From: Chitinophaga sancti
Lineage (GTDB): Bacteria > Bacteroidota > Bacteroidia > Chitinophagales > Chitinophagaceae
DNA: 64,000 nucleotides
NCBI RefSeq assembly: GCF_034424315.1
Contig: NZ_CP139972.1
Coordinates: forward strand, 3,534,001 to 3,598,000
Direction of reading: 5' to 3'
Below the pieces are notes generated by a model. The model was not told the DNA's origin and searched no databases. It saw nothing but the letters and a program-made list of their open reading frames with translations. The position numbers and the translations under genes were made by a program. Shown here one piece after another: positions 1 to 64,000 of the stretch; position 1 is the first letter of the stretch; each line of letters begins with the position of its first letter.

Positions 1-1
1 A

Positions 2-520
2 CAATCTCCTGCGGAAGCTATTCAGCAGAACATACCTGTATATCGTTCTGCACATAATAAAACGCAGTTTCTAAACTACCCTGTATCTGCTGAAGCACTG
101 GATACTTCGAAGAAATATGCATGGACGGTGATTGCAAACAATGGTAACCAGTTCGCGGCGCAGACGGACATCTGGACGTTTAAAATAAAAGGCGTGGTAC
201 CTGAGGCAACTATTTCAACGCAGGGAGCCTATATACAATTAAAGAAAGGGCTGGATGTTGCACAGTTTAGCAGCAATGGCACCTTACAGATTGGGTATAA
301 CAATGATGCAGGAGATACTACTGTGAAATATGAGATCGTGGCGTTGGATAATAAGAATGCGATCGTTAAATCCGGCACGCTTTCCCTTATCAGGGGACAG
401 AACCTGTTGCAGGTAACATTAGACGCAGGTAGTATGACTTCTGGTCAGCGTTATTTATTCCACCTACTGAATGGAAGAAATGAATATTGGAATGCAAAGT
501 TTGTCTACAATAAAAAATAG
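2..520 (+). CDS. C-terminal part of a secreted/surface protein (cut by window edge)
   Basis: The frame is open from base 2, so this is the 3' end of a longer gene whose start lies outside the window. The visible 172 residues have no recognisable catalytic motif. They look like an all-beta, fibronectin- or Ig-like tail with alternating hydrophobic strands and a long Gly/Asn content (for example GTLQIGYNNDAGDTTVKYEI). Its stop is 7 bases before the next start codon, so it belongs to the same + strand operon as the RHS system downstream and is presumably exported with it. I do not recognise the family. It ends in NKK without a clear type IX sorting domain. Confidence 0.6.
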   Translation, partial: QSPAEAIQQNIPVYRSAHNKTQFLNYPVSAEALDTSKKYAWTVIANNGNQFAAQTDIWTFKIKGVVPEATISTQGAYIQLKKGLDVAQFSSNGTLQIGYNNDAGDTTVKYEIVALDNKNAIVKSGTLSLIRGQNLLQVTLDAGSMTSGQRYLFHLLNGRNEYWNAKFVYNKK

Positions 521-527
521 ATCTTAA

Positions 528-3500
528 ATGATATTAAATCGTGTTGCAGGAAGCAAGCGCCTGATTGCTTCAATGATGCTTGCTATACTCTACATGGAGA
601 TGGTGCTTCCTGCGTATGCTATTGGAGCGCCGGTAAAGAATGGTAAGTATTTACCTTTGCCTGCGCATCCCCCTATACCATTAACTGCAAGCAAACGAGC
701 AGCTGTGATTAATCCGGTACCTGTAATTAACCCGGGAGGTGTACTCAACCCAGCATCGGCAATTGGTGCGAGAATTGCTCTTAATCCTGCTGCTGCGATT
801 AATGCGGGAACTGCCATTAACCCTTCAGGTGCATTCAACCCTGCATCTGCGGCTGCAAGAGCGCCATTTATAGGAGGTCCTACCCAACCGGAAAGTCAGG
901 CATTTCACTCTGTGAACAGTGATGATATGGTTGACCTTTTCAGTGGAGACTTTTCCTATACCATTCCTCTCATGGATGTGGGTGGATATCCTGTAGCCAT
1001 TGGTTATAACAGTGGTTCAGGTATGGATGAAGATGCCAGCTGGGTAGGTCTTGGATGGAACCTGAACCCGGGAGCTATCAACCGCAACCTGCGTGGTTTA
1101 CCAGATGATTTTAATGGAACAGACACTGTGCAGAAAGTAGTGGCGATCAAAGAAAACAAATCTATAGGTACAAGTATCGGTCTTTCAGAAGAGCTGATTG
1201 GTCTGCCTACAGAAAAACTTTTTGGATCAGGTGTGTCTGTTGGGGTAAGTGCTGGGATCACCTATAATAACTATAAGGGATATGGTTTTGAAGCAGGTAT
1301 TAGCCCCAGCATCAACGTTGGTTCTTCTGCCATGGGTTCCCTGACCGGGGGGCTTTCACTCACGAATAGCTCTATGGATGGCTTATCTGTAGGTGCATCA
1401 CTGGATTACCAGATGACGTTGAAGAAAGATGCTGATAATGGTCCGCTGATAGGCAGTGTCGGATTGGGAACGGGTTTCAACTCCCGCTCTGGGTTAAGTC
1501 AGCTGTCACTTTCTGTAGGTGCCAGACAATATCATACGGCCACTACGAACAATGGTAAATCAAACTCCTATTGGAGTAATAGTACCCATGGTGGTGGTAC
1601 ATTGATGTCTTTTGCATATCCTTCTTATCTGCCATCCATTACACTGCCTTATACCAATACAAACTTAACCTATAGTCTGAAGGTAGGTGGTGAGAAAAAG
1701 GTAGATGCCACCACGGTGTCTGTAAGTGGTTATTCCTCCACACAGGAGATCAAGCCAGAAGATCAGCATCTGGCTTTACCAGCATATGGTTACCTGAACT
1801 ACCAGGGTGCAGGTACTAATAACAGGGTGCTATTGGACTTCAACCGCGAAAAGGATATTGCTTATCGTGAAACACCGGCAGTTCCCAATATTGGTATCCC
1901 ATCCTATACCTATGATGTATGGTCTGTTTCAGGAGAAGGTATCGGTGGTAGCTTCCGTGCATATCGTGGTGAAGTAGGGCATGTGTTTGATCATTATAAC
2001 AAAACAAAATACAGTGCCCTGAATGTGGGCGTAGACCTGGCATTAGGTGACCTGGTGCATGCCGGTGCTGATGTGGGATTGACCTATGCTTATACAGAGA
2101 CCGGGCCATGGTCAAAGGATAATACTATGGCCAACGTCACTGCGTTTAGTAAGTCACACGATTCTTACGAAGCGGCTTACTTCCGTAACCCGTCTGAGCT
2201 GACAGTAAACGATAAAGATTATTACAAGAACCTGGGTGATGATGATGTGATAGCAGTAAAACTTTACCAGTCAGATAATAGTAGTTCTACTATACAGGCA
2301 ACGAGTACTTTGAGCAAATACAATAATAAGAAGTCTACAGGTGATCAGCCGGTAAGTTCCCGTAGTTCAGGAAAGACCGTACGTGAAAAACGTACACAGG
2401 TCATTTCCTATCTGACTGCTGAAGAAGCTAATTCAGCTGGATTCTCAAAGTTTATAGAGAACTATTCAGAGAATGTTTTTAAAGCAAGTGCCTGCCCTGT
2501 CACCACTATAACAGAAGATCTGAATGGTGATGGTACAGGGTTGTTGGGTGAGTTCTATACCAAAACAGGATTTCAGACAAAGCTGAGGGAGAAAACAGAT
2601 ACATCCATCAACTTTGCCAACCGCCTGCAGATGAACGTAGGTATCAAAGACAGTATTTTCAATACGGTATTTAGTGCAAGATGGACAGGTAAGGTGAAAG
2701 CACCTGTAACCGGTACTTATACCTTCTATACAGAGAGTGATGATGGTATCCGTTTATTCCTGAATGATTCTGTCATCATTAAGCGCTGGAATGATCACCC
2801 TTCAAAAACAGACTCTGCAAAGGTGAACCTCATAGAAGGTGAGTATTACGATATAAAAATAGAATATTATAATAACCAGGCTGATGTAGTATTGAAATTG
2901 CAATGGGCTTATCCTTCACAGAGCCGCGTTACTATTCCGGGCAAATACCTGTATTATTCACCAGCTAAAGATTCTTTGGCAGTAGACAATGTGTCTCATG
3001 AAAACAGGGTGAATAGCTTCCGTATGAAGAATCATATCTCTGAAATAGATGTGGTAAATCAGGACGGGCGTAAGTATGTGTATGGCATTCCTGTTTACAA
3101 CCTGCAACAGAAAAGTACAACTTTCTCTGTACAGGCCAAGAATGGTAATACTGCCACTGGTTTGGTAAAGTACACAGCTGGTACAGAAAACACTGTGAAT
3201 AATTCAAGTGGTAATGACCATTACTTTTCCAGTGAACTTACACCGGCTTATGCGCATACCTACCTGTTGTCAGCAGTCGTATCACCGGATTACCAGGATC
3301 TGACTGGTAATGGGATCACTGCAGATGACCCCGGAGACGCTATTAAATTTAACTATACACGAATAGCAGGTATCAATAACCCTTATAGCTGGCGTGCACC
3401 CATAGGTGAGAACCAGGCTAATTATAACGAAGGCTTGAGAACAGATAGCCGCGATGATAAGGGTAGTTATATCTATGGTCAGAAAGAACTGTGGTACCTG

Positions 3501-6500
3501 AACTCTATTGAGTCCAAAGACATGATCGCGACCTTCAGTATCAGTGCACGTACTGATCTGCCTGCAATAGATGAAAATGGGGTAAGACATTATGGGGCAT
3601 ATGGCCGTAAGCTGGATTCCATTCGTCTTTATACCAAGGCAGAATTTATGAAGAGCAACCCTAAACCGCTAAAGGTGGTGCACTTTGAATATAGCAATGA
3701 ATTGTGCCCTGTGACCGCTGGTGGTACCGATGGTAAACTGACATTGAAAAAGATCTGGTTCACCTACAATAATAACCAGAAAGGAAAACGCCATCCATAC
3801 CTGTTCAATTATAATGCAAACAACCCGGCTTACAACAGCCAAAGCGTAGACAGGTGGGGTAACTATAAATCATCCACACAAAACCCCGGTCAACTGAATA
3901 ATAACGATTATCCTTATTCCCTGCAGGACTCTGCAGTGGCGGCACAGAATGCAGCAGTTTGGGCGTTGGATTCCATCACCATTCCATCAGGTGGCAGGAT
4001 CAAGATCGATTATGAAAGCGATGACTATGGTTATGTACAGAACAAGCGTGCTGCGCAGATGTGTAGCATAGCAGGGTTCTCAGCAACTGAACCGGGAGAA
4101 AACACTTCGCTGAGTGCAGACCTTTACAAAACGGGTAAAGACTACCAGTATGTCGTGATCAATGTACCAAAGACAGTGAGCAGTAAAGCGGAGGCATATA
4201 CCCGCTACCTGGAGGGAATAGATAAATTATTCTTCAGGTTATATGTAAAAATGCCTTCAGATAAATGGGGAAGTGGTTATGAATACATCCCTTGTTATGC
4301 TACGATAGACTCTGATAATTACGGTTATTATAAGAACAGCAGTAAGATATGGGTACGTATCAAAGCGATCGATACTTATGGCAAAACAGACCTTGCTACC
4401 AGCATCTATAGCCCATTGGCAAAGGCAACGATATCTTACCTGCGTTTGAACCTTCCATCCAAAGCTTATCCTGGTTCAGAAGTAGGTGATAATGTGACTG
4501 CTATAGACATCATTAAAATGCTGGCGAGTCAGGCAGATAACGTATTTAATACCCTGCTCACCTTCGATGTGCTGGCAAGAGTAAAAGGCTGGGCAAAGAC
4601 GGCTGATGTGGCAAGGAGTTATGTTCGGTTGAACAATCCATATTATAAAAAGTATGGTGGTGGTCTGCGTGTAAAACGCATCAAAATGTACGACCACTGG
4701 GATGCGATGACCAAACAACGTCAATCAATTTACGGACAGGAATATCAATATACCACTACCCGCACGGTGAATGGTCAGGAGGAAAAGATCAGTAGTGGGG
4801 TAGCTAGCTATGAACCACTGATAGGTGGGGAAGAAAATCCATGGCGCCAGCCGATAGAATATACTGAACAGGTATCAGTACTGGCACCGGTAGCGAGTGG
4901 GTATACGGAAACACCACTGGGTGAAGAATTCTTCCCGGCAGCGTCAATAGGTTATTGCAAAGTGAGGGTGAGAACCATTAATGCAAAGAATATCCGTTCT
5001 GTAAATGGATTCAATGAAACCTGTTTTTATACCAGTTACGATTTCCCTACACTGACAGATATGACCCTGCTGGCAGATGGTAAGAAACGCTTTAAACCAA
5101 AGCTGGCGAACCTGTTAAGAATTAACGCACGTCATTACCTGGCAGTGAGTCAGGGTTTCAAAGTAGAGTTGAATGACATGAGTGGTCGTGTGAAATCACA
5201 AGGTATGTATAGTGAAACGAATTCAACTTCCCCGATTACTTATACAGAGAATTATTATCGTGTAGATGATCAGACAGCAACGGCCAAGCACCTGAATAAT
5301 ACGGTGATGGCGATGACTGCAAAAGGTGTGATAGACACGACCGCAGTGATAGGTAAGGATATGGAGGTGATGATGGATATGCGGGAACAACATTCAGTCA
5401 CTACTGCGTCCAATATACAGATCAATGGGGATCTGTTCACATTTGCATTCCCTCCCGTGTTCCTCATCCCGATGTTGCTGAGTGTGTATCACAGGGAGGA
5501 GACATTGTATCATTCAGCGGCGGTTTCCAAAGTAATATACAGACATGGCATATTGGATAGTGTGATTGCGATAGATAAGGGTAGTAAGGTGATCTCCCGC
5601 AACCTGATGTATGATGCAGAGACGGGTAATGTGATCCTTACGAGTACGCAGAATGAATATGGAGATCCTATTTACCAGTTCAGCATGCCGGCAGGCTGGG
5701 TGTATGATGGTATGAGTGGAGCATATAAGAATATCAATGTGGAGTTGGAACATGTGTACATCAGTCAGGGTAGGATCACATCTGGTGTGGAAAAACCGAC
5801 AGATTACTTTAGTGGAGGTGATAAGATCCTCACTTATTCAAGATCAAAAACAGGAGGTACAGATTGTGCACCGCAGATCTCTACGTTTCCTGCAACAGCC
5901 ATGATGTATACGGTGGATGCGAATGCACAGACGGGTGGTAAGCCAGATCTTTATTTTGTGGATGACGATGGGCAGCCATTCTCAGGAAATGACATCACAT
6001 TGAAAGTGGTGCAGTCAGGCAGGAAGAATATGCAGGGAGTGGTTGGTTCAGTGGCGTTGTTGAATGATCCAAGAGTGAGGACAGATAAGGGGTATAGTCT
6101 GGTGCTGGACAATACATCAAAAGTGGTATCAGCATCAGCGATGGAGTATAGTGATCACTGGAAGGTGCCGGATAGTAAGAAGGGGGTGTTGTTGTCAAAT
6201 TGTGTGACGGTGCCGAATCCTTATACCAATAATGATTGTGGGCCATTGTATGGGAATGAAAGGATCCTTTTCTCAGAATGGGGAGGGTGTACAGGAGCCA
6301 ATCAATCATTTTTATTCTCTGTACCACTTCTCATTAAGGCCGATTCATTCCGGTCACATGTAAGTGAGGATTATGCCAGTCTTTGGGCGATCACAGTATC
6401 CTATACACAGGAACCTTATTATTGGGATTATTGTACTGCCAATACGGTATGTATAGATGCCAATGGGATAGTATCTTCTTCTGCTGCGGCTACTACAGCT

Positions 6501-6830
6501 ACCGCTTCGGTGGCATCTGCCCGAAAAGCAGCTACTATTACAGCAGTAGTTGATTCAGTAGAGTTTACCGTTACAAATAATGATGTTGCTGCCCGGATCA
6601 AACTAAACACAGAGGATGGCAGAGAGGTAATTGTTGATAAAAATACCTCTCCTGTCGTGGTCAGAGTAGCCGCAGGAACGGCAGTTCGGGGTATTGTTAC
6701 AGCCGGTGCCAATGCTGTCGTCGTCGGGCTTGGTGCTATTGGTGATTGTAAAGTACCACCGCATGGACGAAGAAATATAATGGTGTCACCGACTGAAAGC
6801 TCTGCTGTTAGTATTCAAAAATTAGATTAA
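528..6830 (+). CDS. Giant secreted SpvB/TcB-like shell protein with PA14 domain
   Basis: This 2100-residue protein has an N-terminal signal peptide (hydrophobic segment around residues 10-30, cut near AYA). A low-complexity Asn-Pro/Ala segment (about 55-110) follows, then a region like the SpvB/TcB N-terminus, with LFSGDFSYTIPL, YNSGSG and WVGLGWNLNPGAINR. A PA14 carbohydrate-binding module lies at about 670-810, containing TGTYTFYTESDDGIRLFLND. The rest is beta-rich without a catalytic motif. It is followed after one base by the next operon gene. By analogy with Tc toxins it probably forms, or helps form, the shell of the RHS system; that role is inferred. PA14 could bind glycans on target surfaces. 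The length is large even for this type. Confidence 0.75.
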   Translation: MILNRVAGSKRLIASMMLAILYMEMVLPAYAIGAPVKNGKYLPLPAHPPIPLTASKRAAVINPVPVINPGGVLNPASAIGARIALNPAAAINAGTAINPSGAFNPASAAARAPFIGGPTQPESQAFHSVNSDDMVDLFSGDFSYTIPLMDVGGYPVAIGYNSGSGMDEDASWVGLGWNLNPGAINRNLRGLPDDFNGTDTVQKVVAIKENKSIGTSIGLSEELIGLPTEKLFGSGVSVGVSAGITYNNYKGYGFEAGISPSINVGSSAMGSLTGGLSLTNSSMDGLSVGASLDYQMTLKKDADNGPLIGSVGLGTGFNSRSGLSQLSLSVGARQYHTATTNNGKSNSYWSNSTHGGGTLMSFAYPSYLPSITLPYTNTNLTYSLKVGGEKKVDATTVSVSGYSSTQEIKPEDQHLALPAYGYLNYQGAGTNNRVLLDFNREKDIAYRETPAVPNIGIPSYTYDVWSVSGEGIGGSFRAYRGEVGHVFDHYNKTKYSALNVGVDLALGDLVHAGADVGLTYAYTETGPWSKDNTMANVTAFSKSHDSYEAAYFRNPSELTVNDKDYYKNLGDDDVIAVKLYQSDNSSSTIQATSTLSKYNNKKSTGDQPVSSRSSGKTVREKRTQVISYLTAEEANSAGFSKFIENYSENVFKASACPVTTITEDLNGDGTGLLGEFYTKTGFQTKLREKTDTSINFANRLQMNVGIKDSIFNTVFSARWTGKVKAPVTGTYTFYTESDDGIRLFLNDSVIIKRWNDHPSKTDSAKVNLIEGEYYDIKIEYYNNQADVVLKLQWAYPSQSRVTIPGKYLYYSPAKDSLAVDNVSHENRVNSFRMKNHISEIDVVNQDGRKYVYGIPVYNLQQKSTTFSVQAKNGNTATGLVKYTAGTENTVNNSSGNDHYFSSELTPAYAHTYLLSAVVSPDYQDLTGNGITADDPGDAIKFNYTRIAGINNPYSWRAPIGENQANYNEGLRTDSRDDKGSYIYGQKELWYLNSIESKDMIATFSISARTDLPAIDENGVRHYGAYGRKLDSIRLYTKAEFMKSNPKPLKVVHFEYSNELCPVTAGGTDGKLTLKKIWFTYNNNQKGKRHPYLFNYNANNPAYNSQSVDRWGNYKSSTQNPGQLNNNDYPYSLQDSAVAAQNAAVWALDSITIPSGGRIKIDYESDDYGYVQNKRAAQMCSIAGFSATEPGENTSLSADLYKTGKDYQYVVINVPKTVSSKAEAYTRYLEGIDKLFFRLYVKMPSDKWGSGYEYIPCYATIDSDNYGYYKNSSKIWVRIKAIDTYGKTDLATSIYSPLAKATISYLRLNLPSKAYPGSEVGDNVTAIDIIKMLASQADNVFNTLLTFDVLARVKGWAKTADVARSYVRLNNPYYKKYGGGLRVKRIKMYDHWDAMTKQRQSIYGQEYQYTTTRTVNGQEEKISSGVASYEPLIGGEENPWRQPIEYTEQVSVLAPVASGYTETPLGEEFFPAASIGYCKVRVRTINAKNIRSVNGFNETCFYTSYDFPTLTDMTLLADGKKRFKPKLANLLRINARHYLAVSQGFKVELNDMSGRVKSQGMYSETNSTSPITYTENYYRVDDQTATAKHLNNTVMAMTAKGVIDTTAVIGKDMEVMMDMREQHSVTTASNIQINGDLFTFAFPPVFLIPMLLSVYHREETLYHSAAVSKVIYRHGILDSVIAIDKGSKVISRNLMYDAETGNVILTSTQNEYGDPIYQFSMPAGWVYDGMSGAYKNINVELEHVYISQGRITSGVEKPTDYFSGGDKILTYSRSKTGGTDCAPQISTFPATAMMYTVDANAQTGGKPDLYFVDDDGQPFSGNDITLKVVQSGRKNMQGVVGSVALLNDPRVRTDKGYSLVLDNTSKVVSASAMEYSDHWKVPDSKKGVLLSNCVTVPNPYTNNDCGPLYGNERILFSEWGGCTGANQSFLFSVPLLIKADSFRSHVSEDYASLWAITVSYTQEPYYWDYCTANTVCIDANGIVSSSAAATTATASVASARKAATITAVVDSVEFTVTNNDVAARIKLNTEDGREVIVDKNTSPVVVRVAAGTAVRGIVTAGANAVVVGLGAIGDCKVPPHGRRNIMVSPTESSAVSIQKLD

Positions 6831-6831
6831 A

Positions 6832-9123
6832 ATGAAAAGATCCTTATATATACTGGTATATATTTGCCTGCTGACGGTGGGTGCTGCCAGCAGGTCTTAC
6901 GGGCAGACTACCTGTACATGTAATTGCCTGAAGCCCGTATTTGATTATCTGATAGAGTCTAATAAACTGTTCACTTATACAGCTACAAATCAGATACTGA
7001 TTTCAAAACTCATTTCAGATGCAACAGCTGCTGGTCATACTGTTTCGGCAAGCAGTTGCGATATCTTGAATGATAACAAAACCGGCTATTTTTACAACCT
7101 TACTACAGCGACTACAGGTACTGAAGTAAAACTGAAATTTGGCGGTTGTTCTGTTTCCCTGAAATCAACATCAGGTAAGTCAATCGATTTTTTGAATATG
7201 ATCGGGGCCGCTTGCGACAACTCAGGGCAGGTGTCTTATATAAAAGGTCCGGTACGTGTACATAAGCGACTGGACGTAACAAGATCACTGGTGATATCAA
7301 AAGTGACTAGTGCATCCCCTCTTTTTCCTACCGCTACAACCTTTCCTGCATATTTCGTGGATTCTACCTCTGAAAGTTTAAGAATAGGGTTTTCATCCAA
7401 TTACGGGAAAACAGGTGGCTTCAATATAATGAGCAGGATCGCATTTGATAGTGCGAAAGCTGCCATTCCTGATGAGGCGATCATCGTTGGTGCACACCTT
7501 CATGTCTTTGCTTATCCTAGTGGTTTCATGCCTCCCTATTATCCGAATGCACACTTGCCAACAACGGCCTGTTCAGGGTCCAGTGTATTTGTGTTCAGTA
7601 GTAGTACATTCACTTATTCAAAAGATCCGGCAACATTGTCTTTCCCTGGTGGTTGGGGTGATGGGCAGGCAATTTATACAACGACCCCAAGTGATGATGC
7701 GTCCTATAACATGACCAATTTTTGTACAAATTCATATGGTGGCATATATGATAACTCGGCGTTTGACAAAGGGATGGTGATGTTCCAGGCATCCTGGAAA
7801 ACTATCCATTCCCCGGTAGATACTGTTACGCAGTATCATACTTTTTGCTCTGAAAAATACCCGGATCCCAGCAAACGTCCTTATTTAGACCTGGTATGGA
7901 CTACAAACCAGCTTGATACTGTCACCATTGCGAAAATATATATAGACACCTGTACCGTTTGTAGCACAGTTAATTCATATAACTGTTATAGTGCCATTAC
8001 AGATACCAGTGTCAATCCTTACAGGTATGGTATTCAGGGTAACTGGCGCCCACTCCGGTCCTTTGTGTATTACAACGCCCGTAACGGCGCTGCTATCAAT
8101 AGCAATACAAACATCCGTACAGATGGTACCATCAGCAATTTCAGCAACTTCTGGCACTTCTCTGCTACAGATAGTACATGGCAGCCGCAGGATACTGCGA
8201 CTTCCAGATGGGTATGGAATACAGAAAGCACCCTTTTCAACAGGAAAGGTGCTGAAATGGAAAATAAAGACCCATTAGGCAGGTACAATTCCGGATTGTA
8301 TGGTTATCGCGATGCATTGGCTACAGCAGTAGCTCAGAATGCACGATACAGGGAAATAGGATACGATGGATTTGAAGATTACAAGTACGTAGGTAATAGT
8401 TGTGACAGTGTTTGTTCAGTGCCACGCAATTTCGATTTCTCTGCTTACGAAAGCTATTTTGATTCAACCATACAGCATACAGGTGCCTATAGTCTTCGTT
8501 TGGATACGGGTAAGAGTGCAGGTATCGTAACTACCATTTCAGGTACTGATGATCCTGACTTTGTACTCACTTATAATACCGGAACCAATAGCTGTAGCAG
8601 CAGTACCAATGTACTGAAGGGCATCAAAGCTGGTAAAGAAACCCTGTTACCATCTTTCTCACCGATCACAGGAAAACAGTTAGTGGTGAGTGCATGGGTA
8701 AAAGAAAGCGGACAGTGTGATGGTGTCACTTACACAGGTAACCGTATCAATATAGTGGTGACCCGTAGTACCGGAGACACTTCTATACTGGCTTATCCTT
8801 CTGGCAACATCATAGAAGGCTGGCAGCGTATTGAGCAGGTGGTGACTCTTCCTGATGGTGCTTCCAAAATGACGATCAATATGCAGAATATTGGCACTAA
8901 CAAGGTGTACTTCGATGACCTGCGTATACATCCGTACAATGCCAATATGAAGTCATTTGTCTACAATGCAGAAAGCCTGCGTATCATGGCAGAGCTGGAT
9001 GAGAACAATTATGCTACCTTCTATGAATATGATGATGATGGTACCGTGATCCGTGTGAAAAAAGAAACCGAAAGAGGCATCATGACCATCAAGGAGGCAA
9101 GAAGTGCATTACACAATGAATAG
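6832..9123 (+). CDS. Secreted RHS-accessory protein with carbohydrate-binding-like domain
   Basis: This 763-residue protein starts one base after the previous stop, indicating translational coupling. It has a clear signal peptide (MKRSLYILVYICLLTVGAA..SYGQ). The mature N-terminus is Cys-rich (TTCTCNCLKP). Residues about 530-700 resemble a jelly-roll carbohydrate-binding domain: a SYFDSTIQHTGAYSLRLDTG strand pattern, then VVSAWVKESG, then a terminal VYFDDLRIHP. The last 60 residues (MAELDENNYATFYEYDDDG, then ERGIMTIKEARSAL) are the YD-like tail common at the ends of Bacteroidota RHS companion proteins. No enzyme motif is visible. The position between shell and RHS genes suggests a structural or adhesion subunit, which is inference. 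Confidence 0.6.
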   Translation: MKRSLYILVYICLLTVGAASRSYGQTTCTCNCLKPVFDYLIESNKLFTYTATNQILISKLISDATAAGHTVSASSCDILNDNKTGYFYNLTTATTGTEVKLKFGGCSVSLKSTSGKSIDFLNMIGAACDNSGQVSYIKGPVRVHKRLDVTRSLVISKVTSASPLFPTATTFPAYFVDSTSESLRIGFSSNYGKTGGFNIMSRIAFDSAKAAIPDEAIIVGAHLHVFAYPSGFMPPYYPNAHLPTTACSGSSVFVFSSSTFTYSKDPATLSFPGGWGDGQAIYTTTPSDDASYNMTNFCTNSYGGIYDNSAFDKGMVMFQASWKTIHSPVDTVTQYHTFCSEKYPDPSKRPYLDLVWTTNQLDTVTIAKIYIDTCTVCSTVNSYNCYSAITDTSVNPYRYGIQGNWRPLRSFVYYNARNGAAINSNTNIRTDGTISNFSNFWHFSATDSTWQPQDTATSRWVWNTESTLFNRKGAEMENKDPLGRYNSGLYGYRDALATAVAQNARYREIGYDGFEDYKYVGNSCDSVCSVPRNFDFSAYESYFDSTIQHTGAYSLRLDTGKSAGIVTTISGTDDPDFVLTYNTGTNSCSSSTNVLKGIKAGKETLLPSFSPITGKQLVVSAWVKESGQCDGVTYTGNRINIVVTRSTGDTSILAYPSGNIIEGWQRIEQVVTLPDGASKMTINMQNIGTNKVYFDDLRIHPYNANMKSFVYNAESLRIMAELDENNYATFYEYDDDGTVIRVKKETERGIMTIKEARSALHNE

Positions 9124-9140
9124 TTAAAACTGATTTATAG

Positions 9141-9878
9141 ATGAAACGTCTAATTATAGTAAGCCTCCTGTTGACCTGTGCAAATGTGTTGTTTGCCCAG
9201 AAGGTGGATGGGCTGGATGAAGCGATCAATGCGATAAAGTCGGTAAGAGAAAGTGCCGTGCCCTATGGCTTTGAGATGAAATATAGCTATGCCAATGAAA
9301 GCAAGCCCACTGTATTACTTGACTCTTTGAATGGAGCTATTGTCATAGCTGGTAAAAATTACTATTGCAAAATGGATAGTACAGAAACCATTAGTAATGA
9401 CAGGTACAATATTGTATTGTTCCGCGAGGATAAGATTATGTATGTAGGGGCTGCCAGGTCCGATAATACAGAGGATCCGATCGGGCAGATGCAGGGTGTG
9501 TTGGAAAAGTCCGGCGCGAATAGTTGTACGACTACCTATTGTGGTACAAAGAAGATCATCAATGTGGGATTTGCGGCAGGGGGTGCCTGTAAACAGCTGA
9601 AAATGGTGATTGATACTGCAGCACGTCATATGTTATCTATGGAGTACCTGATAAAAACGGCCATGCTGATAGATGCTCCTGATGCGGAGGCAAGAGTAGC
9701 TGGACAGGGGTATGATGAATACGCGGTGGTCAATGCCAGTTTTTACAACTATCATCCGTTTAATAAAGATACAGCATGGTTTAATGAAAACCAGTTCTTT
9801 TACAAAGAAGGAAGTGAATATAAACCAGCACCTGCATACAGAGAATATCAGATCGTATTGGCTACTCCTAACCTTTAA
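9141..9878 (+). CDS. Secreted hypothetical protein of the RHS operon
   Basis: This 245-residue protein has a signal peptide ending at LFAQ. The mature part is a mixed alpha/beta protein with no family I can name. Four Cys residues cluster in the middle (NSCTTTYCGTKK and GGACKQLK), suggesting disulfides. It lies 17 bases after the preceding gene and ends 9 bases before the RHS gene, so it is surely co-transcribed. Possible roles are periplasmic chaperone, assembly factor or secretion adaptor for the RHS toxin; none is shown by sequence. Confidence 0.55.
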   Translation: MKRLIIVSLLLTCANVLFAQKVDGLDEAINAIKSVRESAVPYGFEMKYSYANESKPTVLLDSLNGAIVIAGKNYYCKMDSTETISNDRYNIVLFREDKIMYVGAARSDNTEDPIGQMQGVLEKSGANSCTTTYCGTKKIINVGFAAGGACKQLKMVIDTAARHMLSMEYLIKTAMLIDAPDAEARVAGQGYDEYAVVNASFYNYHPFNKDTAWFNENQFFYKEGSEYKPAPAYREYQIVLATPNL

Positions 9879-9887
9879 TGAAATAAG

Positions 9888-12800
9888 ATGCAATCATTGC
9901 TAAGACTGTTTGTATTGCTACTGCTGCTATCGATAGCAGGCAGCAGTTTTGGACAGCGTACCACGGTACTGAAAAACGTACTTGAAGGACCAAAGGTGTC
10001 AAAAGATGCTACCCTTCAGGTAAGGGATTCCATCCTTATTGCCGATGTAAGTCGTTTGGATATACCCTACCCGGTAAAGAATATTGTCGTTTTTCATATC
10101 GATGAATATGCAAAAACACTTTTACCGGATTCGTTTACAGCTACACTGAATATCCGTGTCATTTACCTGCGTCCTGATCAGCAAAAGGATTCGGTAGAGA
10201 CTGCCCTTACTATTAATTATAAAGATAGCGCGGCTTATACCAGCCGGAGTAGCTTTGTCTTTAACAACTCTCATGATGTAACTGTACGGATATTAGGATT
10301 GTCTGTGAGCAATGACAGTGCCTTAGTCAGCAAATCGTTATTGCTGAAAAATGAAATGGATGTACATGCGGTATACAAATTAAATTGTACAAATGATGCG
10401 GTGCAGCATGTATATATAAAAACAACCGTCAATACAGACTCTACGGATGAGTTGTCTGTACACTGGGATGAGATCACAGGTGCAGATCTCTACGATCTGG
10501 AATGGACCTTTGTCGATTCGTCCGCATTAGGCACCAAAGATCAATTGTTCCGTAACAATTGCAGCAGGGTCACCATCCCTGGTAATAGCTACAATATCCC
10601 ACTGATGTACGATGATGGAGGTGTTGTCTATTTCCGTGTGAGAGCAGTGCAGGTAAGAGATAATAATAGTAGGATGGAAACCAGCTGGAGTGATAACTTT
10701 TCGGGTGGCTTGGGGTCCTATGCATTTGTAGGGCATCAGCGGGCATTAAACTGGCAATCGGCTGTGACATTCTCGGAGGAGGGGAAAAGAAATGTAAGCG
10801 TCACTTATTTTGATGGTAGTATGCGTAGCCGGCAGACGGTGCTAAAGGATAATACTACGAATACAACAGTTGTAAGTGAAACGATGTATGACTATCAGGG
10901 TCGTGGTGTGATTGATGTAATGCCGGCACCGACATTGAATACAGTGATTAAATATTCCCGCAATTTCAATCGTGGATTGAATGGAGTAGCATACGATAAA
11001 GGGCAATATGATACGTTACCTTCGCCTGAGACTTTTCTCTCAGCAGCGGCAGCACAAATGTCTAGTGAGAGTGGTGCGAATCAATATTATTCTGCTAATA
11101 ATCAGCAAAAAGATCTGGGTGTGAACCGTTTCATTCCGGATGCAGAAGGGTATGCATTTACAGAGACAGTTTATACACAGGATAATACTGGTCGCGTCAG
11201 CAGGTTAGGTGGAACTGGGCCTACATTTAGAATAGGCAGTAACCACGAAACCAAATTTTATTATGATTCACCGGGAGAAAGTGACCTTGATGTGTTGTTT
11301 GGTACTGAGGCGGGTTGTCACAGTCGTTATTTCAAGAATTCATTAGAGGATGCCAATGGACAGATGAGGGTGGCTTATACTGATATTCATGGGCGTACAA
11401 TAGCTACTGCATTGGCAGGTACACCAGACAGTGCCCAGCTGGAAAATCTGGAGTCAAGTACAGGGTTTATAGTAACAGATACGATCTCAGGTAATACGTT
11501 AAAGGGAACGTCTTTGGAGAGTGTACATAGTCAGCTGGTGGTGCAGAAAGGAAATCATCATTTTCATTATGCATTGATGCCACCAGTGTTTAAGAAAAAG
11601 GATTGTGATAGTAACGTGGTTTGTTATAATGGGTTGTATGATCTGGAGATCATGATCACAGATGATGTATATAATCAGCATCTGGGAGGTAAGGCATTTG
11701 ATACGATCTTACATAATTACAATGCTGATTCAATTGTTCCTAATTGTAGTCCGGATTCCTTTGTAGTTGATTTTAATATTGTACTGGAAAGAGGTAGTTA
11801 CCAGATTACGAAGCGACTGACGGTGAATGAGACAGCCTTGTCTTACTATCGTGATAGTATCTTCATGGTACGTAACATGTGTAGTTCACTGGATACATTC
11901 ATTGCACAGCAACATAATCTGCTGGTTAGTTTGACTTGTGTGCCTGATTGCCAGACGTGTCTGGATAGTTTAGGGACGTGGGATAGTTTCAGAGCTAAAT
12001 ATATGTTACGTGCGGGGATAGCGGATAGTGATTCCGCTTCTTACCGTAGTGAGGCGCAGACGGCTTATAATGATGCTTTTGTGTCTTGTGCGGCGTTGTG
12101 TGGTACGACTTCACCAGTGGATGAGATGAAGGATGAGATGGAACAGGATCTGGCGGCACCATCTGGTCAGTATGCGAATGTGGATGACTCCACAGATATA
12201 TATTCTATCTTTTATCATAAGGATGAGAATACATTGCCTCCTTATAAGAGAGATACTGTCACTTACCTGAATGAGAACGGTAAAGTGGATAGTGTCTATG
12301 ATGATGCAGTGGGGACTTATGTATTGCCGCAGGATCTGTCTTCGGCTACCTTCTCAGATAAGTTCAAACCGTCCTGGGCAGCAGCGTTGCTGAAGTTTCA
12401 TCCGGAGTATTGTCGTTATTTGGAGTATCAGAAGTATGCAGGTAGTTTAGCATGGGACAGGGTATTCGAAGCGGTAGATACTTATGAGGAAGCCCTTGAT
12501 TCAGGATATTTGAATCCAATGGGTAGCAGTAGTTTTCCATTTACGATAGTAGCTGCACATAAAGATCCTTTTGCTTCAATGCAGCCAACTTTGCTTTCCA
12601 GTGGGTTATCTAATTATTCTCAAGGCACAGGCAACAATGCATTGTCTATGTACAGTGTAGCTACGGCGACCTTAAAATGTACAACGAATGCTTGTATTGC
12701 TAAGTACAACACGCCGGCGTTGGCATTTAATGCTAGTAGCATGTGTACAGGAGATCTGGATATGGCATGGCGTGCATTTAGACAATTATATTTAGCCTAT

Positions 12801-15800
12801 AAGAATCACATCATAGATAGCCTTGTACAAAAGGCGACCTGTACGGGTTATCCAACCGCCCAGACATTAACGAATGCTGGTAAAGTGGTTCATTTTACGG
12901 ATCAGCAAACGGCGTATAATAATAGCGGGATCAATTATATCGCAGGTGGTGATACTGCAGATATCCGGACCCTTACTAAGTCTTCCTTGTCAGAAAGCTA
13001 TGCAGCGAATTGCCAGAGTTATGTAGAGGCGTGGATGAATCAGCTGATGGCTTGTACCTATTATGTAGATACGGCAGCCTTAAGAAGTAATCTTATTCCA
13101 CAATTATTACAAATCTGTAAAGATGGAGCAGATGAGGATCATGTGATGGGAGCCAGCACCGGCAGACCTTTAAGTCTCTCTTCCCGTTATGGCCAGACGT
13201 TTGTGAATACGATCCTGTCCTATAATGAATCACTTGGAATTACAGATACGTTGATGTGTACGGGGTATCTGATAGATGCGCCGTTGCCATATGACCAACA
13301 GCGGACTTATGGCGATAACAGGACTTATACAAAGCCAACGGATTGTGAATGTAATAACCTGCATTTACTTGAAAAAGAATATGAGACTTATAAAAAGTCT
13401 ACCGATGGTAGTTTTACAGCTTACCTGAATCGTACTCGCGGAACCAGTTTAACAACCAGCCAGATGGATGCATTGCTGACAGCGTGTGCGAATAAGAATG
13501 AAGATTGTGACTACTCAGCCACACAATTGGTGATCCCTGCCTTGATTCAATGTGGACCAGCGCCATCCTGTACAGACTGTGCGATCTTTACGATCCTATA
13601 CAACAGTTATACCAGTGCGCATAGCTTGATGATGCCATCTTACGAAGATGAAGACTCTGTACAGCATCTTAAGAATGAGTTATTTGCTTCCTATATGAAT
13701 AATGGTCTTGGTTACAGCAAAGAAGCGCGTGAATACCTTGCTTTCAGAGATAGTTGCGCCGTATTGAAGTCCATGGACAGCGTAGTTTGTACGGCCTATG
13801 CTCCAGGTAGTGCGATTCATACATACGGAGAAAATACTTTCTTTGAAGACCTGATCATTACCTCCGATGGTGGTTATTTAATGGCAGGTAAGATGGTCGC
13901 TGCAGTGGGCGACACGGATGCAGTGTTAGTGAAGACGGATGCCGCAGGTACACTTCAATGGGCGAAACGCTATGGAGCCAGCAATACGAATTACTTAACG
14001 AAGGTACGAGCGACCAGTGATGGAGGATACATAGCAATAGGTACCAGCAATAAATCAGTGCTGCTCATCAAGATGACGAGTACAGGTGCACAAAGCTGGA
14101 CAAAGACCCTATCTTATAACACGCAATACGGCGAGAGAGGCGGTGATATTGTTCAAACGAGCGATGGTGGGTATATAGTAGCGTTGAAATATAACATTGG
14201 TAACACGGTCGCCGATGCTGAATTAGTGGCCCTGAACAGTAGTGGTACGACCTTATGGGCACATCGTTATGGTACGAACTCAGGAGAAGAAGGGTATAGT
14301 CTCACGATGAGCGGAGATACAGTGAACCTGTTAGGTTGTACATCAGGTATGGGAATTGCGTTCAGGACCTTCCTGATGAAGATAGATCGTAATACGGGTA
14401 GTATATTAACCAGCTATTTATTTTACGATACATATGAAGGAGATGGAGGTAGTTACTCAGGTCATTTATACAACACACCTACAGGTCATCTGATCAATAT
14501 GTCGTTCACGAGTACGAAAGCAGGAGGAGGAAGTGCGGACCTTGTAGCCGGAGTAGATCATGACGGCAACCTGACTTTTACCCAGCAATTTGGTAGTCCT
14601 GTAAATGGAGCAACTTCTACACAATGGATGCCGATCGTTCCATCTTCTGATGGTGGTTATGTGAGTGTCCAGAACATAAAGACGAAACCACAGGCGGTAG
14701 TTTGGGAGAAGGTTGATGGGAACAATAGTCTATTGTGGTCAGAACTGATCCGTGCGGGCGACTCCACTGAAATGCGGGCAGTAGTAGAACGACCAGATGG
14801 AGGATTTGCGGCAGTAGGTGGTTTGGGAAGCAAAGGTATGTTGATGCTGACCTTGGGAAATGGAAAGGTAGGCTGTAGTGATAGTGTGTTCACCAACAGT
14901 TATTCAGATGCTCCAATAGCAGAGGAATATCCTGAAGTTTGGGCAGTGGATGTGGATATGACGAGCAGCACAAGCTGGAGCAGTGCGAGCTTTACAGAGA
15001 ATTCATTTACTGCAAGCAACTCAGTAGTAGACTGTCGTAACTGTTACACCGTTCACAGTGGACCATTGTTATGTGGCAATGCCGTATCTGTGTTCCCAAC
15101 GATCTCTCTGGATAGTACCGACAACTGTAGTGACAATGAATTCTTTGCAGTCAGTAAGGGTACAGAGTTATATACAGTGTATCGTGATTCGCTGTTAGGC
15201 AGCTTTGGCAAAGATTACCTGACCATGGCACTTGAAGTGAAGGAGCGCTTTACTGTAACCTATAACAATAGTGAATACAATTACACTTTATACTACTACG
15301 ATCAGGCAGGTAATCTTGTAAAGACGGTACCACCAGCCGGTGTGGTGGTGAATCGCACAGATAGCTGGTTGAATAGTGTAAAGGCAGCAAGAGCAGCAGG
15401 CACCGCATTGGTTCCTGATCATAAAATGGTAACTCAATACAGGTATAATACATTCAATCAGGTGGTCATGCAGTCAATACCTGATCAGGGCATCACCTAT
15501 TTCTGGTATGACAGACTGGGTAGACTAGCATTCTCACAAAATGCTAAGCAACTTGCTGAAAATAAATACACCTATACTACTTATGATGCATTAGGCCGTA
15601 TTTCAGAAGCAGGAGAGTTGACCAGTGCAGCACCTATGACAGACTTCATTTGTCGTGACACCACTCAACTGAATGCATGGATGGCGACTGCAAGATCTTC
15701 AAGGACACAGATCATCTCTACCAGTTATGATCATGCTTATACCGCATTGTCCGATTTATACCTTACGGCAAAGAACCTGAGGAACAGGGTGTCATGGACA

Positions 15801-18395
15801 GCCGTGTTTGACAATGCAGCCGCACAGGATAATATGCAGTTCACTACTGCCAGTTTCTATAGTTATGATTCACATGGTTTTGTGGATACCTTGCTACAGG
15901 ATTATAAAATAGGTAGCATGCAGCAGGCACAAAACCGTTTCAAGAAGGTTGTCTACAGGTATGATCTCGTTTCAGGAAAACTCAATTCCGTAGCCTATCA
16001 GCCGGGTGCTTCAGATGCTTATTACCACAGGTATACCTACGATGCACTGGATCGCCTGACGAACGTCGAAACCAGCCGTGACAGCATCTATTGGGAAAAT
16101 GAAGCATTCTATCAATACTACAAACATGGAGGTATAGCAAGGGTTGTCCTGGGCGAAGAGCAGGTACAGGGGCTTGATTATGCCTATAATTTGCAGGGAT
16201 TGCTGAAAGGCCAGAACAGTACAACTGCTACAGCAGCAATGGATATGGGCGGGGATGGAAGCAGCGGTAGTATGGTGGCAAAAGATGCATTTGGGTTTGC
16301 ATTACATTACTACGGAGATCGTGATTATAAACCCATTAGTGGATTAAATATCTTTGCTTCAGCTCCAGGTCTGAATCCTTTATTTGATGGTAATATTTCA
16401 GCGATCAGTCAAACCATCCCTACCATAGGTACATCCTTATTATCCAATTATAGTTATGACGTGCTTTCCCGGATGACGGGTATGCAGGTTTCCAAAGGAT
16501 TAAATACAACAACCAATAGCTGGACACCTGTGGCATTGGATGATTTTAAAGAAAAGGTGACCTATGATGCCAATAGTAATATTTTGAAGTATCTTCGTAA
16601 TGGTAATCACTCCTTAGCTGGTACACAACTCAGCATGGATTCACTGACATACCATTATAAGACAGGCACTAACAAGCTGGATTTCATAAATGATTCAGTT
16701 CCCGCCGGCAATTATGCTGAGGATATAGATGCACAATCTGCAGGCAATTATGCTTATGATTCCCTTGGTAATATGATAGCGGATAAAATTAGTGGAATTG
16801 ATAGTATTCAATGGAATGTATTTGGTAAGATTGCCCGTATTAAGAAATCCAACGGTGCAGTTATTTCCTATACATATGATAATGCCGGTTATATTGTTTG
16901 TAAAACTGTCAACAAGAAAGAGACGTGGTATGTACGGGATGGTTCCGGGCATGTATTAAGCATTTATTCCAAAAGAGATAGCGCTGTGAATAATGGTGAC
17001 CTGAGCCAGACGGAGATCCATTTGTATGGAGATACGAGACTGGGTATTCATCATGTAGACCTGGATGTACAGGTGCCTGCATCATTACCAACGGTAAATA
17101 TGACTGGTTTGGGCAATGGTATAAGCATAGACTTTATCCGTGGCAGAAAGGCGTTTGAACTGTCCAATCATTTAGACAATATACTGGCATCAGTTTCTGA
17201 TCGTAAGATAGGGGTGTCTACAGATGGTAGTGTGATAGATCATTATGAGCCATATATTTTATCAGCACAGGAATATTATCCATATGGTATGACGATGCCG
17301 GGTAGGAGTAATAGTGTGGATACATCCGGATATAGATATGGATTTAACGGGCAGGAGAAGAATAATGATATCAATGGTAAAGGTAATAGTTACACTGCAG
17401 AGTTCTGGGAGTATGATCCGAGAATAGGGAAGCGTTGGAATCCTGATCCTATCATCAATGTGTCAGCCAGTCCATATTCCGTGTTTGATCAGAATCCAAT
17501 AAGTAGGATCGACCCTGCGGGTGCACATAATACTGACTGGTATGCGCGAAAGAATAGCGATAAGAGTATTTCACTGATCAATAAGAGTGGCGAGCATGAT
17601 GCAGAGAAGAGTATCTTAGACCAGAATTATGTGAATGTGGGTGAAGATAATATTTCAGCAGAAGCCGCGATGAATAATGCCCAGAGTTATTTCCAGGAGG
17701 CAACTGTATTGACGGGTAATTATAAAGGAAATGTTCATGCGAATTTTACGGGGTATTTTAAGATCAATGAGCAGTTGAGTTATATGAATCCTGATAGGTT
17801 CGCGACTTCGCCATTGACTTATAAGAATATTCTATCTGATCCCCGGTATGCATGGATAAAAGTGGCCATTAGTCAAATTGGTAATGAAGAACAGGACAAG
17901 GGCGATAATCCGCAGATCACTCAGTATCACCTGGTCGGATGTGGTTTGAAAAATACGTATGAAGATACTTACTGGTGTTCCTCTTTTGTAAATTACTGTT
18001 TAGCAGTAGGGAATCCTCAAGTAATAAGATCTAAGAGTGCTGCTTCCAGAGTGTGGTTTTTACAAGCCTCAAAATGGGGATTAGAGCGGGTACAAACGCC
18101 ATATTATGGTTCTCTGATGGTTCGGAAAGATAATAATTATTGGGATAAAGACGATAGTGGAGGAGGGCACGTGTCAATTGTTATTGGTAAAGATGACGGT
18201 GCTTTTGCACAGCTTGGAGGTAACCAAGCAAAACCCGGTTCACGAACAGGAAATACCGTAAATGTTGTACTAAGACGAAGGAAGGATAACGTGAGATATT
18301 ATCATTTTATCTGGTTACCTAAAATTCCATTAGGTCCGCCGTTGGCTACACCTGCGACGAAAAAAGCAGAGGAACAAATGGGATTGGATAAATAA
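9888..18395 (+). CDS. RHS-repeat toxin with C-terminal Cys/His amidase-like domain
   Basis: This 2835-residue protein has a signal peptide (residues 1-22, SSFGQ). In order it carries an Fn3-like segment (about 170-265), a long Cys-rich helical region (about 660-1300), SDGGY-type propeller-like repeats (about 1310-1660) and RHS/YD repeats (about 1790-2460). The RHS-associated core (about 2463-2545) has YYPYGMTMPGRS, FNGQEKNNDINGKGN and PISRIDPAGA. Residues 2548-2835 are the variable toxin tip. Its WCSSFVNYC (Cys2697), GGGHVSIVIG (His2761) and LGGNQ (about 2776-2780) match the TIGR02594/CHAP-like peptidoglycan hydrolase pattern. The likely target is cell-wall peptide bonds of competitors, which is inferred from the fold. 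The next gene is the immunity candidate. Confidence 0.85.
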   Translation: MQSLLRLFVLLLLLSIAGSSFGQRTTVLKNVLEGPKVSKDATLQVRDSILIADVSRLDIPYPVKNIVVFHIDEYAKTLLPDSFTATLNIRVIYLRPDQQKDSVETALTINYKDSAAYTSRSSFVFNNSHDVTVRILGLSVSNDSALVSKSLLLKNEMDVHAVYKLNCTNDAVQHVYIKTTVNTDSTDELSVHWDEITGADLYDLEWTFVDSSALGTKDQLFRNNCSRVTIPGNSYNIPLMYDDGGVVYFRVRAVQVRDNNSRMETSWSDNFSGGLGSYAFVGHQRALNWQSAVTFSEEGKRNVSVTYFDGSMRSRQTVLKDNTTNTTVVSETMYDYQGRGVIDVMPAPTLNTVIKYSRNFNRGLNGVAYDKGQYDTLPSPETFLSAAAAQMSSESGANQYYSANNQQKDLGVNRFIPDAEGYAFTETVYTQDNTGRVSRLGGTGPTFRIGSNHETKFYYDSPGESDLDVLFGTEAGCHSRYFKNSLEDANGQMRVAYTDIHGRTIATALAGTPDSAQLENLESSTGFIVTDTISGNTLKGTSLESVHSQLVVQKGNHHFHYALMPPVFKKKDCDSNVVCYNGLYDLEIMITDDVYNQHLGGKAFDTILHNYNADSIVPNCSPDSFVVDFNIVLERGSYQITKRLTVNETALSYYRDSIFMVRNMCSSLDTFIAQQHNLLVSLTCVPDCQTCLDSLGTWDSFRAKYMLRAGIADSDSASYRSEAQTAYNDAFVSCAALCGTTSPVDEMKDEMEQDLAAPSGQYANVDDSTDIYSIFYHKDENTLPPYKRDTVTYLNENGKVDSVYDDAVGTYVLPQDLSSATFSDKFKPSWAAALLKFHPEYCRYLEYQKYAGSLAWDRVFEAVDTYEEALDSGYLNPMGSSSFPFTIVAAHKDPFASMQPTLLSSGLSNYSQGTGNNALSMYSVATATLKCTTNACIAKYNTPALAFNASSMCTGDLDMAWRAFRQLYLAYKNHIIDSLVQKATCTGYPTAQTLTNAGKVVHFTDQQTAYNNSGINYIAGGDTADIRTLTKSSLSESYAANCQSYVEAWMNQLMACTYYVDTAALRSNLIPQLLQICKDGADEDHVMGASTGRPLSLSSRYGQTFVNTILSYNESLGITDTLMCTGYLIDAPLPYDQQRTYGDNRTYTKPTDCECNNLHLLEKEYETYKKSTDGSFTAYLNRTRGTSLTTSQMDALLTACANKNEDCDYSATQLVIPALIQCGPAPSCTDCAIFTILYNSYTSAHSLMMPSYEDEDSVQHLKNELFASYMNNGLGYSKEAREYLAFRDSCAVLKSMDSVVCTAYAPGSAIHTYGENTFFEDLIITSDGGYLMAGKMVAAVGDTDAVLVKTDAAGTLQWAKRYGASNTNYLTKVRATSDGGYIAIGTSNKSVLLIKMTSTGAQSWTKTLSYNTQYGERGGDIVQTSDGGYIVALKYNIGNTVADAELVALNSSGTTLWAHRYGTNSGEEGYSLTMSGDTVNLLGCTSGMGIAFRTFLMKIDRNTGSILTSYLFYDTYEGDGGSYSGHLYNTPTGHLINMSFTSTKAGGGSADLVAGVDHDGNLTFTQQFGSPVNGATSTQWMPIVPSSDGGYVSVQNIKTKPQAVVWEKVDGNNSLLWSELIRAGDSTEMRAVVERPDGGFAAVGGLGSKGMLMLTLGNGKVGCSDSVFTNSYSDAPIAEEYPEVWAVDVDMTSSTSWSSASFTENSFTASNSVVDCRNCYTVHSGPLLCGNAVSVFPTISLDSTDNCSDNEFFAVSKGTELYTVYRDSLLGSFGKDYLTMALEVKERFTVTYNNSEYNYTLYYYDQAGNLVKTVPPAGVVVNRTDSWLNSVKAARAAGTALVPDHKMVTQYRYNTFNQVVMQSIPDQGITYFWYDRLGRLAFSQNAKQLAENKYTYTTYDALGRISEAGELTSAAPMTDFICRDTTQLNAWMATARSSRTQIISTSYDHAYTALSDLYLTAKNLRNRVSWTAVFDNAAAQDNMQFTTASFYSYDSHGFVDTLLQDYKIGSMQQAQNRFKKVVYRYDLVSGKLNSVAYQPGASDAYYHRYTYDALDRLTNVETSRDSIYWENEAFYQYYKHGGIARVVLGEEQVQGLDYAYNLQGLLKGQNSTTATAAMDMGGDGSSGSMVAKDAFGFALHYYGDRDYKPISGLNIFASAPGLNPLFDGNISAISQTIPTIGTSLLSNYSYDVLSRMTGMQVSKGLNTTTNSWTPVALDDFKEKVTYDANSNILKYLRNGNHSLAGTQLSMDSLTYHYKTGTNKLDFINDSVPAGNYAEDIDAQSAGNYAYDSLGNMIADKISGIDSIQWNVFGKIARIKKSNGAVISYTYDNAGYIVCKTVNKKETWYVRDGSGHVLSIYSKRDSAVNNGDLSQTEIHLYGDTRLGIHHVDLDVQVPASLPTVNMTGLGNGISIDFIRGRKAFELSNHLDNILASVSDRKIGVSTDGSVIDHYEPYILSAQEYYPYGMTMPGRSNSVDTSGYRYGFNGQEKNNDINGKGNSYTAEFWEYDPRIGKRWNPDPIINVSASPYSVFDQNPISRIDPAGAHNTDWYARKNSDKSISLINKSGEHDAEKSILDQNYVNVGEDNISAEAAMNNAQSYFQEATVLTGNYKGNVHANFTGYFKINEQLSYMNPDRFATSPLTYKNILSDPRYAWIKVAISQIGNEEQDKGDNPQITQYHLVGCGLKNTYEDTYWCSSFVNYCLAVGNPQVIRSKSAASRVWFLQASKWGLERVQTPYYGSLMVRKDNNYWDKDDSGGGHVSIVIGKDDGAFAQLGGNQAKPGSRTGNTVNVVLRRRKDNVRYYHFIWLPKIPLGPPLATPATKKAEEQMGLDK

Positions 18396-18417
18396 AATTA
18401 CATTTAAAAATAAAAAG

Positions 18418-18822
18418 ATGAAATTACTAACCTCTTTTGTCCTGATACTTTTTATAACTGTATCAGTCAGATCTCAGGATCAGAAAACTTTGATATTAAA
18501 TCAGTTGAAAGAAAAGAAAATAGATTCTGTGCTCCTGAATTGTGATCTGCCTTTTACCTTCAGTGGGCTTTCTGTGAAAGGAGAAGAAGTGATAAAAGAC
18601 AGGAATCTGTTGGCTAATAGAATTAAGGATTTGGTGAAGCGTAAGTATTTTGACCAGTATTTTGCATCAAGTGATGTAGAAAGGCATAGAGATGAGGTAT
18701 TCTTTACAAAACGCAGCTTTGATTCAGATGGGGAACTGGAGTCGGAGTATGGTTTAATCTTTGCTTTTAGAAAAGGGAAAGATGGGAAGTTGAAATTGTG
18801 GCGGATCAGAATGGCAGGATAA
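18418..18822 (+). CDS. Candidate periplasmic immunity protein for the RHS amidase toxin
   Basis: This 134-residue protein lies 22 bases after the RHS toxin gene and is the last gene before a terminator. It has a signal peptide (MKLLTSFVLILFITVSVRSQ), so it acts outside the cytoplasm, which fits protection against a peptidoglycan-cutting toxin. The mature part is charged and alpha/beta (LSVKGEEVIKDRNLLANRIK, then a beta C-terminus LIFAFRKGKDGKLKLWRI). I recognise no named immunity family. The immunity assignment rests on position, size and matching compartment. It could instead be an unrelated small secreted protein. Confidence 0.65.
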   Translation: MKLLTSFVLILFITVSVRSQDQKTLILNQLKEKKIDSVLLNCDLPFTFSGLSVKGEEVIKDRNLLANRIKDLVKRKYFDQYFASSDVERHRDEVFFTKRSFDSDGELESEYGLIFAFRKGKDGKLKLWRIRMAG

Positions 18823-18852
18823 TTTATGGTCGATTTATTTATTCAAAGTAGG

Positions 18853-18875
18853 AAGCCCGGCAACTTGCCGGGCTT
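18853..18875 (+). terminator. Rho-independent terminator of the RHS operon
   Basis: A perfect 10-bp GC-rich stem (AAGCCCGGCA / TGCCGGGCTT) with a 3-base loop lies 30 bases after the immunity-candidate stop. The T tract is short (TTT). It separates the + strand operon from the leftward genes beyond. Confidence 0.8.
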
Positions 18876-18989
18876 TAATAGGAAATTTCGAATAGGCAAC
18901 AAATACCATTAAAAACAAGTGCCTAATACACATCGAAAGTTTCATATATTTTGTTTATGGAGGTAGTTGTTATAAGTTATTCCCTGATC

Positions 18990-19493
18990 TCATGAAGAAA
19001 ATTTTTGTAAGTTGGTAATTTCATCCTTAATAGTTAAAAGAATTTTATCTTTCATATCTTCAAATTCAAGAGAACTTGAAAAAGTTCTCTTGAGATAAAT
19101 TCGTAACATTAAAACAGTCACATTAGCAAGTTTAAACTCCTTTCCTACTGCTACCCAATCATCAGAGAATTTATATTTTTTTTCAGCCTTTAGACCGATT
19201 AAAACTGTTTTTTCCTTCGCATCTTTAAATACTTCATTTTTGAACATATCACTGACCGCAAAAATACTTTTGGTTCTAAGTTCTTTTAGTTTATCATCAA
19301 TTAACTCTTTTATCCTTTTTATATTAACAACATTCGTTTTTTCATCCTCTGTTAAAACTACTTTTACTTGAAAAACTCTTTTAAATAACTTTCGATTGAG
19401 CAAATCCTTGTGGACTTCACTTTCTAATTCAGTTTCTACGAGAAATTTAGAAACAGTTGTAGTCGGTATTGGACAGTGTACAGTTTTTGGCAA
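18990..19493 (-). pseudogene. 3' fragment of an HD-domain phosphohydrolase gene split by IS21-family element
   Basis: The fragment encodes the C-terminal about 154 residues of the HD protein whose 5' part lies at 22123-23250. Only bases up to 19457 are host sequence; the first 13 residues (from MPKTVHC) are read from the IS end. Removing the element and one ACAGT copy joins the two parts in frame to give 524 residues plus stop. The joined segment reads LSQTVSKFLVETELESEV. The region is basic and helical, with the LLNRKLFKRVFQV pattern seen in C-terminal regions of SAMHD1-like bacterial HD proteins. It is probably not expressed as a functional protein. Confidence 0.75.
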
Positions 19494-19533
19494 TTAAGGA
19501 TGTACAATAAAAATTGCCAGATAGGGGTACATT
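19458..19533. repeat. Left end of the IS21-family element
   Basis: The terminal TGTAGTCGGTATTGG is followed by TGTACA at 19477 and 19501 and GGTACAT near 19527, about 24 bp apart. These are shorter counterparts of the 23-bp repeat array at the other end and are probable IstA binding sites. Confidence 0.7.
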
Positions 19534-19555
19534 TTGGAAGGCAAAACTAACTGAT

Positions 19556-20353
19556 TTAATCGATTGATGAGAAGATTGTCTTTCTGTTTTTCAACCTAAA
19601 GCTCTCCCCGTTCAATTTCAATATTTCACATCTATATAAAATTCTATCAAGGATAGCTGTCGTAATAACTTCATCTCCAATCGTTTCAGCCCACTCTTTT
19701 GGCGATTTATTAGTAGTGATGATGAAGGATGTTTTCTCATGGAGCATATTGATAAAATGAAAGAATGCATTCGCTTCATTCCTGGCAATATCGATCATCA
19801 TGATATCGTCGATAACGACCAGGTGGGCCTTTTGCAGGCGTTTATAGTCAGCCATGGCGGGTTTAGAGATGTCTCTTGTTCTGAGCATGGTCATAATTTC
19901 ATCCATAGCTCTAAAATAGGCCCTATAGCCATTTTTGAGGGCATGATGGCATAGCCCCGCAGACAGGAATGATTTCCCGATGCCGTTTGGACCGAGGACA
20001 ATTAGATTAAATTTCTGATCCAGCCAGGTCAATTCTTTCAGTTGTTCAAGTCGGGAAGCAGGCATTCCTTCTACCAGTGAGCAATCATATTCCTGAAGAT
20101 TATGGGTGATAGGCAGACGGGCCTCTTTTGTTTTACGTTCCATATCTTTTAGATTTCTGTGTTGGATCTCAATGTCCAATAGCTTTTCAGCAAATTCCAG
20201 ATAACTAATTCCTTCAGCAGAAGCGTTATCTGCTATTGACTCAACCTGAGACCCTATTGCGCCCAGCCTAAGTTGTCTGCAATGCCCGCTAATCTTTTCT
20301 TTTGATTTCATATGCTTTTGATTATTAAATATAAATAAGGGTAGAGTGAGCAT
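19556..20353 (-). CDS. istB: IstB transposition helper ATPase (IS21 family)
   Basis: This AAA+ ATPase is the partner of IstA and assembles on target DNA to direct IS21 transposition. Walker A is GPNGIGKSFLSAG. Walker B is HLVVIDDIMM. A sensor-like IITTNKSPKEW follows. The listed ORF is 265 residues, but the more likely start is the ATG at 20311 (MKSKEKISGHCRQL), giving 251 residues, close to the usual IstB length of about 250. The gene lies downstream of istA with a 25-base gap before the longer start. It appears complete. Confidence 0.93.
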   Translation of the reverse strand: MLTLPLFIFNNQKHMKSKEKISGHCRQLRLGAIGSQVESIADNASAEGISYLEFAEKLLDIEIQHRNLKDMERKTKEARLPITHNLQEYDCSLVEGMPASRLEQLKELTWLDQKFNLIVLGPNGIGKSFLSAGLCHHALKNGYRAYFRAMDEIMTMLRTRDISKPAMADYKRLQKAHLVVIDDIMMIDIARNEANAFFHFINMLHEKTSFIITTNKSPKEWAETIGDEVITTAILDRILYRCEILKLNGESFRLKNRKTIFSSID

Positions 20354-20378
20354 GCATGCTCACTCTACCCTCACCGGT

Positions 20379-21953
20379 TTAACTGTTAAAAATCTTTTCA
20401 TAATCACCCAGATCCCTTTTGTCTGGCTGTATAGCCGCCTTTCTGGTGCTATTAGGATCTAAAAGAATAATTTTCCCTGTCTGGGCATATTCTTCCTTAT
20501 TCTCCTGCTCATGCATCTTTAAAAGATCTCTGAAGACAATAGCACTGGCATACTTCTCCCTAACACATTTCTCCAATACCTTATCATAGGTTTTTTGATC
20601 ATGCTCCAGAATGGCCTCCCTGATAGCTAATAACTGATCTCTCAGATATCTGGCTTTTTGTTCCCGGATCATTTCAAAAAATTTGATAGCCAGAGACCTA
20701 TCGGTAAACATTGCCGCAACCTCTTCCATCAAAACATTCAGCTTTTGAGATTTATCTCTTTTATGATCGCTATTGATGATTTTGTTGCCTTTACTATTTG
20801 CGATACTATGTTTACACAAAAACTCGTCCTGCTGGCTATAGACATGCAATTCATTTTCTTTGCGATAGATTTTGACCTCGACATCCTTCTTGTAGGTTCC
20901 CTGGGGCACTGAATAAAAATTACCCTCAAGCGAAAATGTATTATCTTTCCTTAAGTACCGTAAAATATAAGCTGGCTTGTTTTTTACCGGCATCCATGGC
21001 TTTAAATAACCCTGTTCGATGTCCCATTCGGCAAAAGGCACTTTTCTTGTGGTGGAATGTGCTACCCCATTTCCGGTTCGCGTCAACCACCCTAAGACCT
21101 GCTGCTGAAGGGTTTCTATGTCATAATAGACCCTGCCATATAAGAAGTTTCCTTTTACATATTTCACGACATTTTCTATTTTGCCCTTACTTTCCGGATC
21201 ACTTTTTCGGCAAAAATGAAGGCCCAGAGCCTGTTCACGTACATAAGCTTTAAATTTTGAAGTAAGCAACAAATCACCTATTTGCTCATTAGACAACAAT
21301 AGTTTATCCTGGTCATAAACCAATTCAGCTGTAATCCCATTAAAATACTGGAATGCAGCTTCATGGGCATTGATAGTGGTGTCTGTTGTAAAAGGAATGG
21401 ATGAGAAGTAGACATATTTCATCCGGGAGCGGGATAACATCATGGTGAAGAAATGCACTTTCTTCTTTTTTGCCTCACTGTTCCGAAGATAATACTCTCC
21501 AAAGTCGGCTTGTGCCTGTTGACCATAGGGTAACTCCTCTACTACAAAGTATTCCCTCTCGATGGTTTCTAACGGAATGTTGTACTTCTGCCGGATACCC
21601 ATTACATAGTTGTAAACTGTCTTGGGATTCAACCGTGGCAGATCCTTATAGTGTTCTTTAAGCCAGTCTAACATTTGCGCAGCACTGGCTCCAGGAGCTG
21701 CTATCAGTCTTCCTTTTACAAAGTCTTCGTATTTGTCCAGAACTTTCGGGCGGCTATTCTGTTTTATCAGGAACTCTTCGTACTCCGATTCACTCATTGC
21801 TAAATACCGGGCTATGGTGCGTCTATCGCATACTGCGTACTTTGCTATGGCTAAATTACTTAGCCCCTCCCTTGCCAATCTATGAATTTCATGATACATG
21901 ATCCAATTACTCATTGTCTTTTTATCCATTTTACCCTCTTTGATGTAGAGCAA
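20379..21953 (-). CDS. istA: IstA transposase (IS21 family)
   Basis: This 524-residue DDE transposase has an N-terminal helix-turn-helix (HEIHRLAREGLSNLAIAKYA..RRTIARYL). The rve catalytic core shows the first Asp in QAQADFGEY, the second in LVYDQDKLLL and the Glu in DPESKGKIENVVKYVK. A C-terminal beta-barrel-like region (NTFSLEGNFYSVPQGTYK) follows. The start is probably the listed ATG, or the MDKK eight residues later. The length is normal for IstA. It lies directly upstream of istB, and the right-end repeat array sits in its promoter region. Confidence 0.93.
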   Translation of the reverse strand: MLYIKEGKMDKKTMSNWIMYHEIHRLAREGLSNLAIAKYAVCDRRTIARYLAMSESEYEEFLIKQNSRPKVLDKYEDFVKGRLIAAPGASAAQMLDWLKEHYKDLPRLNPKTVYNYVMGIRQKYNIPLETIEREYFVVEELPYGQQAQADFGEYYLRNSEAKKKKVHFFTMMLSRSRMKYVYFSSIPFTTDTTINAHEAAFQYFNGITAELVYDQDKLLLSNEQIGDLLLTSKFKAYVREQALGLHFCRKSDPESKGKIENVVKYVKGNFLYGRVYYDIETLQQQVLGWLTRTGNGVAHSTTRKVPFAEWDIEQGYLKPWMPVKNKPAYILRYLRKDNTFSLEGNFYSVPQGTYKKDVEVKIYRKENELHVYSQQDEFLCKHSIANSKGNKIINSDHKRDKSQKLNVLMEEVAAMFTDRSLAIKFFEMIREQKARYLRDQLLAIREAILEHDQKTYDKVLEKCVREKYASAIVFRDLLKMHEQENKEEYAQTGKIILLDPNSTRKAAIQPDKRDLGDYEKIFNS

Positions 21954-21997
21954 AACTGGGAATTTAAAAGTTGATCATGTACCCCTATACTCGCAAT

Positions 21998-22138
21998 TGT
22001 ACATCCTTATTTACCAAAACTGTACATTCTTATTTACCGAAGATGTACAGTGCTATTTACCGAAACTGAGCATCCTTATTTACCATAGTTGTACAATACT
22101 AATTGCCATTTTTAGGACATCCTTATTTACCGATCACA
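21998..22138. repeat. 23-bp tandem repeats forming the IS21 right end
   Basis: TGTACATCCTTATTTACC-type units begin at 21998, 22021, 22044, 22067 and 22090, an exact 23-bp period, with a degenerate sixth unit near 22113 running into the terminus. IS21 ends are known to carry multiple transposase-binding repeats. The array also lies upstream of istA and could autoregulate it. Confidence 0.85.
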
Positions 22139-23250
22139 ACAGTCTGAGACAAAAAAATATCGTCTCCATTTGAAATATAAAAATCCATGAGTTCTTTAAT
22201 AGTAGTAAACTCATCCAACAACTTTATCTTAGCATTTCTCTTAGTCGAAGTGAGGAAAGAAAGCATAGTATTCGCTGCTCTATTCGTTTTATGAAAATAT
22301 ACCTGATTATAAAGATGAGACCTGGATTGTATAAATCTTAACATTGAATCAAGTCCACTTTCTTTATAGGTTAGTTGAACAGGCCCATCTGTTTTCGTAG
22401 CTAGGAAAGAAGAGAAAATTCTGTTTATGTCATAGAAACCATATGTAACTCCAGAGAAATAACTATCTCTCCATAAATAGTCCATTCGATCTGCGTCAAT
22501 TGGAAATGCAGTAATTATTCTAGAGAAAAATAGAGTGTAGTTGTTTCCTTTACTATCTAGAAGGTCTGGCAGATTTGGAAAATCAGGTTCGATAAATTTA
22601 ACTACGTGTTCAGGATCTATTTCACTGATTATTCTACTAGCAGAAGGTGAAAATTTATTAGGATCACAAGTATTCTCTTTCTTCAATTGATCCAAAAGGA
22701 TAAAAATAAACGCACAGGAAATAATTTCATGCTCTACTTTATCTTCATTATTTTCAATAAGTTCGTTGAATCCAGAATAATACTTTTGAAGAATAACATC
22801 ATTCGTTACTATCGTAAGAAATTTATCTTTTGAAATTGAGAATTCATCAAACAAATGAGAAAGAGGGCCATGTCCCAAATCATGTAATAGGGCTGCTAAT
22901 CTCATCTCTTGATAAAAAATCTCTTCCTTTTCTTGAAGTTGATTAAGATCAAAAAAACTAGATTCGCTATTCAATACATATTTTTCCTTCTTTTTTTGAC
23001 CTGTAGCATAATTTTCTTTACACGAATCGAATATTTTCCCAGCCAAATGCATTACACCTATTGAATGTTCAAATCGTGTATGGTTGGCAGATGGGAAAAT
23101 ATAATACAAAAACGTGTTTTGTTTAACTTTACGCAACCTAGAAAATATGGGATGTGCAATGCACCACTTTTCTACTTCAGACAATTTTATATCTCCATGT
23201 AATGGATCTAATATACTTCCATAATAGTTGTCACGATAAAATACATTCAT
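22123..23250 (-). pseudogene. 5' part of HD-domain (SAMHD1-like) phosphohydrolase gene, truncated by IS21
   Basis: This encodes the first 370 residues of the ancestral 524-residue protein, plus five residues (VVIGK or similar) read from the IS before a stop. HD-domain metal ligands are visible at His62 (TRFEHS), His123-Asp124 (LLHDLGHGPLSH) and Asp in IDADRMDYLWRDS. Family knowledge: such proteins hydrolyse (d)NTPs or nucleotide signals, and some act in phage defence by depleting nucleotides. The HD core is intact, so a truncated active protein cannot be excluded. It is divergent from a possible small ORF and next to a dGTPase-like gene. Confidence 0.8.
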
Positions 23251-23292
23251 GGTTAATATTTATTTAATTAAGTACTATTTAAACCTTTTTTG

Positions 23293-23403
23293 ATGGAAAA
23301 TTTTCTTGAAATAGCAACTAAATCGTACTCCTATTTCGTGAGCTTATTCCTTCTTTTTCTCACTATCTTAGGTCTTTGGTTTATACCTAAACTCTATGGC
23401 TAA
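23293..23403 (+). CDS. Possible 36-residue membrane peptide
   Basis: An ATG-to-TAA frame encodes a peptide with one strong hydrophobic segment (SLFLLFLTILGLWFIPKLYG). It starts 42 bases from the divergent HD gene start. There is no homology I can name and no clear ribosome binding site, so it may be chance. Confidence 0.2.
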   Translation: MENFLEIATKSYSYFVSLFLLFLTILGLWFIPKLYG

Positions 23404-24070
23404 ACTTCTCATATCCCAAATGATTGGAGTTGAAAAATTCCTACCAACTTTAAATTATAATTTGAAATAGTTCACAATAGGAGTTCATAAAAAAGCAATT
23501 TTTAGCCCATAGATAACTGCATCAGCATCAAATTATTTTATATCAATGTATTTTGGTTCGGAAATGTATATCTACTGCGGACGTAAAAGGTTTTTAATTG
23601 TTTGATTTAGAGATGTATTTGTTGTTTTTTTGTTAATTGTTCACGGGTTTAAAGTCTATCTATTACCATTATTAATAGTCAATTGATAAGCAGAAATTGT
23701 CGCACTTCTTTTGCTTTTTTCTACCCAAATTATCAAAGAGAAAATAAAAATAATTATCTAGACCAGCAGAACCCCACACCATATTTGGCAGATTAAAAAT
23801 TGAGATCTTTCAGTACTGGCTCCTATTCAAGAAGGATTCCGAAAAATTCCTATTTACCTTTGTGCAGACCCTTACAAAGAGTGATAAGCCTTATGTCTTA
23901 TTCTTATCTTGTGGCACAGCGATTTGAACATAGGAGCTTAACGAAATCGAAAAGAGGAGAAGAGAACTTACTATAATGATTATGGAAATATCAGTTTGAC
24001 GATCATTTATAAGCATTATCTGTGTTCAGGATATTGGAATTGCAAGGATCTTGAAAGACAATTCGCGCTT
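23404..24070. other. 667-base AT-rich intergenic stretch
   Basis: I see no credible coding region, RNA or repeat here. It separates the truncated HD gene from the stop of the dGTPase-like gene. A short + strand frame at 23996-24226 mostly overlaps the 3' end of the dGTPase gene and is a shadow. Confidence 0.4.
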
Positions 24071-25537
24071 TTACAAAGGCTTGAATATTGTTTCTGCATT
24101 TTCAGATTTAAGACGTGCATAAAACTCAATTGCATATCTATCGGTCATCCCTGCAACAAAGTCGCAAATGATTCTTTTCTTGTCTGCACTTGGAGATTCG
24201 TACATATTTCTAAAATCGTCTGGTAACAGTTCACAACCTCCGGGTTTATCCAAGGTCTCAAAGATTTCCTTGACAATTTCTCTGCCTCTAAACTCTGCTA
24301 TTTTCAACCGGGAAGACAATACTTGAGATATGTATGTAAATTTTTTCAAGACTTCAACTTCTCCAAGTATGTTATCAGTCAGAATGACTTTACTCTGTGT
24401 CGGAAATTTTTCTTCCGGAATCAATTTTACTCCCTCAATAAATCTATTGACCAACGTTGAAGTCAAAAAGTTTCGTTGATATCCGTTATGTGAGTAGTCA
24501 CTAATGATAGAATACTGGCTGTTTAGATATTTGAATGCATCATCAATACTTCGTATCTGTGTTTCTTGAAAGTTTTGAAAAAGAAACTCAGTAAACATGT
24601 TTTGAAGAATTTCTCCTACCTTCTCTGGTGATGGCTTAAATATTTTACCATCTGGAAGTTCTAACTCTATTTCATCAGAGATCGCTTGCAAAATTTTCTT
24701 CTTAGGAAATACAACATCTTGTAGTGTATAAAATCCGGCCTTCAAGCCATCTTCCAAATCGTATGTCGAATATGAAATGTCATCTGCAACATCCATAATC
24801 TGGCATTCCAATGATTTATATCTCTTTCCTGGTTCATTACCCCCAGTTGCGGTCTTAATTTTTTGCACCAAATCCTCGTCAAACCAATAGTATCCTTTCA
24901 CCGGTTTTATCTTTTTACCCTTTTGCTCGCCAGATTCCCAAAACTCTGTTCTAGGTCTTTGTTCCGGTGTAAGAAGGTCATATTTAAGTATACTAGCCAG
25001 CCCTCGATAAGTTATGTTCAATCCATGTCTCTCGTCTTGTCCTTCTATTCCATTGTAACTATCACCATCAGAGAAGCCTTTCTTTTCTATTTTTGAAAGC
25101 AGTCTTAGTGTCTGTGCGTTACCTTCATAGCCACCGTGCTCTCTCATTAAAGAATCTAGTTCATATTCGCCTTGATGACCAAACGGAGGGTGTCCAAGAT
25201 CATGCGCTAATCCAGCAAATTCTACAATATCCAAATCGATAGGCCGTCCTTCCAAAAACTTATCTTGATCATTAAGCTTAGTAGCAATTGCCCTAGCTAT
25301 TGATGCTACCTCAATTGAGTGCGTAAGTCTATTACGAAAAAAATCAGATTCAAAACCGGGATATAACTGAGTTTTTCCCTGTAATCTTCTAAAACATGTG
25401 GCGTGGATTAATCTATCAATATCTCTCCTGTATGGGGACCGATAATCACAGGCCTTGCTTAAATTTTCTAAATAATTGCGGGATTTGTCCTTATCAGTAT
25501 ATAAAAAGGGGCGTGGATCAGTTGTCTGTTCAGTCAA
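24071..25537 (-). CDS. dgt: dGTPase-like HD phosphohydrolase
   Basis: This 488-residue protein would convert dGTP to deoxyguanosine and triphosphate. The Dgt signature is present: an N-terminal RRDIDRLIHATCFRRLQGKTQ, His73 (NRLTHSIEVASIARAIA), His112-Asp113 (GLAHDLGHPPFGHQGE) and a later metal ligand in MDVADDISYSTYDLEDGLKAG. The length is normal for the family (about 450-520). It is transcribed in the same direction as the IS21-disrupted HD gene, 820 bases upstream of it, and no other partner is evident. dGTPases serve in dNTP homeostasis, and some are anti-phage enzymes. The context of mobile DNA makes a defence role plausible but unproven. Confidence 0.9.
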   Translation of the reverse strand: MTEQTTDPRPFLYTDKDKSRNYLENLSKACDYRSPYRRDIDRLIHATCFRRLQGKTQLYPGFESDFFRNRLTHSIEVASIARAIATKLNDQDKFLEGRPIDLDIVEFAGLAHDLGHPPFGHQGEYELDSLMREHGGYEGNAQTLRLLSKIEKKGFSDGDSYNGIEGQDERHGLNITYRGLASILKYDLLTPEQRPRTEFWESGEQKGKKIKPVKGYYWFDEDLVQKIKTATGGNEPGKRYKSLECQIMDVADDISYSTYDLEDGLKAGFYTLQDVVFPKKKILQAISDEIELELPDGKIFKPSPEKVGEILQNMFTEFLFQNFQETQIRSIDDAFKYLNSQYSIISDYSHNGYQRNFLTSTLVNRFIEGVKLIPEEKFPTQSKVILTDNILGEVEVLKKFTYISQVLSSRLKIAEFRGREIVKEIFETLDKPGGCELLPDDFRNMYESPSADKKRIICDFVAGMTDRYAIEFYARLKSENAETIFKPL

Positions 25538-25586
25538 TTGGTTGATATTTAAAGATAAAAGTACGTGGATAAAGTAGGGGAAATAA

Positions 25587-25614
25587 AAAAGGTCGCGCTT
25601 TAAGCACGACCTTT
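25587..25614 (-). terminator. Hairpin terminator after the 63-residue gene
   Basis: A stem of AAAAGGTCG(C)GC with GC(A)CGACCTTTT around TTAA lies just after the stop of the gene at 25628-25819. On the - strand the arm ends in a run of T. The A/T runs on both sides could make it bidirectional. Confidence 0.75.
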
Positions 25615-25627
25615 TAGTGATTTGCTC

Positions 25628-25819
25628 TTAACGAGGTCTTGAAGAAGATGATTGTTCTTTCCAGGCTCCGCTTTTAATGTCGCTTTTTGTGAAGAAACTA
25701 GAACGAACGATAGCTTCGGTGCTTTGACCTGTTCTAGCGATGACATTTTCGGCCGCTTTTTTGGCATAAGCTGCAGCGGTCGCATTCGGGGTAACGACTT
25801 GTTTCTTAGATTCTGCCAT
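25628..25819 (-). CDS. Small basic Ala/Ser-rich protein of unknown function
   Basis: This 63-residue protein (MAESKKQVVTPNATAAAYAKKAAENV...) has a helical Ala/Lys N-terminal half and a polar tail rich in Ser and Arg (KEQSSSSRPR). It lacks a signal peptide or membrane segment. I judge it real because a hairpin terminator follows the stop within about 15 bases and a TAACTTTG -7-type promoter lies about 95 bases upstream. Other frames across this stretch (25600-25785 -, 25652-25840 +) lack such support. I do not recognise a family. Confidence 0.55.
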   Translation of the reverse strand: MAESKKQVVTPNATAAAYAKKAAENVIARTGQSTEAIVRSSFFTKSDIKSGAWKEQSSSSRPR

Positions 25820-25912
25820 GGTAATTTGTTTAGCGGTTAGTAATTTTGCAAATTGCCTTAACTATATTAGCGATATGTGAAAGCAGTCGCTAAATTGTCC
25901 GGCAAAGTTAAT

Positions 25913-25949
25913 TCTAATAAGATCAAAGTTTGTACAACTTTTGTACAAA
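25913..25949 (-). promoter_or_regulatory. Promoter with twin TTGTACAA palindromes
   Basis: Reading leftward, a perfect Bacteroidota -7 box (TAACTTTG, 25913-25920) lies upstream of the 63-residue gene. Just upstream are two copies of the palindrome TTGTACAA (25930-25937 and 25941-25948), 11 bp apart, about one helical turn. A TTG 22 bases from the -7 box, inside this element, could be the -33 box. The arrangement suggests a dimer-pair operator. Confidence 0.45.
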
Positions 25950-26568
25950 TTTTAATAATTAACAAAATTAATTGATTCTATAGTTAACGCATCGCAGTTA
26001 TTATTGTTTGCTAGGTTGATAAATTTGCTTAAAATCAATTATTTAGATATTTAATTTATTTACAAAATATTTAAATATCGACTCGTGATTACCTAGTTCG
26101 CTAGTGGGAAGTATATTGTAGAACATCGATCTTTTCTATTCTTGACTCTTTTTGTCTACGATTTTTAGACTATGGAATTAATACAAATGTGAGGCAATTT
26201 AGCTTGCTCGACCTATTTAGATCGCTTTAATATGAAAAGATCTATTAATTTCTTAAATTTTGAAATTTTCGAACCCCTAAATCCTCAGCTGAGTTGATAG
26301 ACATTTAGGCTCTCCATTTGTAATTACAAATTTAGTTGTAAAAACTGCACCATTTAATTCTTCATTAAAAGTTTTCATCATTCTAATGGTTTTGCTCCTT
26401 TTTTTTAATTTTTACCTTTAGAAATCGCCCAGCCTTTGTTCTGTCGTTCTCCAAATCATCTATCCCTGGACGGAAGCGCGATAGAAAGATTAAAAACGTA
26501 TTAAAATAAGAAAGCCACTGGTTAAATTCTGTGGCTTGATTAATTAAAATTCAATATCCTAATAAAGA
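25950..26568. other. AT-rich intergenic region with one possible small ORF
   Basis: The stretch is mostly AT-rich sequence without coding signal. One - strand frame at 26277-26381 could encode 34 residues (MMKTFNEELNGAVFTTKFVI...), preceded by AAGGAGC, a purine-rich possible ribosome binding site. There is no homology I can name. Confidence 0.3.
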
Positions 26569-27022
26569 TCAAGATTTTAAAAATTCTTCGAAGACGATAA
26601 GATTAACTATAGAATCTTTAGCTGTATGAACAATTACCTCCTTTACGTCCTCCCAAACCAAGCCTCCTAAGCCAGCACCAATTCTTGGCAGGCCAATCTG
26701 CGCTATACCATTATCATCTGCAAGCTTTAGCATTAAAGACAAGCTTTCCATTATTGCAGGCAACTCCGCTTTTATTCTCCAGTTTTTTTGAGTTCCTAAA
26801 TTGAATACAGTAAATGGAGGGGAACTATAAACAAAAACACTCCCTAATTTGAATGTTCCATTTTTGCAACGAACTATAATACTCTTCATACATCTTTGGG
26901 TACCTGATCTTAAAATCCAACGCTATACCTTTCCCCATTGCACCAGCACAATTGCATCCGTGAGCATAGGCGGTAAGGCCAGGATAATTAAACAGATCTC
27001 CTTTAATAAACAAAACTGCCAT
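26569..27022 (-). pseudogene. Macro-domain (ADP-ribose-binding) protein, frameshifted
   Basis: The frame from ATG 27022 gives MAVLFIKGDLFNYPGLTAYA and CNCAGAMGKGIALDF, the classic macro-domain ligand loop. It loses register after KMYEEYY near 26880. The second frame (26569-26889) continues with CKNGTFKLGSVFVYS, FNLGTQKNWR and IGLPRIGAGLGGLVWEDVK. Together they make a normal small macro domain of about 150 residues. One extra base or two lost bases explain the break. Macro domains of this kind bind or remove ADP-ribose and can act as antitoxins to ADP-ribosyltransferases. The gene is either inactivated or carries a sequencing error. Confidence 0.8.
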
Positions 27023-27023
27023 T

Positions 27024-27350
27024 CTATTTCCTATTATTCCATGATCGATAAAATTCTTCAGCTGTAATTCTATCAGAAGAATCAAAATCAAGCTGATCAA
27101 GTGGCTGATCACCTAGCATATGTTCCCCTTCTTCTGGATTGTTCTCATCCAGATAAATGACCTTTGCAGGATAAACTTCTATTTGTTTAGTAATATAATT
27201 ATCTGCTAATCCGTTTCAGCCTGTCGGTCTTGTTCGCGTTTCAGTTCCAGCCTGCGTACAGTGTTGTAAAATACACTGTGATCTCTTAAATATAAACTAT
27301 CGGCCTGCAACGTAATGGAAGAAGTTACCTGAATCAGGTAGCGGTATTAC
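27024..27350 (-). pseudogene. Degraded coding remnant upstream of the macro gene
   Basis: Two adjoining - strand frames read as one protein if a single A is restored near 27214. The first is RYLIQVTSSITLQADSLYLR..., ending KREQDRQAE. The second runs NGLADNYITKQIEVYPAKVI...FYRSWNNRK and stops at 27024, one base before the macro start codon. The near-overlap suggests an ancestral two-gene operon, possibly a toxin with its macro partner. The 5' end is lost (stop near 27352). I do not recognise the family. Confidence 0.4.
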
Positions 27351-27625
27351 CAGGATCGTTCTTCAAAATGTTTTTTCTCGTTTCAGGTGCTGATGCACAA
27401 GCTAGGGCTCAATACGGTGACTTATTTTGATATGATCAAATCAATCATTAAATTTACTTACTTCATGTCTATTTACAGTAAATATGCAAATTTTCGAAAA
27501 AAAAGTACTTTCAATTTGAAATTATTATATTTGCCTAATTATCGACTTATTGTTCATTGAAAACGTTTACAAGACACTTGGTGCTGGCATTTAAGCAGGC
27601 TAATAAAGACATTTGGAGAGAAAGT

Positions 27626-27853
27626 GTAAATCGTGGCACTTCAGATGAGCCCGGAGTAACCTGCTGATTATCAGGGTTATTTTCCAAAGGTTCAAATCCC
27701 TCTCTCCGCCAGATAAATTTCTTGACAGATCGGAGGCAAAAATTAGGAATTACGAATTTGAAAAGCGTAAATCGTGGCACTTGGGAAATCGGACTTTTAA
27801 AACCCTCCACAGTGGCTCAAAAACGCAGAACGTTCGAATCCCTCTTTCTCCGC
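27626..27853 (+). repeat. Tandem unit: 16-bp repeat plus tRNA-Ser 3'-end-like sequence, two copies
   Basis: The 16-mer GTAAATCGTGGCACTT occurs exactly at 27626-27641 and 27767-27782. Each copy is followed 48-49 bases later by a tRNA 3' end: GGTTCAAATCCCTCTCTCCG (from 27689, then CCA) and GTTCGAATCCCTCTTTCTCC (from 27832). The T-loop TTCRAATC and the acceptor strand match tRNA-Ser 3' halves. No complete cloverleaf is present. The pattern is that of repeated attachment sites left by tyrosine-recombinase elements. Confidence 0.6.
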
Positions 27854-28020
27854 TAAATAAATCGACCGATTTAGCAAAAAATTGAAAGCCTTCAGATTAA
27901 GAATCTGGAGGCTTTTTTGCTTTTTGGGGGTTTTGTGGTTGAATATCTTTTAAGAGTCGAGATCGAATTTGGCAATGTTTTGGTAATGAGAATCCAATCC
28001 AAAATTTTAATGTTATAAGT
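27831..28020 (+). repeat. tRNA-3'/terminator repeat, copy B (att-like)
   Basis: A tRNA-Ser-like 3' end runs into a small hairpin (GCTAAAT..ATTTAGC), then a terminator hairpin (27885-27915). About 90 bases of flank follow (TTGAATATCTTTTAAG..GGTAATGAGAATC). The whole block recurs in diverged form at 38881-39050. The repeat ends where the truncated helicase begins. Confidence 0.6.
27885..27920 (+). terminator. tRNA-type terminator in repeat copy B
   Basis: The stem AAAGCCTTCAGATT / AATCTGGAGGCTTT with a 3-base loop is followed by TTTTTT. It sits about 30 bases after a tRNA-like 3' end, as expected for a terminator of a tRNA gene whose 5' half is missing. Confidence 0.8.
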
Positions 28021-28488
28021 TCTGATCCGTTTTTAATTGAAGAAGAGGGGATTAGGTATCTTCTAACAAATGATAAAAATGACAAACGTATTGAAAATTA
28101 TGAATATGTGCTATTGACCTCGAAAAAGCCCCGACGGGTAGATTTATCTTCAGAAAGAATTATATTCAAGCAATGGCTCAAACATCCATCATTTCAAGCT
28201 TTAACACCGGATATAGTACGTTCAACATGGATCGACAATTTTAAGTTTGTCAAAGAAGATGAAGAATCTCATACCAGAGGGTTGAGGTCACCACAAATAG
28301 GAGCATTATATTCTCTCCTTGCTCATTTTCAGAATCCAGATGACAAAGCAATAATAGTAATGCCTACAGGAACAGGAAAAACCGAAACGATGTTATCGGC
28401 CTTAATAGCAAATTGCTGTAATCGTGTATTAGTTTCTATACCATCCGACTCTCTCAGATCTCAGATTTCCCGATTCTATAATTTATAG
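28003..28488 (+). pseudogene. Truncated SF2 (DEAD/DEAH) helicase fragment
   Basis: An open frame without a good start codon (GTG at 28108) encodes LRSPQIGALYSLLAHF, then motif I MPTGTGKTETM and motif Ia-like VLVSIPSDSLRSQI. It then stops at 28488, before motif II. The N-terminus emerges from the att-like repeat. Only the beginning of the ATPase core remains, so it cannot be a working helicase. Large helicases with this PQxGA...PTGTGKTETM opening occur in restriction and phage-defence systems, so this may be a relic of a defence island. Confidence 0.7.
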
Positions 28489-28541
28489 AGTGAATTAATA
28501 ATAATTGCATTTAATTACCTGGGGCTTGATTTTCAATAAAC

Positions 28542-28569
28542 AGCCCCTTATACTTCCGCATAAGGGACT
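28542..28569 (-). terminator. Terminator after the leftward RHS locus
   Basis: The stem AGCCCCTTAT / ATAAGGGACT (one mismatch) with an 8-base loop lies 8 bases beyond the stop of the 152-residue gene, followed on the - strand by GTTTATTG. It ends the second RHS operon. Confidence 0.7.
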
Positions 28570-28576
28570 GCTTTCA

Positions 28577-29035
28577 TTATTTAAATTTCCAGTCTCGAAG
28601 CAGACTATCCGCTTGCCAAGGCGAAATAGTATCTCTTATCGTCCCCGTATAATCATTATATACATAAACCTTTGTATTACTCTCATCATAGAAACTAAAA
28701 ATCTGAAGCCCGTCATTTCCTCCTTCCCTGCGTTTCAATATATCATCCTCTTCTACCTTTATCTTCCCATTTTCAACTACGACCAACTTCATCCCCCTAA
28801 ATACATCGGTACTTGTATCCTTTGCTTGTGGGAACCATGCTTTTGTATCTCTTACCTTATCATTCGTAATCCAGTCTTCCTGTAGTGGGAGTATACCCCG
28901 TTTCTCTCTTTCTGCGTTATATCGTGCATCATACTGACCCGATGCAGCAAAAAATCTATACCAGAGCTTCTGGGAAGATAAAACAAGTACCAGCAAAAGA
29001 ATAAATAAAACTATCTGAATGACACGCTTCTTCAT
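28577..29035 (-). CDS. Membrane-anchored immunity candidate for the second RHS toxin
   Basis: This 152-residue protein has an N-terminal transmembrane anchor (VIQIVLFILLLVLVLSS) followed by a soluble, charged domain (LVVVENGKIKVEEDD, YDESNTKVYVYNDYTG). It lies 9 bases after the RHS gene stop and just before a terminator, the standard place for an immunity gene. The anchor suggests the protected site is the periplasm or membrane. No named family is recognised. Confidence 0.6.
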   Translation of the reverse strand: MKKRVIQIVLFILLLVLVLSSQKLWYRFFAASGQYDARYNAEREKRGILPLQEDWITNDKVRDTKAWFPQAKDTSTDVFRGMKLVVVENGKIKVEEDDILKRREGGNDGLQIFSFYDESNTKVYVYNDYTGTIRDTISPWQADSLLRDWKFK

Positions 29036-29044
29036 CTGTTAAAA

Positions 29045-32000
29045 TTAATGCAAAAAGAGGTTTGGTATATAAAATACAACATTATATAGCATTTGCTGCA
29101 TCTTTCTTACGGTTGGAGATGGCTCATCATGGGGTATCGGATCTACAAAACCATCATCTACCTTTAATATCACAGGTACGGTATTCGGCACCAGTTTACT
29201 TGATGTAAAGGTGATGGCGCCATCTACACTTCCTACACTTAATGGTCCTAATGCAGTCATTACCTTATCCAGTTTAAGGCTTGAAAAACTTTCAGCGGTT
29301 CCTGCAAAACCCCATGGAAGCGCAGAAACACCTAAGATAAACACCATATCTGTACGAGCATCTCCCAAAACATACTGATTATACTGCATACCATTGTCAT
29401 CCCTGAACTTCTCCATTTCCGTAGTATATTTATTCAGCAGGCTTAAATCCTCTCTTGAATTGGCTTGTGAAGTTTCAGTCCTTGAAACAGGTGTAACCGT
29501 TTTTACTGCGTCTTTACCATCTGTTTTCGTCGTGGTCACCGTTTGTACGGTGGTTACAACATTACCCTTTTGCGTGGACATATTTGGATCAGGGGATACG
29601 ACATTTGAAGTAGATACAGTCGTCACTGTTTGTGTGGTGACGGTTGTATTGCCGGACCTGGTAGTTACGGGCGCACTCTTCGTAATAGTGGTACTATTTA
29701 CTTCCAGCCTTTCATGCTCCCGCAGGGTCGCACTCACAATTGTCATAGGAAGACCTGGGCCCGACACACTACGCCCATCCGGATCTATATATTTTATCGG
29801 GTTATTCAATGCATAAATATAAGGGCTGACATTGTTATAGTCAGTTGCACGAGGGTCTATCACTTGCCATCTGCCAATTTGTGCATCATACATTCTTGCT
29901 CCAAAATCATATAATTCCTGTCCGCTACCATCACTAAGCTCATTACGCTGTAACTCTTTGCCGTTAAATTTCATTCGGTTTGTGGCGTAATCAGTTCCTT
30001 TTAATGCATTGGCACTGATCGCTTCCATTGTCAAACCAAAAGGATAATAATGTGTCTCTTCCAATAATGGGCCACTGGAAACATTTACTGACAGGTTATC
30101 AAAATAAACATCCTGCTGTGTTTCATTACTCTCATAAACATATAGGAAACCAGTCGTAGACATTACCATAGGGGCTACTTCCAGATCCTGGAGCTCATCG
30201 GGAGCTTTTTTTACCTGCCTCACACCAGTATTATTATCTACCAGCGAAAAACCATCATCAAAGAGCGCAAAATTAAGGTATGCTTTAGGGCGATCCGGTG
30301 TACGTGCTGCCTGATCTTTTTCTTTCTGACGTTCAAAAGTATTATAGTAGTTGTTGTTAAAGCGGCTACCATTTATTGATCCACCAGCACCATGTCGGCT
30401 ATTATCTATACTTCCCCCAAAGGCATTAATCAATCCGGCTAAGACTTCATCCGCTACAGCATCTCTCCCCTTATCCGATGGTCCATCCGATTTATAAAAA
30501 GCACGCGTTTTTATCCGGATCGTATCTCCTGCCATTACACGCAATACGAGTGAAGGCCCAATGATCTTACCTCCTGGTTTCGAATTCAATTTTGCTACAA
30601 AGTTATTCGTTTCCGTCGTGTTATCTGCCGGATAACCAACAGGCTTCTCAGTCCTGGTTTCTTCTACATTACTAAACAAAGCAACTTCCTTCTCTGCAGC
30701 TGCCGTCTCCATTGTAGCAGCATACATGCTAAAATCATTTTGCTCTGTTAATACCATTCGCACATTCCCTAAATAATCTTTTTCAAAGTAATCATAGTAA
30801 TAAGTTGGAGGTTGTCCTGTAACATACACCGGCCTGATACGTCCTTCATCATGACTAACAAATTCCTGCAAATCCTGCTGATATACAAACCCACCGATAT
30901 AATCAGTTACTGTTGTCTTAGGCGCACTACCCGTATTATCTACAACCGTCTTTTTCAGTTTTATACCACCTGCATCATAAAGATAGGTAATTGTACCTTT
31001 GGTACCCATTGTGACAACGGCAGGGAGATTTAGATAATTATATGTGATATTGGTAACACCCTTGTTTTTATCCATCAGCATATTGCCATTCACATCATAA
31101 CTATAATCATCTCCTGATTTATTCAAATCCTGAAAATCGCCAAGTTTAGCAGAAGCATTGACAATAGGATCTGTTACTGCCAGCAGTTTATTGCTTTCAG
31201 ACTTATATCTGTATGTCAACTGGTCCATTATGCCAGGTGTCGTTCCTGCTACTCCCTGCTGATTCATGGTGATGATATTTCCATTGGCATCATAGGTAAC
31301 ATTTGAAACAGAGAAGTCCATGGTGTTTTTCGTCCATGCAGCCCCTGTCGTATTTTGTTGACTGAACTCAGCGCCTAAAAGCCTGTCGGACTTATCATAA
31401 GTATAACCGTAGGCTCTTGCAATACCATTGCTTCTACTCTTCCATTTTGTACCTGCAATATTGCCAGCATATTCAGCTTTTGTAAAACCATAATCGTAAT
31501 CCAGCTCTTGCCCAAACCAATTTGCCTGGCCACTGGCCTCGTTTACATAATCTTTGTTTATACCAGCAATCCAGCCACGCACATTATAGGAATAATTTAA
31601 TATATCCAGTGGTGTAGTGCCTGTTAAACCAAGTTTCTTCTGTATTAGTTGTCCCAGCTCGTTATATGCATATGTGGCAATAGTTTTATCTTTTGAAGCA
31701 TCTCCATTCAACCTCTTTTTCACATTCAATAACCTGTTTGCATGATCATATTCATACATACTCAGGATGGTTGTACGCGGAGTGGCCGTGCTTTTGGGAT
31801 TGGTATGATTCAAATACCGGCTTAGGATTTTTCCACTGAAGTTATATTGTGTAGTCACAATATCTTTCCCTCCAGTTATATTATCAGCAATGGTTTGTAT
31901 CACACGTCCTTTATCATCATAATAATTAGTGATGGTAAGCCATTTGTCAGTACCTAATACCCTTATCCGGCTACCGGTAATACGTCCTGTAGTCAGGCTA

Positions 32001-33529
32001 CTTCCGGCTGATGAAACAGGATCATCATACAGATTATTTCCTTTAAATAAGTTGGAGGTTTCGCTACTAACATAATTGAATTTACCTGTATAATTATAAT
32101 CATCGTAGAAGGTATATGTAAGTGGAGTAAGATCTTCCGACCCGATACCCGGCAAGCTATTAGTCGCAGGGATGGTAGTATTTCCACTCTTGCCATTAGC
32201 GTCTATATATGCTGTATATTCTCCCGATGCTTCAAAACCTGGCAATAAGGTAATAGAATTTGTTGCTACTGAGCTGGCCTGATTTTCATAATTATATAAT
32301 ACCAGGTCTGTTTCTGCCGGGAAATCATAAGATATATTTTGATTACTAGTAGATGCTTTCAGCGAGGCTTGTAAATTATCTGCGCTCAAAGTTTTCTTAT
32401 AGATAGCCGTCATGATCGGACGATCCAGGTTATCATAAAAGGTGGCTGTAAATTCAGCCGGGGACTTTGCTCTTTGTACCCCATCCTGTGTAAAGGCTAT
32501 TCTGTCCCTGTTGTCGTAGATCATACGAATAGCAGCGGCACCCGGTACTTTTTTACTGATCATGAGTTTATGACCATCATATGCATATTGAAAACACAAC
32601 TCATCTGCAATTGTAGAGAGGGCCTTTCTTAGCAGGATTGTTTGGTCTATGGCTGCGGGTGGAATTACAAAGGCTAAGTTGTTATAATTGTCAAAAACAT
32701 TGTAGGTACATAACCAGCCTACATGCCCTGTTCCTGTTGATGCTGCCACCTGTACCTTTTTTAGCACCACATTGCCTTCCTTATCTTCGAATTCTATTGT
32801 CTGGTTGCCAGCCTCATTAATGGTGATGTTCTTCTTTAGCGATCCCGGCTGATAGTCAGCGGAGCTAACAGGTATTCCCCCACTCATGGTCCATAACCTT
32901 ACAGAATCGGTGGCAATATTCGTTTCAAAGCGGTGTTCTACAGGGTGATTGCCACCTTCGAGTGCCCAGCTGTTACCCATAGCATATTCTTTCACAATCC
33001 TATCCAGGGGAGACCCATCAAATGCCTTTCTGGAATAATAGATATTCTCTCCTGTCATGCCAGGTATCAGCGTACCATTTGAATAAAAGAATTGCTGTGT
33101 AGAGAAAGGAGCTAGCTTAAAATTGCCTGAATTATCAGCTTGTTGTACATAAGGCATATAAGTAAGCGCTTCTCTCCCGAGGTCATCATAGATAACAGGT
33201 TCTACCAGATCATAGCTACTTGCGCTGACTCCTTTTGACACCTTTTCAAGCGGCCTGCCCAAACCATCATAATACTGAGTGCTCTGTTTTACATCCCTGG
33301 GTACACTTGCACCTGTAATTACAGCAGCGGGGTCTGTAATCGGTTTTGATGGCTCCCAGGTACGCACGAAGTTAATGATAGGGCTATTGCTATATGCAGC
33401 GGGTAGGGCTACAGGAGTGGCATTGGTACGTGTGATAGTAGCAGGCGTTTGTGCATGAAGGGTTAAGCCTATTGCCAACAAGGGCAATAACCAAACGAGC
33501 TGTTTATTATTTATTCGAATTATTTTCAT
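29045..33529 (-). CDS. RHS-repeat toxin (second locus) with unassigned C-terminal domain
   Basis: This 1494-residue protein has a signal peptide ([14 protein letters not shown]). The N-terminal DUF6443-like module ([34 protein letters not shown]) is followed by RHS/YD repeats and an RHS core with [28 protein letters not shown] and YIDPDGR (about 1250). The tip (about 1254-1494) starts with Thr/Val-rich repeats ([15 protein letters not shown]), then a hydrophobic stretch ([16 protein letters not shown]) and a short beta region. No catalytic motif is evident, so the activity is unknown; membrane damage is possible. A membrane-anchored small protein follows. Confidence 0.85.
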
Positions 33530-33552
33530 AACTTCTTTTCCGGTTTAATGAT

Positions 33553-36500
33553 TTAAAATCCAGCATCAGGGCATCCTAAAGGCATTCCTGCGTAATTGTA
33601 ACAGAACTGCTTAATAATGTTGTTGTTTCGGTCACGAATAAGCCGCAAACGCTGGAAACTATCATATTCATAAAACTCTTCAATGCCAGCCACGTCTATC
33701 TTACTTGTAATACCTATCGAAGGAATATAAGTGGCGGTGATAACCTGTGCCTTTCCTTTTAAGCCATTGCGGAGCTTTGACAGTTCTGCTTTCAGTACAG
33801 CTTCACTAGCGGGGGCTTGCAATACCGTCAGATTTACCAGTGCGGCTACAGTAGCATAATCACTACCTGTTACAATCGCTACGGGGTATCTGTTATTATA
33901 TCCCCATAGGGTAACCTGAGAGGCTGCATTCACTTTTGACTGTTCTAAAATATTACCGGTAGTACCATATTTCTTAAATTCAACGCGGGTTTCCAGTGGA
34001 AAAGTTCCTTCCTGCGTCTGGATATTTTGCATCGCCACCAATCCATTATCCCATACTTTATAATTCTGCACAAGTCGGTTCGTTAATATAGACCCTCTGT
34101 ATTGCTCTGTGATGATCGCTGGCTGGATATGCTTGTTGATTAATGCGGTGATACCCTCTGTAGTTGTGGCATCTAACTGAGAAGTATTTACATCCTGCGG
34201 ATATTGATATACCATCTTCATCACTTCCTGTTTACTGTTTGTCTGGGATACAGTAGTTGGCAATAAATGCTGTATATTATTATAACCATAGGAAATAGTG
34301 GTTGTAAAGGGGTTCTGTCCATTTACATCGTAGGTAGTCGTTGTCACGCTGGATGGATAGATCCACCTTGAAAATATATAATGCCGCTTTACATCATATG
34401 CTCCTATTTCATAAGTACTGGGAATAGTACTTTGACAACCTACTTCATACACCTTTCTCACGGTATATCCATAATACAGCTCACTTAGCCGGGAGTCTTC
34501 CACATATTCAGTAGTGGTGAGTTTTACAGGAAGGAAAACACCTGTAGCACTATTTTTACTTATGCTTAAGGATTGTGTTTCCTTCCCATTCATATACCCG
34601 TTGTTTGAAAAAAGACTGGTTAGAATATCTTGCCCCATGACTATTTCTCCTGGCTGATCAGCTGCTGTTTCATATACATGTTCAACGCCCCCGCCTTCAA
34701 AGTTTTCACCAATGGCCTCTACTACTTTCTGAAAACAAATATGCGCCTGTGAGAATGCATATAGGTTTAATAGAGAATAAGAAGTCAAAATAGTATAATC
34801 ACAAGAGCCATAATGACAGATCGTTCCCGGGCAATTTACTTTTACGCTGCTGTAGCTGTCATATTTTGGGTTGAAAGTCATTCTGCCTGTAGATTTTGTC
34901 AGATCAGATAAAGCAGCGTAATAATATCTTTTTGTATTAAATTTATTACTGGTAGGGTCGTACGTTTTTACTTTATCTATCACTATACCACCGGTCGGTT
35001 TATTATATGATACCATTCCTGCGGACCGATAATAGGTCAGTACGATATTACCGATAGTATAATTGCCATAAGCCACGACTTTTACGGAATACTGGTGATT
35101 AAGTTCCAATGATACGTTTAAGACCTGGCTGGGATTATCGCTATTCATATCCGTGGAGAATACAACCTTATTGGTGGTAATATCGGTAAAATATACATTG
35201 GCATGGTTATGAAAGTCCAGCTCATCTGGATTTCCACCATATATAAATTCAACACCTAATCTGGCATTTCCTTCCACCAGATTTGTAGCTGTCATTACCT
35301 CAGATATATTTGTTACAGGTACACCAGAGGAATTTCCCTGCGCAGTAGCACTCAATACTGTAGCGATAGATGGTGCCGGCTCAGTGACATACCTGGTAGG
35401 AGCAGCATATATTATAGTATCATAACCACCTGTGGGATAGATTACTTTAGTCAGCATTCCCTTAGAGCCATAAGAAAATTCAGGTTCTCTGTTAGCATAG
35501 GCCATAGGGAACAATGTTTTTTGACTGGCAACAGTAGGTGTCGGCAATAAATTAATATTGGAGGCGCCATTGAAGTAACCAAAATGGTCTTGTGAGAAAG
35601 ACAACCTTGGTGGCAGCGCATTCATATCATTATACTGAAAGCTATGACGTTGAATATTTGTCTTATTTTTATCCTGGATGGTCATAGCTATCAGAAAGGG
35701 ACGTAATTTTAATATAGCATCCGTATAACTGTTTGTGTAGCCGGTCGCTGTTGCATACACATAGGTCAGTTGTGCGGTCTTCACAGCATTTACTGCATCT
35801 CCTGGATAATAGAGTGACATTTTATCCAACAAGACATCACCTGGTAGATCGGTTCTGGAAGTATATGTAAATATTACCTTTTCACCATCAGAGGAGACAA
35901 TATCCGTTAAATACACTGCATTTACGGTCGCCAGCGATTTACAATCACCATCCGGAATATATTCACATCGTGCACCACTGGTGCAAGGGATTTGAGTTGA
36001 GTTTGTGAGTTTAGTCAATGTTTGTGAAACACCCGTTGCATAAGAATATAAGGTAAGCTGCTGATAATTAAAGGTAATGGCATCACCATTGGGATGTACA
36101 ATCCTGCTTAAATACCAGGAAGTATTGACTGGGGTTCCATAATTTCTGCCACAGCCATCAGTACCGAAAGAAGAGGTTTGCGAAGACTCGGTTGAGTTGC
36201 CTTCTCCAAAATAATAACTGATACCAGCAGGGTCTGTTATTTTAAAAGCATATCCCAACGAAAGACCGGAGCCAAAAATGGTTTCAAACTTCAGCGAGGT
36301 CTTTTCAATGGGGATCACTTTATTTCCTTTTATAATAAATTTTCCGCTGTATCCATTAAAGTTGAAATTGAAGAAATCAGGTGACAAGTCATTCCTGTCG
36401 CCATTTCCTAAAGATGCAGCATCCAGCCAGTTCAACAGGGCACGATCCTGCACTGCAAAGTTGGGTGTTGTAGCAGGCGTACCTGATTCATCCGGATCAT

Positions 36501-36849
36501 CTACTACCATTCGTGTGATAACCCCACCAGCATGTAAAACCCAGCTCATACCAGTACGGGATGCGATTTCATCTACCTTTACACCATTAGAAGTGTAAAA
36601 TAATGATACTGGCAAATCCAGGTTTTTGGCGGAGATTTTAAATAGGGGGATGTCTATTTGTGGGGTACCAGTTTGCAAGCCCACATGTATGCCTCCATAT
36701 CTCGTTATGGCAAAGGCATTTGGTGAAGGTGGCATAATTGTGGGAGGCTGACCAGTAGTTTCATGCTGACCAGATACATTCGTAGCAGTCAACGTCAATG
36801 TCATAAAAAACACGATGGTACGAACAAAGACATGCATCTCTTTCATCAT
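33553..36849 (-). CDS. RHS-companion shell protein (SpvB-like N-terminus)
   Basis: This 1098-residue protein has a signal peptide (residues 1-27, TATNVSGQ). Its N-terminal region reads YGGIHVGLQTGTPQIDIPLF, then SLFYTSNGVKVDEIASRTG and SWVLHAGGVITR, the same layout as SpvB/TcB N-termini and as the 2100-residue protein of the first locus. Degenerate YD units occupy the C-terminal third, ending FYEYDSFQRLRLIRDRNNN. The gene is 23 bases upstream of the RHS toxin gene, so they are co-expressed. It probably forms part of the toxin shell, which is inference. It is about half the size of its locus-1 counterpart and lacks a PA14 module. Confidence 0.75.
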   Translation of the reverse strand: MMKEMHVFVRTIVFFMTLTLTATNVSGQHETTGQPPTIMPPSPNAFAITRYGGIHVGLQTGTPQIDIPLFKISAKNLDLPVSLFYTSNGVKVDEIASRTGMSWVLHAGGVITRMVVDDPDESGTPATTPNFAVQDRALLNWLDAASLGNGDRNDLSPDFFNFNFNGYSGKFIIKGNKVIPIEKTSLKFETIFGSGLSLGYAFKITDPAGISYYFGEGNSTESSQTSSFGTDGCGRNYGTPVNTSWYLSRIVHPNGDAITFNYQQLTLYSYATGVSQTLTKLTNSTQIPCTSGARCEYIPDGDCKSLATVNAVYLTDIVSSDGEKVIFTYTSRTDLPGDVLLDKMSLYYPGDAVNAVKTAQLTYVYATATGYTNSYTDAILKLRPFLIAMTIQDKNKTNIQRHSFQYNDMNALPPRLSFSQDHFGYFNGASNINLLPTPTVASQKTLFPMAYANREPEFSYGSKGMLTKVIYPTGGYDTIIYAAPTRYVTEPAPSIATVLSATAQGNSSGVPVTNISEVMTATNLVEGNARLGVEFIYGGNPDELDFHNHANVYFTDITTNKVVFSTDMNSDNPSQVLNVSLELNHQYSVKVVAYGNYTIGNIVLTYYRSAGMVSYNKPTGGIVIDKVKTYDPTSNKFNTKRYYYAALSDLTKSTGRMTFNPKYDSYSSVKVNCPGTICHYGSCDYTILTSYSLLNLYAFSQAHICFQKVVEAIGENFEGGGVEHVYETAADQPGEIVMGQDILTSLFSNNGYMNGKETQSLSISKNSATGVFLPVKLTTTEYVEDSRLSELYYGYTVRKVYEVGCQSTIPSTYEIGAYDVKRHYIFSRWIYPSSVTTTTYDVNGQNPFTTTISYGYNNIQHLLPTTVSQTNSKQEVMKMVYQYPQDVNTSQLDATTTEGITALINKHIQPAIITEQYRGSILTNRLVQNYKVWDNGLVAMQNIQTQEGTFPLETRVEFKKYGTTGNILEQSKVNAASQVTLWGYNNRYPVAIVTGSDYATVAALVNLTVLQAPASEAVLKAELSKLRNGLKGKAQVITATYIPSIGITSKIDVAGIEEFYEYDSFQRLRLIRDRNNNIIKQFCYNYAGMPLGCPDAGF

Positions 36850-37035
36850 TATTCTTGTTAGGTTTAACTATCTTTTTAAACGGTTATTAAATAGGCAGAT
36901 CGAATTGCCTCATGAGCGTGGTCATAAGCATGTATAGGGTGCCAAAAGTATTTGGTGGATACAAAGGGCTACAAAAATATTGGTTCGCTGCTACGAATAA
37001 ACGATTTATAAAATGGTATACGTATAGGTTTAATA

Positions 37036-37043
37036 CAAAAATA
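37036..37043 (-). promoter_or_regulatory. Possible -7 box for the second RHS operon
   Basis: TATTTTTG (- strand) fits the TAnnTTTG consensus about 190 bases upstream of the shell gene. A second identical box occurs near 36968, so which one is used is open. Confidence 0.3.
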
Positions 37044-37088
37044 GATTCGTAAAGGTAATTAGCCACTCTTAGATAAGAGATAACACTA

Positions 37089-37514
37089 ATGTGTGATATT
37101 GCAATCATTCATTTATTGGTATTGCATGATGAGCGATATGACCAGATTCATGAGGGGATACTGGCATCGGCGGTGATGCTACTGACCCTGAAGGAGTTTC
37201 TGCAGCAGATTGAACCTTTTCAAGCAGTGAGGGATCTGCTTGCAGATTCACGGATACAAGCGTTGCTCCATGAGGGAGACAGGGAGTTATCGGCTTTTCA
37301 GCTGGGCAGGTATCATTATCTTTTATTGCATGTCTTTAGCAAGGAGATAGCCGCTATTCTTGACGCAATCTATCAGTTGGATGTGTATATGGCGGTAAGT
37401 GCAGTTGCTGAGAAACGTGGATTTTTCTATGCACGGGCGTTACCCAAAGAAGATAATATATTTAAGACAGCGGGTATCAGTGTAAGCCTCCAAGCAGCCC
37501 CTCGCTGGTCATAA
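37089..37514 (+). pseudogene. MutS-family fragment truncated by an IS66 end
   Basis: About 130 residues resemble the helical core of small MutS-like ATPases of Bacteroidota (LTLKEFLQQIEPFQAVRDLL, LLHVFSKEIAAILDAIYQLD, VYMAVSAVAEKRGFFYARAL). The ATPase domain that should follow is missing. From 37482 the frame runs through the IS66 left end (GTAAGCCTCC) and stops at 37514. The N-terminal side is also cut. The fragment is non-functional. Confidence 0.6.
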
Positions 37515-37551
37515 AATTCCGTTGTGATAATTTGGATCTCAAAAAAGTATT

Positions 37552-37866
37552 ATGAGTTCCAAAGCGAAAAAGACAATCAAATCCAGATTAACACCCGCAC
37601 AAATTCGGCCTCTTATAGAGAATTTTGAGCGCCAGGATCATAGCATAAAAGACTTTTGCCAGAGATATGGTATTAGTGAAGTTACATTTTACAACTGGCG
37701 CAAAAAATATGGGATCAAACCTAATATCGATAATGCAGGTTTTATAGAAATTATTCCAGCCGTTGCTTCATGTGAGCCAATTACCGAAAAGCTTTTTGCA
37801 CAGGTTCGGGGAATCAATATTTATCACCCGGTAAGTGCGGAATACCTTAAATCTTTACTGGCATGA
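37552..37866 (+). CDS. tnpA: IS66 accessory protein TnpA (HTH)
   Basis: This 104-residue protein has a helix-turn-helix typical of IS66 orf1 proteins (SIKDFCQRYGISEVTFYNWR). Its last codons overlap the tnpB start (37863), as in intact IS66 elements. It probably binds the element ends. The gene is intact but stranded, because the transposase is missing. Confidence 0.85.
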   Translation: MSSKAKKTIKSRLTPAQIRPLIENFERQDHSIKDFCQRYGISEVTFYNWRKKYGIKPNIDNAGFIEIIPAVASCEPITEKLFAQVRGINIYHPVSAEYLKSLLA

Positions 37867-38213
37867 GCAATATAGCTTTATTTACAGATCGCTACCGATA
37901 TTTTCTATACACCCATCCTACGGACATGCGGAAAAGCTTTATTGGGCTGTGCGGGATCGTTATAAATATCATGAAACTGAGTATCACTGATACTGATGTT
38001 TTCATATTCCTGAATAAGGATAAAACTCATATAAAGATCTTACTGCATGAAGATAATGGATTTACCATGTTTTATAGGAAACTTGATCGCGGAAAGTTTA
38101 CACTTCCTGATTCACCGCATGGTGACAGCGGACCATTGCCAATAAAAGCTAATGAACTATTGGCAATTATCAAAGGGCTGTCTTTTCATAAATACCGACA
38201 GTATAGCTCCTGA
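37863..38213 (+). CDS. tnpB: IS66 accessory protein TnpB
   Basis: This 116-residue protein matches the IS66 Orf2 family: THPTDMRKSFIGLCGIV near the N-terminus, then FLNKDKTHIKILLHEDNGF and FYRKLDRGKFTLP. It is required for IS66 transposition in other elements, with the biochemical role unclear. Its start overlaps tnpA by 4 bases. It is of normal length. Confidence 0.9.
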   Translation: MSNIALFTDRYRYFLYTHPTDMRKSFIGLCGIVINIMKLSITDTDVFIFLNKDKTHIKILLHEDNGFTMFYRKLDRGKFTLPDSPHGDSGPLPIKANELLAIIKGLSFHKYRQYSS

Positions 38214-38236
38214 TCAAGCATCATAGAAATATCTGC

Positions 38237-38464
38237 ATGAAAAAATCTCACCGTACATACAAATCAATGAATAATCCAGATCATCATAACGATGAAAAGG
38301 ATCAGCTAATACTGTTACTACAGGAGCAGCTGTCGTTGATGCAACAGGAACGTGAGACCATGCATATGATCCTGGTGGATCAGGATAGCATAATAATAAA
38401 GCAGCAACAGCATTTAACTCATCAAAGCGAGTTGCTTAAGCAAAAAGACGAAACTGATTTATAA
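38237..38464 (+). pseudogene. IS66 transposase TnpC, 5' fragment
   Basis: Only 75 residues remain. They form the N-terminal coiled-coil-like leader of IS66 transposases (DQLILLLQEQLSLMQQERET, IIIKQQQHLTHQSELLKQK). The frame ends at 38464 before the zinc-binding and DDE domains. Confidence 0.7.
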
Positions 38465-38880
38465 GGAAAAACCATTCGTAGTAACTTTGCGGGATTCTAG
38501 CGTCTGAGTTGTCAAGGGTACATTAAACGGTTACACTAAAGGAGGAACAGCCTATATCGAAATTCAAAAAAGTGACTGTAAAGTATTAAAACTTGTTCAT
38601 TACAAATGAACCATTAACGTTTTAGTAAATTCATAGTCATTATAAAAGTGACTATTGTATGTTACATTTATCGGTACATGAAGAAGTTTGGGTATTTAAA
38701 GGCATACAAAATCTGGCCTGGTGTTTATTTTCTTCGGAATGATATACAGCGATTGTTACAGCTCAGAGAAGGGTATTCGACTTGGTTTATTTAATTTTTA
38801 ATAACAAAGCTTACTAATAATAAGCTTTGCAGTGAATTTTACTGATGAATGAATTAATGTTAGATAAATCCTCCATATAC
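38465..38880. other. Non-coding stretch after the IS66 remnant
   Basis: A promoter-like TAACTTTG occurs at 38482-38489. A 9-bp hairpin CAAAGCTTA / TAAGCTTTG (38805-38829) lies further on. No credible gene is seen. The sequence is probably debris of older insertions. Confidence 0.35.
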
Positions 38881-39050
38881 CGGTTCGAAAGTTGTCCCTC
38901 ATAGCCCGCTAAATAGACCGAGTGGTTTAGCAAAAGATTTAGGCCTTCAGATTAAAAATCTGGAGGCTTTTTTGCGTTTAGGAGGATGTAAGTTTGAATT
39001 CCTTTTAAGGTATGAGATGGAATTTGCCAGCTAATGGTAATTGACAATCA
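38881..39050 (+). repeat. tRNA-3'/terminator repeat, copy C (att-like)
   Basis: This is a diverged copy of 27831-28020: GGTTCGAAA, CCCGCTAAATAGACCGA with the GCTAAA/TTTAGC hairpin, then GCCTTCAGATT AAA AATCTGGAGGC with T6 (terminator 38943-38972). It continues as TTGAATTCCTTTTAAG..GGTAATTGACAATC. It is about 11 kb from copy B, so the two could bound an ancient integrated segment holding the second RHS locus. A further faint echo (AATCTGGAGGC..GAGATCGAAA) lies near 39371-39410. Confidence 0.55.
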
Positions 39051-39052
39051 AA

Positions 39053-39237
39053 TTACTTTAGCAGTAAAAGGTCAGGAATTGGGCTTTTAGCCATACGTCC
39101 ATTGTTCGGGCAGTATTTCCCTTCGGCTCATCATAAATAAATGTGAAATCTATCAGTTCACTAATTTTACGGAGAAGATTATCTTTGGGTACAATCAAAT
39201 CATATAGCCCTGAATAAGCGCTAAGCTGGATTTCTTG
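39053..39237 (-). pseudogene. IS1182-type transposase, N-terminal remnant
   Basis: The - strand frame reads EIQLSAYSGLYDLIVPKDNL then LRKISELIDFTFIYDE. This matches the conserved start of IS1182-family transposases. A frameshift then moves to KYCPNNGRMAKSPIPDLLLL before a stop. The rest of the gene and the ends are absent. Confidence 0.65.
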
Positions 39238-39293
39238 TTATTGAGCTAACATCTAAAAGTATTGCTGGTTCCATTATAAGATACCCAAAAAAG

Positions 39294-39328
39294 GAGCAGC
39301 AGAAGTTTAGTTTCTGCTCTTTTTTTTA
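39294..39328 (+). terminator. Hairpin with T8 tract
   Basis: A GAGCAGCAGAA..TTTCTGCTC stem is followed by eight T. There is no adjacent intact gene upstream, so it is probably a relic terminator. Confidence 0.6.
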
Positions 39329-39657
39329 TCTCAATTTTCATGGAGCCTTTTTCAGTGCCCTCATGAATAATCTGGAGGCCGTTTTAGTATTTGGGAAATT
39401 TGAGATCGAAACTGCCGGTCATGACCTGAATGATTTTGACGGTAACAACTTCAGGGAGCCTACAGACAAGCAATCTGTATTTAGGTAAAAGATGATGTTT
39501 AAATAGACTGTCAGACACCCTTTCATGTTCTTTAAAAGGCAATTTTAATCACGCTACATAATAATTTTGAACTAATTGCTATTGGGCCATTTCTTTGAAT
39601 CGGCTATCACGTTACGTGATTAATAGAAATGTACATAGTTCCTAACTTTATTATTCC
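39329..39657. other. Gene-free stretch before the metzincin module
   Basis: It contains a weak third echo of the att-like repeat (39371-39410). Otherwise I see nothing. Confidence 0.3.
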
Positions 39658-40125
39658 CTAAATATACTGCCTATGTATATTTGACAGCTCTACCATCCAC
39701 ACCCCTGGATCTTTAAAATAGTTAATATAGGCAACACGATGACCTGGTATCAGATAGAACCACATGCATTTCCCATCTGCTCTTTTAATAACTAAATGTG
39801 GTGTATCCTTTTTCATGGAATAATCCACATCAATAAGCTTAACCCTGGGAGCATAAGGTTTATTTGTTATAAGCATAGAATTGTAAACAATACTATCATC
39901 TAACATCACCATAATACTATCATTGAATTCCTTTTCAAAAATCAGGCGTATACTTTTATTTAAAGTATCTGTATAGTCCATCTCCCCTGATTCTGCTTCC
40001 CTAAAAGCTTCAATAAAAGGTTTGATTTCTCTATCGCAACAACTATGTTGCTGCCCTGATGACTTGAAAAAATAAAAAAGTAAGGCAAAGATTAAAAGTA
40101 CTCTCCTATTTCGTTTTTTGCTCAT
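39658..40125 (-). CDS. Secreted immunity candidate for the metzincin toxin
   Basis: This 155-residue protein has a signal peptide (VLLIFALLFYFFKSSGQ). The mature part carries a CC pair (HSCCDREI) and is mixed alpha/beta (LVIKRADGKCMWFYLIPGH). Its start overlaps the end of the toxin-domain ORF by 20 bases, indicating coupled expression as expected of a toxin/immunity pair. No known family is evident. A periplasmic inhibitor of the metallopeptidase is the simplest reading. Confidence 0.55.
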   Translation of the reverse strand: MSKKRNRRVLLIFALLFYFFKSSGQQHSCCDREIKPFIEAFREAESGEMDYTDTLNKSIRLIFEKEFNDSIMVMLDDSIVYNSMLITNKPYAPRVKLIDVDYSMKKDTPHLVIKRADGKCMWFYLIPGHRVAYINYFKDPGVWMVELSNIHRQYI

Positions 40126-40648
40126 CGATATCTATTTGATTAATAATTTGAAGTACCTGTCCTGGACTTACCTTACTTCGATCAAATTTATTCAGTACAT
40201 ATTCGTTTATTGTTTTCCCTTCAAGCTTAATACCAGGATAGCTCATTATGCTATGTATTATTAAATCCAAACTGGCTCCAGGAGTAATGTTTCTGTCTAC
40301 TCTTATCAGGGATCCGTCGCGGGCCATGATAGGTTTTGCGATTATTTGAATATCTTTTGCCTGGTTTACGTCATCTGTATGATTAGGTCCTGCAGTATGA
40401 ACTAATTCATGAAGTATATCTCGTGTCAAAGATGCTGTTTCACGAGGGGTATTAGGGGGCACGACACTCCTGGAATCATATGCATTTAAATTGTTCATAT
40501 TAACTTTTGTAAATACAAAAGTTGTCAGCCCTCCTGATGGCGATTCTGGACGGTCAATAAGAGTGGTTCCAAAATCTACACCCGTCTCCAGTGCATCTAC
40601 ATATTCAACAATAATGGAACCAGAATAGATAGTATTGCCATTTCCCAC
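40106..40648 (-). CDS. Orphan metzincin-type metallopeptidase toxin domain
   Basis: This 180-residue domain (GTG start at 40648) carries the zinc site HELVHTAGPNH (His80, Glu81, His84, His90; HExxHxxGxxH). Downstream is a Met-turn SIMSYPG (Met135), together diagnostic of metzincins. There is no signal peptide or delivery domain. Just upstream another frame reads LEGLRNEIIKQFPGL, so the domain was once the C-terminal tip of a larger, probably RHS-type, protein and has been cut off with a frameshift near 40655. It may be a silent cassette or may be expressed from the GTG. Confidence 0.75.
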   Translation of the reverse strand: MGNGNTIYSGSIIVEYVDALETGVDFGTTLIDRPESPSGGLTTFVFTKVNMNNLNAYDSRSVVPPNTPRETASLTRDILHELVHTAGPNHTDDVNQAKDIQIIAKPIMARDGSLIRVDRNITPGASLDLIIHSIMSYPGIKLEGKTINEYVLNKFDRSKVSPGQVLQIINQIDIDEQKTK

Positions 40649-40889
40649 ATCTTTTGAGCAAACCTGGAAACTGTTTGATTATTTCATTACGCAATCCTTC
40701 TAAATCCTTAAAACTTCAGACTCGTTCTTAAGTTTCGACCGTTATATACAGGGTTCTATGCTGCCTATTTGATTGGCCCAAAAGGGGCATTAAAAAAAAA
40801 CACATACCAGATAAAAAAGAATAAAATTTTAAATTGGCCTCTATCCCGTATAAACAATCTCCAACAAATATTTGACAACTTAGTCAGGC
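40649..40889 (-). other. Degraded linker upstream of the metzincin domain
   Basis: A short - strand frame (LEGLRNEIIKQFPGL) is the lost N-terminal extension of the toxin domain. The rest is AT-rich with a run of nine A near 40792. Confidence 0.35.
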
Positions 40890-41636
40890 TTAAGAACCCA
40901 AAAGACCTGATGGCTTTTTAAATAAACGATTCATTTCTTCCTTGTTATAATATCTATCCGCAAGATCAAACAACCATTGTGCTAAAGCTGACGAAGTATT
41001 TATTCTATTGTGAAGGGCTGCTATCTGTTGCAATACATCTTTATCTTCATTGATAATCTTATCAAAGTTTTCATCAGTTATAAGATCAAATGCATCCCGC
41101 AAAGATTCCGGATCAGTATCAATAAAATTTTCAGGATGATACAATCCCCATCCGCAATAAAGATTATCGCTAAAGAACAACGAAAAGTCTTTTGAAACCG
41201 AAACCTCAATCAGTTTGCTGGCTTGTGCAAATTCATCATTGAAACATAAAAGTATGTTTCCTTCCAGATGATAATACCTGTATTGAAATGGTTCCAGCTG
41301 AAAATCTTCTGAATACTTAGACAGCTTCGGAAGACCTTCAACTTTCTCTATGTTTGTTAAACTGGAGGGTACAAGATTTTGCTCAGGATAAAATAATGAT
41401 ACCAGTTTAAGCAATTTGCTTTCCGCATCAAATCCTAATGTATCAGCGGATGTCATATGTAACCATTTTTCTTTACTCCCAATCACAGCTTCTCTCTCGT
41501 TCTCCATCTCAGCGGGCGTATTAGCGGTCGTCAGAATAACCGATAAATCTCCCAGTATCAACTGTGGTTTAACAGTCAACTGCTGATTATATTCTAAAGT
41601 AATACTTGCTTTTTCTGTAAGTGCTAATTCTAACAT
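40890..41636 (-). CDS. Candidate immunity partner of the 929-residue toxin
   Basis: This 248-residue soluble acidic protein has no signal peptide. It is alpha/beta with a middle segment LEPFQYRYYHLEGNILLCFN and a helical C-terminus (SALAQWLFDLADRYYNKEEM). It starts 12 bases after the toxin stop. Its cytoplasmic nature fits an intracellular toxin target such as RNA. I do not recognise a family. It could also be a chaperone for the large effector. Confidence 0.55.
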   Translation of the reverse strand: MLELALTEKASITLEYNQQLTVKPQLILGDLSVILTTANTPAEMENEREAVIGSKEKWLHMTSADTLGFDAESKLLKLVSLFYPEQNLVPSSLTNIEKVEGLPKLSKYSEDFQLEPFQYRYYHLEGNILLCFNDEFAQASKLIEVSVSKDFSLFFSDNLYCGWGLYHPENFIDTDPESLRDAFDLITDENFDKIINEDKDVLQQIAALHNRINTSSALAQWLFDLADRYYNKEEMNRLFKKPSGLLGS

Positions 41637-41648
41637 AGGTTAAATTTA

Positions 41649-44438
41649 TCAATATAATTTATTTCCTGGAGCAAAGAACCCTTCCTTGTCAGGTATTTTT
41701 CCTTCGAGGATCATTGCTTCTGTCACAGCTTCACCTGGATCGCTAGCTAAACCACCCAATGCTTTAGCTCCGCTCTCACCTTTCTTCCCTAATTTACCAT
41801 ATGCAGTGATAACATTACCAGCACTACTTTTACCACCCTCTACGACCACAATAGTACCATCTTTTAAATAATACAACCTCTGACCATTTCCTGACTCAAA
41901 TACCGCCTCCGGTGCGGAGATGATACTCTTTACCTGGTCTTCCGTTACCCCATGAGAAGTATCGGCATGGTAATTAGGGGCTTTCCTGTAGCTGCCTTTT
42001 ACCTTCAGATCCTCAGTGATCTTTTGGGCAATTGTCCTGTTTCTCTCAGTTAACGCTGTTCTATCTACTATTTTCTGAAGGTCCTTCTCTATTTTAACAA
42101 TATCTGCGTCGGTCAGTTTCTTAATATCATTATAAACACCCAGATAAAAGCTTCTTTCTGCTTCGCTGAGTACTTCCGCTATAATCTTCTGTTTTTGTAA
42201 TTGCAACAGGAAGCCTTTGAACCTAACCGCAGTTTTTTTAACGACGTCATACCCGACTATCAGCAGTCTTAACATTTGTTCTGATCCCGGAGCAATCATT
42301 GAAAACATCCGACCAGACATTGATGCTTTAAGCGCTTCCAGCGATTTCTGCAAGCCAGCCCTGGCCTTTGCTGCACTAACAATATTCTGCTGAATTTTAG
42401 CATCAATGGTAGATAATTTAGCCAATGATTTTTGCAGCTCCACTACATCATGTGTCTTATTAAAGGCTTTTGCAGCTTCCGAAAGCGGTTTGGCTGCCTT
42501 AAATGCTGCCCCAACAGCAGCAGCATCCATTCCTGCTCCTATGATTGCTAAAACTACCCAAACAAGATTAGGGCCATCTGAAAGCAATCCAACATCATGT
42601 GCGTCTGAATCCGTTTTATATTTCTCAATTTCTTCATGAACAGCATACACACTTAATCCCAGAGAGGCTCCAGCTGCAAGAATAGCGGGAAGACCTGTAC
42701 CAAAAGAAGCAATTGTCAACGCGATACCAATAACAACAAAACAAACCGCTTTTAATATTTTGACCGTTCCAAGATCTTTGACCTTATCTTTAATGATCAG
42801 TTCAAAGATGCTATCATCGGTTACACCCTGCATCTGTTTGGAAACATTGATCAGATTACCCAGTTCATAGATCCGGTCATCATGTGTTGTGATATCTATC
42901 CAGGTATTTTTAATACTCTCTTTTTTCTCATCGATATATGCCTGTAAGAAACTTTTAAGCTCTTGTTTGGATTTAATACGGGAAAGTTTTTCTTTATTGA
43001 ATCCCTCTTCCTGCATTATTGGACTCGCAGATGGTAACCCGGTTATCAGTTTATCGCCTGCACTTTTCTCCGCCTCCGATTCTCCACTCAATTCCAGTTG
43101 CCTTTGAATCTGGTATTCAGTAATGTTCTCAGAGTAACCTCCTGCCATGATAGCCTCTGATATCTTCTCACTGGCCTTATCATAATGTTCTTTCGCGCCC
43201 GATTTACTTATTTCATTAAATAACCGGGTCACATAATTATCATCATTTAATTTCTTTTCTGCTTCAAATAGCACATGGCGATATCGTTGTAAATGATCTG
43301 ATGCTATTGCAATCGTTTCTTTTCTGAAAGCCGCTTCATAATTATTGACATACAGTTCAAAATCATCAATACTCTTAAAGCCATGGGCTTGCATAGCGGT
43401 TGTCAAGGCTATTCGCTCCGCATCTTCTGCTTTCCGTAAATACTCGCGGTTATTGTCATGTACACCAAATTCATCGCTACCAGGTATCGCCTTATAACTT
43501 CCCTCACCCTTTTTGAACTCTTTGTATCTTTTATACAAAGTCTCCAGCCCGTCTATTTTATCTTCTATTTTACCTTTTTCTGCCTGTGCCTGTTCACGTT
43601 TCTTTTTTTCTTCCAGATACGCGGCAATAGAACGTTTTAATTCTTCAAGATCAGTCGTTTCAATGCTGATCTTACTTTTATAATCAAGGAAATCGGCGAC
43701 ATCGAACTGATCGAGTAATGAGGCAATGTCATTAAGTTTAGCATAGTTTTCAGGGGTAAATGTCTGATCCGCACGCAGAAATTCTTTGATCGCAGGAGGG
43801 AGGTTATCCAGCTTCCGTTTTTGCGACAGTACCTGCTTCTTGAAATCATTCCATATATCGATACGGCCCTGCTCACCTTTATTTATTTTGGTGCCTGGCG
43901 CGATGCCCGTACTCTCATAAAACCGCTTATCGATTTCCGCCCCGGTACCCTCGCTGACAGTTTCATCGCCTTTCTCAGCCTCTCCGTTCGACGTTTTATA
44001 TTTGGCGAGGCTGGACCTGGATACTTTGAATGTGACGGTTTCTCCGATATGTTTTGATATATCCCGATAGATCTCGGCGGCTCCTGCATTCGCTGCCCAT
44101 TCGAAATTCACTATCCTGTTAAAGATCTTCAACTCGGCATACCGGCGGAATTCCTGCTGAGATAGCGTTCCTTTTGGAATTTTGATCTCAAAAGGTATCG
44201 TTTCTCCCTCTCCGTCTTTCTGTCGCTGAACAATACTACTTCCTTGAATAAGGTTTTGGGGCCTTATAGACTCATCCGGATCACCTGTATTACTATTTGA
44301 TGATTTAGCTTGAACAAGAGGTGTAAAAAATGTATTGGTTTCCTGTGTGTTAGAAAAAAAAGCTGGGGGGTCTGTTGTGTCGGTTGCACTTTTTCTCGTA
44401 CTATCAGGTTTACCAGTTTTGCTGGTATATTGTGACAT
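41649..44438 (-). CDS. Large non-secretory polymorphic toxin with eCIS-effector-like leader
   Basis: This 929-residue protein has no signal peptide. Its N-terminal 75 residues are disordered, with FFTPLVQAK and SSIVQRQ, the kind of leader seen on effectors of extracellular contractile injection systems. Residues about 80-530 are charged helices. About 557-600 and 622-645 are hydrophobic Gly/Ala-rich segments (FVVIGIALTIASFGTGLPA; VWVVLAIIGAGMDAAAVGAA) that could cross membranes. The tip from about 822 has NYHADTSHGVTEDQV, LYYLKDGTIVVVEGG and NVITAYGK, resembling BECR-fold RNase toxin tips. That assignment is tentative. No contractile-system genes lie in the window. Confidence 0.65.
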   Translation of the reverse strand: MSQYTSKTGKPDSTRKSATDTTDPPAFFSNTQETNTFFTPLVQAKSSNSNTGDPDESIRPQNLIQGSSIVQRQKDGEGETIPFEIKIPKGTLSQQEFRRYAELKIFNRIVNFEWAANAGAAEIYRDISKHIGETVTFKVSRSSLAKYKTSNGEAEKGDETVSEGTGAEIDKRFYESTGIAPGTKINKGEQGRIDIWNDFKKQVLSQKRKLDNLPPAIKEFLRADQTFTPENYAKLNDIASLLDQFDVADFLDYKSKISIETTDLEELKRSIAAYLEEKKKREQAQAEKGKIEDKIDGLETLYKRYKEFKKGEGSYKAIPGSDEFGVHDNNREYLRKAEDAERIALTTAMQAHGFKSIDDFELYVNNYEAAFRKETIAIASDHLQRYRHVLFEAEKKLNDDNYVTRLFNEISKSGAKEHYDKASEKISEAIMAGGYSENITEYQIQRQLELSGESEAEKSAGDKLITGLPSASPIMQEEGFNKEKLSRIKSKQELKSFLQAYIDEKKESIKNTWIDITTHDDRIYELGNLINVSKQMQGVTDDSIFELIIKDKVKDLGTVKILKAVCFVVIGIALTIASFGTGLPAILAAGASLGLSVYAVHEEIEKYKTDSDAHDVGLLSDGPNLVWVVLAIIGAGMDAAAVGAAFKAAKPLSEAAKAFNKTHDVVELQKSLAKLSTIDAKIQQNIVSAAKARAGLQKSLEALKASMSGRMFSMIAPGSEQMLRLLIVGYDVVKKTAVRFKGFLLQLQKQKIIAEVLSEAERSFYLGVYNDIKKLTDADIVKIEKDLQKIVDRTALTERNRTIAQKITEDLKVKGSYRKAPNYHADTSHGVTEDQVKSIISAPEAVFESGNGQRLYYLKDGTIVVVEGGKSSAGNVITAYGKLGKKGESGAKALGGLASDPGEAVTEAMILEGKIPDKEGFFAPGNKLY

Positions 44439-44590
44439 GGGGGTTAAAATTTTGATGAATATACTTAAATATCTATTTAAGAATTAGTCCGAAATAGCTC
44501 TTATCCTCCTTCTGGTCTCCTTCTCCTCTAAGTCTCCTCAACACATAGTATCAAAAAGATTAATACCTTTCGAACACACAACTTTTACCT

Positions 44591-45368
44591 ATGTTAAAAT
44601 GTAAACTATCACTAACCCTGGTAGCATGCCTACTGTATGACTACCATAGGCCCACAATTTCATGTATCAATGTCCGACTCCGAGGCCCCGTTTTCAAACA
44701 TCGCCACCCCGGATGGAGGATTTATTGACTACAGTAAAGAAGATAAGACCGTTTCGGGAATGACTGGAACAAATACAGGATGAAAGTTACCCTGCTCCGG
44801 TACGACAAGGATATGAAAGTGACAAAGGAAAATAAGCTTTCCGGAGGCAACAATGCGTACAGCAGGATCCTTTATTCTTCTCTTGAAAAGATTGGTGATA
44901 AAATCTGGTTCATATACGTGGAACTTGACGAGAAGAATAATATTGGCAATATCATGGCGATAGAGATAAATCACCAGGCTCTGGAAACAAGTACGCCAAA
45001 AACATTAGCTGCGAGCAGCAGTATGGAACTCTCTCTCCCTATGATGGGGGGAGGCCGAAATTAGAAAGATATTCCTTAAATATTCACCGGACCGCAAACA
45101 TGTATCACTTTTCGCTGGAGTGGGTAAAGTTTACCTCAGTTATCCAGGCGGAATTTCAGTATTCAAACAAACAGATGCCCCTTTCCACAAACCCATCCGC
45201 CTGACAAACGCTACACCTGCTCACGTAATTCTACTACCTTCAAAGCAAGGCGATTCAATACACATCGCAGGCACCTATACCGATAAAGGCGATAACCTGG
45301 GAGGAGTATTTAAAACCACCATGACCAACTTCAAGCTTTATAATATACTCCTGCAGTTTTACTCATGA
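44591..45368 (+). pseudogene. Multiply frameshifted lipoprotein-like gene
   Basis: It starts as MLKCKLSLTLVACLL, a lipoprotein-type leader. It continues in another frame as MTTIGPQFHVS..NIATPDGGFIDYS, in a third as RMKVTLLRYDKDMKV..IYVELDEKN, and in a fourth as EIRKIFLKYSPDRKHVSLF..AGTYTDKGDN. Breaks lie near 44635, 44760 and a G6 run at about 45050. The repeats resemble blades of a secreted beta-propeller-like protein. It is clearly inactivated unless several sequencing errors are present. The 3' end runs into the HipB-like remnant. Confidence 0.55.
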
Positions 45369-45574
45369 TAGGTTGTTTTAGGTACTGGTATAAGTTCCAT
45401 TCCAAATAAATTGAGTAATTGATTCACATTATCCATTCGCATGGTTGTTTTACCTTGCTCAATTTCCCGGATGAGTCGTAAACCCAATCCTGGTTTTAAG
45501 GATAGCTCTTCTTTGTTTTGGGAACCTTCATGATTTACCAGCAGGAAGTGATCCCCAATTACCATATTGCTCAC
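45359..45574 (-). pseudogene. HipB/Y4mF-like HTH antitoxin remnant
   Basis: The core LRLIREIEQGKTTMRMDNVN and QLLNLFGMELIPV is the conserved C-terminal half of HipB/Y4mF-type HTH regulators. The first helices are degraded (FLLVNHEGSQNKEELSLKPG). No HipA-like partner is next to it. Its start lies inside the 3' end of the AraC gene. Confidence 0.55.
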
Positions 45575-46466
45575 GATATACAGCTGGATAACATCCTACA
45601 ATTGACTTAAAAAATCTAACAAAGTTGGAAGGAGCTGAAAAATTATATTCATAACTAATCTCTGCAATCGTCTTTGCAGTGGATATCAATTCATACTTGC
45701 AGGTCTGTGCCAATTCATTGCGGATAAGTGTTTGAGCATCCTTTCCGAATGTATCCCGGCAGAGTTGGCTAAAACGGTTTCGATTCATCTGCAACATGTC
45801 AGCATATTCCCTTACTGTTTGCCGGTCTTTGATATGCTCTTTCAAAAGCTTTTTAAACCTTATCATATCGGTGTTCCAGTATAAATTACCTTTCAACTGG
45901 TTGTGAGCCGTAAACTTTCTGTTCAGAAGGATTAAAAGCTCATACAGATAAGCCCTCAGCAAATGTTGACTATCTTCAACCAGGTTTTTAATTTCAGACA
46001 TAATCCAGCCAAACAACAGTTTATATCGTTCGTTCTCAATGCTATCAATAGGTACAAACTGGGAGCAATTGTAGTTACCGAAATAGTACAATCGGCTCAG
46101 GAACATACTATCTTTCAAGAACGCCTCAATGAATTCTCCTTCGAATATCAGCATCATGCAATCAGGCACTATTTGAATATCCCATTTCCTGGGTTGTGCC
46201 GGGGAGAGGAATATAACGGATGGCCCGTTAAAATCGATAACCTCTGTTTCTAATGTGACTGATCCCTTTCCTTCTGAAATCAAATAAATCTCATAAAAGG
46301 AAATGGTATAGACCTGACCTGACAACAAATTTTTACCTGCTATTTCAGATAAATGAAAACAGTCAACTAATAACTCCCTGCCATATTTGCGTTTGTCGAA
46401 TTTCACCTGGACCATACATAAAGATAACATGGAATCACAAATAATAAAAAATATGCCCCAAAACAA
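45528..46466 (-). CDS. AraC-family transcriptional regulator
   Basis: The AraC HTH domain is in the last 100 residues (TVREYADMLQMNRNRFSQLC, then IAEISYEYNFSAPSNFVRFF). The N-terminal ligand/cupin-like part contains SFYEIYLISEGKGSVTLE and NGPSVIFLSPAQPRKWDI. The listed ORF has 312 residues. The more likely start is ATG 46415 (MVQVKFDKRKYGRELL), giving 295 residues, the usual size. It is divergent from the metallo-beta-lactamase-fold genes and may control them. Confidence 0.85.
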   Translation of the reverse strand: MFWGIFFIICDSMLSLCMVQVKFDKRKYGRELLVDCFHLSEIAGKNLLSGQVYTISFYEIYLISEGKGSVTLETEVIDFNGPSVIFLSPAQPRKWDIQIVPDCMMLIFEGEFIEAFLKDSMFLSRLYYFGNYNCSQFVPIDSIENERYKLLFGWIMSEIKNLVEDSQHLLRAYLYELLILLNRKFTAHNQLKGNLYWNTDMIRFKKLLKEHIKDRQTVREYADMLQMNRNRFSQLCRDTFGKDAQTLIRNELAQTCKYELISTAKTIAEISYEYNFSAPSNFVRFFKSIVGCYPAVYREQYGNWGSLPAGKS

Positions 46467-46563
46467 CTAACCAGTAAGACTATTACAATTCGGAATTTCT
46501 ACCTGTGATGCAAATTGATAATAAATAAAACAAAATGATAGTATACACAGGCGGCACTGAAAA

Positions 46564-46571
46564 TAACTTTG
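46564..46571 (+). promoter_or_regulatory. -7 promoter box of the MBL-fold gene pair
   Basis: TAACTTTG matches the Bacteroidota TAnnTTTG consensus 20 bases before the start codon of the first hydrolase, in the divergent region with the AraC gene. Confidence 0.5.
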
Positions 46572-46590
46572 TGATATAAAAACATCGACA

Positions 46591-47415
46591 ATGTCTACTA
46601 CATTACCGCACTCAACCACCTACCGTGTCAAATCAAATGCAAATTTGACGGTGCACTCTTTTGTGTCTCCCGGACCACTATTCGCAAATGCAACACACAT
46701 CATAGAATTATCCGATCAACTGATCTTAGTTGATGGACAGTTTTTTGCCCAGTATGGCCAGGAATTCCGCGAGTTAGCCGATAGTCTTAAAAAGCCTATA
46801 TCCAGATTTTACATAACACATGATCATCCGGATCATTACCTGGGCATGGGCGATGCATTCCAGGATGTAACTGTATATGCATTACCAGAGATCAAAGCGT
46901 CCATCTTGAAAGCTGGTCCTATCGAGCTACAGGAAAAAAAGCAAAAAATGGGCAACCTGATAGCCGGTCAACTGGCTTTCCCTACTGCAACTGTCGAACC
47001 AGGTGAAGAGGTGATTAAGGGGGTTAAATTCATTTTTGAACGTGTATTGGATACTGAGTCTCCTCCCACACTTGTTATTAAGTTGCCGGAACTGGGAATT
47101 ATCATTGCTCAGGACATTCTATACCATAACGCACATGCATTCATAACCGGCCCAATAGATAATTGGAAGAAAGTCCTCTATCAGATACGGGAAGACGAAG
47201 CGTATGACCTGATTCTTCCCGGACATGGCAGGCCTGCTGAAAAAGCCGACATTGACAATGCGATCAATTACCTTGAAAAGGCCTTCTCTATTTATTCCAA
47301 TACTACCAGTCCGGAACAATATAAGCATGAACTACTGGAAGCATATCCATCGTATGCGGCAGAAAAGCTTATTGACATATACAGTCCGATCCTTTTTGGT
47401 GGACAATCACACTAA
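46591..47415 (+). CDS. MBL-fold metallo-hydrolase (cytoplasmic paralogue)
   Basis: This 274-residue metallo-beta-lactamase-fold protein carries the HxHxDH zinc motif at 77-82 (THDHPDHYLG), an Asp at LVDGQFF and a distal LPGHGRP. It has no signal peptide. The substrate is unknown; hydrolysis of an ester, lactone or beta-lactam-like bond is typical. It is followed after 16 bases by a close paralogue with a signal peptide, so the pair arose by duplication and acts in two compartments. Confidence 0.85.
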   Translation: MSTTLPHSTTYRVKSNANLTVHSFVSPGPLFANATHIIELSDQLILVDGQFFAQYGQEFRELADSLKKPISRFYITHDHPDHYLGMGDAFQDVTVYALPEIKASILKAGPIELQEKKQKMGNLIAGQLAFPTATVEPGEEVIKGVKFIFERVLDTESPPTLVIKLPELGIIIAQDILYHNAHAFITGPIDNWKKVLYQIREDEAYDLILPGHGRPAEKADIDNAINYLEKAFSIYSNTTSPEQYKHELLEAYPSYAAEKLIDIYSPILFGGQSH

Positions 47416-47431
47416 CTCAATTATCATATAT

Positions 47432-48316
47432 ATGAAGACAAAAATGCTGATGCTGGTACTCGTTGTGATGAGTATCACAAATATCACCGCTCAACAATTA
47501 CCCAAAGCGAATGTAGTACTGGCGGTCAATACCAGGGATATAAAAATATTCACTTTAGTTGCTCCTCCGGAAATGTTCTCTAACACGACGCATGTTATTG
47601 AACTTCCAAATGAGCTTATCGTAGTGGATGGTCAATTTTTTGCACCCTATGCACAACAGGTAAAGGCATTAACAGACAGTTTGAAAAAGCCTATCACCAG
47701 GTTTTATATTTCACATGATCATCCTGATCATTACTTAGGATTTGGTGATGCTTTTCCTGATGCACCTGTGTATGCGTTAAGAGAGACAAAAGAAAAAATT
47801 GAAAAAGAAGGGAAAAGTACATTAGAGCAAAGGCAGAAACAATTTGGTACAATCATAGCCAATTCATTGAACATCCCGACACATATACAGGAACCTGGTG
47901 AACAAACGATAGAGGGAGTGAAATTCATTTTTGAAAAGTCATTACACAATGAAGATGAGGTGTCATTAGTAATCAAAGTTCCGGCTGTGAATGCATATAT
48001 CGCTCAGGATATAGTTTACAACAAAACACATTTATTCATCTCAGGAGATACGGGAGGATGGAAAAAGGCACTTAAAAAAATTGAAAGTGAGAAACATTAT
48101 TCGATCATACTTCCCGGACATGGCAATCCAGGCAACCGATCTATTATAGCAGAAGACCTGAAATACCTGGATTTTGTAGATAAGACGCTTGCCAACACGA
48201 CGACCAAAGATGAATATAAAGCGAAATTGCTGGCCGCTTATCCTCAATACGGAGGGATTCATCTGATTGACATCTATCTGGCCTATTACCTTAAAAAAGA
48301 CTGGATAAACAAGTAA
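47432..48316 (+). CDS. MBL-fold metallo-hydrolase (exported paralogue)
   Basis: I chose ATG 47432 (MKTKMLMLVLVVMSITNITAQ) because it gives a clean signal peptide and follows the previous stop closely; the frame extends upstream but only through the neighbouring gene. The 294-residue product has SHDHPDHYLGFGDAF with the zinc motif, EPGEQTIEGVKFIFE and LPGHGNPG, and parallels the first hydrolase along its whole length. It is periplasmic. A strong terminator follows. Confidence 0.85.
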   Translation: MKTKMLMLVLVVMSITNITAQQLPKANVVLAVNTRDIKIFTLVAPPEMFSNTTHVIELPNELIVVDGQFFAPYAQQVKALTDSLKKPITRFYISHDHPDHYLGFGDAFPDAPVYALRETKEKIEKEGKSTLEQRQKQFGTIIANSLNIPTHIQEPGEQTIEGVKFIFEKSLHNEDEVSLVIKVPAVNAYIAQDIVYNKTHLFISGDTGGWKKALKKIESEKHYSIILPGHGNPGNRSIIAEDLKYLDFVDKTLANTTTKDEYKAKLLAAYPQYGGIHLIDIYLAYYLKKDWINK

Positions 48317-48322
48317 TTACGC

Positions 48323-48355
48323 AACTGGTTGTAGTGCTAATCATTACAACCAGTT
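48323..48355 (+). terminator. Terminator of the MBL-fold gene pair
   Basis: A perfect 11-bp stem AACTGGTTGTA / TACAACCAGTT is followed by TTTCAATTTTT, just after the second hydrolase stop. Confidence 0.85.
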
Positions 48356-48497
48356 TCAATTTTTAGATTATGGATATACGGTTTATAGCCGCTTTTTGCA
48401 TATTTCATACTATGAAAAATTGATCAAATACCTTTACAAAAGCTAAAAAATACCGATCAGGTTTATTCAAAGATATAAAGAGCTATTCACTACTCTA

Positions 48498-49283
48498 TTA
48501 CTCCTGTTTTCGCCGCAACAGATCAGAGGGTAAAATATTGAACTGCTTTTTAAAGGCGAACGAAAAATGAGATAAGGTTTCAAAGCCCAGTTCCACAAAT
48601 ATATCAGATGGCCTTTGATGTTTTTTTTCAATCAAAAAATAGGCTTCCGCTAAACGCCGACATACGAGCCAGTGATTTGGCGCGTCGTTAAATATGCTTT
48701 TAAAATCCCGTTTGAAGGCCGACAGGCTACGTCCGCTCAGATAAGCAAAACGTTCCATGCTTACATTGAATTTGTAGTTACGGTTCATAAACGCTTCCAG
48801 GTTTATTTTTTGCGGAATACCGTAATCAAAAAATACCCCCGCCAGTTCTGGTATTTGCTTCAATAAGATCAGTAATAACTCTTCCCGCTTCACATTAGCG
48901 AATACCGGCTCCAACTTACCGGATTTATAATAGGGAATCAGCGAGTGGATAAAATGATCTGACAGCCCATTAGGCGGCAAGGATAAAACCGCTTCTGTAG
49001 ACTTGAATTTGCCGGACTCAGTTTGATGAGCGGCCTGAAATTTTTTCAAAAAGCTTTCATCCAGGGTAATGAATACTTTGGCAATCTCGCCATCTACCTT
49101 CTCCCTGACATACCGCAGCAAATTATTTTTGCGAATAAGTCCGGCCTGTCCCGAATTGAAATCATAGGTTTTGTTCCCGTCATACAGGCGCATGATCCCT
49201 TTGATCACATAACAAAAGGTATGCTCCGGAACAAACTGTTCCGCCGATATTTCACCAATGATATAAGTTTTCACATCTTTCAT
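48498..49283 (-). CDS. AraC-family transcriptional regulator (next to SDR)
   Basis: This 261-residue regulator has a C-terminal AraC HTH: FAYLSGRSLSAFKRDFKSIF, then DIFVELGFETLSHFSFAFKK. The N-terminal half is a small beta-domain (CYVIKGIMRLYDGNKTYDFN). It lies 25 bases downstream of the SDR gene on the same strand, so they are probably co-transcribed and the regulator may respond to the SDR's substrate. Confidence 0.85.
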   Translation of the reverse strand: MKDVKTYIIGEISAEQFVPEHTFCYVIKGIMRLYDGNKTYDFNSGQAGLIRKNNLLRYVREKVDGEIAKVFITLDESFLKKFQAAHQTESGKFKSTEAVLSLPPNGLSDHFIHSLIPYYKSGKLEPVFANVKREELLLILLKQIPELAGVFFDYGIPQKINLEAFMNRNYKFNVSMERFAYLSGRSLSAFKRDFKSIFNDAPNHWLVCRRLAEAYFLIEKKHQRPSDIFVELGFETLSHFSFAFKKQFNILPSDLLRRKQE

Positions 49284-49308
49284 TGCCTATCAAATTTACA
49301 TTATCTGC

Positions 49309-50214
49309 TTAAACCTGGGTTAGTAAAGCCCGGGTTTCGGCCACGACGCGGTCTTGAAACCCGGTATCCTGAGCTAATTTAGAGCCCAGCATAGGCCGAC
49401 CTTTCTCATCGAAATAAACTCCGGTTTTCCCCGACTGGTCTGTCAGGATACCCGTTATGGTCTTGGCTGTTTTTTCGGGCGTGCTTTTATATTGCGCAAC
49501 AGCAGGGATCAATGAAAATATTTTGCCAAACAGGTAACGTACAATGGCATTGGTATCCTCGCCACCAAGATTGGTTCCATGGGTTATTCCCGGCTCTACC
49601 GCATTGACATGTAACCTCGGGTTTTCTCGTGCCAAAGCCATCGCCGCTACCAGAATGCATTGCTTTGAGGTAGAATAAGCGTCCATTCCAGCCATTTTAG
49701 AACCTCCTGCCAGCCATTCCCCACGGGCGCTGGCCTCGGCAGAGATATAACGACCGCCTTTAAGTCGCATCATTTTTACAGGTTCACGCTCTGGATCTTC
49801 AATGGCGGATACCACAAATAATACATGGGCGCCATCGGGAAGATGAGGCGCCAAAGCTTCTGTCAATGCAAAGGGCCCGAGATGATTGGTCGCATAAGTT
49901 AAATCCCATCCCTGGGCGCTTTTACGCGCCTTCCGGGACATGATACCCGCGTTATTGAGCAAGCCAGCTATCGGCAGACCAAGATCGATGATTTGCTTTG
50001 CTGCAAATCGCACGCTGCTGATATCGGAAATATCGCAAACGATGGACACCGCTTGTTGTCCGTTTTTTCTGATACCCGTTTGTACCCGGTCAAGTTTTTC
50101 TTTATTACGGCCAACCAGGATCACTGTACCATGTTTTGCCAGTTCCATGGCTGTCGCCAGGCCAATGCCTGAAGTGGGGCCGGTAATGATATAGGCTTTT
50201 TGCATATTTGTCAT
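49309..50214 (-). CDS. Short-chain dehydrogenase/reductase
   Basis: This 301-residue SDR has the nucleotide motif TGPTSGIG (11-18), the NNAG motif (GLLNNAGIM) and a catalytic Tyr-Lys in DAYSTSKQC. It oxidises or reduces a small carbonyl or alcohol with NAD(P). The length and KxxxY context suggest a retinol-dehydrogenase-like SDR. The substrate is unknown. It heads a two-gene unit with the AraC regulator. Confidence 0.88.
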   Translation of the reverse strand: MTNMQKAYIITGPTSGIGLATAMELAKHGTVILVGRNKEKLDRVQTGIRKNGQQAVSIVCDISDISSVRFAAKQIIDLGLPIAGLLNNAGIMSRKARKSAQGWDLTYATNHLGPFALTEALAPHLPDGAHVLFVVSAIEDPEREPVKMMRLKGGRYISAEASARGEWLAGGSKMAGMDAYSTSKQCILVAAMALARENPRLHVNAVEPGITHGTNLGGEDTNAIVRYLFGKIFSLIPAVAQYKSTPEKTAKTITGILTDQSGKTGVYFDEKGRPMLGSKLAQDTGFQDRVVAETRALLTQV

Positions 50215-50401
50215 AATTTTCCTGTCAATGTGTAGGACAAAATTATGCGCAAAACTATTTCGGGGTTATCCTGAGAAGTCCAGACTGACTTTCCTGAGCA
50301 GCTCAATTTCAGGCCAGTTTAATACATTGAAGGTCGTAAAAGCAAAAGAATGCTGCACCGGCATGGATTTTCCTTAACTTTAACCAATACCTCTGGATAC
50401 G

Positions 50402-50640
50402 ATGAAATGGTTTGAGAAAAAGTTTGATTTTGAACACAATGAGCTTGCCATACAGACCCTCACGGAAAGGCTGGCTGCATTCCCTTTAAAACTGGCTCAG
50501 CATGTGGCCAATATACAGGAACAGCAATTAATCACCGGCAAATGTCGGTCAAGGAACATATCGGTCATTTAAGCGATCTGGAACCGCTTTGGCAAGGGCG
50601 GTTAGCAGCAATCCATAAATTTTTAATGGGCAAACAATAA
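50402..50640 (+). pseudogene. DinB-family protein fragment, frameshifted
   Basis: The frame from ATG 50402 gives MKWFEKKFDFEHNELAIQTL, the start typical of Bacteroidota DinB-like proteins. It slips after QQLITGK. The next frame continues MSVKEHIGHLSDLEPLWQGR and ends at 50640. The remaining two thirds of the normal about 170-residue protein is missing. Confidence 0.65.
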
Positions 50641-50649
50641 AATAATCAC

Positions 50650-51123
50650 ATGAAAATAACAATTATTATTTTTGCTATACTAGTTAAGAGTCTTTCAATA
50701 TCCGCTCAGGAAACCAGTGCCAATAATGAAAAAATTATCTATTTGGCTCATGTTAGTATGGATTCTATAAAAGCTAAGATATTTCATGAATATGCCGACA
50801 GTATAAATAATTTTCAAACAGGAAATCTACCCGCCTTTATACAAACCCCTTGCTTTGACCTTACTGTAGGATTGTGGAAAAGTTTTCACTCACCGATGTC
50901 AATAAGATGGGAAATTTTACAAAAAGTAAATAACAAAGCAGCCTTAAAAAGGATCTTAGCTACTAAAGACAGATCACTTTTTCTTAAGTGCTCTTCTAAA
51001 AGCACATTTCAGATTCCTTACTTCGATAAAAGTTATAAATACTTAATCAAAAAACGAATAAAGGAGTTTAAGGAAGGTCGTTATACTATTAAATTGGTTC
51101 TTCCAACTTTTGTTGAATGCTGA
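50650..51123 (+). CDS. Secreted hypothetical protein
   Basis: This 157-residue protein has a signal peptide (IIIFAILVKSLSISAQ). The mature part is helical and basic (CFDLTVGLWKSFHSPMSIRW, YLIKKRIKEFKEGRYTIKLV). It begins 9 bases after the DinB fragment. No family is recognised; a stand-alone or immunity-like small secreted protein is possible. Confidence 0.5.
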   Translation: MKITIIIFAILVKSLSISAQETSANNEKIIYLAHVSMDSIKAKIFHEYADSINNFQTGNLPAFIQTPCFDLTVGLWKSFHSPMSIRWEILQKVNNKAALKRILATKDRSLFLKCSSKSTFQIPYFDKSYKYLIKKRIKEFKEGRYTIKLVLPTFVEC

Positions 51124-51138
51124 CAATTGAGTTAGTGT

Positions 51139-51261
51139 TTAAAAAGCCTTTCTGCCTGATAAAACTGAATCCATATAAAACTGCTTCCCCTCACCGAACA
51201 AATTAGCGACAATCAATGTCAAAAGAAAGGCTACGATTACTGCAGGTGTTTTATTTGACAT
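51139..51261 (-). CDS. Possible 40-residue membrane peptide downstream of DoxX
   Basis: The ATG overlaps the DoxX stop by 11 bases. The peptide has one membrane segment (AVIVAFLLTLIVANLFG) and a polar tail. It could be coupled to the DoxX gene or be the relic of a longer gene. Confidence 0.3.
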   Translation of the reverse strand: MSNKTPAVIVAFLLTLIVANLFGEGKQFYMDSVLSGRKAF

Positions 51262-51613
51262 AACTTAGTTTTCTGAAATAGTAATAGGATACACATAAAA
51301 TTGCAAACGGAATCAGCGGTGCCACACCTTTTGCAACACCATCAGCTAGCCAATGTGCCAGGCTTGCGGAAAGCAGTAATATTCCGAAAGCGACATAAGC
51401 CCATTCTTTAAACATCCTGGGTATGGCAGGGATGAGGATAATTACCGCACCAACAATCTTACAGATGTCTAATTCAAGATTGAAATAAGCAGGGAAGCTA
51501 AGTCTGTGTATGGTTTCAATCAAGTAGGTCCTCGGGGCAAAATAGGATGGAAGCACAATCAAAGCCATTCCAATAACAGTAATTATCCAATAAATTCTTT
51601 TTTCTTTCTGCAT
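51251..51613 (-). CDS. DoxX-like membrane protein
   Basis: This 120-residue protein has four hydrophobic segments (YWIITVIGMALIVLPSYF; ICKIVGAVIILIPAIP; YVAFGILLLSASLAHWLAD; PLIPFAILCVSYYYF), the layout of DoxX-like proteins, which sit in the inner membrane and are often tied to redox or stress responses. It is divergent from an HxlR regulator, a common pairing. Confidence 0.8.
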   Translation of the reverse strand: MQKEKRIYWIITVIGMALIVLPSYFAPRTYLIETIHRLSFPAYFNLELDICKIVGAVIILIPAIPRMFKEWAYVAFGILLLSASLAHWLADGVAKGVAPLIPFAILCVSYYYFRKLSYVK

Positions 51614-51744
51614 GATTCTAATATTTACAGCATAAAATTAGTTTGACATAACTTTACAGTTGTTATCTGTTACCTTCTAGAAACTGGTTTCCTTGATGAA
51701 ATCAAGTGGCTATTGATAATAGTAATTACAGTAATTTGAATCAT

Positions 51745-52110
51745 ATGAATGCAAAAAAAACAGCCTCACAGGCACCTGATTGTAGAGAGCAATTAATTGC
51801 GATAAAGGATACCATGATCTTGTTATCGGGGAAATGGAAAATTCAGATTATTGGATGGCTGCTGCTATATGATAAGGTACGTTTTATGGATATGCTGCGT
51901 GGGATAGACGGTATTGCTGCTAAAATGCTCTCTAAAGAGTTACAGGAACTTGAGCAAAATGAAATAGTGGTCCGAACTGTGATGCCTACGAAGCCGATAA
52001 CTGTGGAATACGAACTAACGAAACATGGTAAGACTTTAAGCGCGGTAATTGACGCTATTTCGGCCTGGGGAGTTACGCATCGAAAATTCCTGTTTAAAAA
52101 AGAAAGGTAA
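51745..52110 (+). CDS. HxlR-family transcriptional regulator
   Basis: This winged-helix regulator of 121 residues starts from ATG 51745; a GTG at 51706 would add 13 residues. The family pattern is clear: Cys in DCREQLIAIKDTMILLSGKW, then MLRGIDGIAAKMLSKELQEL and VEYELTKHGKTLSAVIDAI. Such proteins often sense electrophiles or redox change through the conserved Cys. The divergent DoxX gene is the probable target. Confidence 0.88.
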   Translation: MNAKKTASQAPDCREQLIAIKDTMILLSGKWKIQIIGWLLLYDKVRFMDMLRGIDGIAAKMLSKELQELEQNEIVVRTVMPTKPITVEYELTKHGKTLSAVIDAISAWGVTHRKFLFKKER

Positions 52111-52206
52111 TGAGGTCATCTATTTTATGTGCATACATCATAACAAGCTTTAAAAAACCATCCAGTCGAAAGATTTTGAGACCTTTTTATACAAACCTTC
52201 CGTTAT

Positions 52207-52986
52207 ATGCTCTTACAAGCTTCTTCATTTTTTGAATTCCATACTGAGTACCCTGTTACCAGCATTTTCATGTTACGGTCCAAAAGCGAGCGTGCCCAGA
52301 TCGTCAGGCAGGAGGCATTTCTGACGAAACCCTTGCTGCCGGTGAGTGAATACATAGATGGATATGGCAATATTTGTCAACGGACTATTTTACCCGCAGG
52401 AATTACTACGATTGAAAGCAGTGTGATCGCTGAATGCGATATGGATATTGATGTAGATACAGCTGCGGCATATGTAGCAATAGAAGATTTACCGGATCAT
52501 GTATTGCAATATCTGCTGCCAAGCAGGTACTGTGAAGCAGACAAGGTTGCAGAACAGGCGATGGAGATCGTAAAGGATATGCAATCGGCATATGCACAGG
52601 TAGAAGCCATCCGACAATGGTGTTATAATAACTTATCCCGTCAGTATGGTACGACGAACAGTTCTACATCAGCGATTGACGTATTGGGTAGCAGAATGGG
52701 GGTGTGCAGGGATTTTACCCATGTAGCAATTGCGCTGTGCCGGAGTATAAACATACCAGCCAGGATGGTAGTCGGATACCTGCATGAACTAAAACCGATG
52801 GATTTGCATGCCTGGTTTGAGGCTTATGTTGGGAATAGATGGTATACTTTTGATGCGTTGATGGAGCGGCCGGTTGGAGGGCGGATTATTATGGCTTATG
52901 GGAGAGATGCAGCAGATGTGGCATTTGCGAGTCATTTTGGCGAGGTGGTGCTGGCAAAGATGGAGGTAAAAGTGGATGAGCTCTAA
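52207..52986 (+). CDS. Transglutaminase-like cysteine protease
   Basis: This 259-residue protein has the transglutaminase-core triad visible: Cys167 (MGVCRDFTHVAIAL), His201 (DLHAWFEAYV) and Asp216 (WYTFDALM). The N-terminal half is beta-rich, like the bacterial transglutaminase N-terminal region. It has no signal peptide and so is cytoplasmic. The activity is probably peptidase or amidase. It stands alone between the HxlR gene and a bidirectional terminator. Confidence 0.88.
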   Translation: MLLQASSFFEFHTEYPVTSIFMLRSKSERAQIVRQEAFLTKPLLPVSEYIDGYGNICQRTILPAGITTIESSVIAECDMDIDVDTAAAYVAIEDLPDHVLQYLLPSRYCEADKVAEQAMEIVKDMQSAYAQVEAIRQWCYNNLSRQYGTTNSSTSAIDVLGSRMGVCRDFTHVAIALCRSINIPARMVVGYLHELKPMDLHAWFEAYVGNRWYTFDALMERPVGGRIIMAYGRDAADVAFASHFGEVVLAKMEVKVDEL

Positions 52987-53048
52987 TCAAGTAGTTCAGT
53001 CGGTAAGAATAAAAGCCTACCCGACTCCATCAGGGATACGAATAATAA

Positions 53049-53082
53049 GAGAGGCTGTACCGGACTTATGATACAGCCTCTC
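53049..53082. terminator. Bidirectional terminator, stem-loop repeat copy 1
   Basis: An 11-bp stem GAGAGGCTGTA / TACAGCCTCTC with loop CCGGACTTATGA lies between convergent genes. Its flank (CCATCAGGGATACGAATAA) and loop recur at 63677-63735, so it is also a dispersed repeat. Confidence 0.8.
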
Positions 53083-53088
53083 CTATTA

Positions 53089-55029
<1,941 letters not shown>

Positions 55030-55036
55030 TTATGGT

Positions 55037-56569
55037 TCAGGGTTTATCCCACCAGACCCTTGTACTCAATTTATCAGGCCCCTGCCTTGCAACCGCCTGG
55101 TTGACATTTTCAATATTCACGCTAAGTTCAGAGGTCGGGTATGTGAGTCGCCTGATAAAAGTTCCGTTGGGCACGTCCGGATTATTGGGTTGTCCATACA
55201 TATTTGGAGCGAGGTTAGGGAATCCACTTCTCCTGAAATTGGCAAAGGCCTCGGGGCCATTCAGGAAAGATGCAATCCAGTACTGTGTGTTGATCTGCTC
55301 CAGTTCATTGCCGGCTGTCAGCGGCGTAGCTGCTACATAGGCATCGCGGTCTGCAATACGGATGGCTGAATTTACATCAAAGGTAGCCATTTGGTCCATG
55401 TGAGAGATAATACCGTCAGCAAAATACTTCGCTGTACTTCCGGTAGTGATCCAGCCCCTGAAACGGGCTTCTGCCAAAAGCAGGTTCGTTTGTGCTGCAG
55501 TGACCAGGAACACGGGTGAATAGATTTTAAGGATCCGGCTACGATCGACCTGGCTGTAATCGTAAAAACTGGCAAGACCATCAGCAGTAACAGCCGCAGT
55601 AATGCTACCATTATCATACCCGATAGGCATTCCAACCTGTTTGGCAGGGTCAGAAGTGCCGACGGCAGCTGTTTGACCAGCTCCACTGGTGGCTCCCACA
55701 TACCGGATGGCGATTGCTGCTAACCGGGGATCTGCTGTATTTTTCAGCTGGTCTGCAAATGGCCTGGCCAGGTAGAAATTGGCCGCCTCTCCCCCATTCA
55801 GGGTACTACCAATGGGTTGTGTATAATTTGCATCGTGCCGGATATATGCATTGTCGACATTGGCAGTCATCACGCCTCCGTTTACAGCCACCTGCACAGT
55901 CTTTTGTGCCATAGCCGGGTCCACTTTGCTCAACCGCATACCGGCACGCAACAACAGCGAATAGGCAAACTTTTTCCATTGTGCTACATTGCCTGCAAAT
56001 AATACATCTCCCGTTTCAATAACAGCTGCTGTACTGAGTGCCTCCGCAGCCGCTGTGAGTTCCTGGATGATTGCCGGGTAAATGTCCTGCTGACGGTCAT
56101 ATTTAGGTAACTGCACTCCTGTTACCAAACCGGCACCCCCCTCCTGGTAAGGAATATCTCCATATTCATCTGTAAGTATCATAAAGATATAAGACTGGTA
56201 AATGCGCGCCATATTGTAAATATTACTTCTGTTGGGCAAATCTTTTGACCGGGTACGCGCATCATAAGTATTTTTGATCACGCTCTGATAGTAAGCGGCC
56301 CATATCGGTTGTGTGGTTACATCACGACTGTCCTGGTTAAAATTGGACCCGGCCACTACTCCACCATTTGGTGATATCATTTGCTGTACTATTCCTATAT
56401 CGAACACCAATGATTTTACAGGAAATGAAGTATTGATAATAGCCTGATTCAGCAAGAGGACGGGATCCAGGGAGGTGGGATTCGTTTCATTTACATTCAG
56501 ATCACTCAATCCCTTGTCACAGGAAACAGCAATACCACAGATAATAATGACTAAGAAAATCTTTTTCAT
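55037..56569 (-). CDS. SusD/RagB-family glycan-binding lipoprotein
   Basis: This 510-residue lipoprotein has the signal IIICGIAVSCDKG (lipidated Cys17). The SusD-like (SusD_RagB, group 2-type) helical fold is suggested by YNMARIYQSYIFMILTDEYGDIPY and KFAYSLLLRAGMRLSKVD. It binds oligosaccharides at the cell surface and forms the lid of the SusC transporter. It lies 11 bases downstream of susC and upstream of the esterase gene. Confidence 0.93.
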   Translation of the reverse strand: MKKIFLVIIICGIAVSCDKGLSDLNVNETNPTSLDPVLLLNQAIINTSFPVKSLVFDIGIVQQMISPNGGVVAGSNFNQDSRDVTTQPIWAAYYQSVIKNTYDARTRSKDLPNRSNIYNMARIYQSYIFMILTDEYGDIPYQEGGAGLVTGVQLPKYDRQQDIYPAIIQELTAAAEALSTAAVIETGDVLFAGNVAQWKKFAYSLLLRAGMRLSKVDPAMAQKTVQVAVNGGVMTANVDNAYIRHDANYTQPIGSTLNGGEAANFYLARPFADQLKNTADPRLAAIAIRYVGATSGAGQTAAVGTSDPAKQVGMPIGYDNGSITAAVTADGLASFYDYSQVDRSRILKIYSPVFLVTAAQTNLLLAEARFRGWITTGSTAKYFADGIISHMDQMATFDVNSAIRIADRDAYVAATPLTAGNELEQINTQYWIASFLNGPEAFANFRRSGFPNLAPNMYGQPNNPDVPNGTFIRRLTYPTSELSVNIENVNQAVARQGPDKLSTRVWWDKP

Positions 56570-56580
56570 AACGGAAGCGC

Positions 56581-59500
56581 TTACAGTTTAATATTCAGAT
56601 TCAATCCAAGGCTACGGGTGGTCGGTAAACCCGGCGATTCGAGTCCCAGCTGGTTGTCAGAACCAAAGCCAAATGTTTCGGGATCAATATTATCCACCCA
56701 CTTCTTTAACAGCAATACATTGTTGGCTACCAGGTCGAGCTTTGCACCTTTGATAGGCCATCTGGCTGGTATATGTTTCGTAAGATCATACCCTAATGAT
56801 ACCTGCCGCAATTTCCAGTAACCTCCGTTGAATATAACCGGAGCAATGATCTGTTGTGAACGAAGGTGTTCCCAATAGGTTTGCACGGTAGCCACGGCAT
56901 TATTGGGCGCACCACTGGCATCTACACCTACTCCTTTCACACCACCTTCTCTTCCCTCCAACGTCATTTTGTGCAGTCCATGCCGCACAGCATTGAAATT
57001 AGTACCTGACAGCATTTTATTGCCCAACTTGTAGTCTATAAAAACGCTCAGTCTGAATCCCTTGTAATTGAAGGTATTCAAAAATCCACCTACCCATTTG
57101 GGCAGGGCACTACCATATAATATGAAATCAGCTGTACGTTGAGGCAGGCCATTTGATTGAAATATTTGCTGCCCTTTCTCATTATATGCATATCCATAAC
57201 CGGCAATCTGTCCTATTTCCTTTCCCACTACATGCCTGGTCTCCCCGTTAAAAACATGTGTGGCGGTGGTGATACGTTCGCCCGGTTTATCCGTGATGAT
57301 GCTAAGTACCCTGGTAATGTTATAAGAAGTATTGGCGGTAAACTCCCAGCTCAAATTCCGGCTTCGGACAGGCACCAGGTTCAGCACCAATTCAAATCCG
57401 TGGTTACGGCTTTTTCCACTGTTAATGGGCCTGTTGAGATAACCCGAGGCATCGGAGATCTGTACAAGTACGATCTGGTTGCTGGTGATCTTGCGGTATA
57501 CGGCCAGGTCAACATTCACGCGGCTGTCGAACAGTTTCATTTCCAAACCGGCTTCTACTTCAGCTACCCTGCTGGGCCGCAGCTTAGCATTTGGCAAGGT
57601 AGTACCAGTCACGTTATTGCTGATAGCACTGGTGCCTACAGGTACCGGCTGCCCATTGGGGTTATTGATAAAGTTGGCATTGGGAAGATAAAATAACTGG
57701 TTGGAATAGGGTGCTACATCACCGTCACTACCTACTTCAGCATATCCTAAACGGAGCTTACCAAAATTTAACCACCCCAATTTAGGCAGGTGTTCGGAAA
57801 AGACATAACTACCGGACAAAGATGGATATATAATACTCCTGTTCTCAGGTGACAGGGTAGAGAACCAATCGTTGCGCAGGGTACCGTTAAGGTAGTAGGT
57901 TTGATGAAAACCCAGTTCAACGGAACTATACAAAGAATTTACCCCCTGCTCTATCCTGGTATAAACAGGATCCTTGGAACGTCCATTTTGCACCGTATAT
58001 ATACCCCTGGTGATAAAATCAGTGACCACCACATTATTGATGTCAGTTCGTTTGCGCATACGGTTACCACCTGCATTCAGATTCACTTCCAGCTCACCGA
58101 ACTTTTTGTTTGCATTGAAAAGAAAGTCAAGATTAGTTTCCCTGAATCGTCTTGACTCCTGCGTATACAGCCCGTTTACAAAACCGGGTGGTGCTGCGGC
58201 CCTGGAGGCCTGACCTGTAGGGAAATTATTTACATCCTCATCCCGCGACCAGTAGTCCTGCCCAAACCGGCCCTGTACACTCAGCCAGGAGCTCAGGTTG
58301 TATTTCAGGGTTACATTGCCGAAAATACGATCTCTTTTTATGTTGTGAAATTGTTCTGCCAGTACCCAATACGGATTTGTACGATTAGTGAACCTGGACC
58401 AGTTATATTCATTACCTGCTGCATTGTATTTGTTTTCATCCAGCACAGATAAGGGCATGGAGGTGGACATCGCCATGAGTGTAGTAGGAATGGAATTATC
58501 CTGGTTGGCGATATTTGGCGGATTGCTATTGACTTCCCGTGAATAATTCACATTTCCTGCTATCGAAAACTGTGCTGACAGGTTGTAACTAAAACCCAGG
58601 TTCATGGATTTACGGTTAAAGGTATTATTGGGCATAATTCCCTGGTTCTGCGTATTGTTCAGTGACATCCGAAAGCCGCCTTTATCACTGCTGCTTTCAA
58701 AGGCAACGGTATTGGCAATATTTTGCCCATGCCGGTAAAATTCCTTTATACGGCTACCTTGTGGTACGTAGGGTACAGTTAAATTATTAAAGAGGATCTG
58801 GGTCATCCCGGGCGCAAATTTTTCACCGAATGACCATTGGCCCGAAGTAGGGTTGGGAGCTGTGGGGCGTTTTCCATTTTCACCCTGTCCATACAATTGC
58901 TGGTAGTCCGTGAAGTCAAGCGGTGCATCGTTGGAATAGTTCAGGTTGTAGCTAACTCCGATCCCATTTGTTTTTCCTTTGGTCTTTGTTGTGATCATGA
59001 CCACACCATCCTTGGCCCGGGAACCATACAGGGCAGATGCCGGCGCGCCTTTTAATATGGTCATGTTCTCAATGTCATCAGGATTGATGCTCGACAGTCC
59101 ATCCCCACCATCTGAGAATACGCCTCCTCCTTTAACCCCGGTGGTATTATCGTTGAAGTTCGTATTGTCTACCGGAACACCGTTTATTACAATCAATGGA
59201 TTGTTCTGTCCAGAAATAGACGACTGCCCGCGAATGCGGATCTTGGAAGTTCCCCCCGGGCCGGTTCCCAATGATGAGATGTTCACCCCGGCTACTTTCC
59301 CCTGCAGTGCATTCATGACATTACTGGTGCGGTTCACGCTTAATTCTTCGGGTTTAACACTGGTAGCAGCATAGCCCAGGCTACGGGATTGCTTCTTTAT
59401 ACCCAGTGCGGTTACAATCACTTCGCTAAGATTCTGGTTGTCGGCAGCCATGGATATATCTACTACTGCCCGGTTTCCAATCATGACTTCTGCTTTCTTA

Positions 59501-59751
59501 AAACCCATGAAGCTAAAAACAAGTGTAGCATTGGCGGGTGCCCGGATACTATACCTGCCGGTGTTATCAGAAGTAGTTCCCTGTGAACTACCTTTCATCA
59601 CAATGGAGACACCAGGTAGTTTAGCGCCCTTTTCATCAGTCACGGTTCCAATAATGGTTTGGGCATGGGAAAAAGAAAAGATAAAACTGAAAGCGACAAA
59701 CAAGCAGCAACCTGCAAAGTGGGGTGTACTAACGCGGGAAATTTTCTTCAT
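56581..59751 (-). CDS. SusC/RagA-family TonB-dependent transporter
   Basis: This 1056-residue outer-membrane transporter has a signal peptide, a carboxypeptidase-D-like domain (IIGTVTDEKGAKLPGVSIVM, about 32-115), a plug domain (SLGYAATSVKPEELSVNRTS, ILKGAPASALYGSRAKDGVV) and a beta-barrel ending in an aromatic-rich C-terminus (SLGLNLNIKL). It imports the glycan held by SusD using TonB energy. It heads the operon susC-susD-esterase. The divergent AraC gene 175 bases away is the likely regulator. Confidence 0.95.
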   Translation of the reverse strand: MKKISRVSTPHFAGCCLFVAFSFIFSFSHAQTIIGTVTDEKGAKLPGVSIVMKGSSQGTTSDNTGRYSIRAPANATLVFSFMGFKKAEVMIGNRAVVDISMAADNQNLSEVIVTALGIKKQSRSLGYAATSVKPEELSVNRTSNVMNALQGKVAGVNISSLGTGPGGTSKIRIRGQSSISGQNNPLIVINGVPVDNTNFNDNTTGVKGGGVFSDGGDGLSSINPDDIENMTILKGAPASALYGSRAKDGVVMITTKTKGKTNGIGVSYNLNYSNDAPLDFTDYQQLYGQGENGKRPTAPNPTSGQWSFGEKFAPGMTQILFNNLTVPYVPQGSRIKEFYRHGQNIANTVAFESSSDKGGFRMSLNNTQNQGIMPNNTFNRKSMNLGFSYNLSAQFSIAGNVNYSREVNSNPPNIANQDNSIPTTLMAMSTSMPLSVLDENKYNAAGNEYNWSRFTNRTNPYWVLAEQFHNIKRDRIFGNVTLKYNLSSWLSVQGRFGQDYWSRDEDVNNFPTGQASRAAAPPGFVNGLYTQESRRFRETNLDFLFNANKKFGELEVNLNAGGNRMRKRTDINNVVVTDFITRGIYTVQNGRSKDPVYTRIEQGVNSLYSSVELGFHQTYYLNGTLRNDWFSTLSPENRSIIYPSLSGSYVFSEHLPKLGWLNFGKLRLGYAEVGSDGDVAPYSNQLFYLPNANFINNPNGQPVPVGTSAISNNVTGTTLPNAKLRPSRVAEVEAGLEMKLFDSRVNVDLAVYRKITSNQIVLVQISDASGYLNRPINSGKSRNHGFELVLNLVPVRSRNLSWEFTANTSYNITRVLSIITDKPGERITTATHVFNGETRHVVGKEIGQIAGYGYAYNEKGQQIFQSNGLPQRTADFILYGSALPKWVGGFLNTFNYKGFRLSVFIDYKLGNKMLSGTNFNAVRHGLHKMTLEGREGGVKGVGVDASGAPNNAVATVQTYWEHLRSQQIIAPVIFNGGYWKLRQVSLGYDLTKHIPARWPIKGAKLDLVANNVLLLKKWVDNIDPETFGFGSDNQLGLESPGLPTTRSLGLNLNIKL

Positions 59752-59925
59752 AACGTAAATTGGATGGTAAGAAATCCTAAAGGGTACAAATTATCTGGTA
59801 TTACATGCAAAAACTTCCAAAATAAAACGGAGTTGAATTTTATACCTGCATATAAAACAAATTTCTTTCCTTTATAAAAACCTATGCGACGATTTTAAAT
59901 TCCATGATCACCTGATAACCCCCAT

Positions 59926-60810
59926 ATGAATCAATTTGTGCTACAACACGGTAAATCAGCAGAGATGCTGCATTTCCCTCATATACTGGAGTTAGGCATG
60001 AAGAAGAATGGCTTCATTCAGCAAAATACTTTTCCTACCACAGCCATGGTAGGACTACGCATATATCATATAATAGAGGGCCGGTTTGAGTGGCGTATCA
60101 ACCATCAACTATATGTATTTTATCCGGGTGATGTAGCATTGATAATGCCGCATACGCCGTTTGGTTGTGACAATGATGTATTAAAAATAGGTTCCTTCTC
60201 CTGGATTCACCTGGCCCTAAAAAAGCAGGATGGGTATATCTTACCCGGCAAATGGAGCGGATTGTCTGAGGTGGAGGCTGCTGCCATCGGTAAAATCCTA
60301 TACTTAAACAATCAGCCTATATTAAGTCGCTTTGAGGAAGCTGGCAGAATCATTAAATGCATATACACGGAATTATCCGAGATGGAGGTGGCCTACCAGG
60401 CACGCGTTAATCACCAGGTAGATGAACTGCTGATCCAGATCACGCGTAAAATGACCCGGCAAACACATTCTACACGCGACTTCCCCAAAACCTTTACACA
60501 GCTGGAGGTATTGTTGCGCCAGGATCTGGCCCATCAGTGGACCGTTGAAGAAATGGCGGGTCTGGTAGGAATGGGTACCACCTTATTCACAGAAAAAGTA
60601 AAAAGCTATTCAGGATTTTCACCTATCAATTACCTGATCAATATCCGTATTTCAGAAGCTATTAAATTATTGAAACGGGCAGACATCAGCGTTACTGATA
60701 TTGCGCTGGATACGGGCTTCTATTCATCCCAACACTTTTCAACCACTTTTAAAAAGCTAACGGGCTATCGTCCCAGCGAATTCAGAAAAAATCATTTGCG
60801 TAATATATAA
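59926..60810 (+). CDS. AraC-family regulator of the carbohydrate locus
   Basis: This 294-residue regulator has an N-terminal cupin-like sugar-sensing half (YHIIEGRFEWRINHQLYVFY, PGDVALIMPHTPFG). The C-terminal AraC HTH comprises WTVEEMAGLVGMGTTLFTEK and VTDIALDTGFYSSQHFSTTF. It is divergent from susC and 11 bases upstream of the sugar-kinase gene, so it probably controls both arms in response to a sugar or sugar acid. Confidence 0.88.
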   Translation: MNQFVLQHGKSAEMLHFPHILELGMKKNGFIQQNTFPTTAMVGLRIYHIIEGRFEWRINHQLYVFYPGDVALIMPHTPFGCDNDVLKIGSFSWIHLALKKQDGYILPGKWSGLSEVEAAAIGKILYLNNQPILSRFEEAGRIIKCIYTELSEMEVAYQARVNHQVDELLIQITRKMTRQTHSTRDFPKTFTQLEVLLRQDLAHQWTVEEMAGLVGMGTTLFTEKVKSYSGFSPINYLINIRISEAIKLLKRADISVTDIALDTGFYSSQHFSTTFKKLTGYRPSEFRKNHLRNI

Positions 60811-60821
60811 TTGCCGCTATT

Positions 60822-62360
60822 ATGGAATGCATTATAACAATTGAGTTAGGAACAAATGGAATACGGGTGTTTGCGTACGATCTTCGTGGCGGTATCATTG
60901 CCTCTATGAAAGGCCATTATACTACATTTCATACTGAACCAGATCACAGTGAACAGGACCCTGAACAGATCTTTATTACAACTCTATTTGTACTGAAGAA
61001 TATTCTGAATGAACATATACACCCAAAGAAATATAAGGTAGCCAGCATTTGTTTCTGTGCATCTATGCACAGCGTACTGGCGGTAGACAAGCATGGAAAC
61101 CCCATTGGCAACGCCATTACCTGGGCTGATAACCGGGCAAAAAAAGAGGCACAGGAATTACGGCACTCATTACCCGGGAAAAAGCTGTATGAAATAACCG
61201 GTACGCCCATTCACCCCATGTCTCCATTGCTAAAAATAGCATGGATCGGCCATCATGATGCAAAACGATTCAACAATACCAGCAAGTACCTGTCAATAAA
61301 AAGTTACGTTATCCATCAGCTCACCGGGGAGTATATGATAGACTACAGCATAGCTTCTGCTACTGGTATGCTGAATATTCATACCATACGCTGGGAGGAC
61401 GATGCATTAGATTATGCAGGTATTACCGCGGATCAGTTAGCGACACTGGTGCCCGTGTTTACAAAAGCAGGCAAATTGAAAAAAGCCTACCAGCAATCGT
61501 TACGCCTGCCTGCCGATACCAAGATCCTTATTGGTTCAAGCGATGGGTGCATGGCTACATTAGGAGATGGTATCAAAAAAGGAGAGCCCAAAGCGAGTAT
61601 TACCATTGAAGACAGTGGCGCCGTCAGGGTCATGGGGCCGACTGTATTGAAAGATGAACAAATGCGGTTCTTTAATTACCTGCTTGTTGACAATTGCTAT
61701 GTATCCGGCGGCCCCACTAATAATGGAGGTAATATCTTTGAATGGTTCACAAGACAATTCGGTGAATTTACCAATCCGTTTGACATAGAGAGTAGTATGC
61801 AGCAACTACTGGAGGAAGTGGTCAATGTACCAATAGGATCGGATGGATTGCTATTCCTTCCTTACCTGTTGGGTGAACGGGCGCCTATATGGAATGCGAA
61901 TGCCCGTGGTGCTTACTTTGGATTGAATATTAAACACGAACGCAGACATTTTATACGAGCTACAATAGAAGGTATTCTGTATGAAATATATAGCATTGGT
62001 AAAACGCTGAGTGAGCAACGTAGTACCAACAGCCTCTCCCTGAATGGCAGTTTTGGTACGATTCCTTTTTGCAGCCAGCTGGTTGCCGATATATTCAGTA
62101 AGCCGGTAGAGGTACGTCAGCATTTCCATAGTGTAAGCTATGGCGCCTATTTGTTAAGTGCTACTGAAATGGGAATTTATCCGTCACTGGATGATGCGGC
62201 GCCTGCGGTGGATGCTCCTGATATTTTCAAACCGACTGCAGCACATCATGCTATTTACGCCGATTACTTCGGCATATTTGAAAAGTTAAGCAACAAATTA
62301 TCTGATGAATTTGAAGCGATCGGTAATCTTCAACAAAAATATGCTCATCCAATAAAATAG
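60822..62360 (+). CDS. gntK: FGGY-family gluconokinase-like sugar kinase
   Basis: This 512-residue kinase phosphorylates a sugar acid, most likely gluconate, with ATP. It has an N-terminal FGGY signature (TIELGTNGIRVFAYDLRGGI), HSEQDPEQIF, the substrate segment ITWADNRAKKEAQELR, ITGTPIHPMSPLLKIAW (strongly gluconokinase-like) and a C-terminal ATP-binding part (PTNNGGNIFEW, LPYLLGERAPIWNANARGAY). The length is normal (about 500). The usual DxGT is ELGT here, a conservative change worth checking. It is in an operon with the AraC gene and the dehydratase-like gene. Confidence 0.8.
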   Translation: MECIITIELGTNGIRVFAYDLRGGIIASMKGHYTTFHTEPDHSEQDPEQIFITTLFVLKNILNEHIHPKKYKVASICFCASMHSVLAVDKHGNPIGNAITWADNRAKKEAQELRHSLPGKKLYEITGTPIHPMSPLLKIAWIGHHDAKRFNNTSKYLSIKSYVIHQLTGEYMIDYSIASATGMLNIHTIRWEDDALDYAGITADQLATLVPVFTKAGKLKKAYQQSLRLPADTKILIGSSDGCMATLGDGIKKGEPKASITIEDSGAVRVMGPTVLKDEQMRFFNYLLVDNCYVSGGPTNNGGNIFEWFTRQFGEFTNPFDIESSMQQLLEEVVNVPIGSDGLLFLPYLLGERAPIWNANARGAYFGLNIKHERRHFIRATIEGILYEIYSIGKTLSEQRSTNSLSLNGSFGTIPFCSQLVADIFSKPVEVRQHFHSVSYGAYLLSATEMGIYPSLDDAAPAVDAPDIFKPTAAHHAIYADYFGIFEKLSNKLSDEFEAIGNLQQKYAHPIK

Positions 62361-62365
62361 CAGTC

Positions 62366-63637
62366 ATGAAAACCCATCATTCAAGAAGGTCTTTTATAAC
62401 GAAGGCCGCTATTGCCGGTGCGCTGGCTCCCCTATCCATCTTCGGCCAGGTATATGAAAATGCAATTGACCGGACACCTACAGCATCGTCTCCTTCAAGC
62501 CTGAAGATCACAAAGGTAAACTGTGCTTACATCCAGGGTAGTTTGTTTGTTAAAATCCATACCAACCATGGCATCTGGGGATGTGGAGAAGGCGTAGATG
62601 CTATACTTGGCACATATCACCTGGTAAAGAATTTTGGCGACCGCATAGTAGGTAAAAACCCGTTGAATGTGCATCGCTTATTTGAAGACATTAGAAAATC
62701 CGGGGTTTTCCAGGGTGCGCAGGCTGGTATGTATGTAGCGGTATTGTCTGCAATAGAGACTGCTTTATGGGATCTTGCAGGCAAAGCCCTGCAGCTACCT
62801 GTTTACCAGTTACTCGGTGGTAAATTCCGGGATAAGGTGCGGGTATACTGTGATACGGCCTTGTATCAGCGTCATCTACCCAGCCCGGCAGATTTTGCAG
62901 CAGCGGCGATCAACGCCAGGAAAATGGGATTCAGTGCCATGAAGTTCGATCTTGACCAGGCAAACGATCCCAATAAGTATGACTTGTATAACTGGTCGGC
63001 TAGTCCGGCAGAAGTACAGCGGATGTATGATCAACTGGCTGCTGCCCGGGAGGCCGTAGGCCCGGATATAGATATTTGCGCTGATATGCATGGCCGCTAT
63101 GATGCTGTCTCCGCCAGGGCAGTTGCCAAACGGATGGAGCCATTGAACCTGATGTGGCTGGAAGAACCAATACCGGCTGAAAATATAGAAGCCTATAAAT
63201 TGATCGCTGATTCCACCAGCACACCTATTTGTGCAGGCGAAAACCAATACCTGGCTTATGGCTTCAGGCAGATGCTGGAGATAGGTGCTGTAGACATCGT
63301 GATGCCAGATCTTCAAAAATGTGGTGGATTAGGCGAAGGACAAAGGATAGCTAACCTGGCCAACCTGTATTATGTACCGTTTGCACCACATATGGTGGCC
63401 TCTTTCCTTGGTGCAATGGCCTCTGCACATGTCTGTGCAGCTGTACCTAATTTTATGATCCTTGAGTGGCAGAGTTATTTTCATACGCAACCCATGTTCA
63501 GGGAGATCGTATCCTATGATGGTGAATGGGTGAACAATGGTTTTATTACCGTTTCGGAAAAACCAGGTATAGGTGTAGAGATTAATGAAGCAGGGATGAA
63601 AAAATATGCCGTAGCTGGTATGCCGTTCTTTGAATAA
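62366..63637 (+). CDS. Exported enolase-superfamily sugar-acid dehydratase
   Basis: This 423-residue member of the mandelate racemase/muconate lactonizing enzyme family has a Tat signal (HSRRSFITKAAIAGALAPLS). Active-site residues are visible: Lys193 (MKFDLDQ), metal ligands Asp240 (CADMHGRYD), Glu266 (MWLEEPIP) and Glu292 (CAGENQY), and His342 (APHMVASF). The layout is that of galactonate/gluconate-type dehydratases. It starts 5 bases after the kinase stop. Export to the periplasm of such an enzyme is uncommon and suggests that the substrate is processed before uptake. Confidence 0.85.
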   Translation: MKTHHSRRSFITKAAIAGALAPLSIFGQVYENAIDRTPTASSPSSLKITKVNCAYIQGSLFVKIHTNHGIWGCGEGVDAILGTYHLVKNFGDRIVGKNPLNVHRLFEDIRKSGVFQGAQAGMYVAVLSAIETALWDLAGKALQLPVYQLLGGKFRDKVRVYCDTALYQRHLPSPADFAAAAINARKMGFSAMKFDLDQANDPNKYDLYNWSASPAEVQRMYDQLAAAREAVGPDIDICADMHGRYDAVSARAVAKRMEPLNLMWLEEPIPAENIEAYKLIADSTSTPICAGENQYLAYGFRQMLEIGAVDIVMPDLQKCGGLGEGQRIANLANLYYVPFAPHMVASFLGAMASAHVCAAVPNFMILEWQSYFHTQPMFREIVSYDGEWVNNGFITVSEKPGIGVEINEAGMKKYAVAGMPFFE

Positions 63638-63697
63638 GATAAATACCGCTTGACAATCGTTGAAAAGACGATACGATTCCATCAGGAACCCGAATAA

Positions 63698-63735
63698 AAA
63701 CGGGGCTGTATCCTACTTATGACACAGCCCCGTTT
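63698..63735. terminator. Terminator, stem-loop repeat copy 2
   Basis: A 12-bp stem AAACGGGGCTGT / ACAGCCCCGTTT with a 14-base loop containing CTACTTATGA lies between the convergent dehydratase and protease genes. It is preceded by CCATCAGGAACCCGAATAA, as in copy 1 at 53 kb. Confidence 0.8.
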
Positions 63736-63755
63736 ATAAAATAAAAGAAACAATG

Positions 63756-63998
63756 CTATTTCCGGATCAGCTTCCAAAGTGATTCTACAGGTACAGTATT
63801 CTTCAGCACCATCTGCACCCCGGCATTCATATCACTATGCAGGAACATACGCGTATTAGCCACCGTGGCTACCACATTACCATATATATCCATCACCGGT
63901 CCTCCACTGGAACCAGTAGCATAATCAGCAGATACAGACAGCATTTCCCGGAAGAATTTGTTATCACCCTCTCCAACTTCTTCCATATACCTGTTATT
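63756..63998 (-). CDS. Trypsin-like serine protease, C-terminal part (cut by window edge)
   Basis: The - strand frame is open to the window end. It contains the nucleophile motif TGSSGGPVMDIYGNVVA, typical of chymotrypsin/HtrA-like S1 peptidases, and ends with LWKLIRK. The His and Asp of the triad lie outside the window. Confidence 0.75.
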   Translation of the reverse strand, partial: NNRYMEEVGEGDNKFFREMLSVSADYATGSSGGPVMDIYGNVVATVANTRMFLHSDMNAGVQMVLKNTVPVESLWKLIRK

Positions 63999-64000
63999 CA

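Follow-up and report, generated by a model that had tools for sequence, protein, structure and literature searches.

What does the RHS protein encoded in this stretch of the Chitinophaga sancti genome (the window, 64,000 nucleotides) carry at its end, and does the small gene behind it protect the producer? A first-pass annotation had proposed that the tip is a peptidoglycan hydrolase and the next gene product its immunity partner. Both open reading frames are present as it claimed (Table 1), except that the tip was made to begin at 17530; the codon of residue 2548 begins at 17529 and reading from 17530 gives the wrong frame. With a probability of roughly three in four, we read the locus as encoding an exported, peptidoglycan-cutting polymorphic toxin together with a periplasmic immunity protein that blocks its tip, the two moving as one cassette.

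Table 1. Features of the RHS locus, in positions of the window.
Feature	Position	Strand	Basis or remark
PA14-domain protein, 2100 aa; probably the first of the large genes in the RHS operon	528..6830	+	operon predicted from strand and spacing
763-aa protein, signal-peptide-like start	6832..9123	+	recurrent neighbour of LolA3 and RHS
LolA3-family protein, directly upstream of the RHS gene	9141..9878	+	NF053579, 210.5 bits (cut-off 83)
RHS/YD-repeat protein, 2835 aa	9888..18395	+	Sec signal peptide, DUF6443, RHS repeat, RHS core; profile matches
RHS-associated core TIGR03696; its end near DPAG is the start of the variable tip	17274..17522	+	profile match
Variable C-terminal tip, residues 2548-2835	17529..18392	+	alignment with the RHS protein of genome G010 ends at residue 2610
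TIGR02594/CHAP-like peptidoglycan-hydrolase domain, residues 2655-2781	17850..18230	+	TIGR02594, CHAP and PHROG matches
Cys2697 codon (WCSSFVNYC), predicted nucleophile	17976..17978	+	7/7 close rows; 19/19 distant rows, tip included
His2761 codon (GGGHVSIVIG), predicted catalytic base	18168..18170	+	7/7 close rows; 18/19 distant rows, remaining row unaligned there
Asn2779 codon (LGGNQ), predicted third catalytic residue	18222..18224	+	7/7 close rows; 18/19 distant rows, remaining row unaligned there
Candidate immunity gene, 134 aa	18418..18822	+	Sec signal peptide at about residues 1-19; start 22 bases past the RHS stop

The long protein has the features that define an RHS polymorphic toxin: an export signal (by eye, a Sec signal peptide over about residues 1-22 with cleavage before Q23), RHS repeats, the RHS core and an exchangeable C-terminal tip. 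The core profile scores 29.7 bits in the protein scan (cut-off 32.5) and 36.1 bits in the genome scan. At the tip, Cys2697, His2761 and LGGNQ all lie in frame at the motifs that had been named, and the proposed TIGR02594/CHAP-like pattern is borne out in part: the profile search suggested by the first-pass annotation matches both families, but each below its curated cut-off. TIGR02594 is matched at E 1.5e-17 (NCBIfam; 64.2 bits for the last 304 residues, 65.7 for the trimmed domain, against a cut-off of 70.55), and CHAP (PF05257) at E 1.3e-4 with 22.8 bits on the trimmed domain, under the gathering cut-off of 26; a Pfam scan of the last 304 residues had no match. CHAP is matched at E <= 1 in six of the seven members of the close alignment (best 5.1e-6), and PHROGs return a tail lysozyme (E 1.4e-15) and an endolysin (E 7.5e-6). 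PADLOC gave the tip a chance-level match only, and a PDB sequence search with it, singly and as a profile, nothing meaningful. Because of the TIGR02594, CHAP and PHROG E-values, the similarity is more than chance, and the Cys-His(-Asn) set is kept in the relatives; the tip domain is thus, by sequence comparison, related to the TIGR02594/CHAP peptidoglycan hydrolases, but divergent.

The relatives themselves have a varied architecture. A protein-database search with the last 304 residues gave six homologues, all of which share W-C, G-H-V and LGGNQ; by TIGR03696 three are RHS tails, and one is a GH19 fusion. The distant alignment of Table 1, made with HMMER, comprises the tip and 18 further relatives, among them PG_binding fusions and DUF4280 (PAAR-like) fusions. 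With the tip region searched at full RHS length, none of 520 candidates apart from the query reached E <= 0.001. TIGR02594-like matches occur in 13 other genomes (best E 3.5e-7 to 7.7e-4) in open reading frames of 149-311 aa; two are DUF4280 fusions, and there is no RHS tail among the matches of these 13 genomes.

The next gene product does carry the signal peptide attributed to it: its start reads as an evident Sec leader, MKLLTSFVLILFITVSVRS/Q, and the hydrophobicity of the protein peaks in the 11-residue window from residue 7 (mean 3.0), staying at or below 1.3 from residue 21 on. The claim that it matches no known family also stands: nothing significant came up in NCBIfam, Pfam, PADLOC or PHROGs. 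A PDB sequence search, singly and as a profile, gave nothing meaningful, and a protein-database search by a word-based method, which missed the relatives of 24-36% identity, brought up 18 candidates, of which only the protein itself reached E <= 0.01. Its sequence pattern had suggested an NTF2/SnoaL fold, but this found no support when HH-align against the SnoaL_2 proteins of the same genome gave a probability of 0.1; one of seven family members has a SnoaL_2 match, at E 0.042 and below the cut-off. Family members begin with a hydrophobic leader (computed for seven, seen by eye in the copies of genomes G010 and G025), and by eye three of them have a lipobox-like Cys.

A second Chitinophaga genome, G010, ties the two genes together. 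Its 2898-aa RHS protein is 47% identical to residues 8-2610 of the window protein and ends in a different tip. Behind its gene, RHS-core fragments lie at four places, and one of them continues into the window tip, followed after about 20 bases by a homologue of the small gene, in the same order as in the window. Tip and small gene each occur at one place in G010, and since neither half of the cassette is intact there, the copy is evidence of linkage, not of function. Such a displaced and decayed copy corresponds, by analogy, to the arrangement of orphan cassettes in RHS systems described before. The small gene thus stands where an immunity gene should, directly downstream of the tip and tied to the same tip in its own genome and in G010. 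The pair in this order was found at two loci only, in two genomes. On a DUF4280 carrier, another TIGR02594 protein of the genus also has a small leader-bearing gene beside it, not recognisably of the same family.

Beyond these two loci the small-gene family was followed by profile search in 79 Chitinophaga genomes, eight of which hold nine loci. The tip-linked pairs account for two of them, and a third belongs to an array that follows another RHS gene. A fourth is too close to a contig end for its surroundings to be judged. At the remaining five, no RHS core lies within about 10 kb, and three of these adjoin an Na_Ca_ex antiporter gene. In six genomes the small gene occurs outside such a pair, and none of them showed the tip at E 1e-3. 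Small-gene homologues occurring widely without RHS neighbours had been named as the result that would speak against a toxin/immunity pair, and this is found in part: five of nine loci do lack an RHS core nearby, but the spread is narrow, with matches in Chitinophaga only in these searches. The family-, order- and phylum-wide searches scored at most 14, 11 and 8 candidates per genome, and absences at those levels are weak. Ten further genomes with small-protein matches at E 0.0015-0.055 were dropped as noise; six of them, within the genus, were not recovered by the profile, and one, G085, had no match on re-search.

The RHS-less loci, three of them in the same Na_Ca_ex-linked place, are what gives substance to a housekeeping explanation, in which the tip would be a wall hydrolase that serves the producer itself, in growth, in gliding or in using dead cells as food, and the small gene would encode an exported housekeeping protein and be a neighbour by chance. 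Set against this, the small gene directly follows the tip at two loci in two genomes, once at a live RHS end and once displaced, and two chance adjacencies are unlikely because the family is otherwise so rare; orphan immunity genes, moreover, are known to arise in systems of this kind, as described for rhs modules (PMC3150448). We regard the housekeeping explanation as improbable. It is even harder to see the tip not as the toxin but as a papain-like peptidase that acts on the RHS protein itself, to release or trim it, with the small gene a modulator or unrelated. Releasing peptidases of this type are described among polymorphic toxins (PMC3482391), but here no further domain follows the tip domain, only some 55 residues; the related proteins either carry a GH19 or PG_binding domain or have matches to families of phage lysis proteins and tail lysozymes, and in G010 the tip was displaced along with the small gene; we consider a processing role very unlikely.

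A third alternative accepts the pair and changes only how it works: the 134-aa protein could protect other than by blocking the active site, for example by shielding the wall. That no fold can be assigned to it by sequence leaves room for this idea, to which we give little credence, as most known immunity proteins of polymorphic toxins bind their toxin. Our preferred reading, a wall-cutting toxin with an immunity protein that blocks it, is favoured by the hydrolase-type tip, the exported partner and the linkage repeated in G010, and weakened by profile scores under both curated cut-offs and by the five of nine small-gene loci without an RHS core nearby. In this scheme the RHS protein would be exported by Sec, as its signal peptide suggests, with the RHS/YD part as carrier shell, a role established for the family. 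The tip after DPAG would act as a thiol peptidoglycan hydrolase through Cys2697, His2761 and Asn2779, as homology and conservation indicate, and may break stem-peptide or amide linkages in a rival's cell wall. The 134-aa protein would be exported too, because the toxin crosses the producer's periplasm and its target sits there, and would bind the tip and block its activity; it most likely shields the producer. Tip and immunity gene may travel as one cassette between RHS genes, as the displaced copy in G010 suggests. Whether the pair is new, as the first-pass annotation supposed, has a divided answer: on the best reading of the sequences the predicted immunity family, exported and unnamed, is new, but the toxin is of a kind already known.

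Known systems show where this locus fits. Stenotrophomonas type VI effectors with a TIGR02594 domain are predicted to be antibacterial (PMC13055248, PMC13340143), and the one described in PMC13055248 has the domain at its C-terminus and a small immunity candidate gene nearby; as described there, however, those effectors are VgrG-linked, one with LysM repeats, and belong to a type VI cluster, whereas here the carrier is a Sec-exported RHS protein. A Pfam profile for the type VI sheath VipB, which may miss Bacteroidota systems, had no match in the C. sancti genome. Compared by description, Tox-NLPC/P60 (Zhang et al. 2012, PMC3482391) is likewise a papain-like Cys/His domain of RHS-linked toxins, reported from Bacteroidetes, but its third residue is D where the tip has N; the table of that paper lists no immunity family for it. 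The same source describes Imm65, a Bacteroidetes immunity family with signal peptide and lipobox, features that by description recall the leaders and the three lipobox-like Cys of the small-gene family, although its partner there is Tox-JAB-1. Closest in layout are the rhs-CT/rhsI orphan modules (Poole et al. 2011, PMC3150448), tip-plus-immunity cassettes that start from a DPxG-type motif and are displaced behind a full-length rhs gene; as presented there they come from Dickeya and other bacteria, whereas the pair described here is an exported one from Chitinophaga, with a displaced copy that has decayed. The locus could add to the Bacteroidota RHS toxins a tip directed at the cell wall and an exported candidate immunity family without a name, and its naturally displaced cassette exemplifies the linkage of tip and immunity gene in this phylum.

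The genes upstream allow a wider and more tentative view. The locus could possibly be one warhead of a Bacteroidota-type operon in which LolA3 serves as the RHS toxin's own periplasmic carrier to the outer membrane, the 134-aa proteins form the first family of immunity proteins for TIGR02594/CHAP-type RHS tips, and orphan copies guard toxin-less cells; we hold this combination to be speculative. For LolA3, the passages on it in PMC11885536 and PMC13103446 report no clear function. As an observation in its own right, LolA3-family genes recur in RHS operons of this type in Bacteroidota, and this repeated association gives a starting point for finding out how Sec-exported RHS toxins exit the periplasm and points to a possible role for LolA3.

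The window's RHS gene carries a real wall-hydrolase-like tip and is followed by a linked, putatively exported immunity candidate, mostly as the first-pass annotation had proposed. The tip (residues 2548-2835) is related to TIGR02594 (E 1.5e-17 with the last 304 residues, 64.2 bits, below the curated cut-off of 70.55) and, when trimmed to the domain, to CHAP (E 1.3e-4, 22.8 bits, below the cut-off of 26) as well as to phage tail-lysozyme and endolysin families. The W-C, G-H-V and LGGNQ motifs are invariant in the tip and the six relatives returned by database search (7/7); TIGR03696 marks three of these six as RHS tails and one carries a GH19 domain. When the tip is aligned with 18 more distant relatives drawn from other genomes (19 rows), the Cys column is kept in every row and the His and Asn columns in 18, the other row being unaligned there. 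Of eight distant relatives scanned for Pfam domains, three bear PG_binding domains; fusion to DUF4280 is seen in two. One relative, read by eye, may sit in a prophage lysis region. Because of these family matches, conserved motifs and domain partners, peptidoglycan is a well-supported predicted target, and the proposal of a TIGR02594/CHAP-related tip with conserved Cys, His and LGGNQ stands. The residue numbers first assigned to the tip are also correct; its start at 17530 is not, since the first tip codon begins at 17529.

Features of the RHS region in the window
Feature	Position	Strand	Remark
763-aa protein gene	6832-9123	+	
LolA3 gene	9141-9878	+	flanked by the genes of the 763-aa protein and of RHS
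RHS gene	9888-18395	+	encodes 2835 residues
Small gene	18418-18822	+	encodes 134 residues
IS21-type insertion element	19556-21953	-	IstB match; rve/Mu-transposase match in adjoining ORF
152-aa gene	28577-29035	-	hydrophobic start
Second RHS gene	29045-33529	-	1494 aa; RHS core at 29774-30049

At the start of the RHS protein a Sec signal peptide can be read from the sequence; DUF6443 lies close to the N-terminus, and the RHS repeat and core are found towards the C-terminal end. Only 22 bases separate the RHS gene from the small gene. The insertion element lies just downstream of this pair. The second RHS gene ends in a tip unlike that of the first and, with the 152-aa gene behind it, is a candidate second toxin-immunity pair. 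With 18 RHS-core matches at E <= 1e-5 across 8.4 Mb, the genome holds a large RHS arsenal.

Linkage between tip and small gene is seen again in another genome (G010), where an open RHS frame of 2898 residues is 47% identical to the window's RHS protein over residues 8-2610 and ends in a different tip. RHS-core matches occur at four places downstream of this frame (five ORF pieces), and one of these matches runs on into a tip of the window's type. This copy is split between frames (pieces 54%, 41%, 46% and 60% identical) and about 20 bases beyond it comes the small gene, likewise in two frames. Tip and small gene therefore adjoin, with their order kept, at two places in two genomes, one on an RHS body and one displaced. 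The layout matches that of orphan rhs-CT/rhsI modules, whose displaced arrangement is described in the accessible part of PMC3150448. Decay of the copy may be what is expected of an unused module, and the copy supports linkage, not activity. Sequence comparison demonstrates the relation to wall hydrolases, the conserved residues, differing tips on related RHS bodies and the two-locus linkage. Mechanistically, the RHS and small proteins would both be exported by Sec, the tip would cut the cell wall and the small protein would protect the producer in the periplasm.

The small-gene family is confined to Chitinophaga in these searches, with nine loci, 24-36% identical to the window's protein; carriers include Chitinophaga silvatica and Chitinophaga sp. 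E66. A less complete family-wide search matched at least 2 of 294 genomes, both Chitinophaga, and a protein database search returned nothing but the query itself. Besides the two loci behind the tip, one relative (G064 contig 1) belongs to a series of small genes that follows an RHS gene and an RHS-core fragment, and another (G043) lies among small genes 1.4 kb off a contig end, which cuts its flank short. At the remaining loci (G055, G058, G025, G075 and G064 contig 2), phmmer with the window's core (E 1e-3) found no RHS core within ~10 kb on each side; a Na_Ca_ex antiporter gene adjoins the relatives in G055, G058 and G025, and the G025 copy has an internal stop. Homologues common away from RHS genes had been named as evidence against the pair: five of nine loci lack an RHS core nearby, yet the family is narrow (8 of 79 genus genomes). 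One member lies among ~10 small membrane-protein genes, paralogous-looking by eye, at L046:5203-12259, possibly a polyimmunity locus.

The linked, putatively exported candidate matches no known family, as first suggested, and its family is new to the libraries searched; the kind of toxin system is already known. PMC3482391 lists Tox-NLPC/P60 for RHS toxins of Bacteroidetes and gives no immunity family for it, and TIGR02594 effectors are reported for Stenotrophomonas type VI systems (PMC13055248, PMC13340143), in the portions of these papers available. A literature search, with most subscription journals outside its coverage, found no paper on the Chitinophaga pair.

Directly before the RHS gene lies a member of the LolA3 family (210.5 bits; cut-off 83). 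LolA3 matches (36 in all) occur in 25 of 40 Chitinophaga genomes, 24 of them above the cut-off. Among the 30 loci fetched, the window's own included, an RHS N-terminus homologue lies within 1.5 kb at 22 and a homologue of the 763-aa protein at 23. Neither flank is present at seven; by eye, four of these (L100, L101, L102, L124) adjoin a homologue of the 2100-aa gene in the window's putative RHS operon, which was not seen beside LolA3 at L097, L098 and L105. Across the phylum sample, at least 8 of 395 genomes match, at least six above the cut-off (at most seven candidates scored per genome); outside the own genome both flanking genes are present at six of seven loci and neither at L132, a match below the cut-off. 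Three of five own-genome copies (L121, L133, L135) have both within 1.5 kb. LolA3 may act in the periplasm as a dedicated carrier of RHS toxins, with a putative role in their export. In the accessible parts of PMC11885536 and PMC13103446, LolA3 deletion leaves gliding and amylase secretion of Flavobacterium johnsoniae unaffected and Porphyromonas LolA3 binds LolB very weakly; the words rhs and toxin are absent from both main texts.

Two further genomes of Chitinophaga, G042 and G011, show a parallel arrangement: a TIGR02594 domain follows DUF4280, which we take to be PAAR-like, a reading that an IglG match weakly backs. The one fused protein scanned scores 89.2 bits against TIGR02594, above the cut-off. 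By eye, the small product of the next gene has a leader; the one of two scanned has no Pfam family, and the small-gene searches did not match it. At L006 an Amidase_3 gene lies upstream. The DUF4280 proteins of L005 and L006, ending in a TIGR02594/CHAP domain and adjoined by small leader-bearing genes, are candidates for another wall-targeting effector in the genus.
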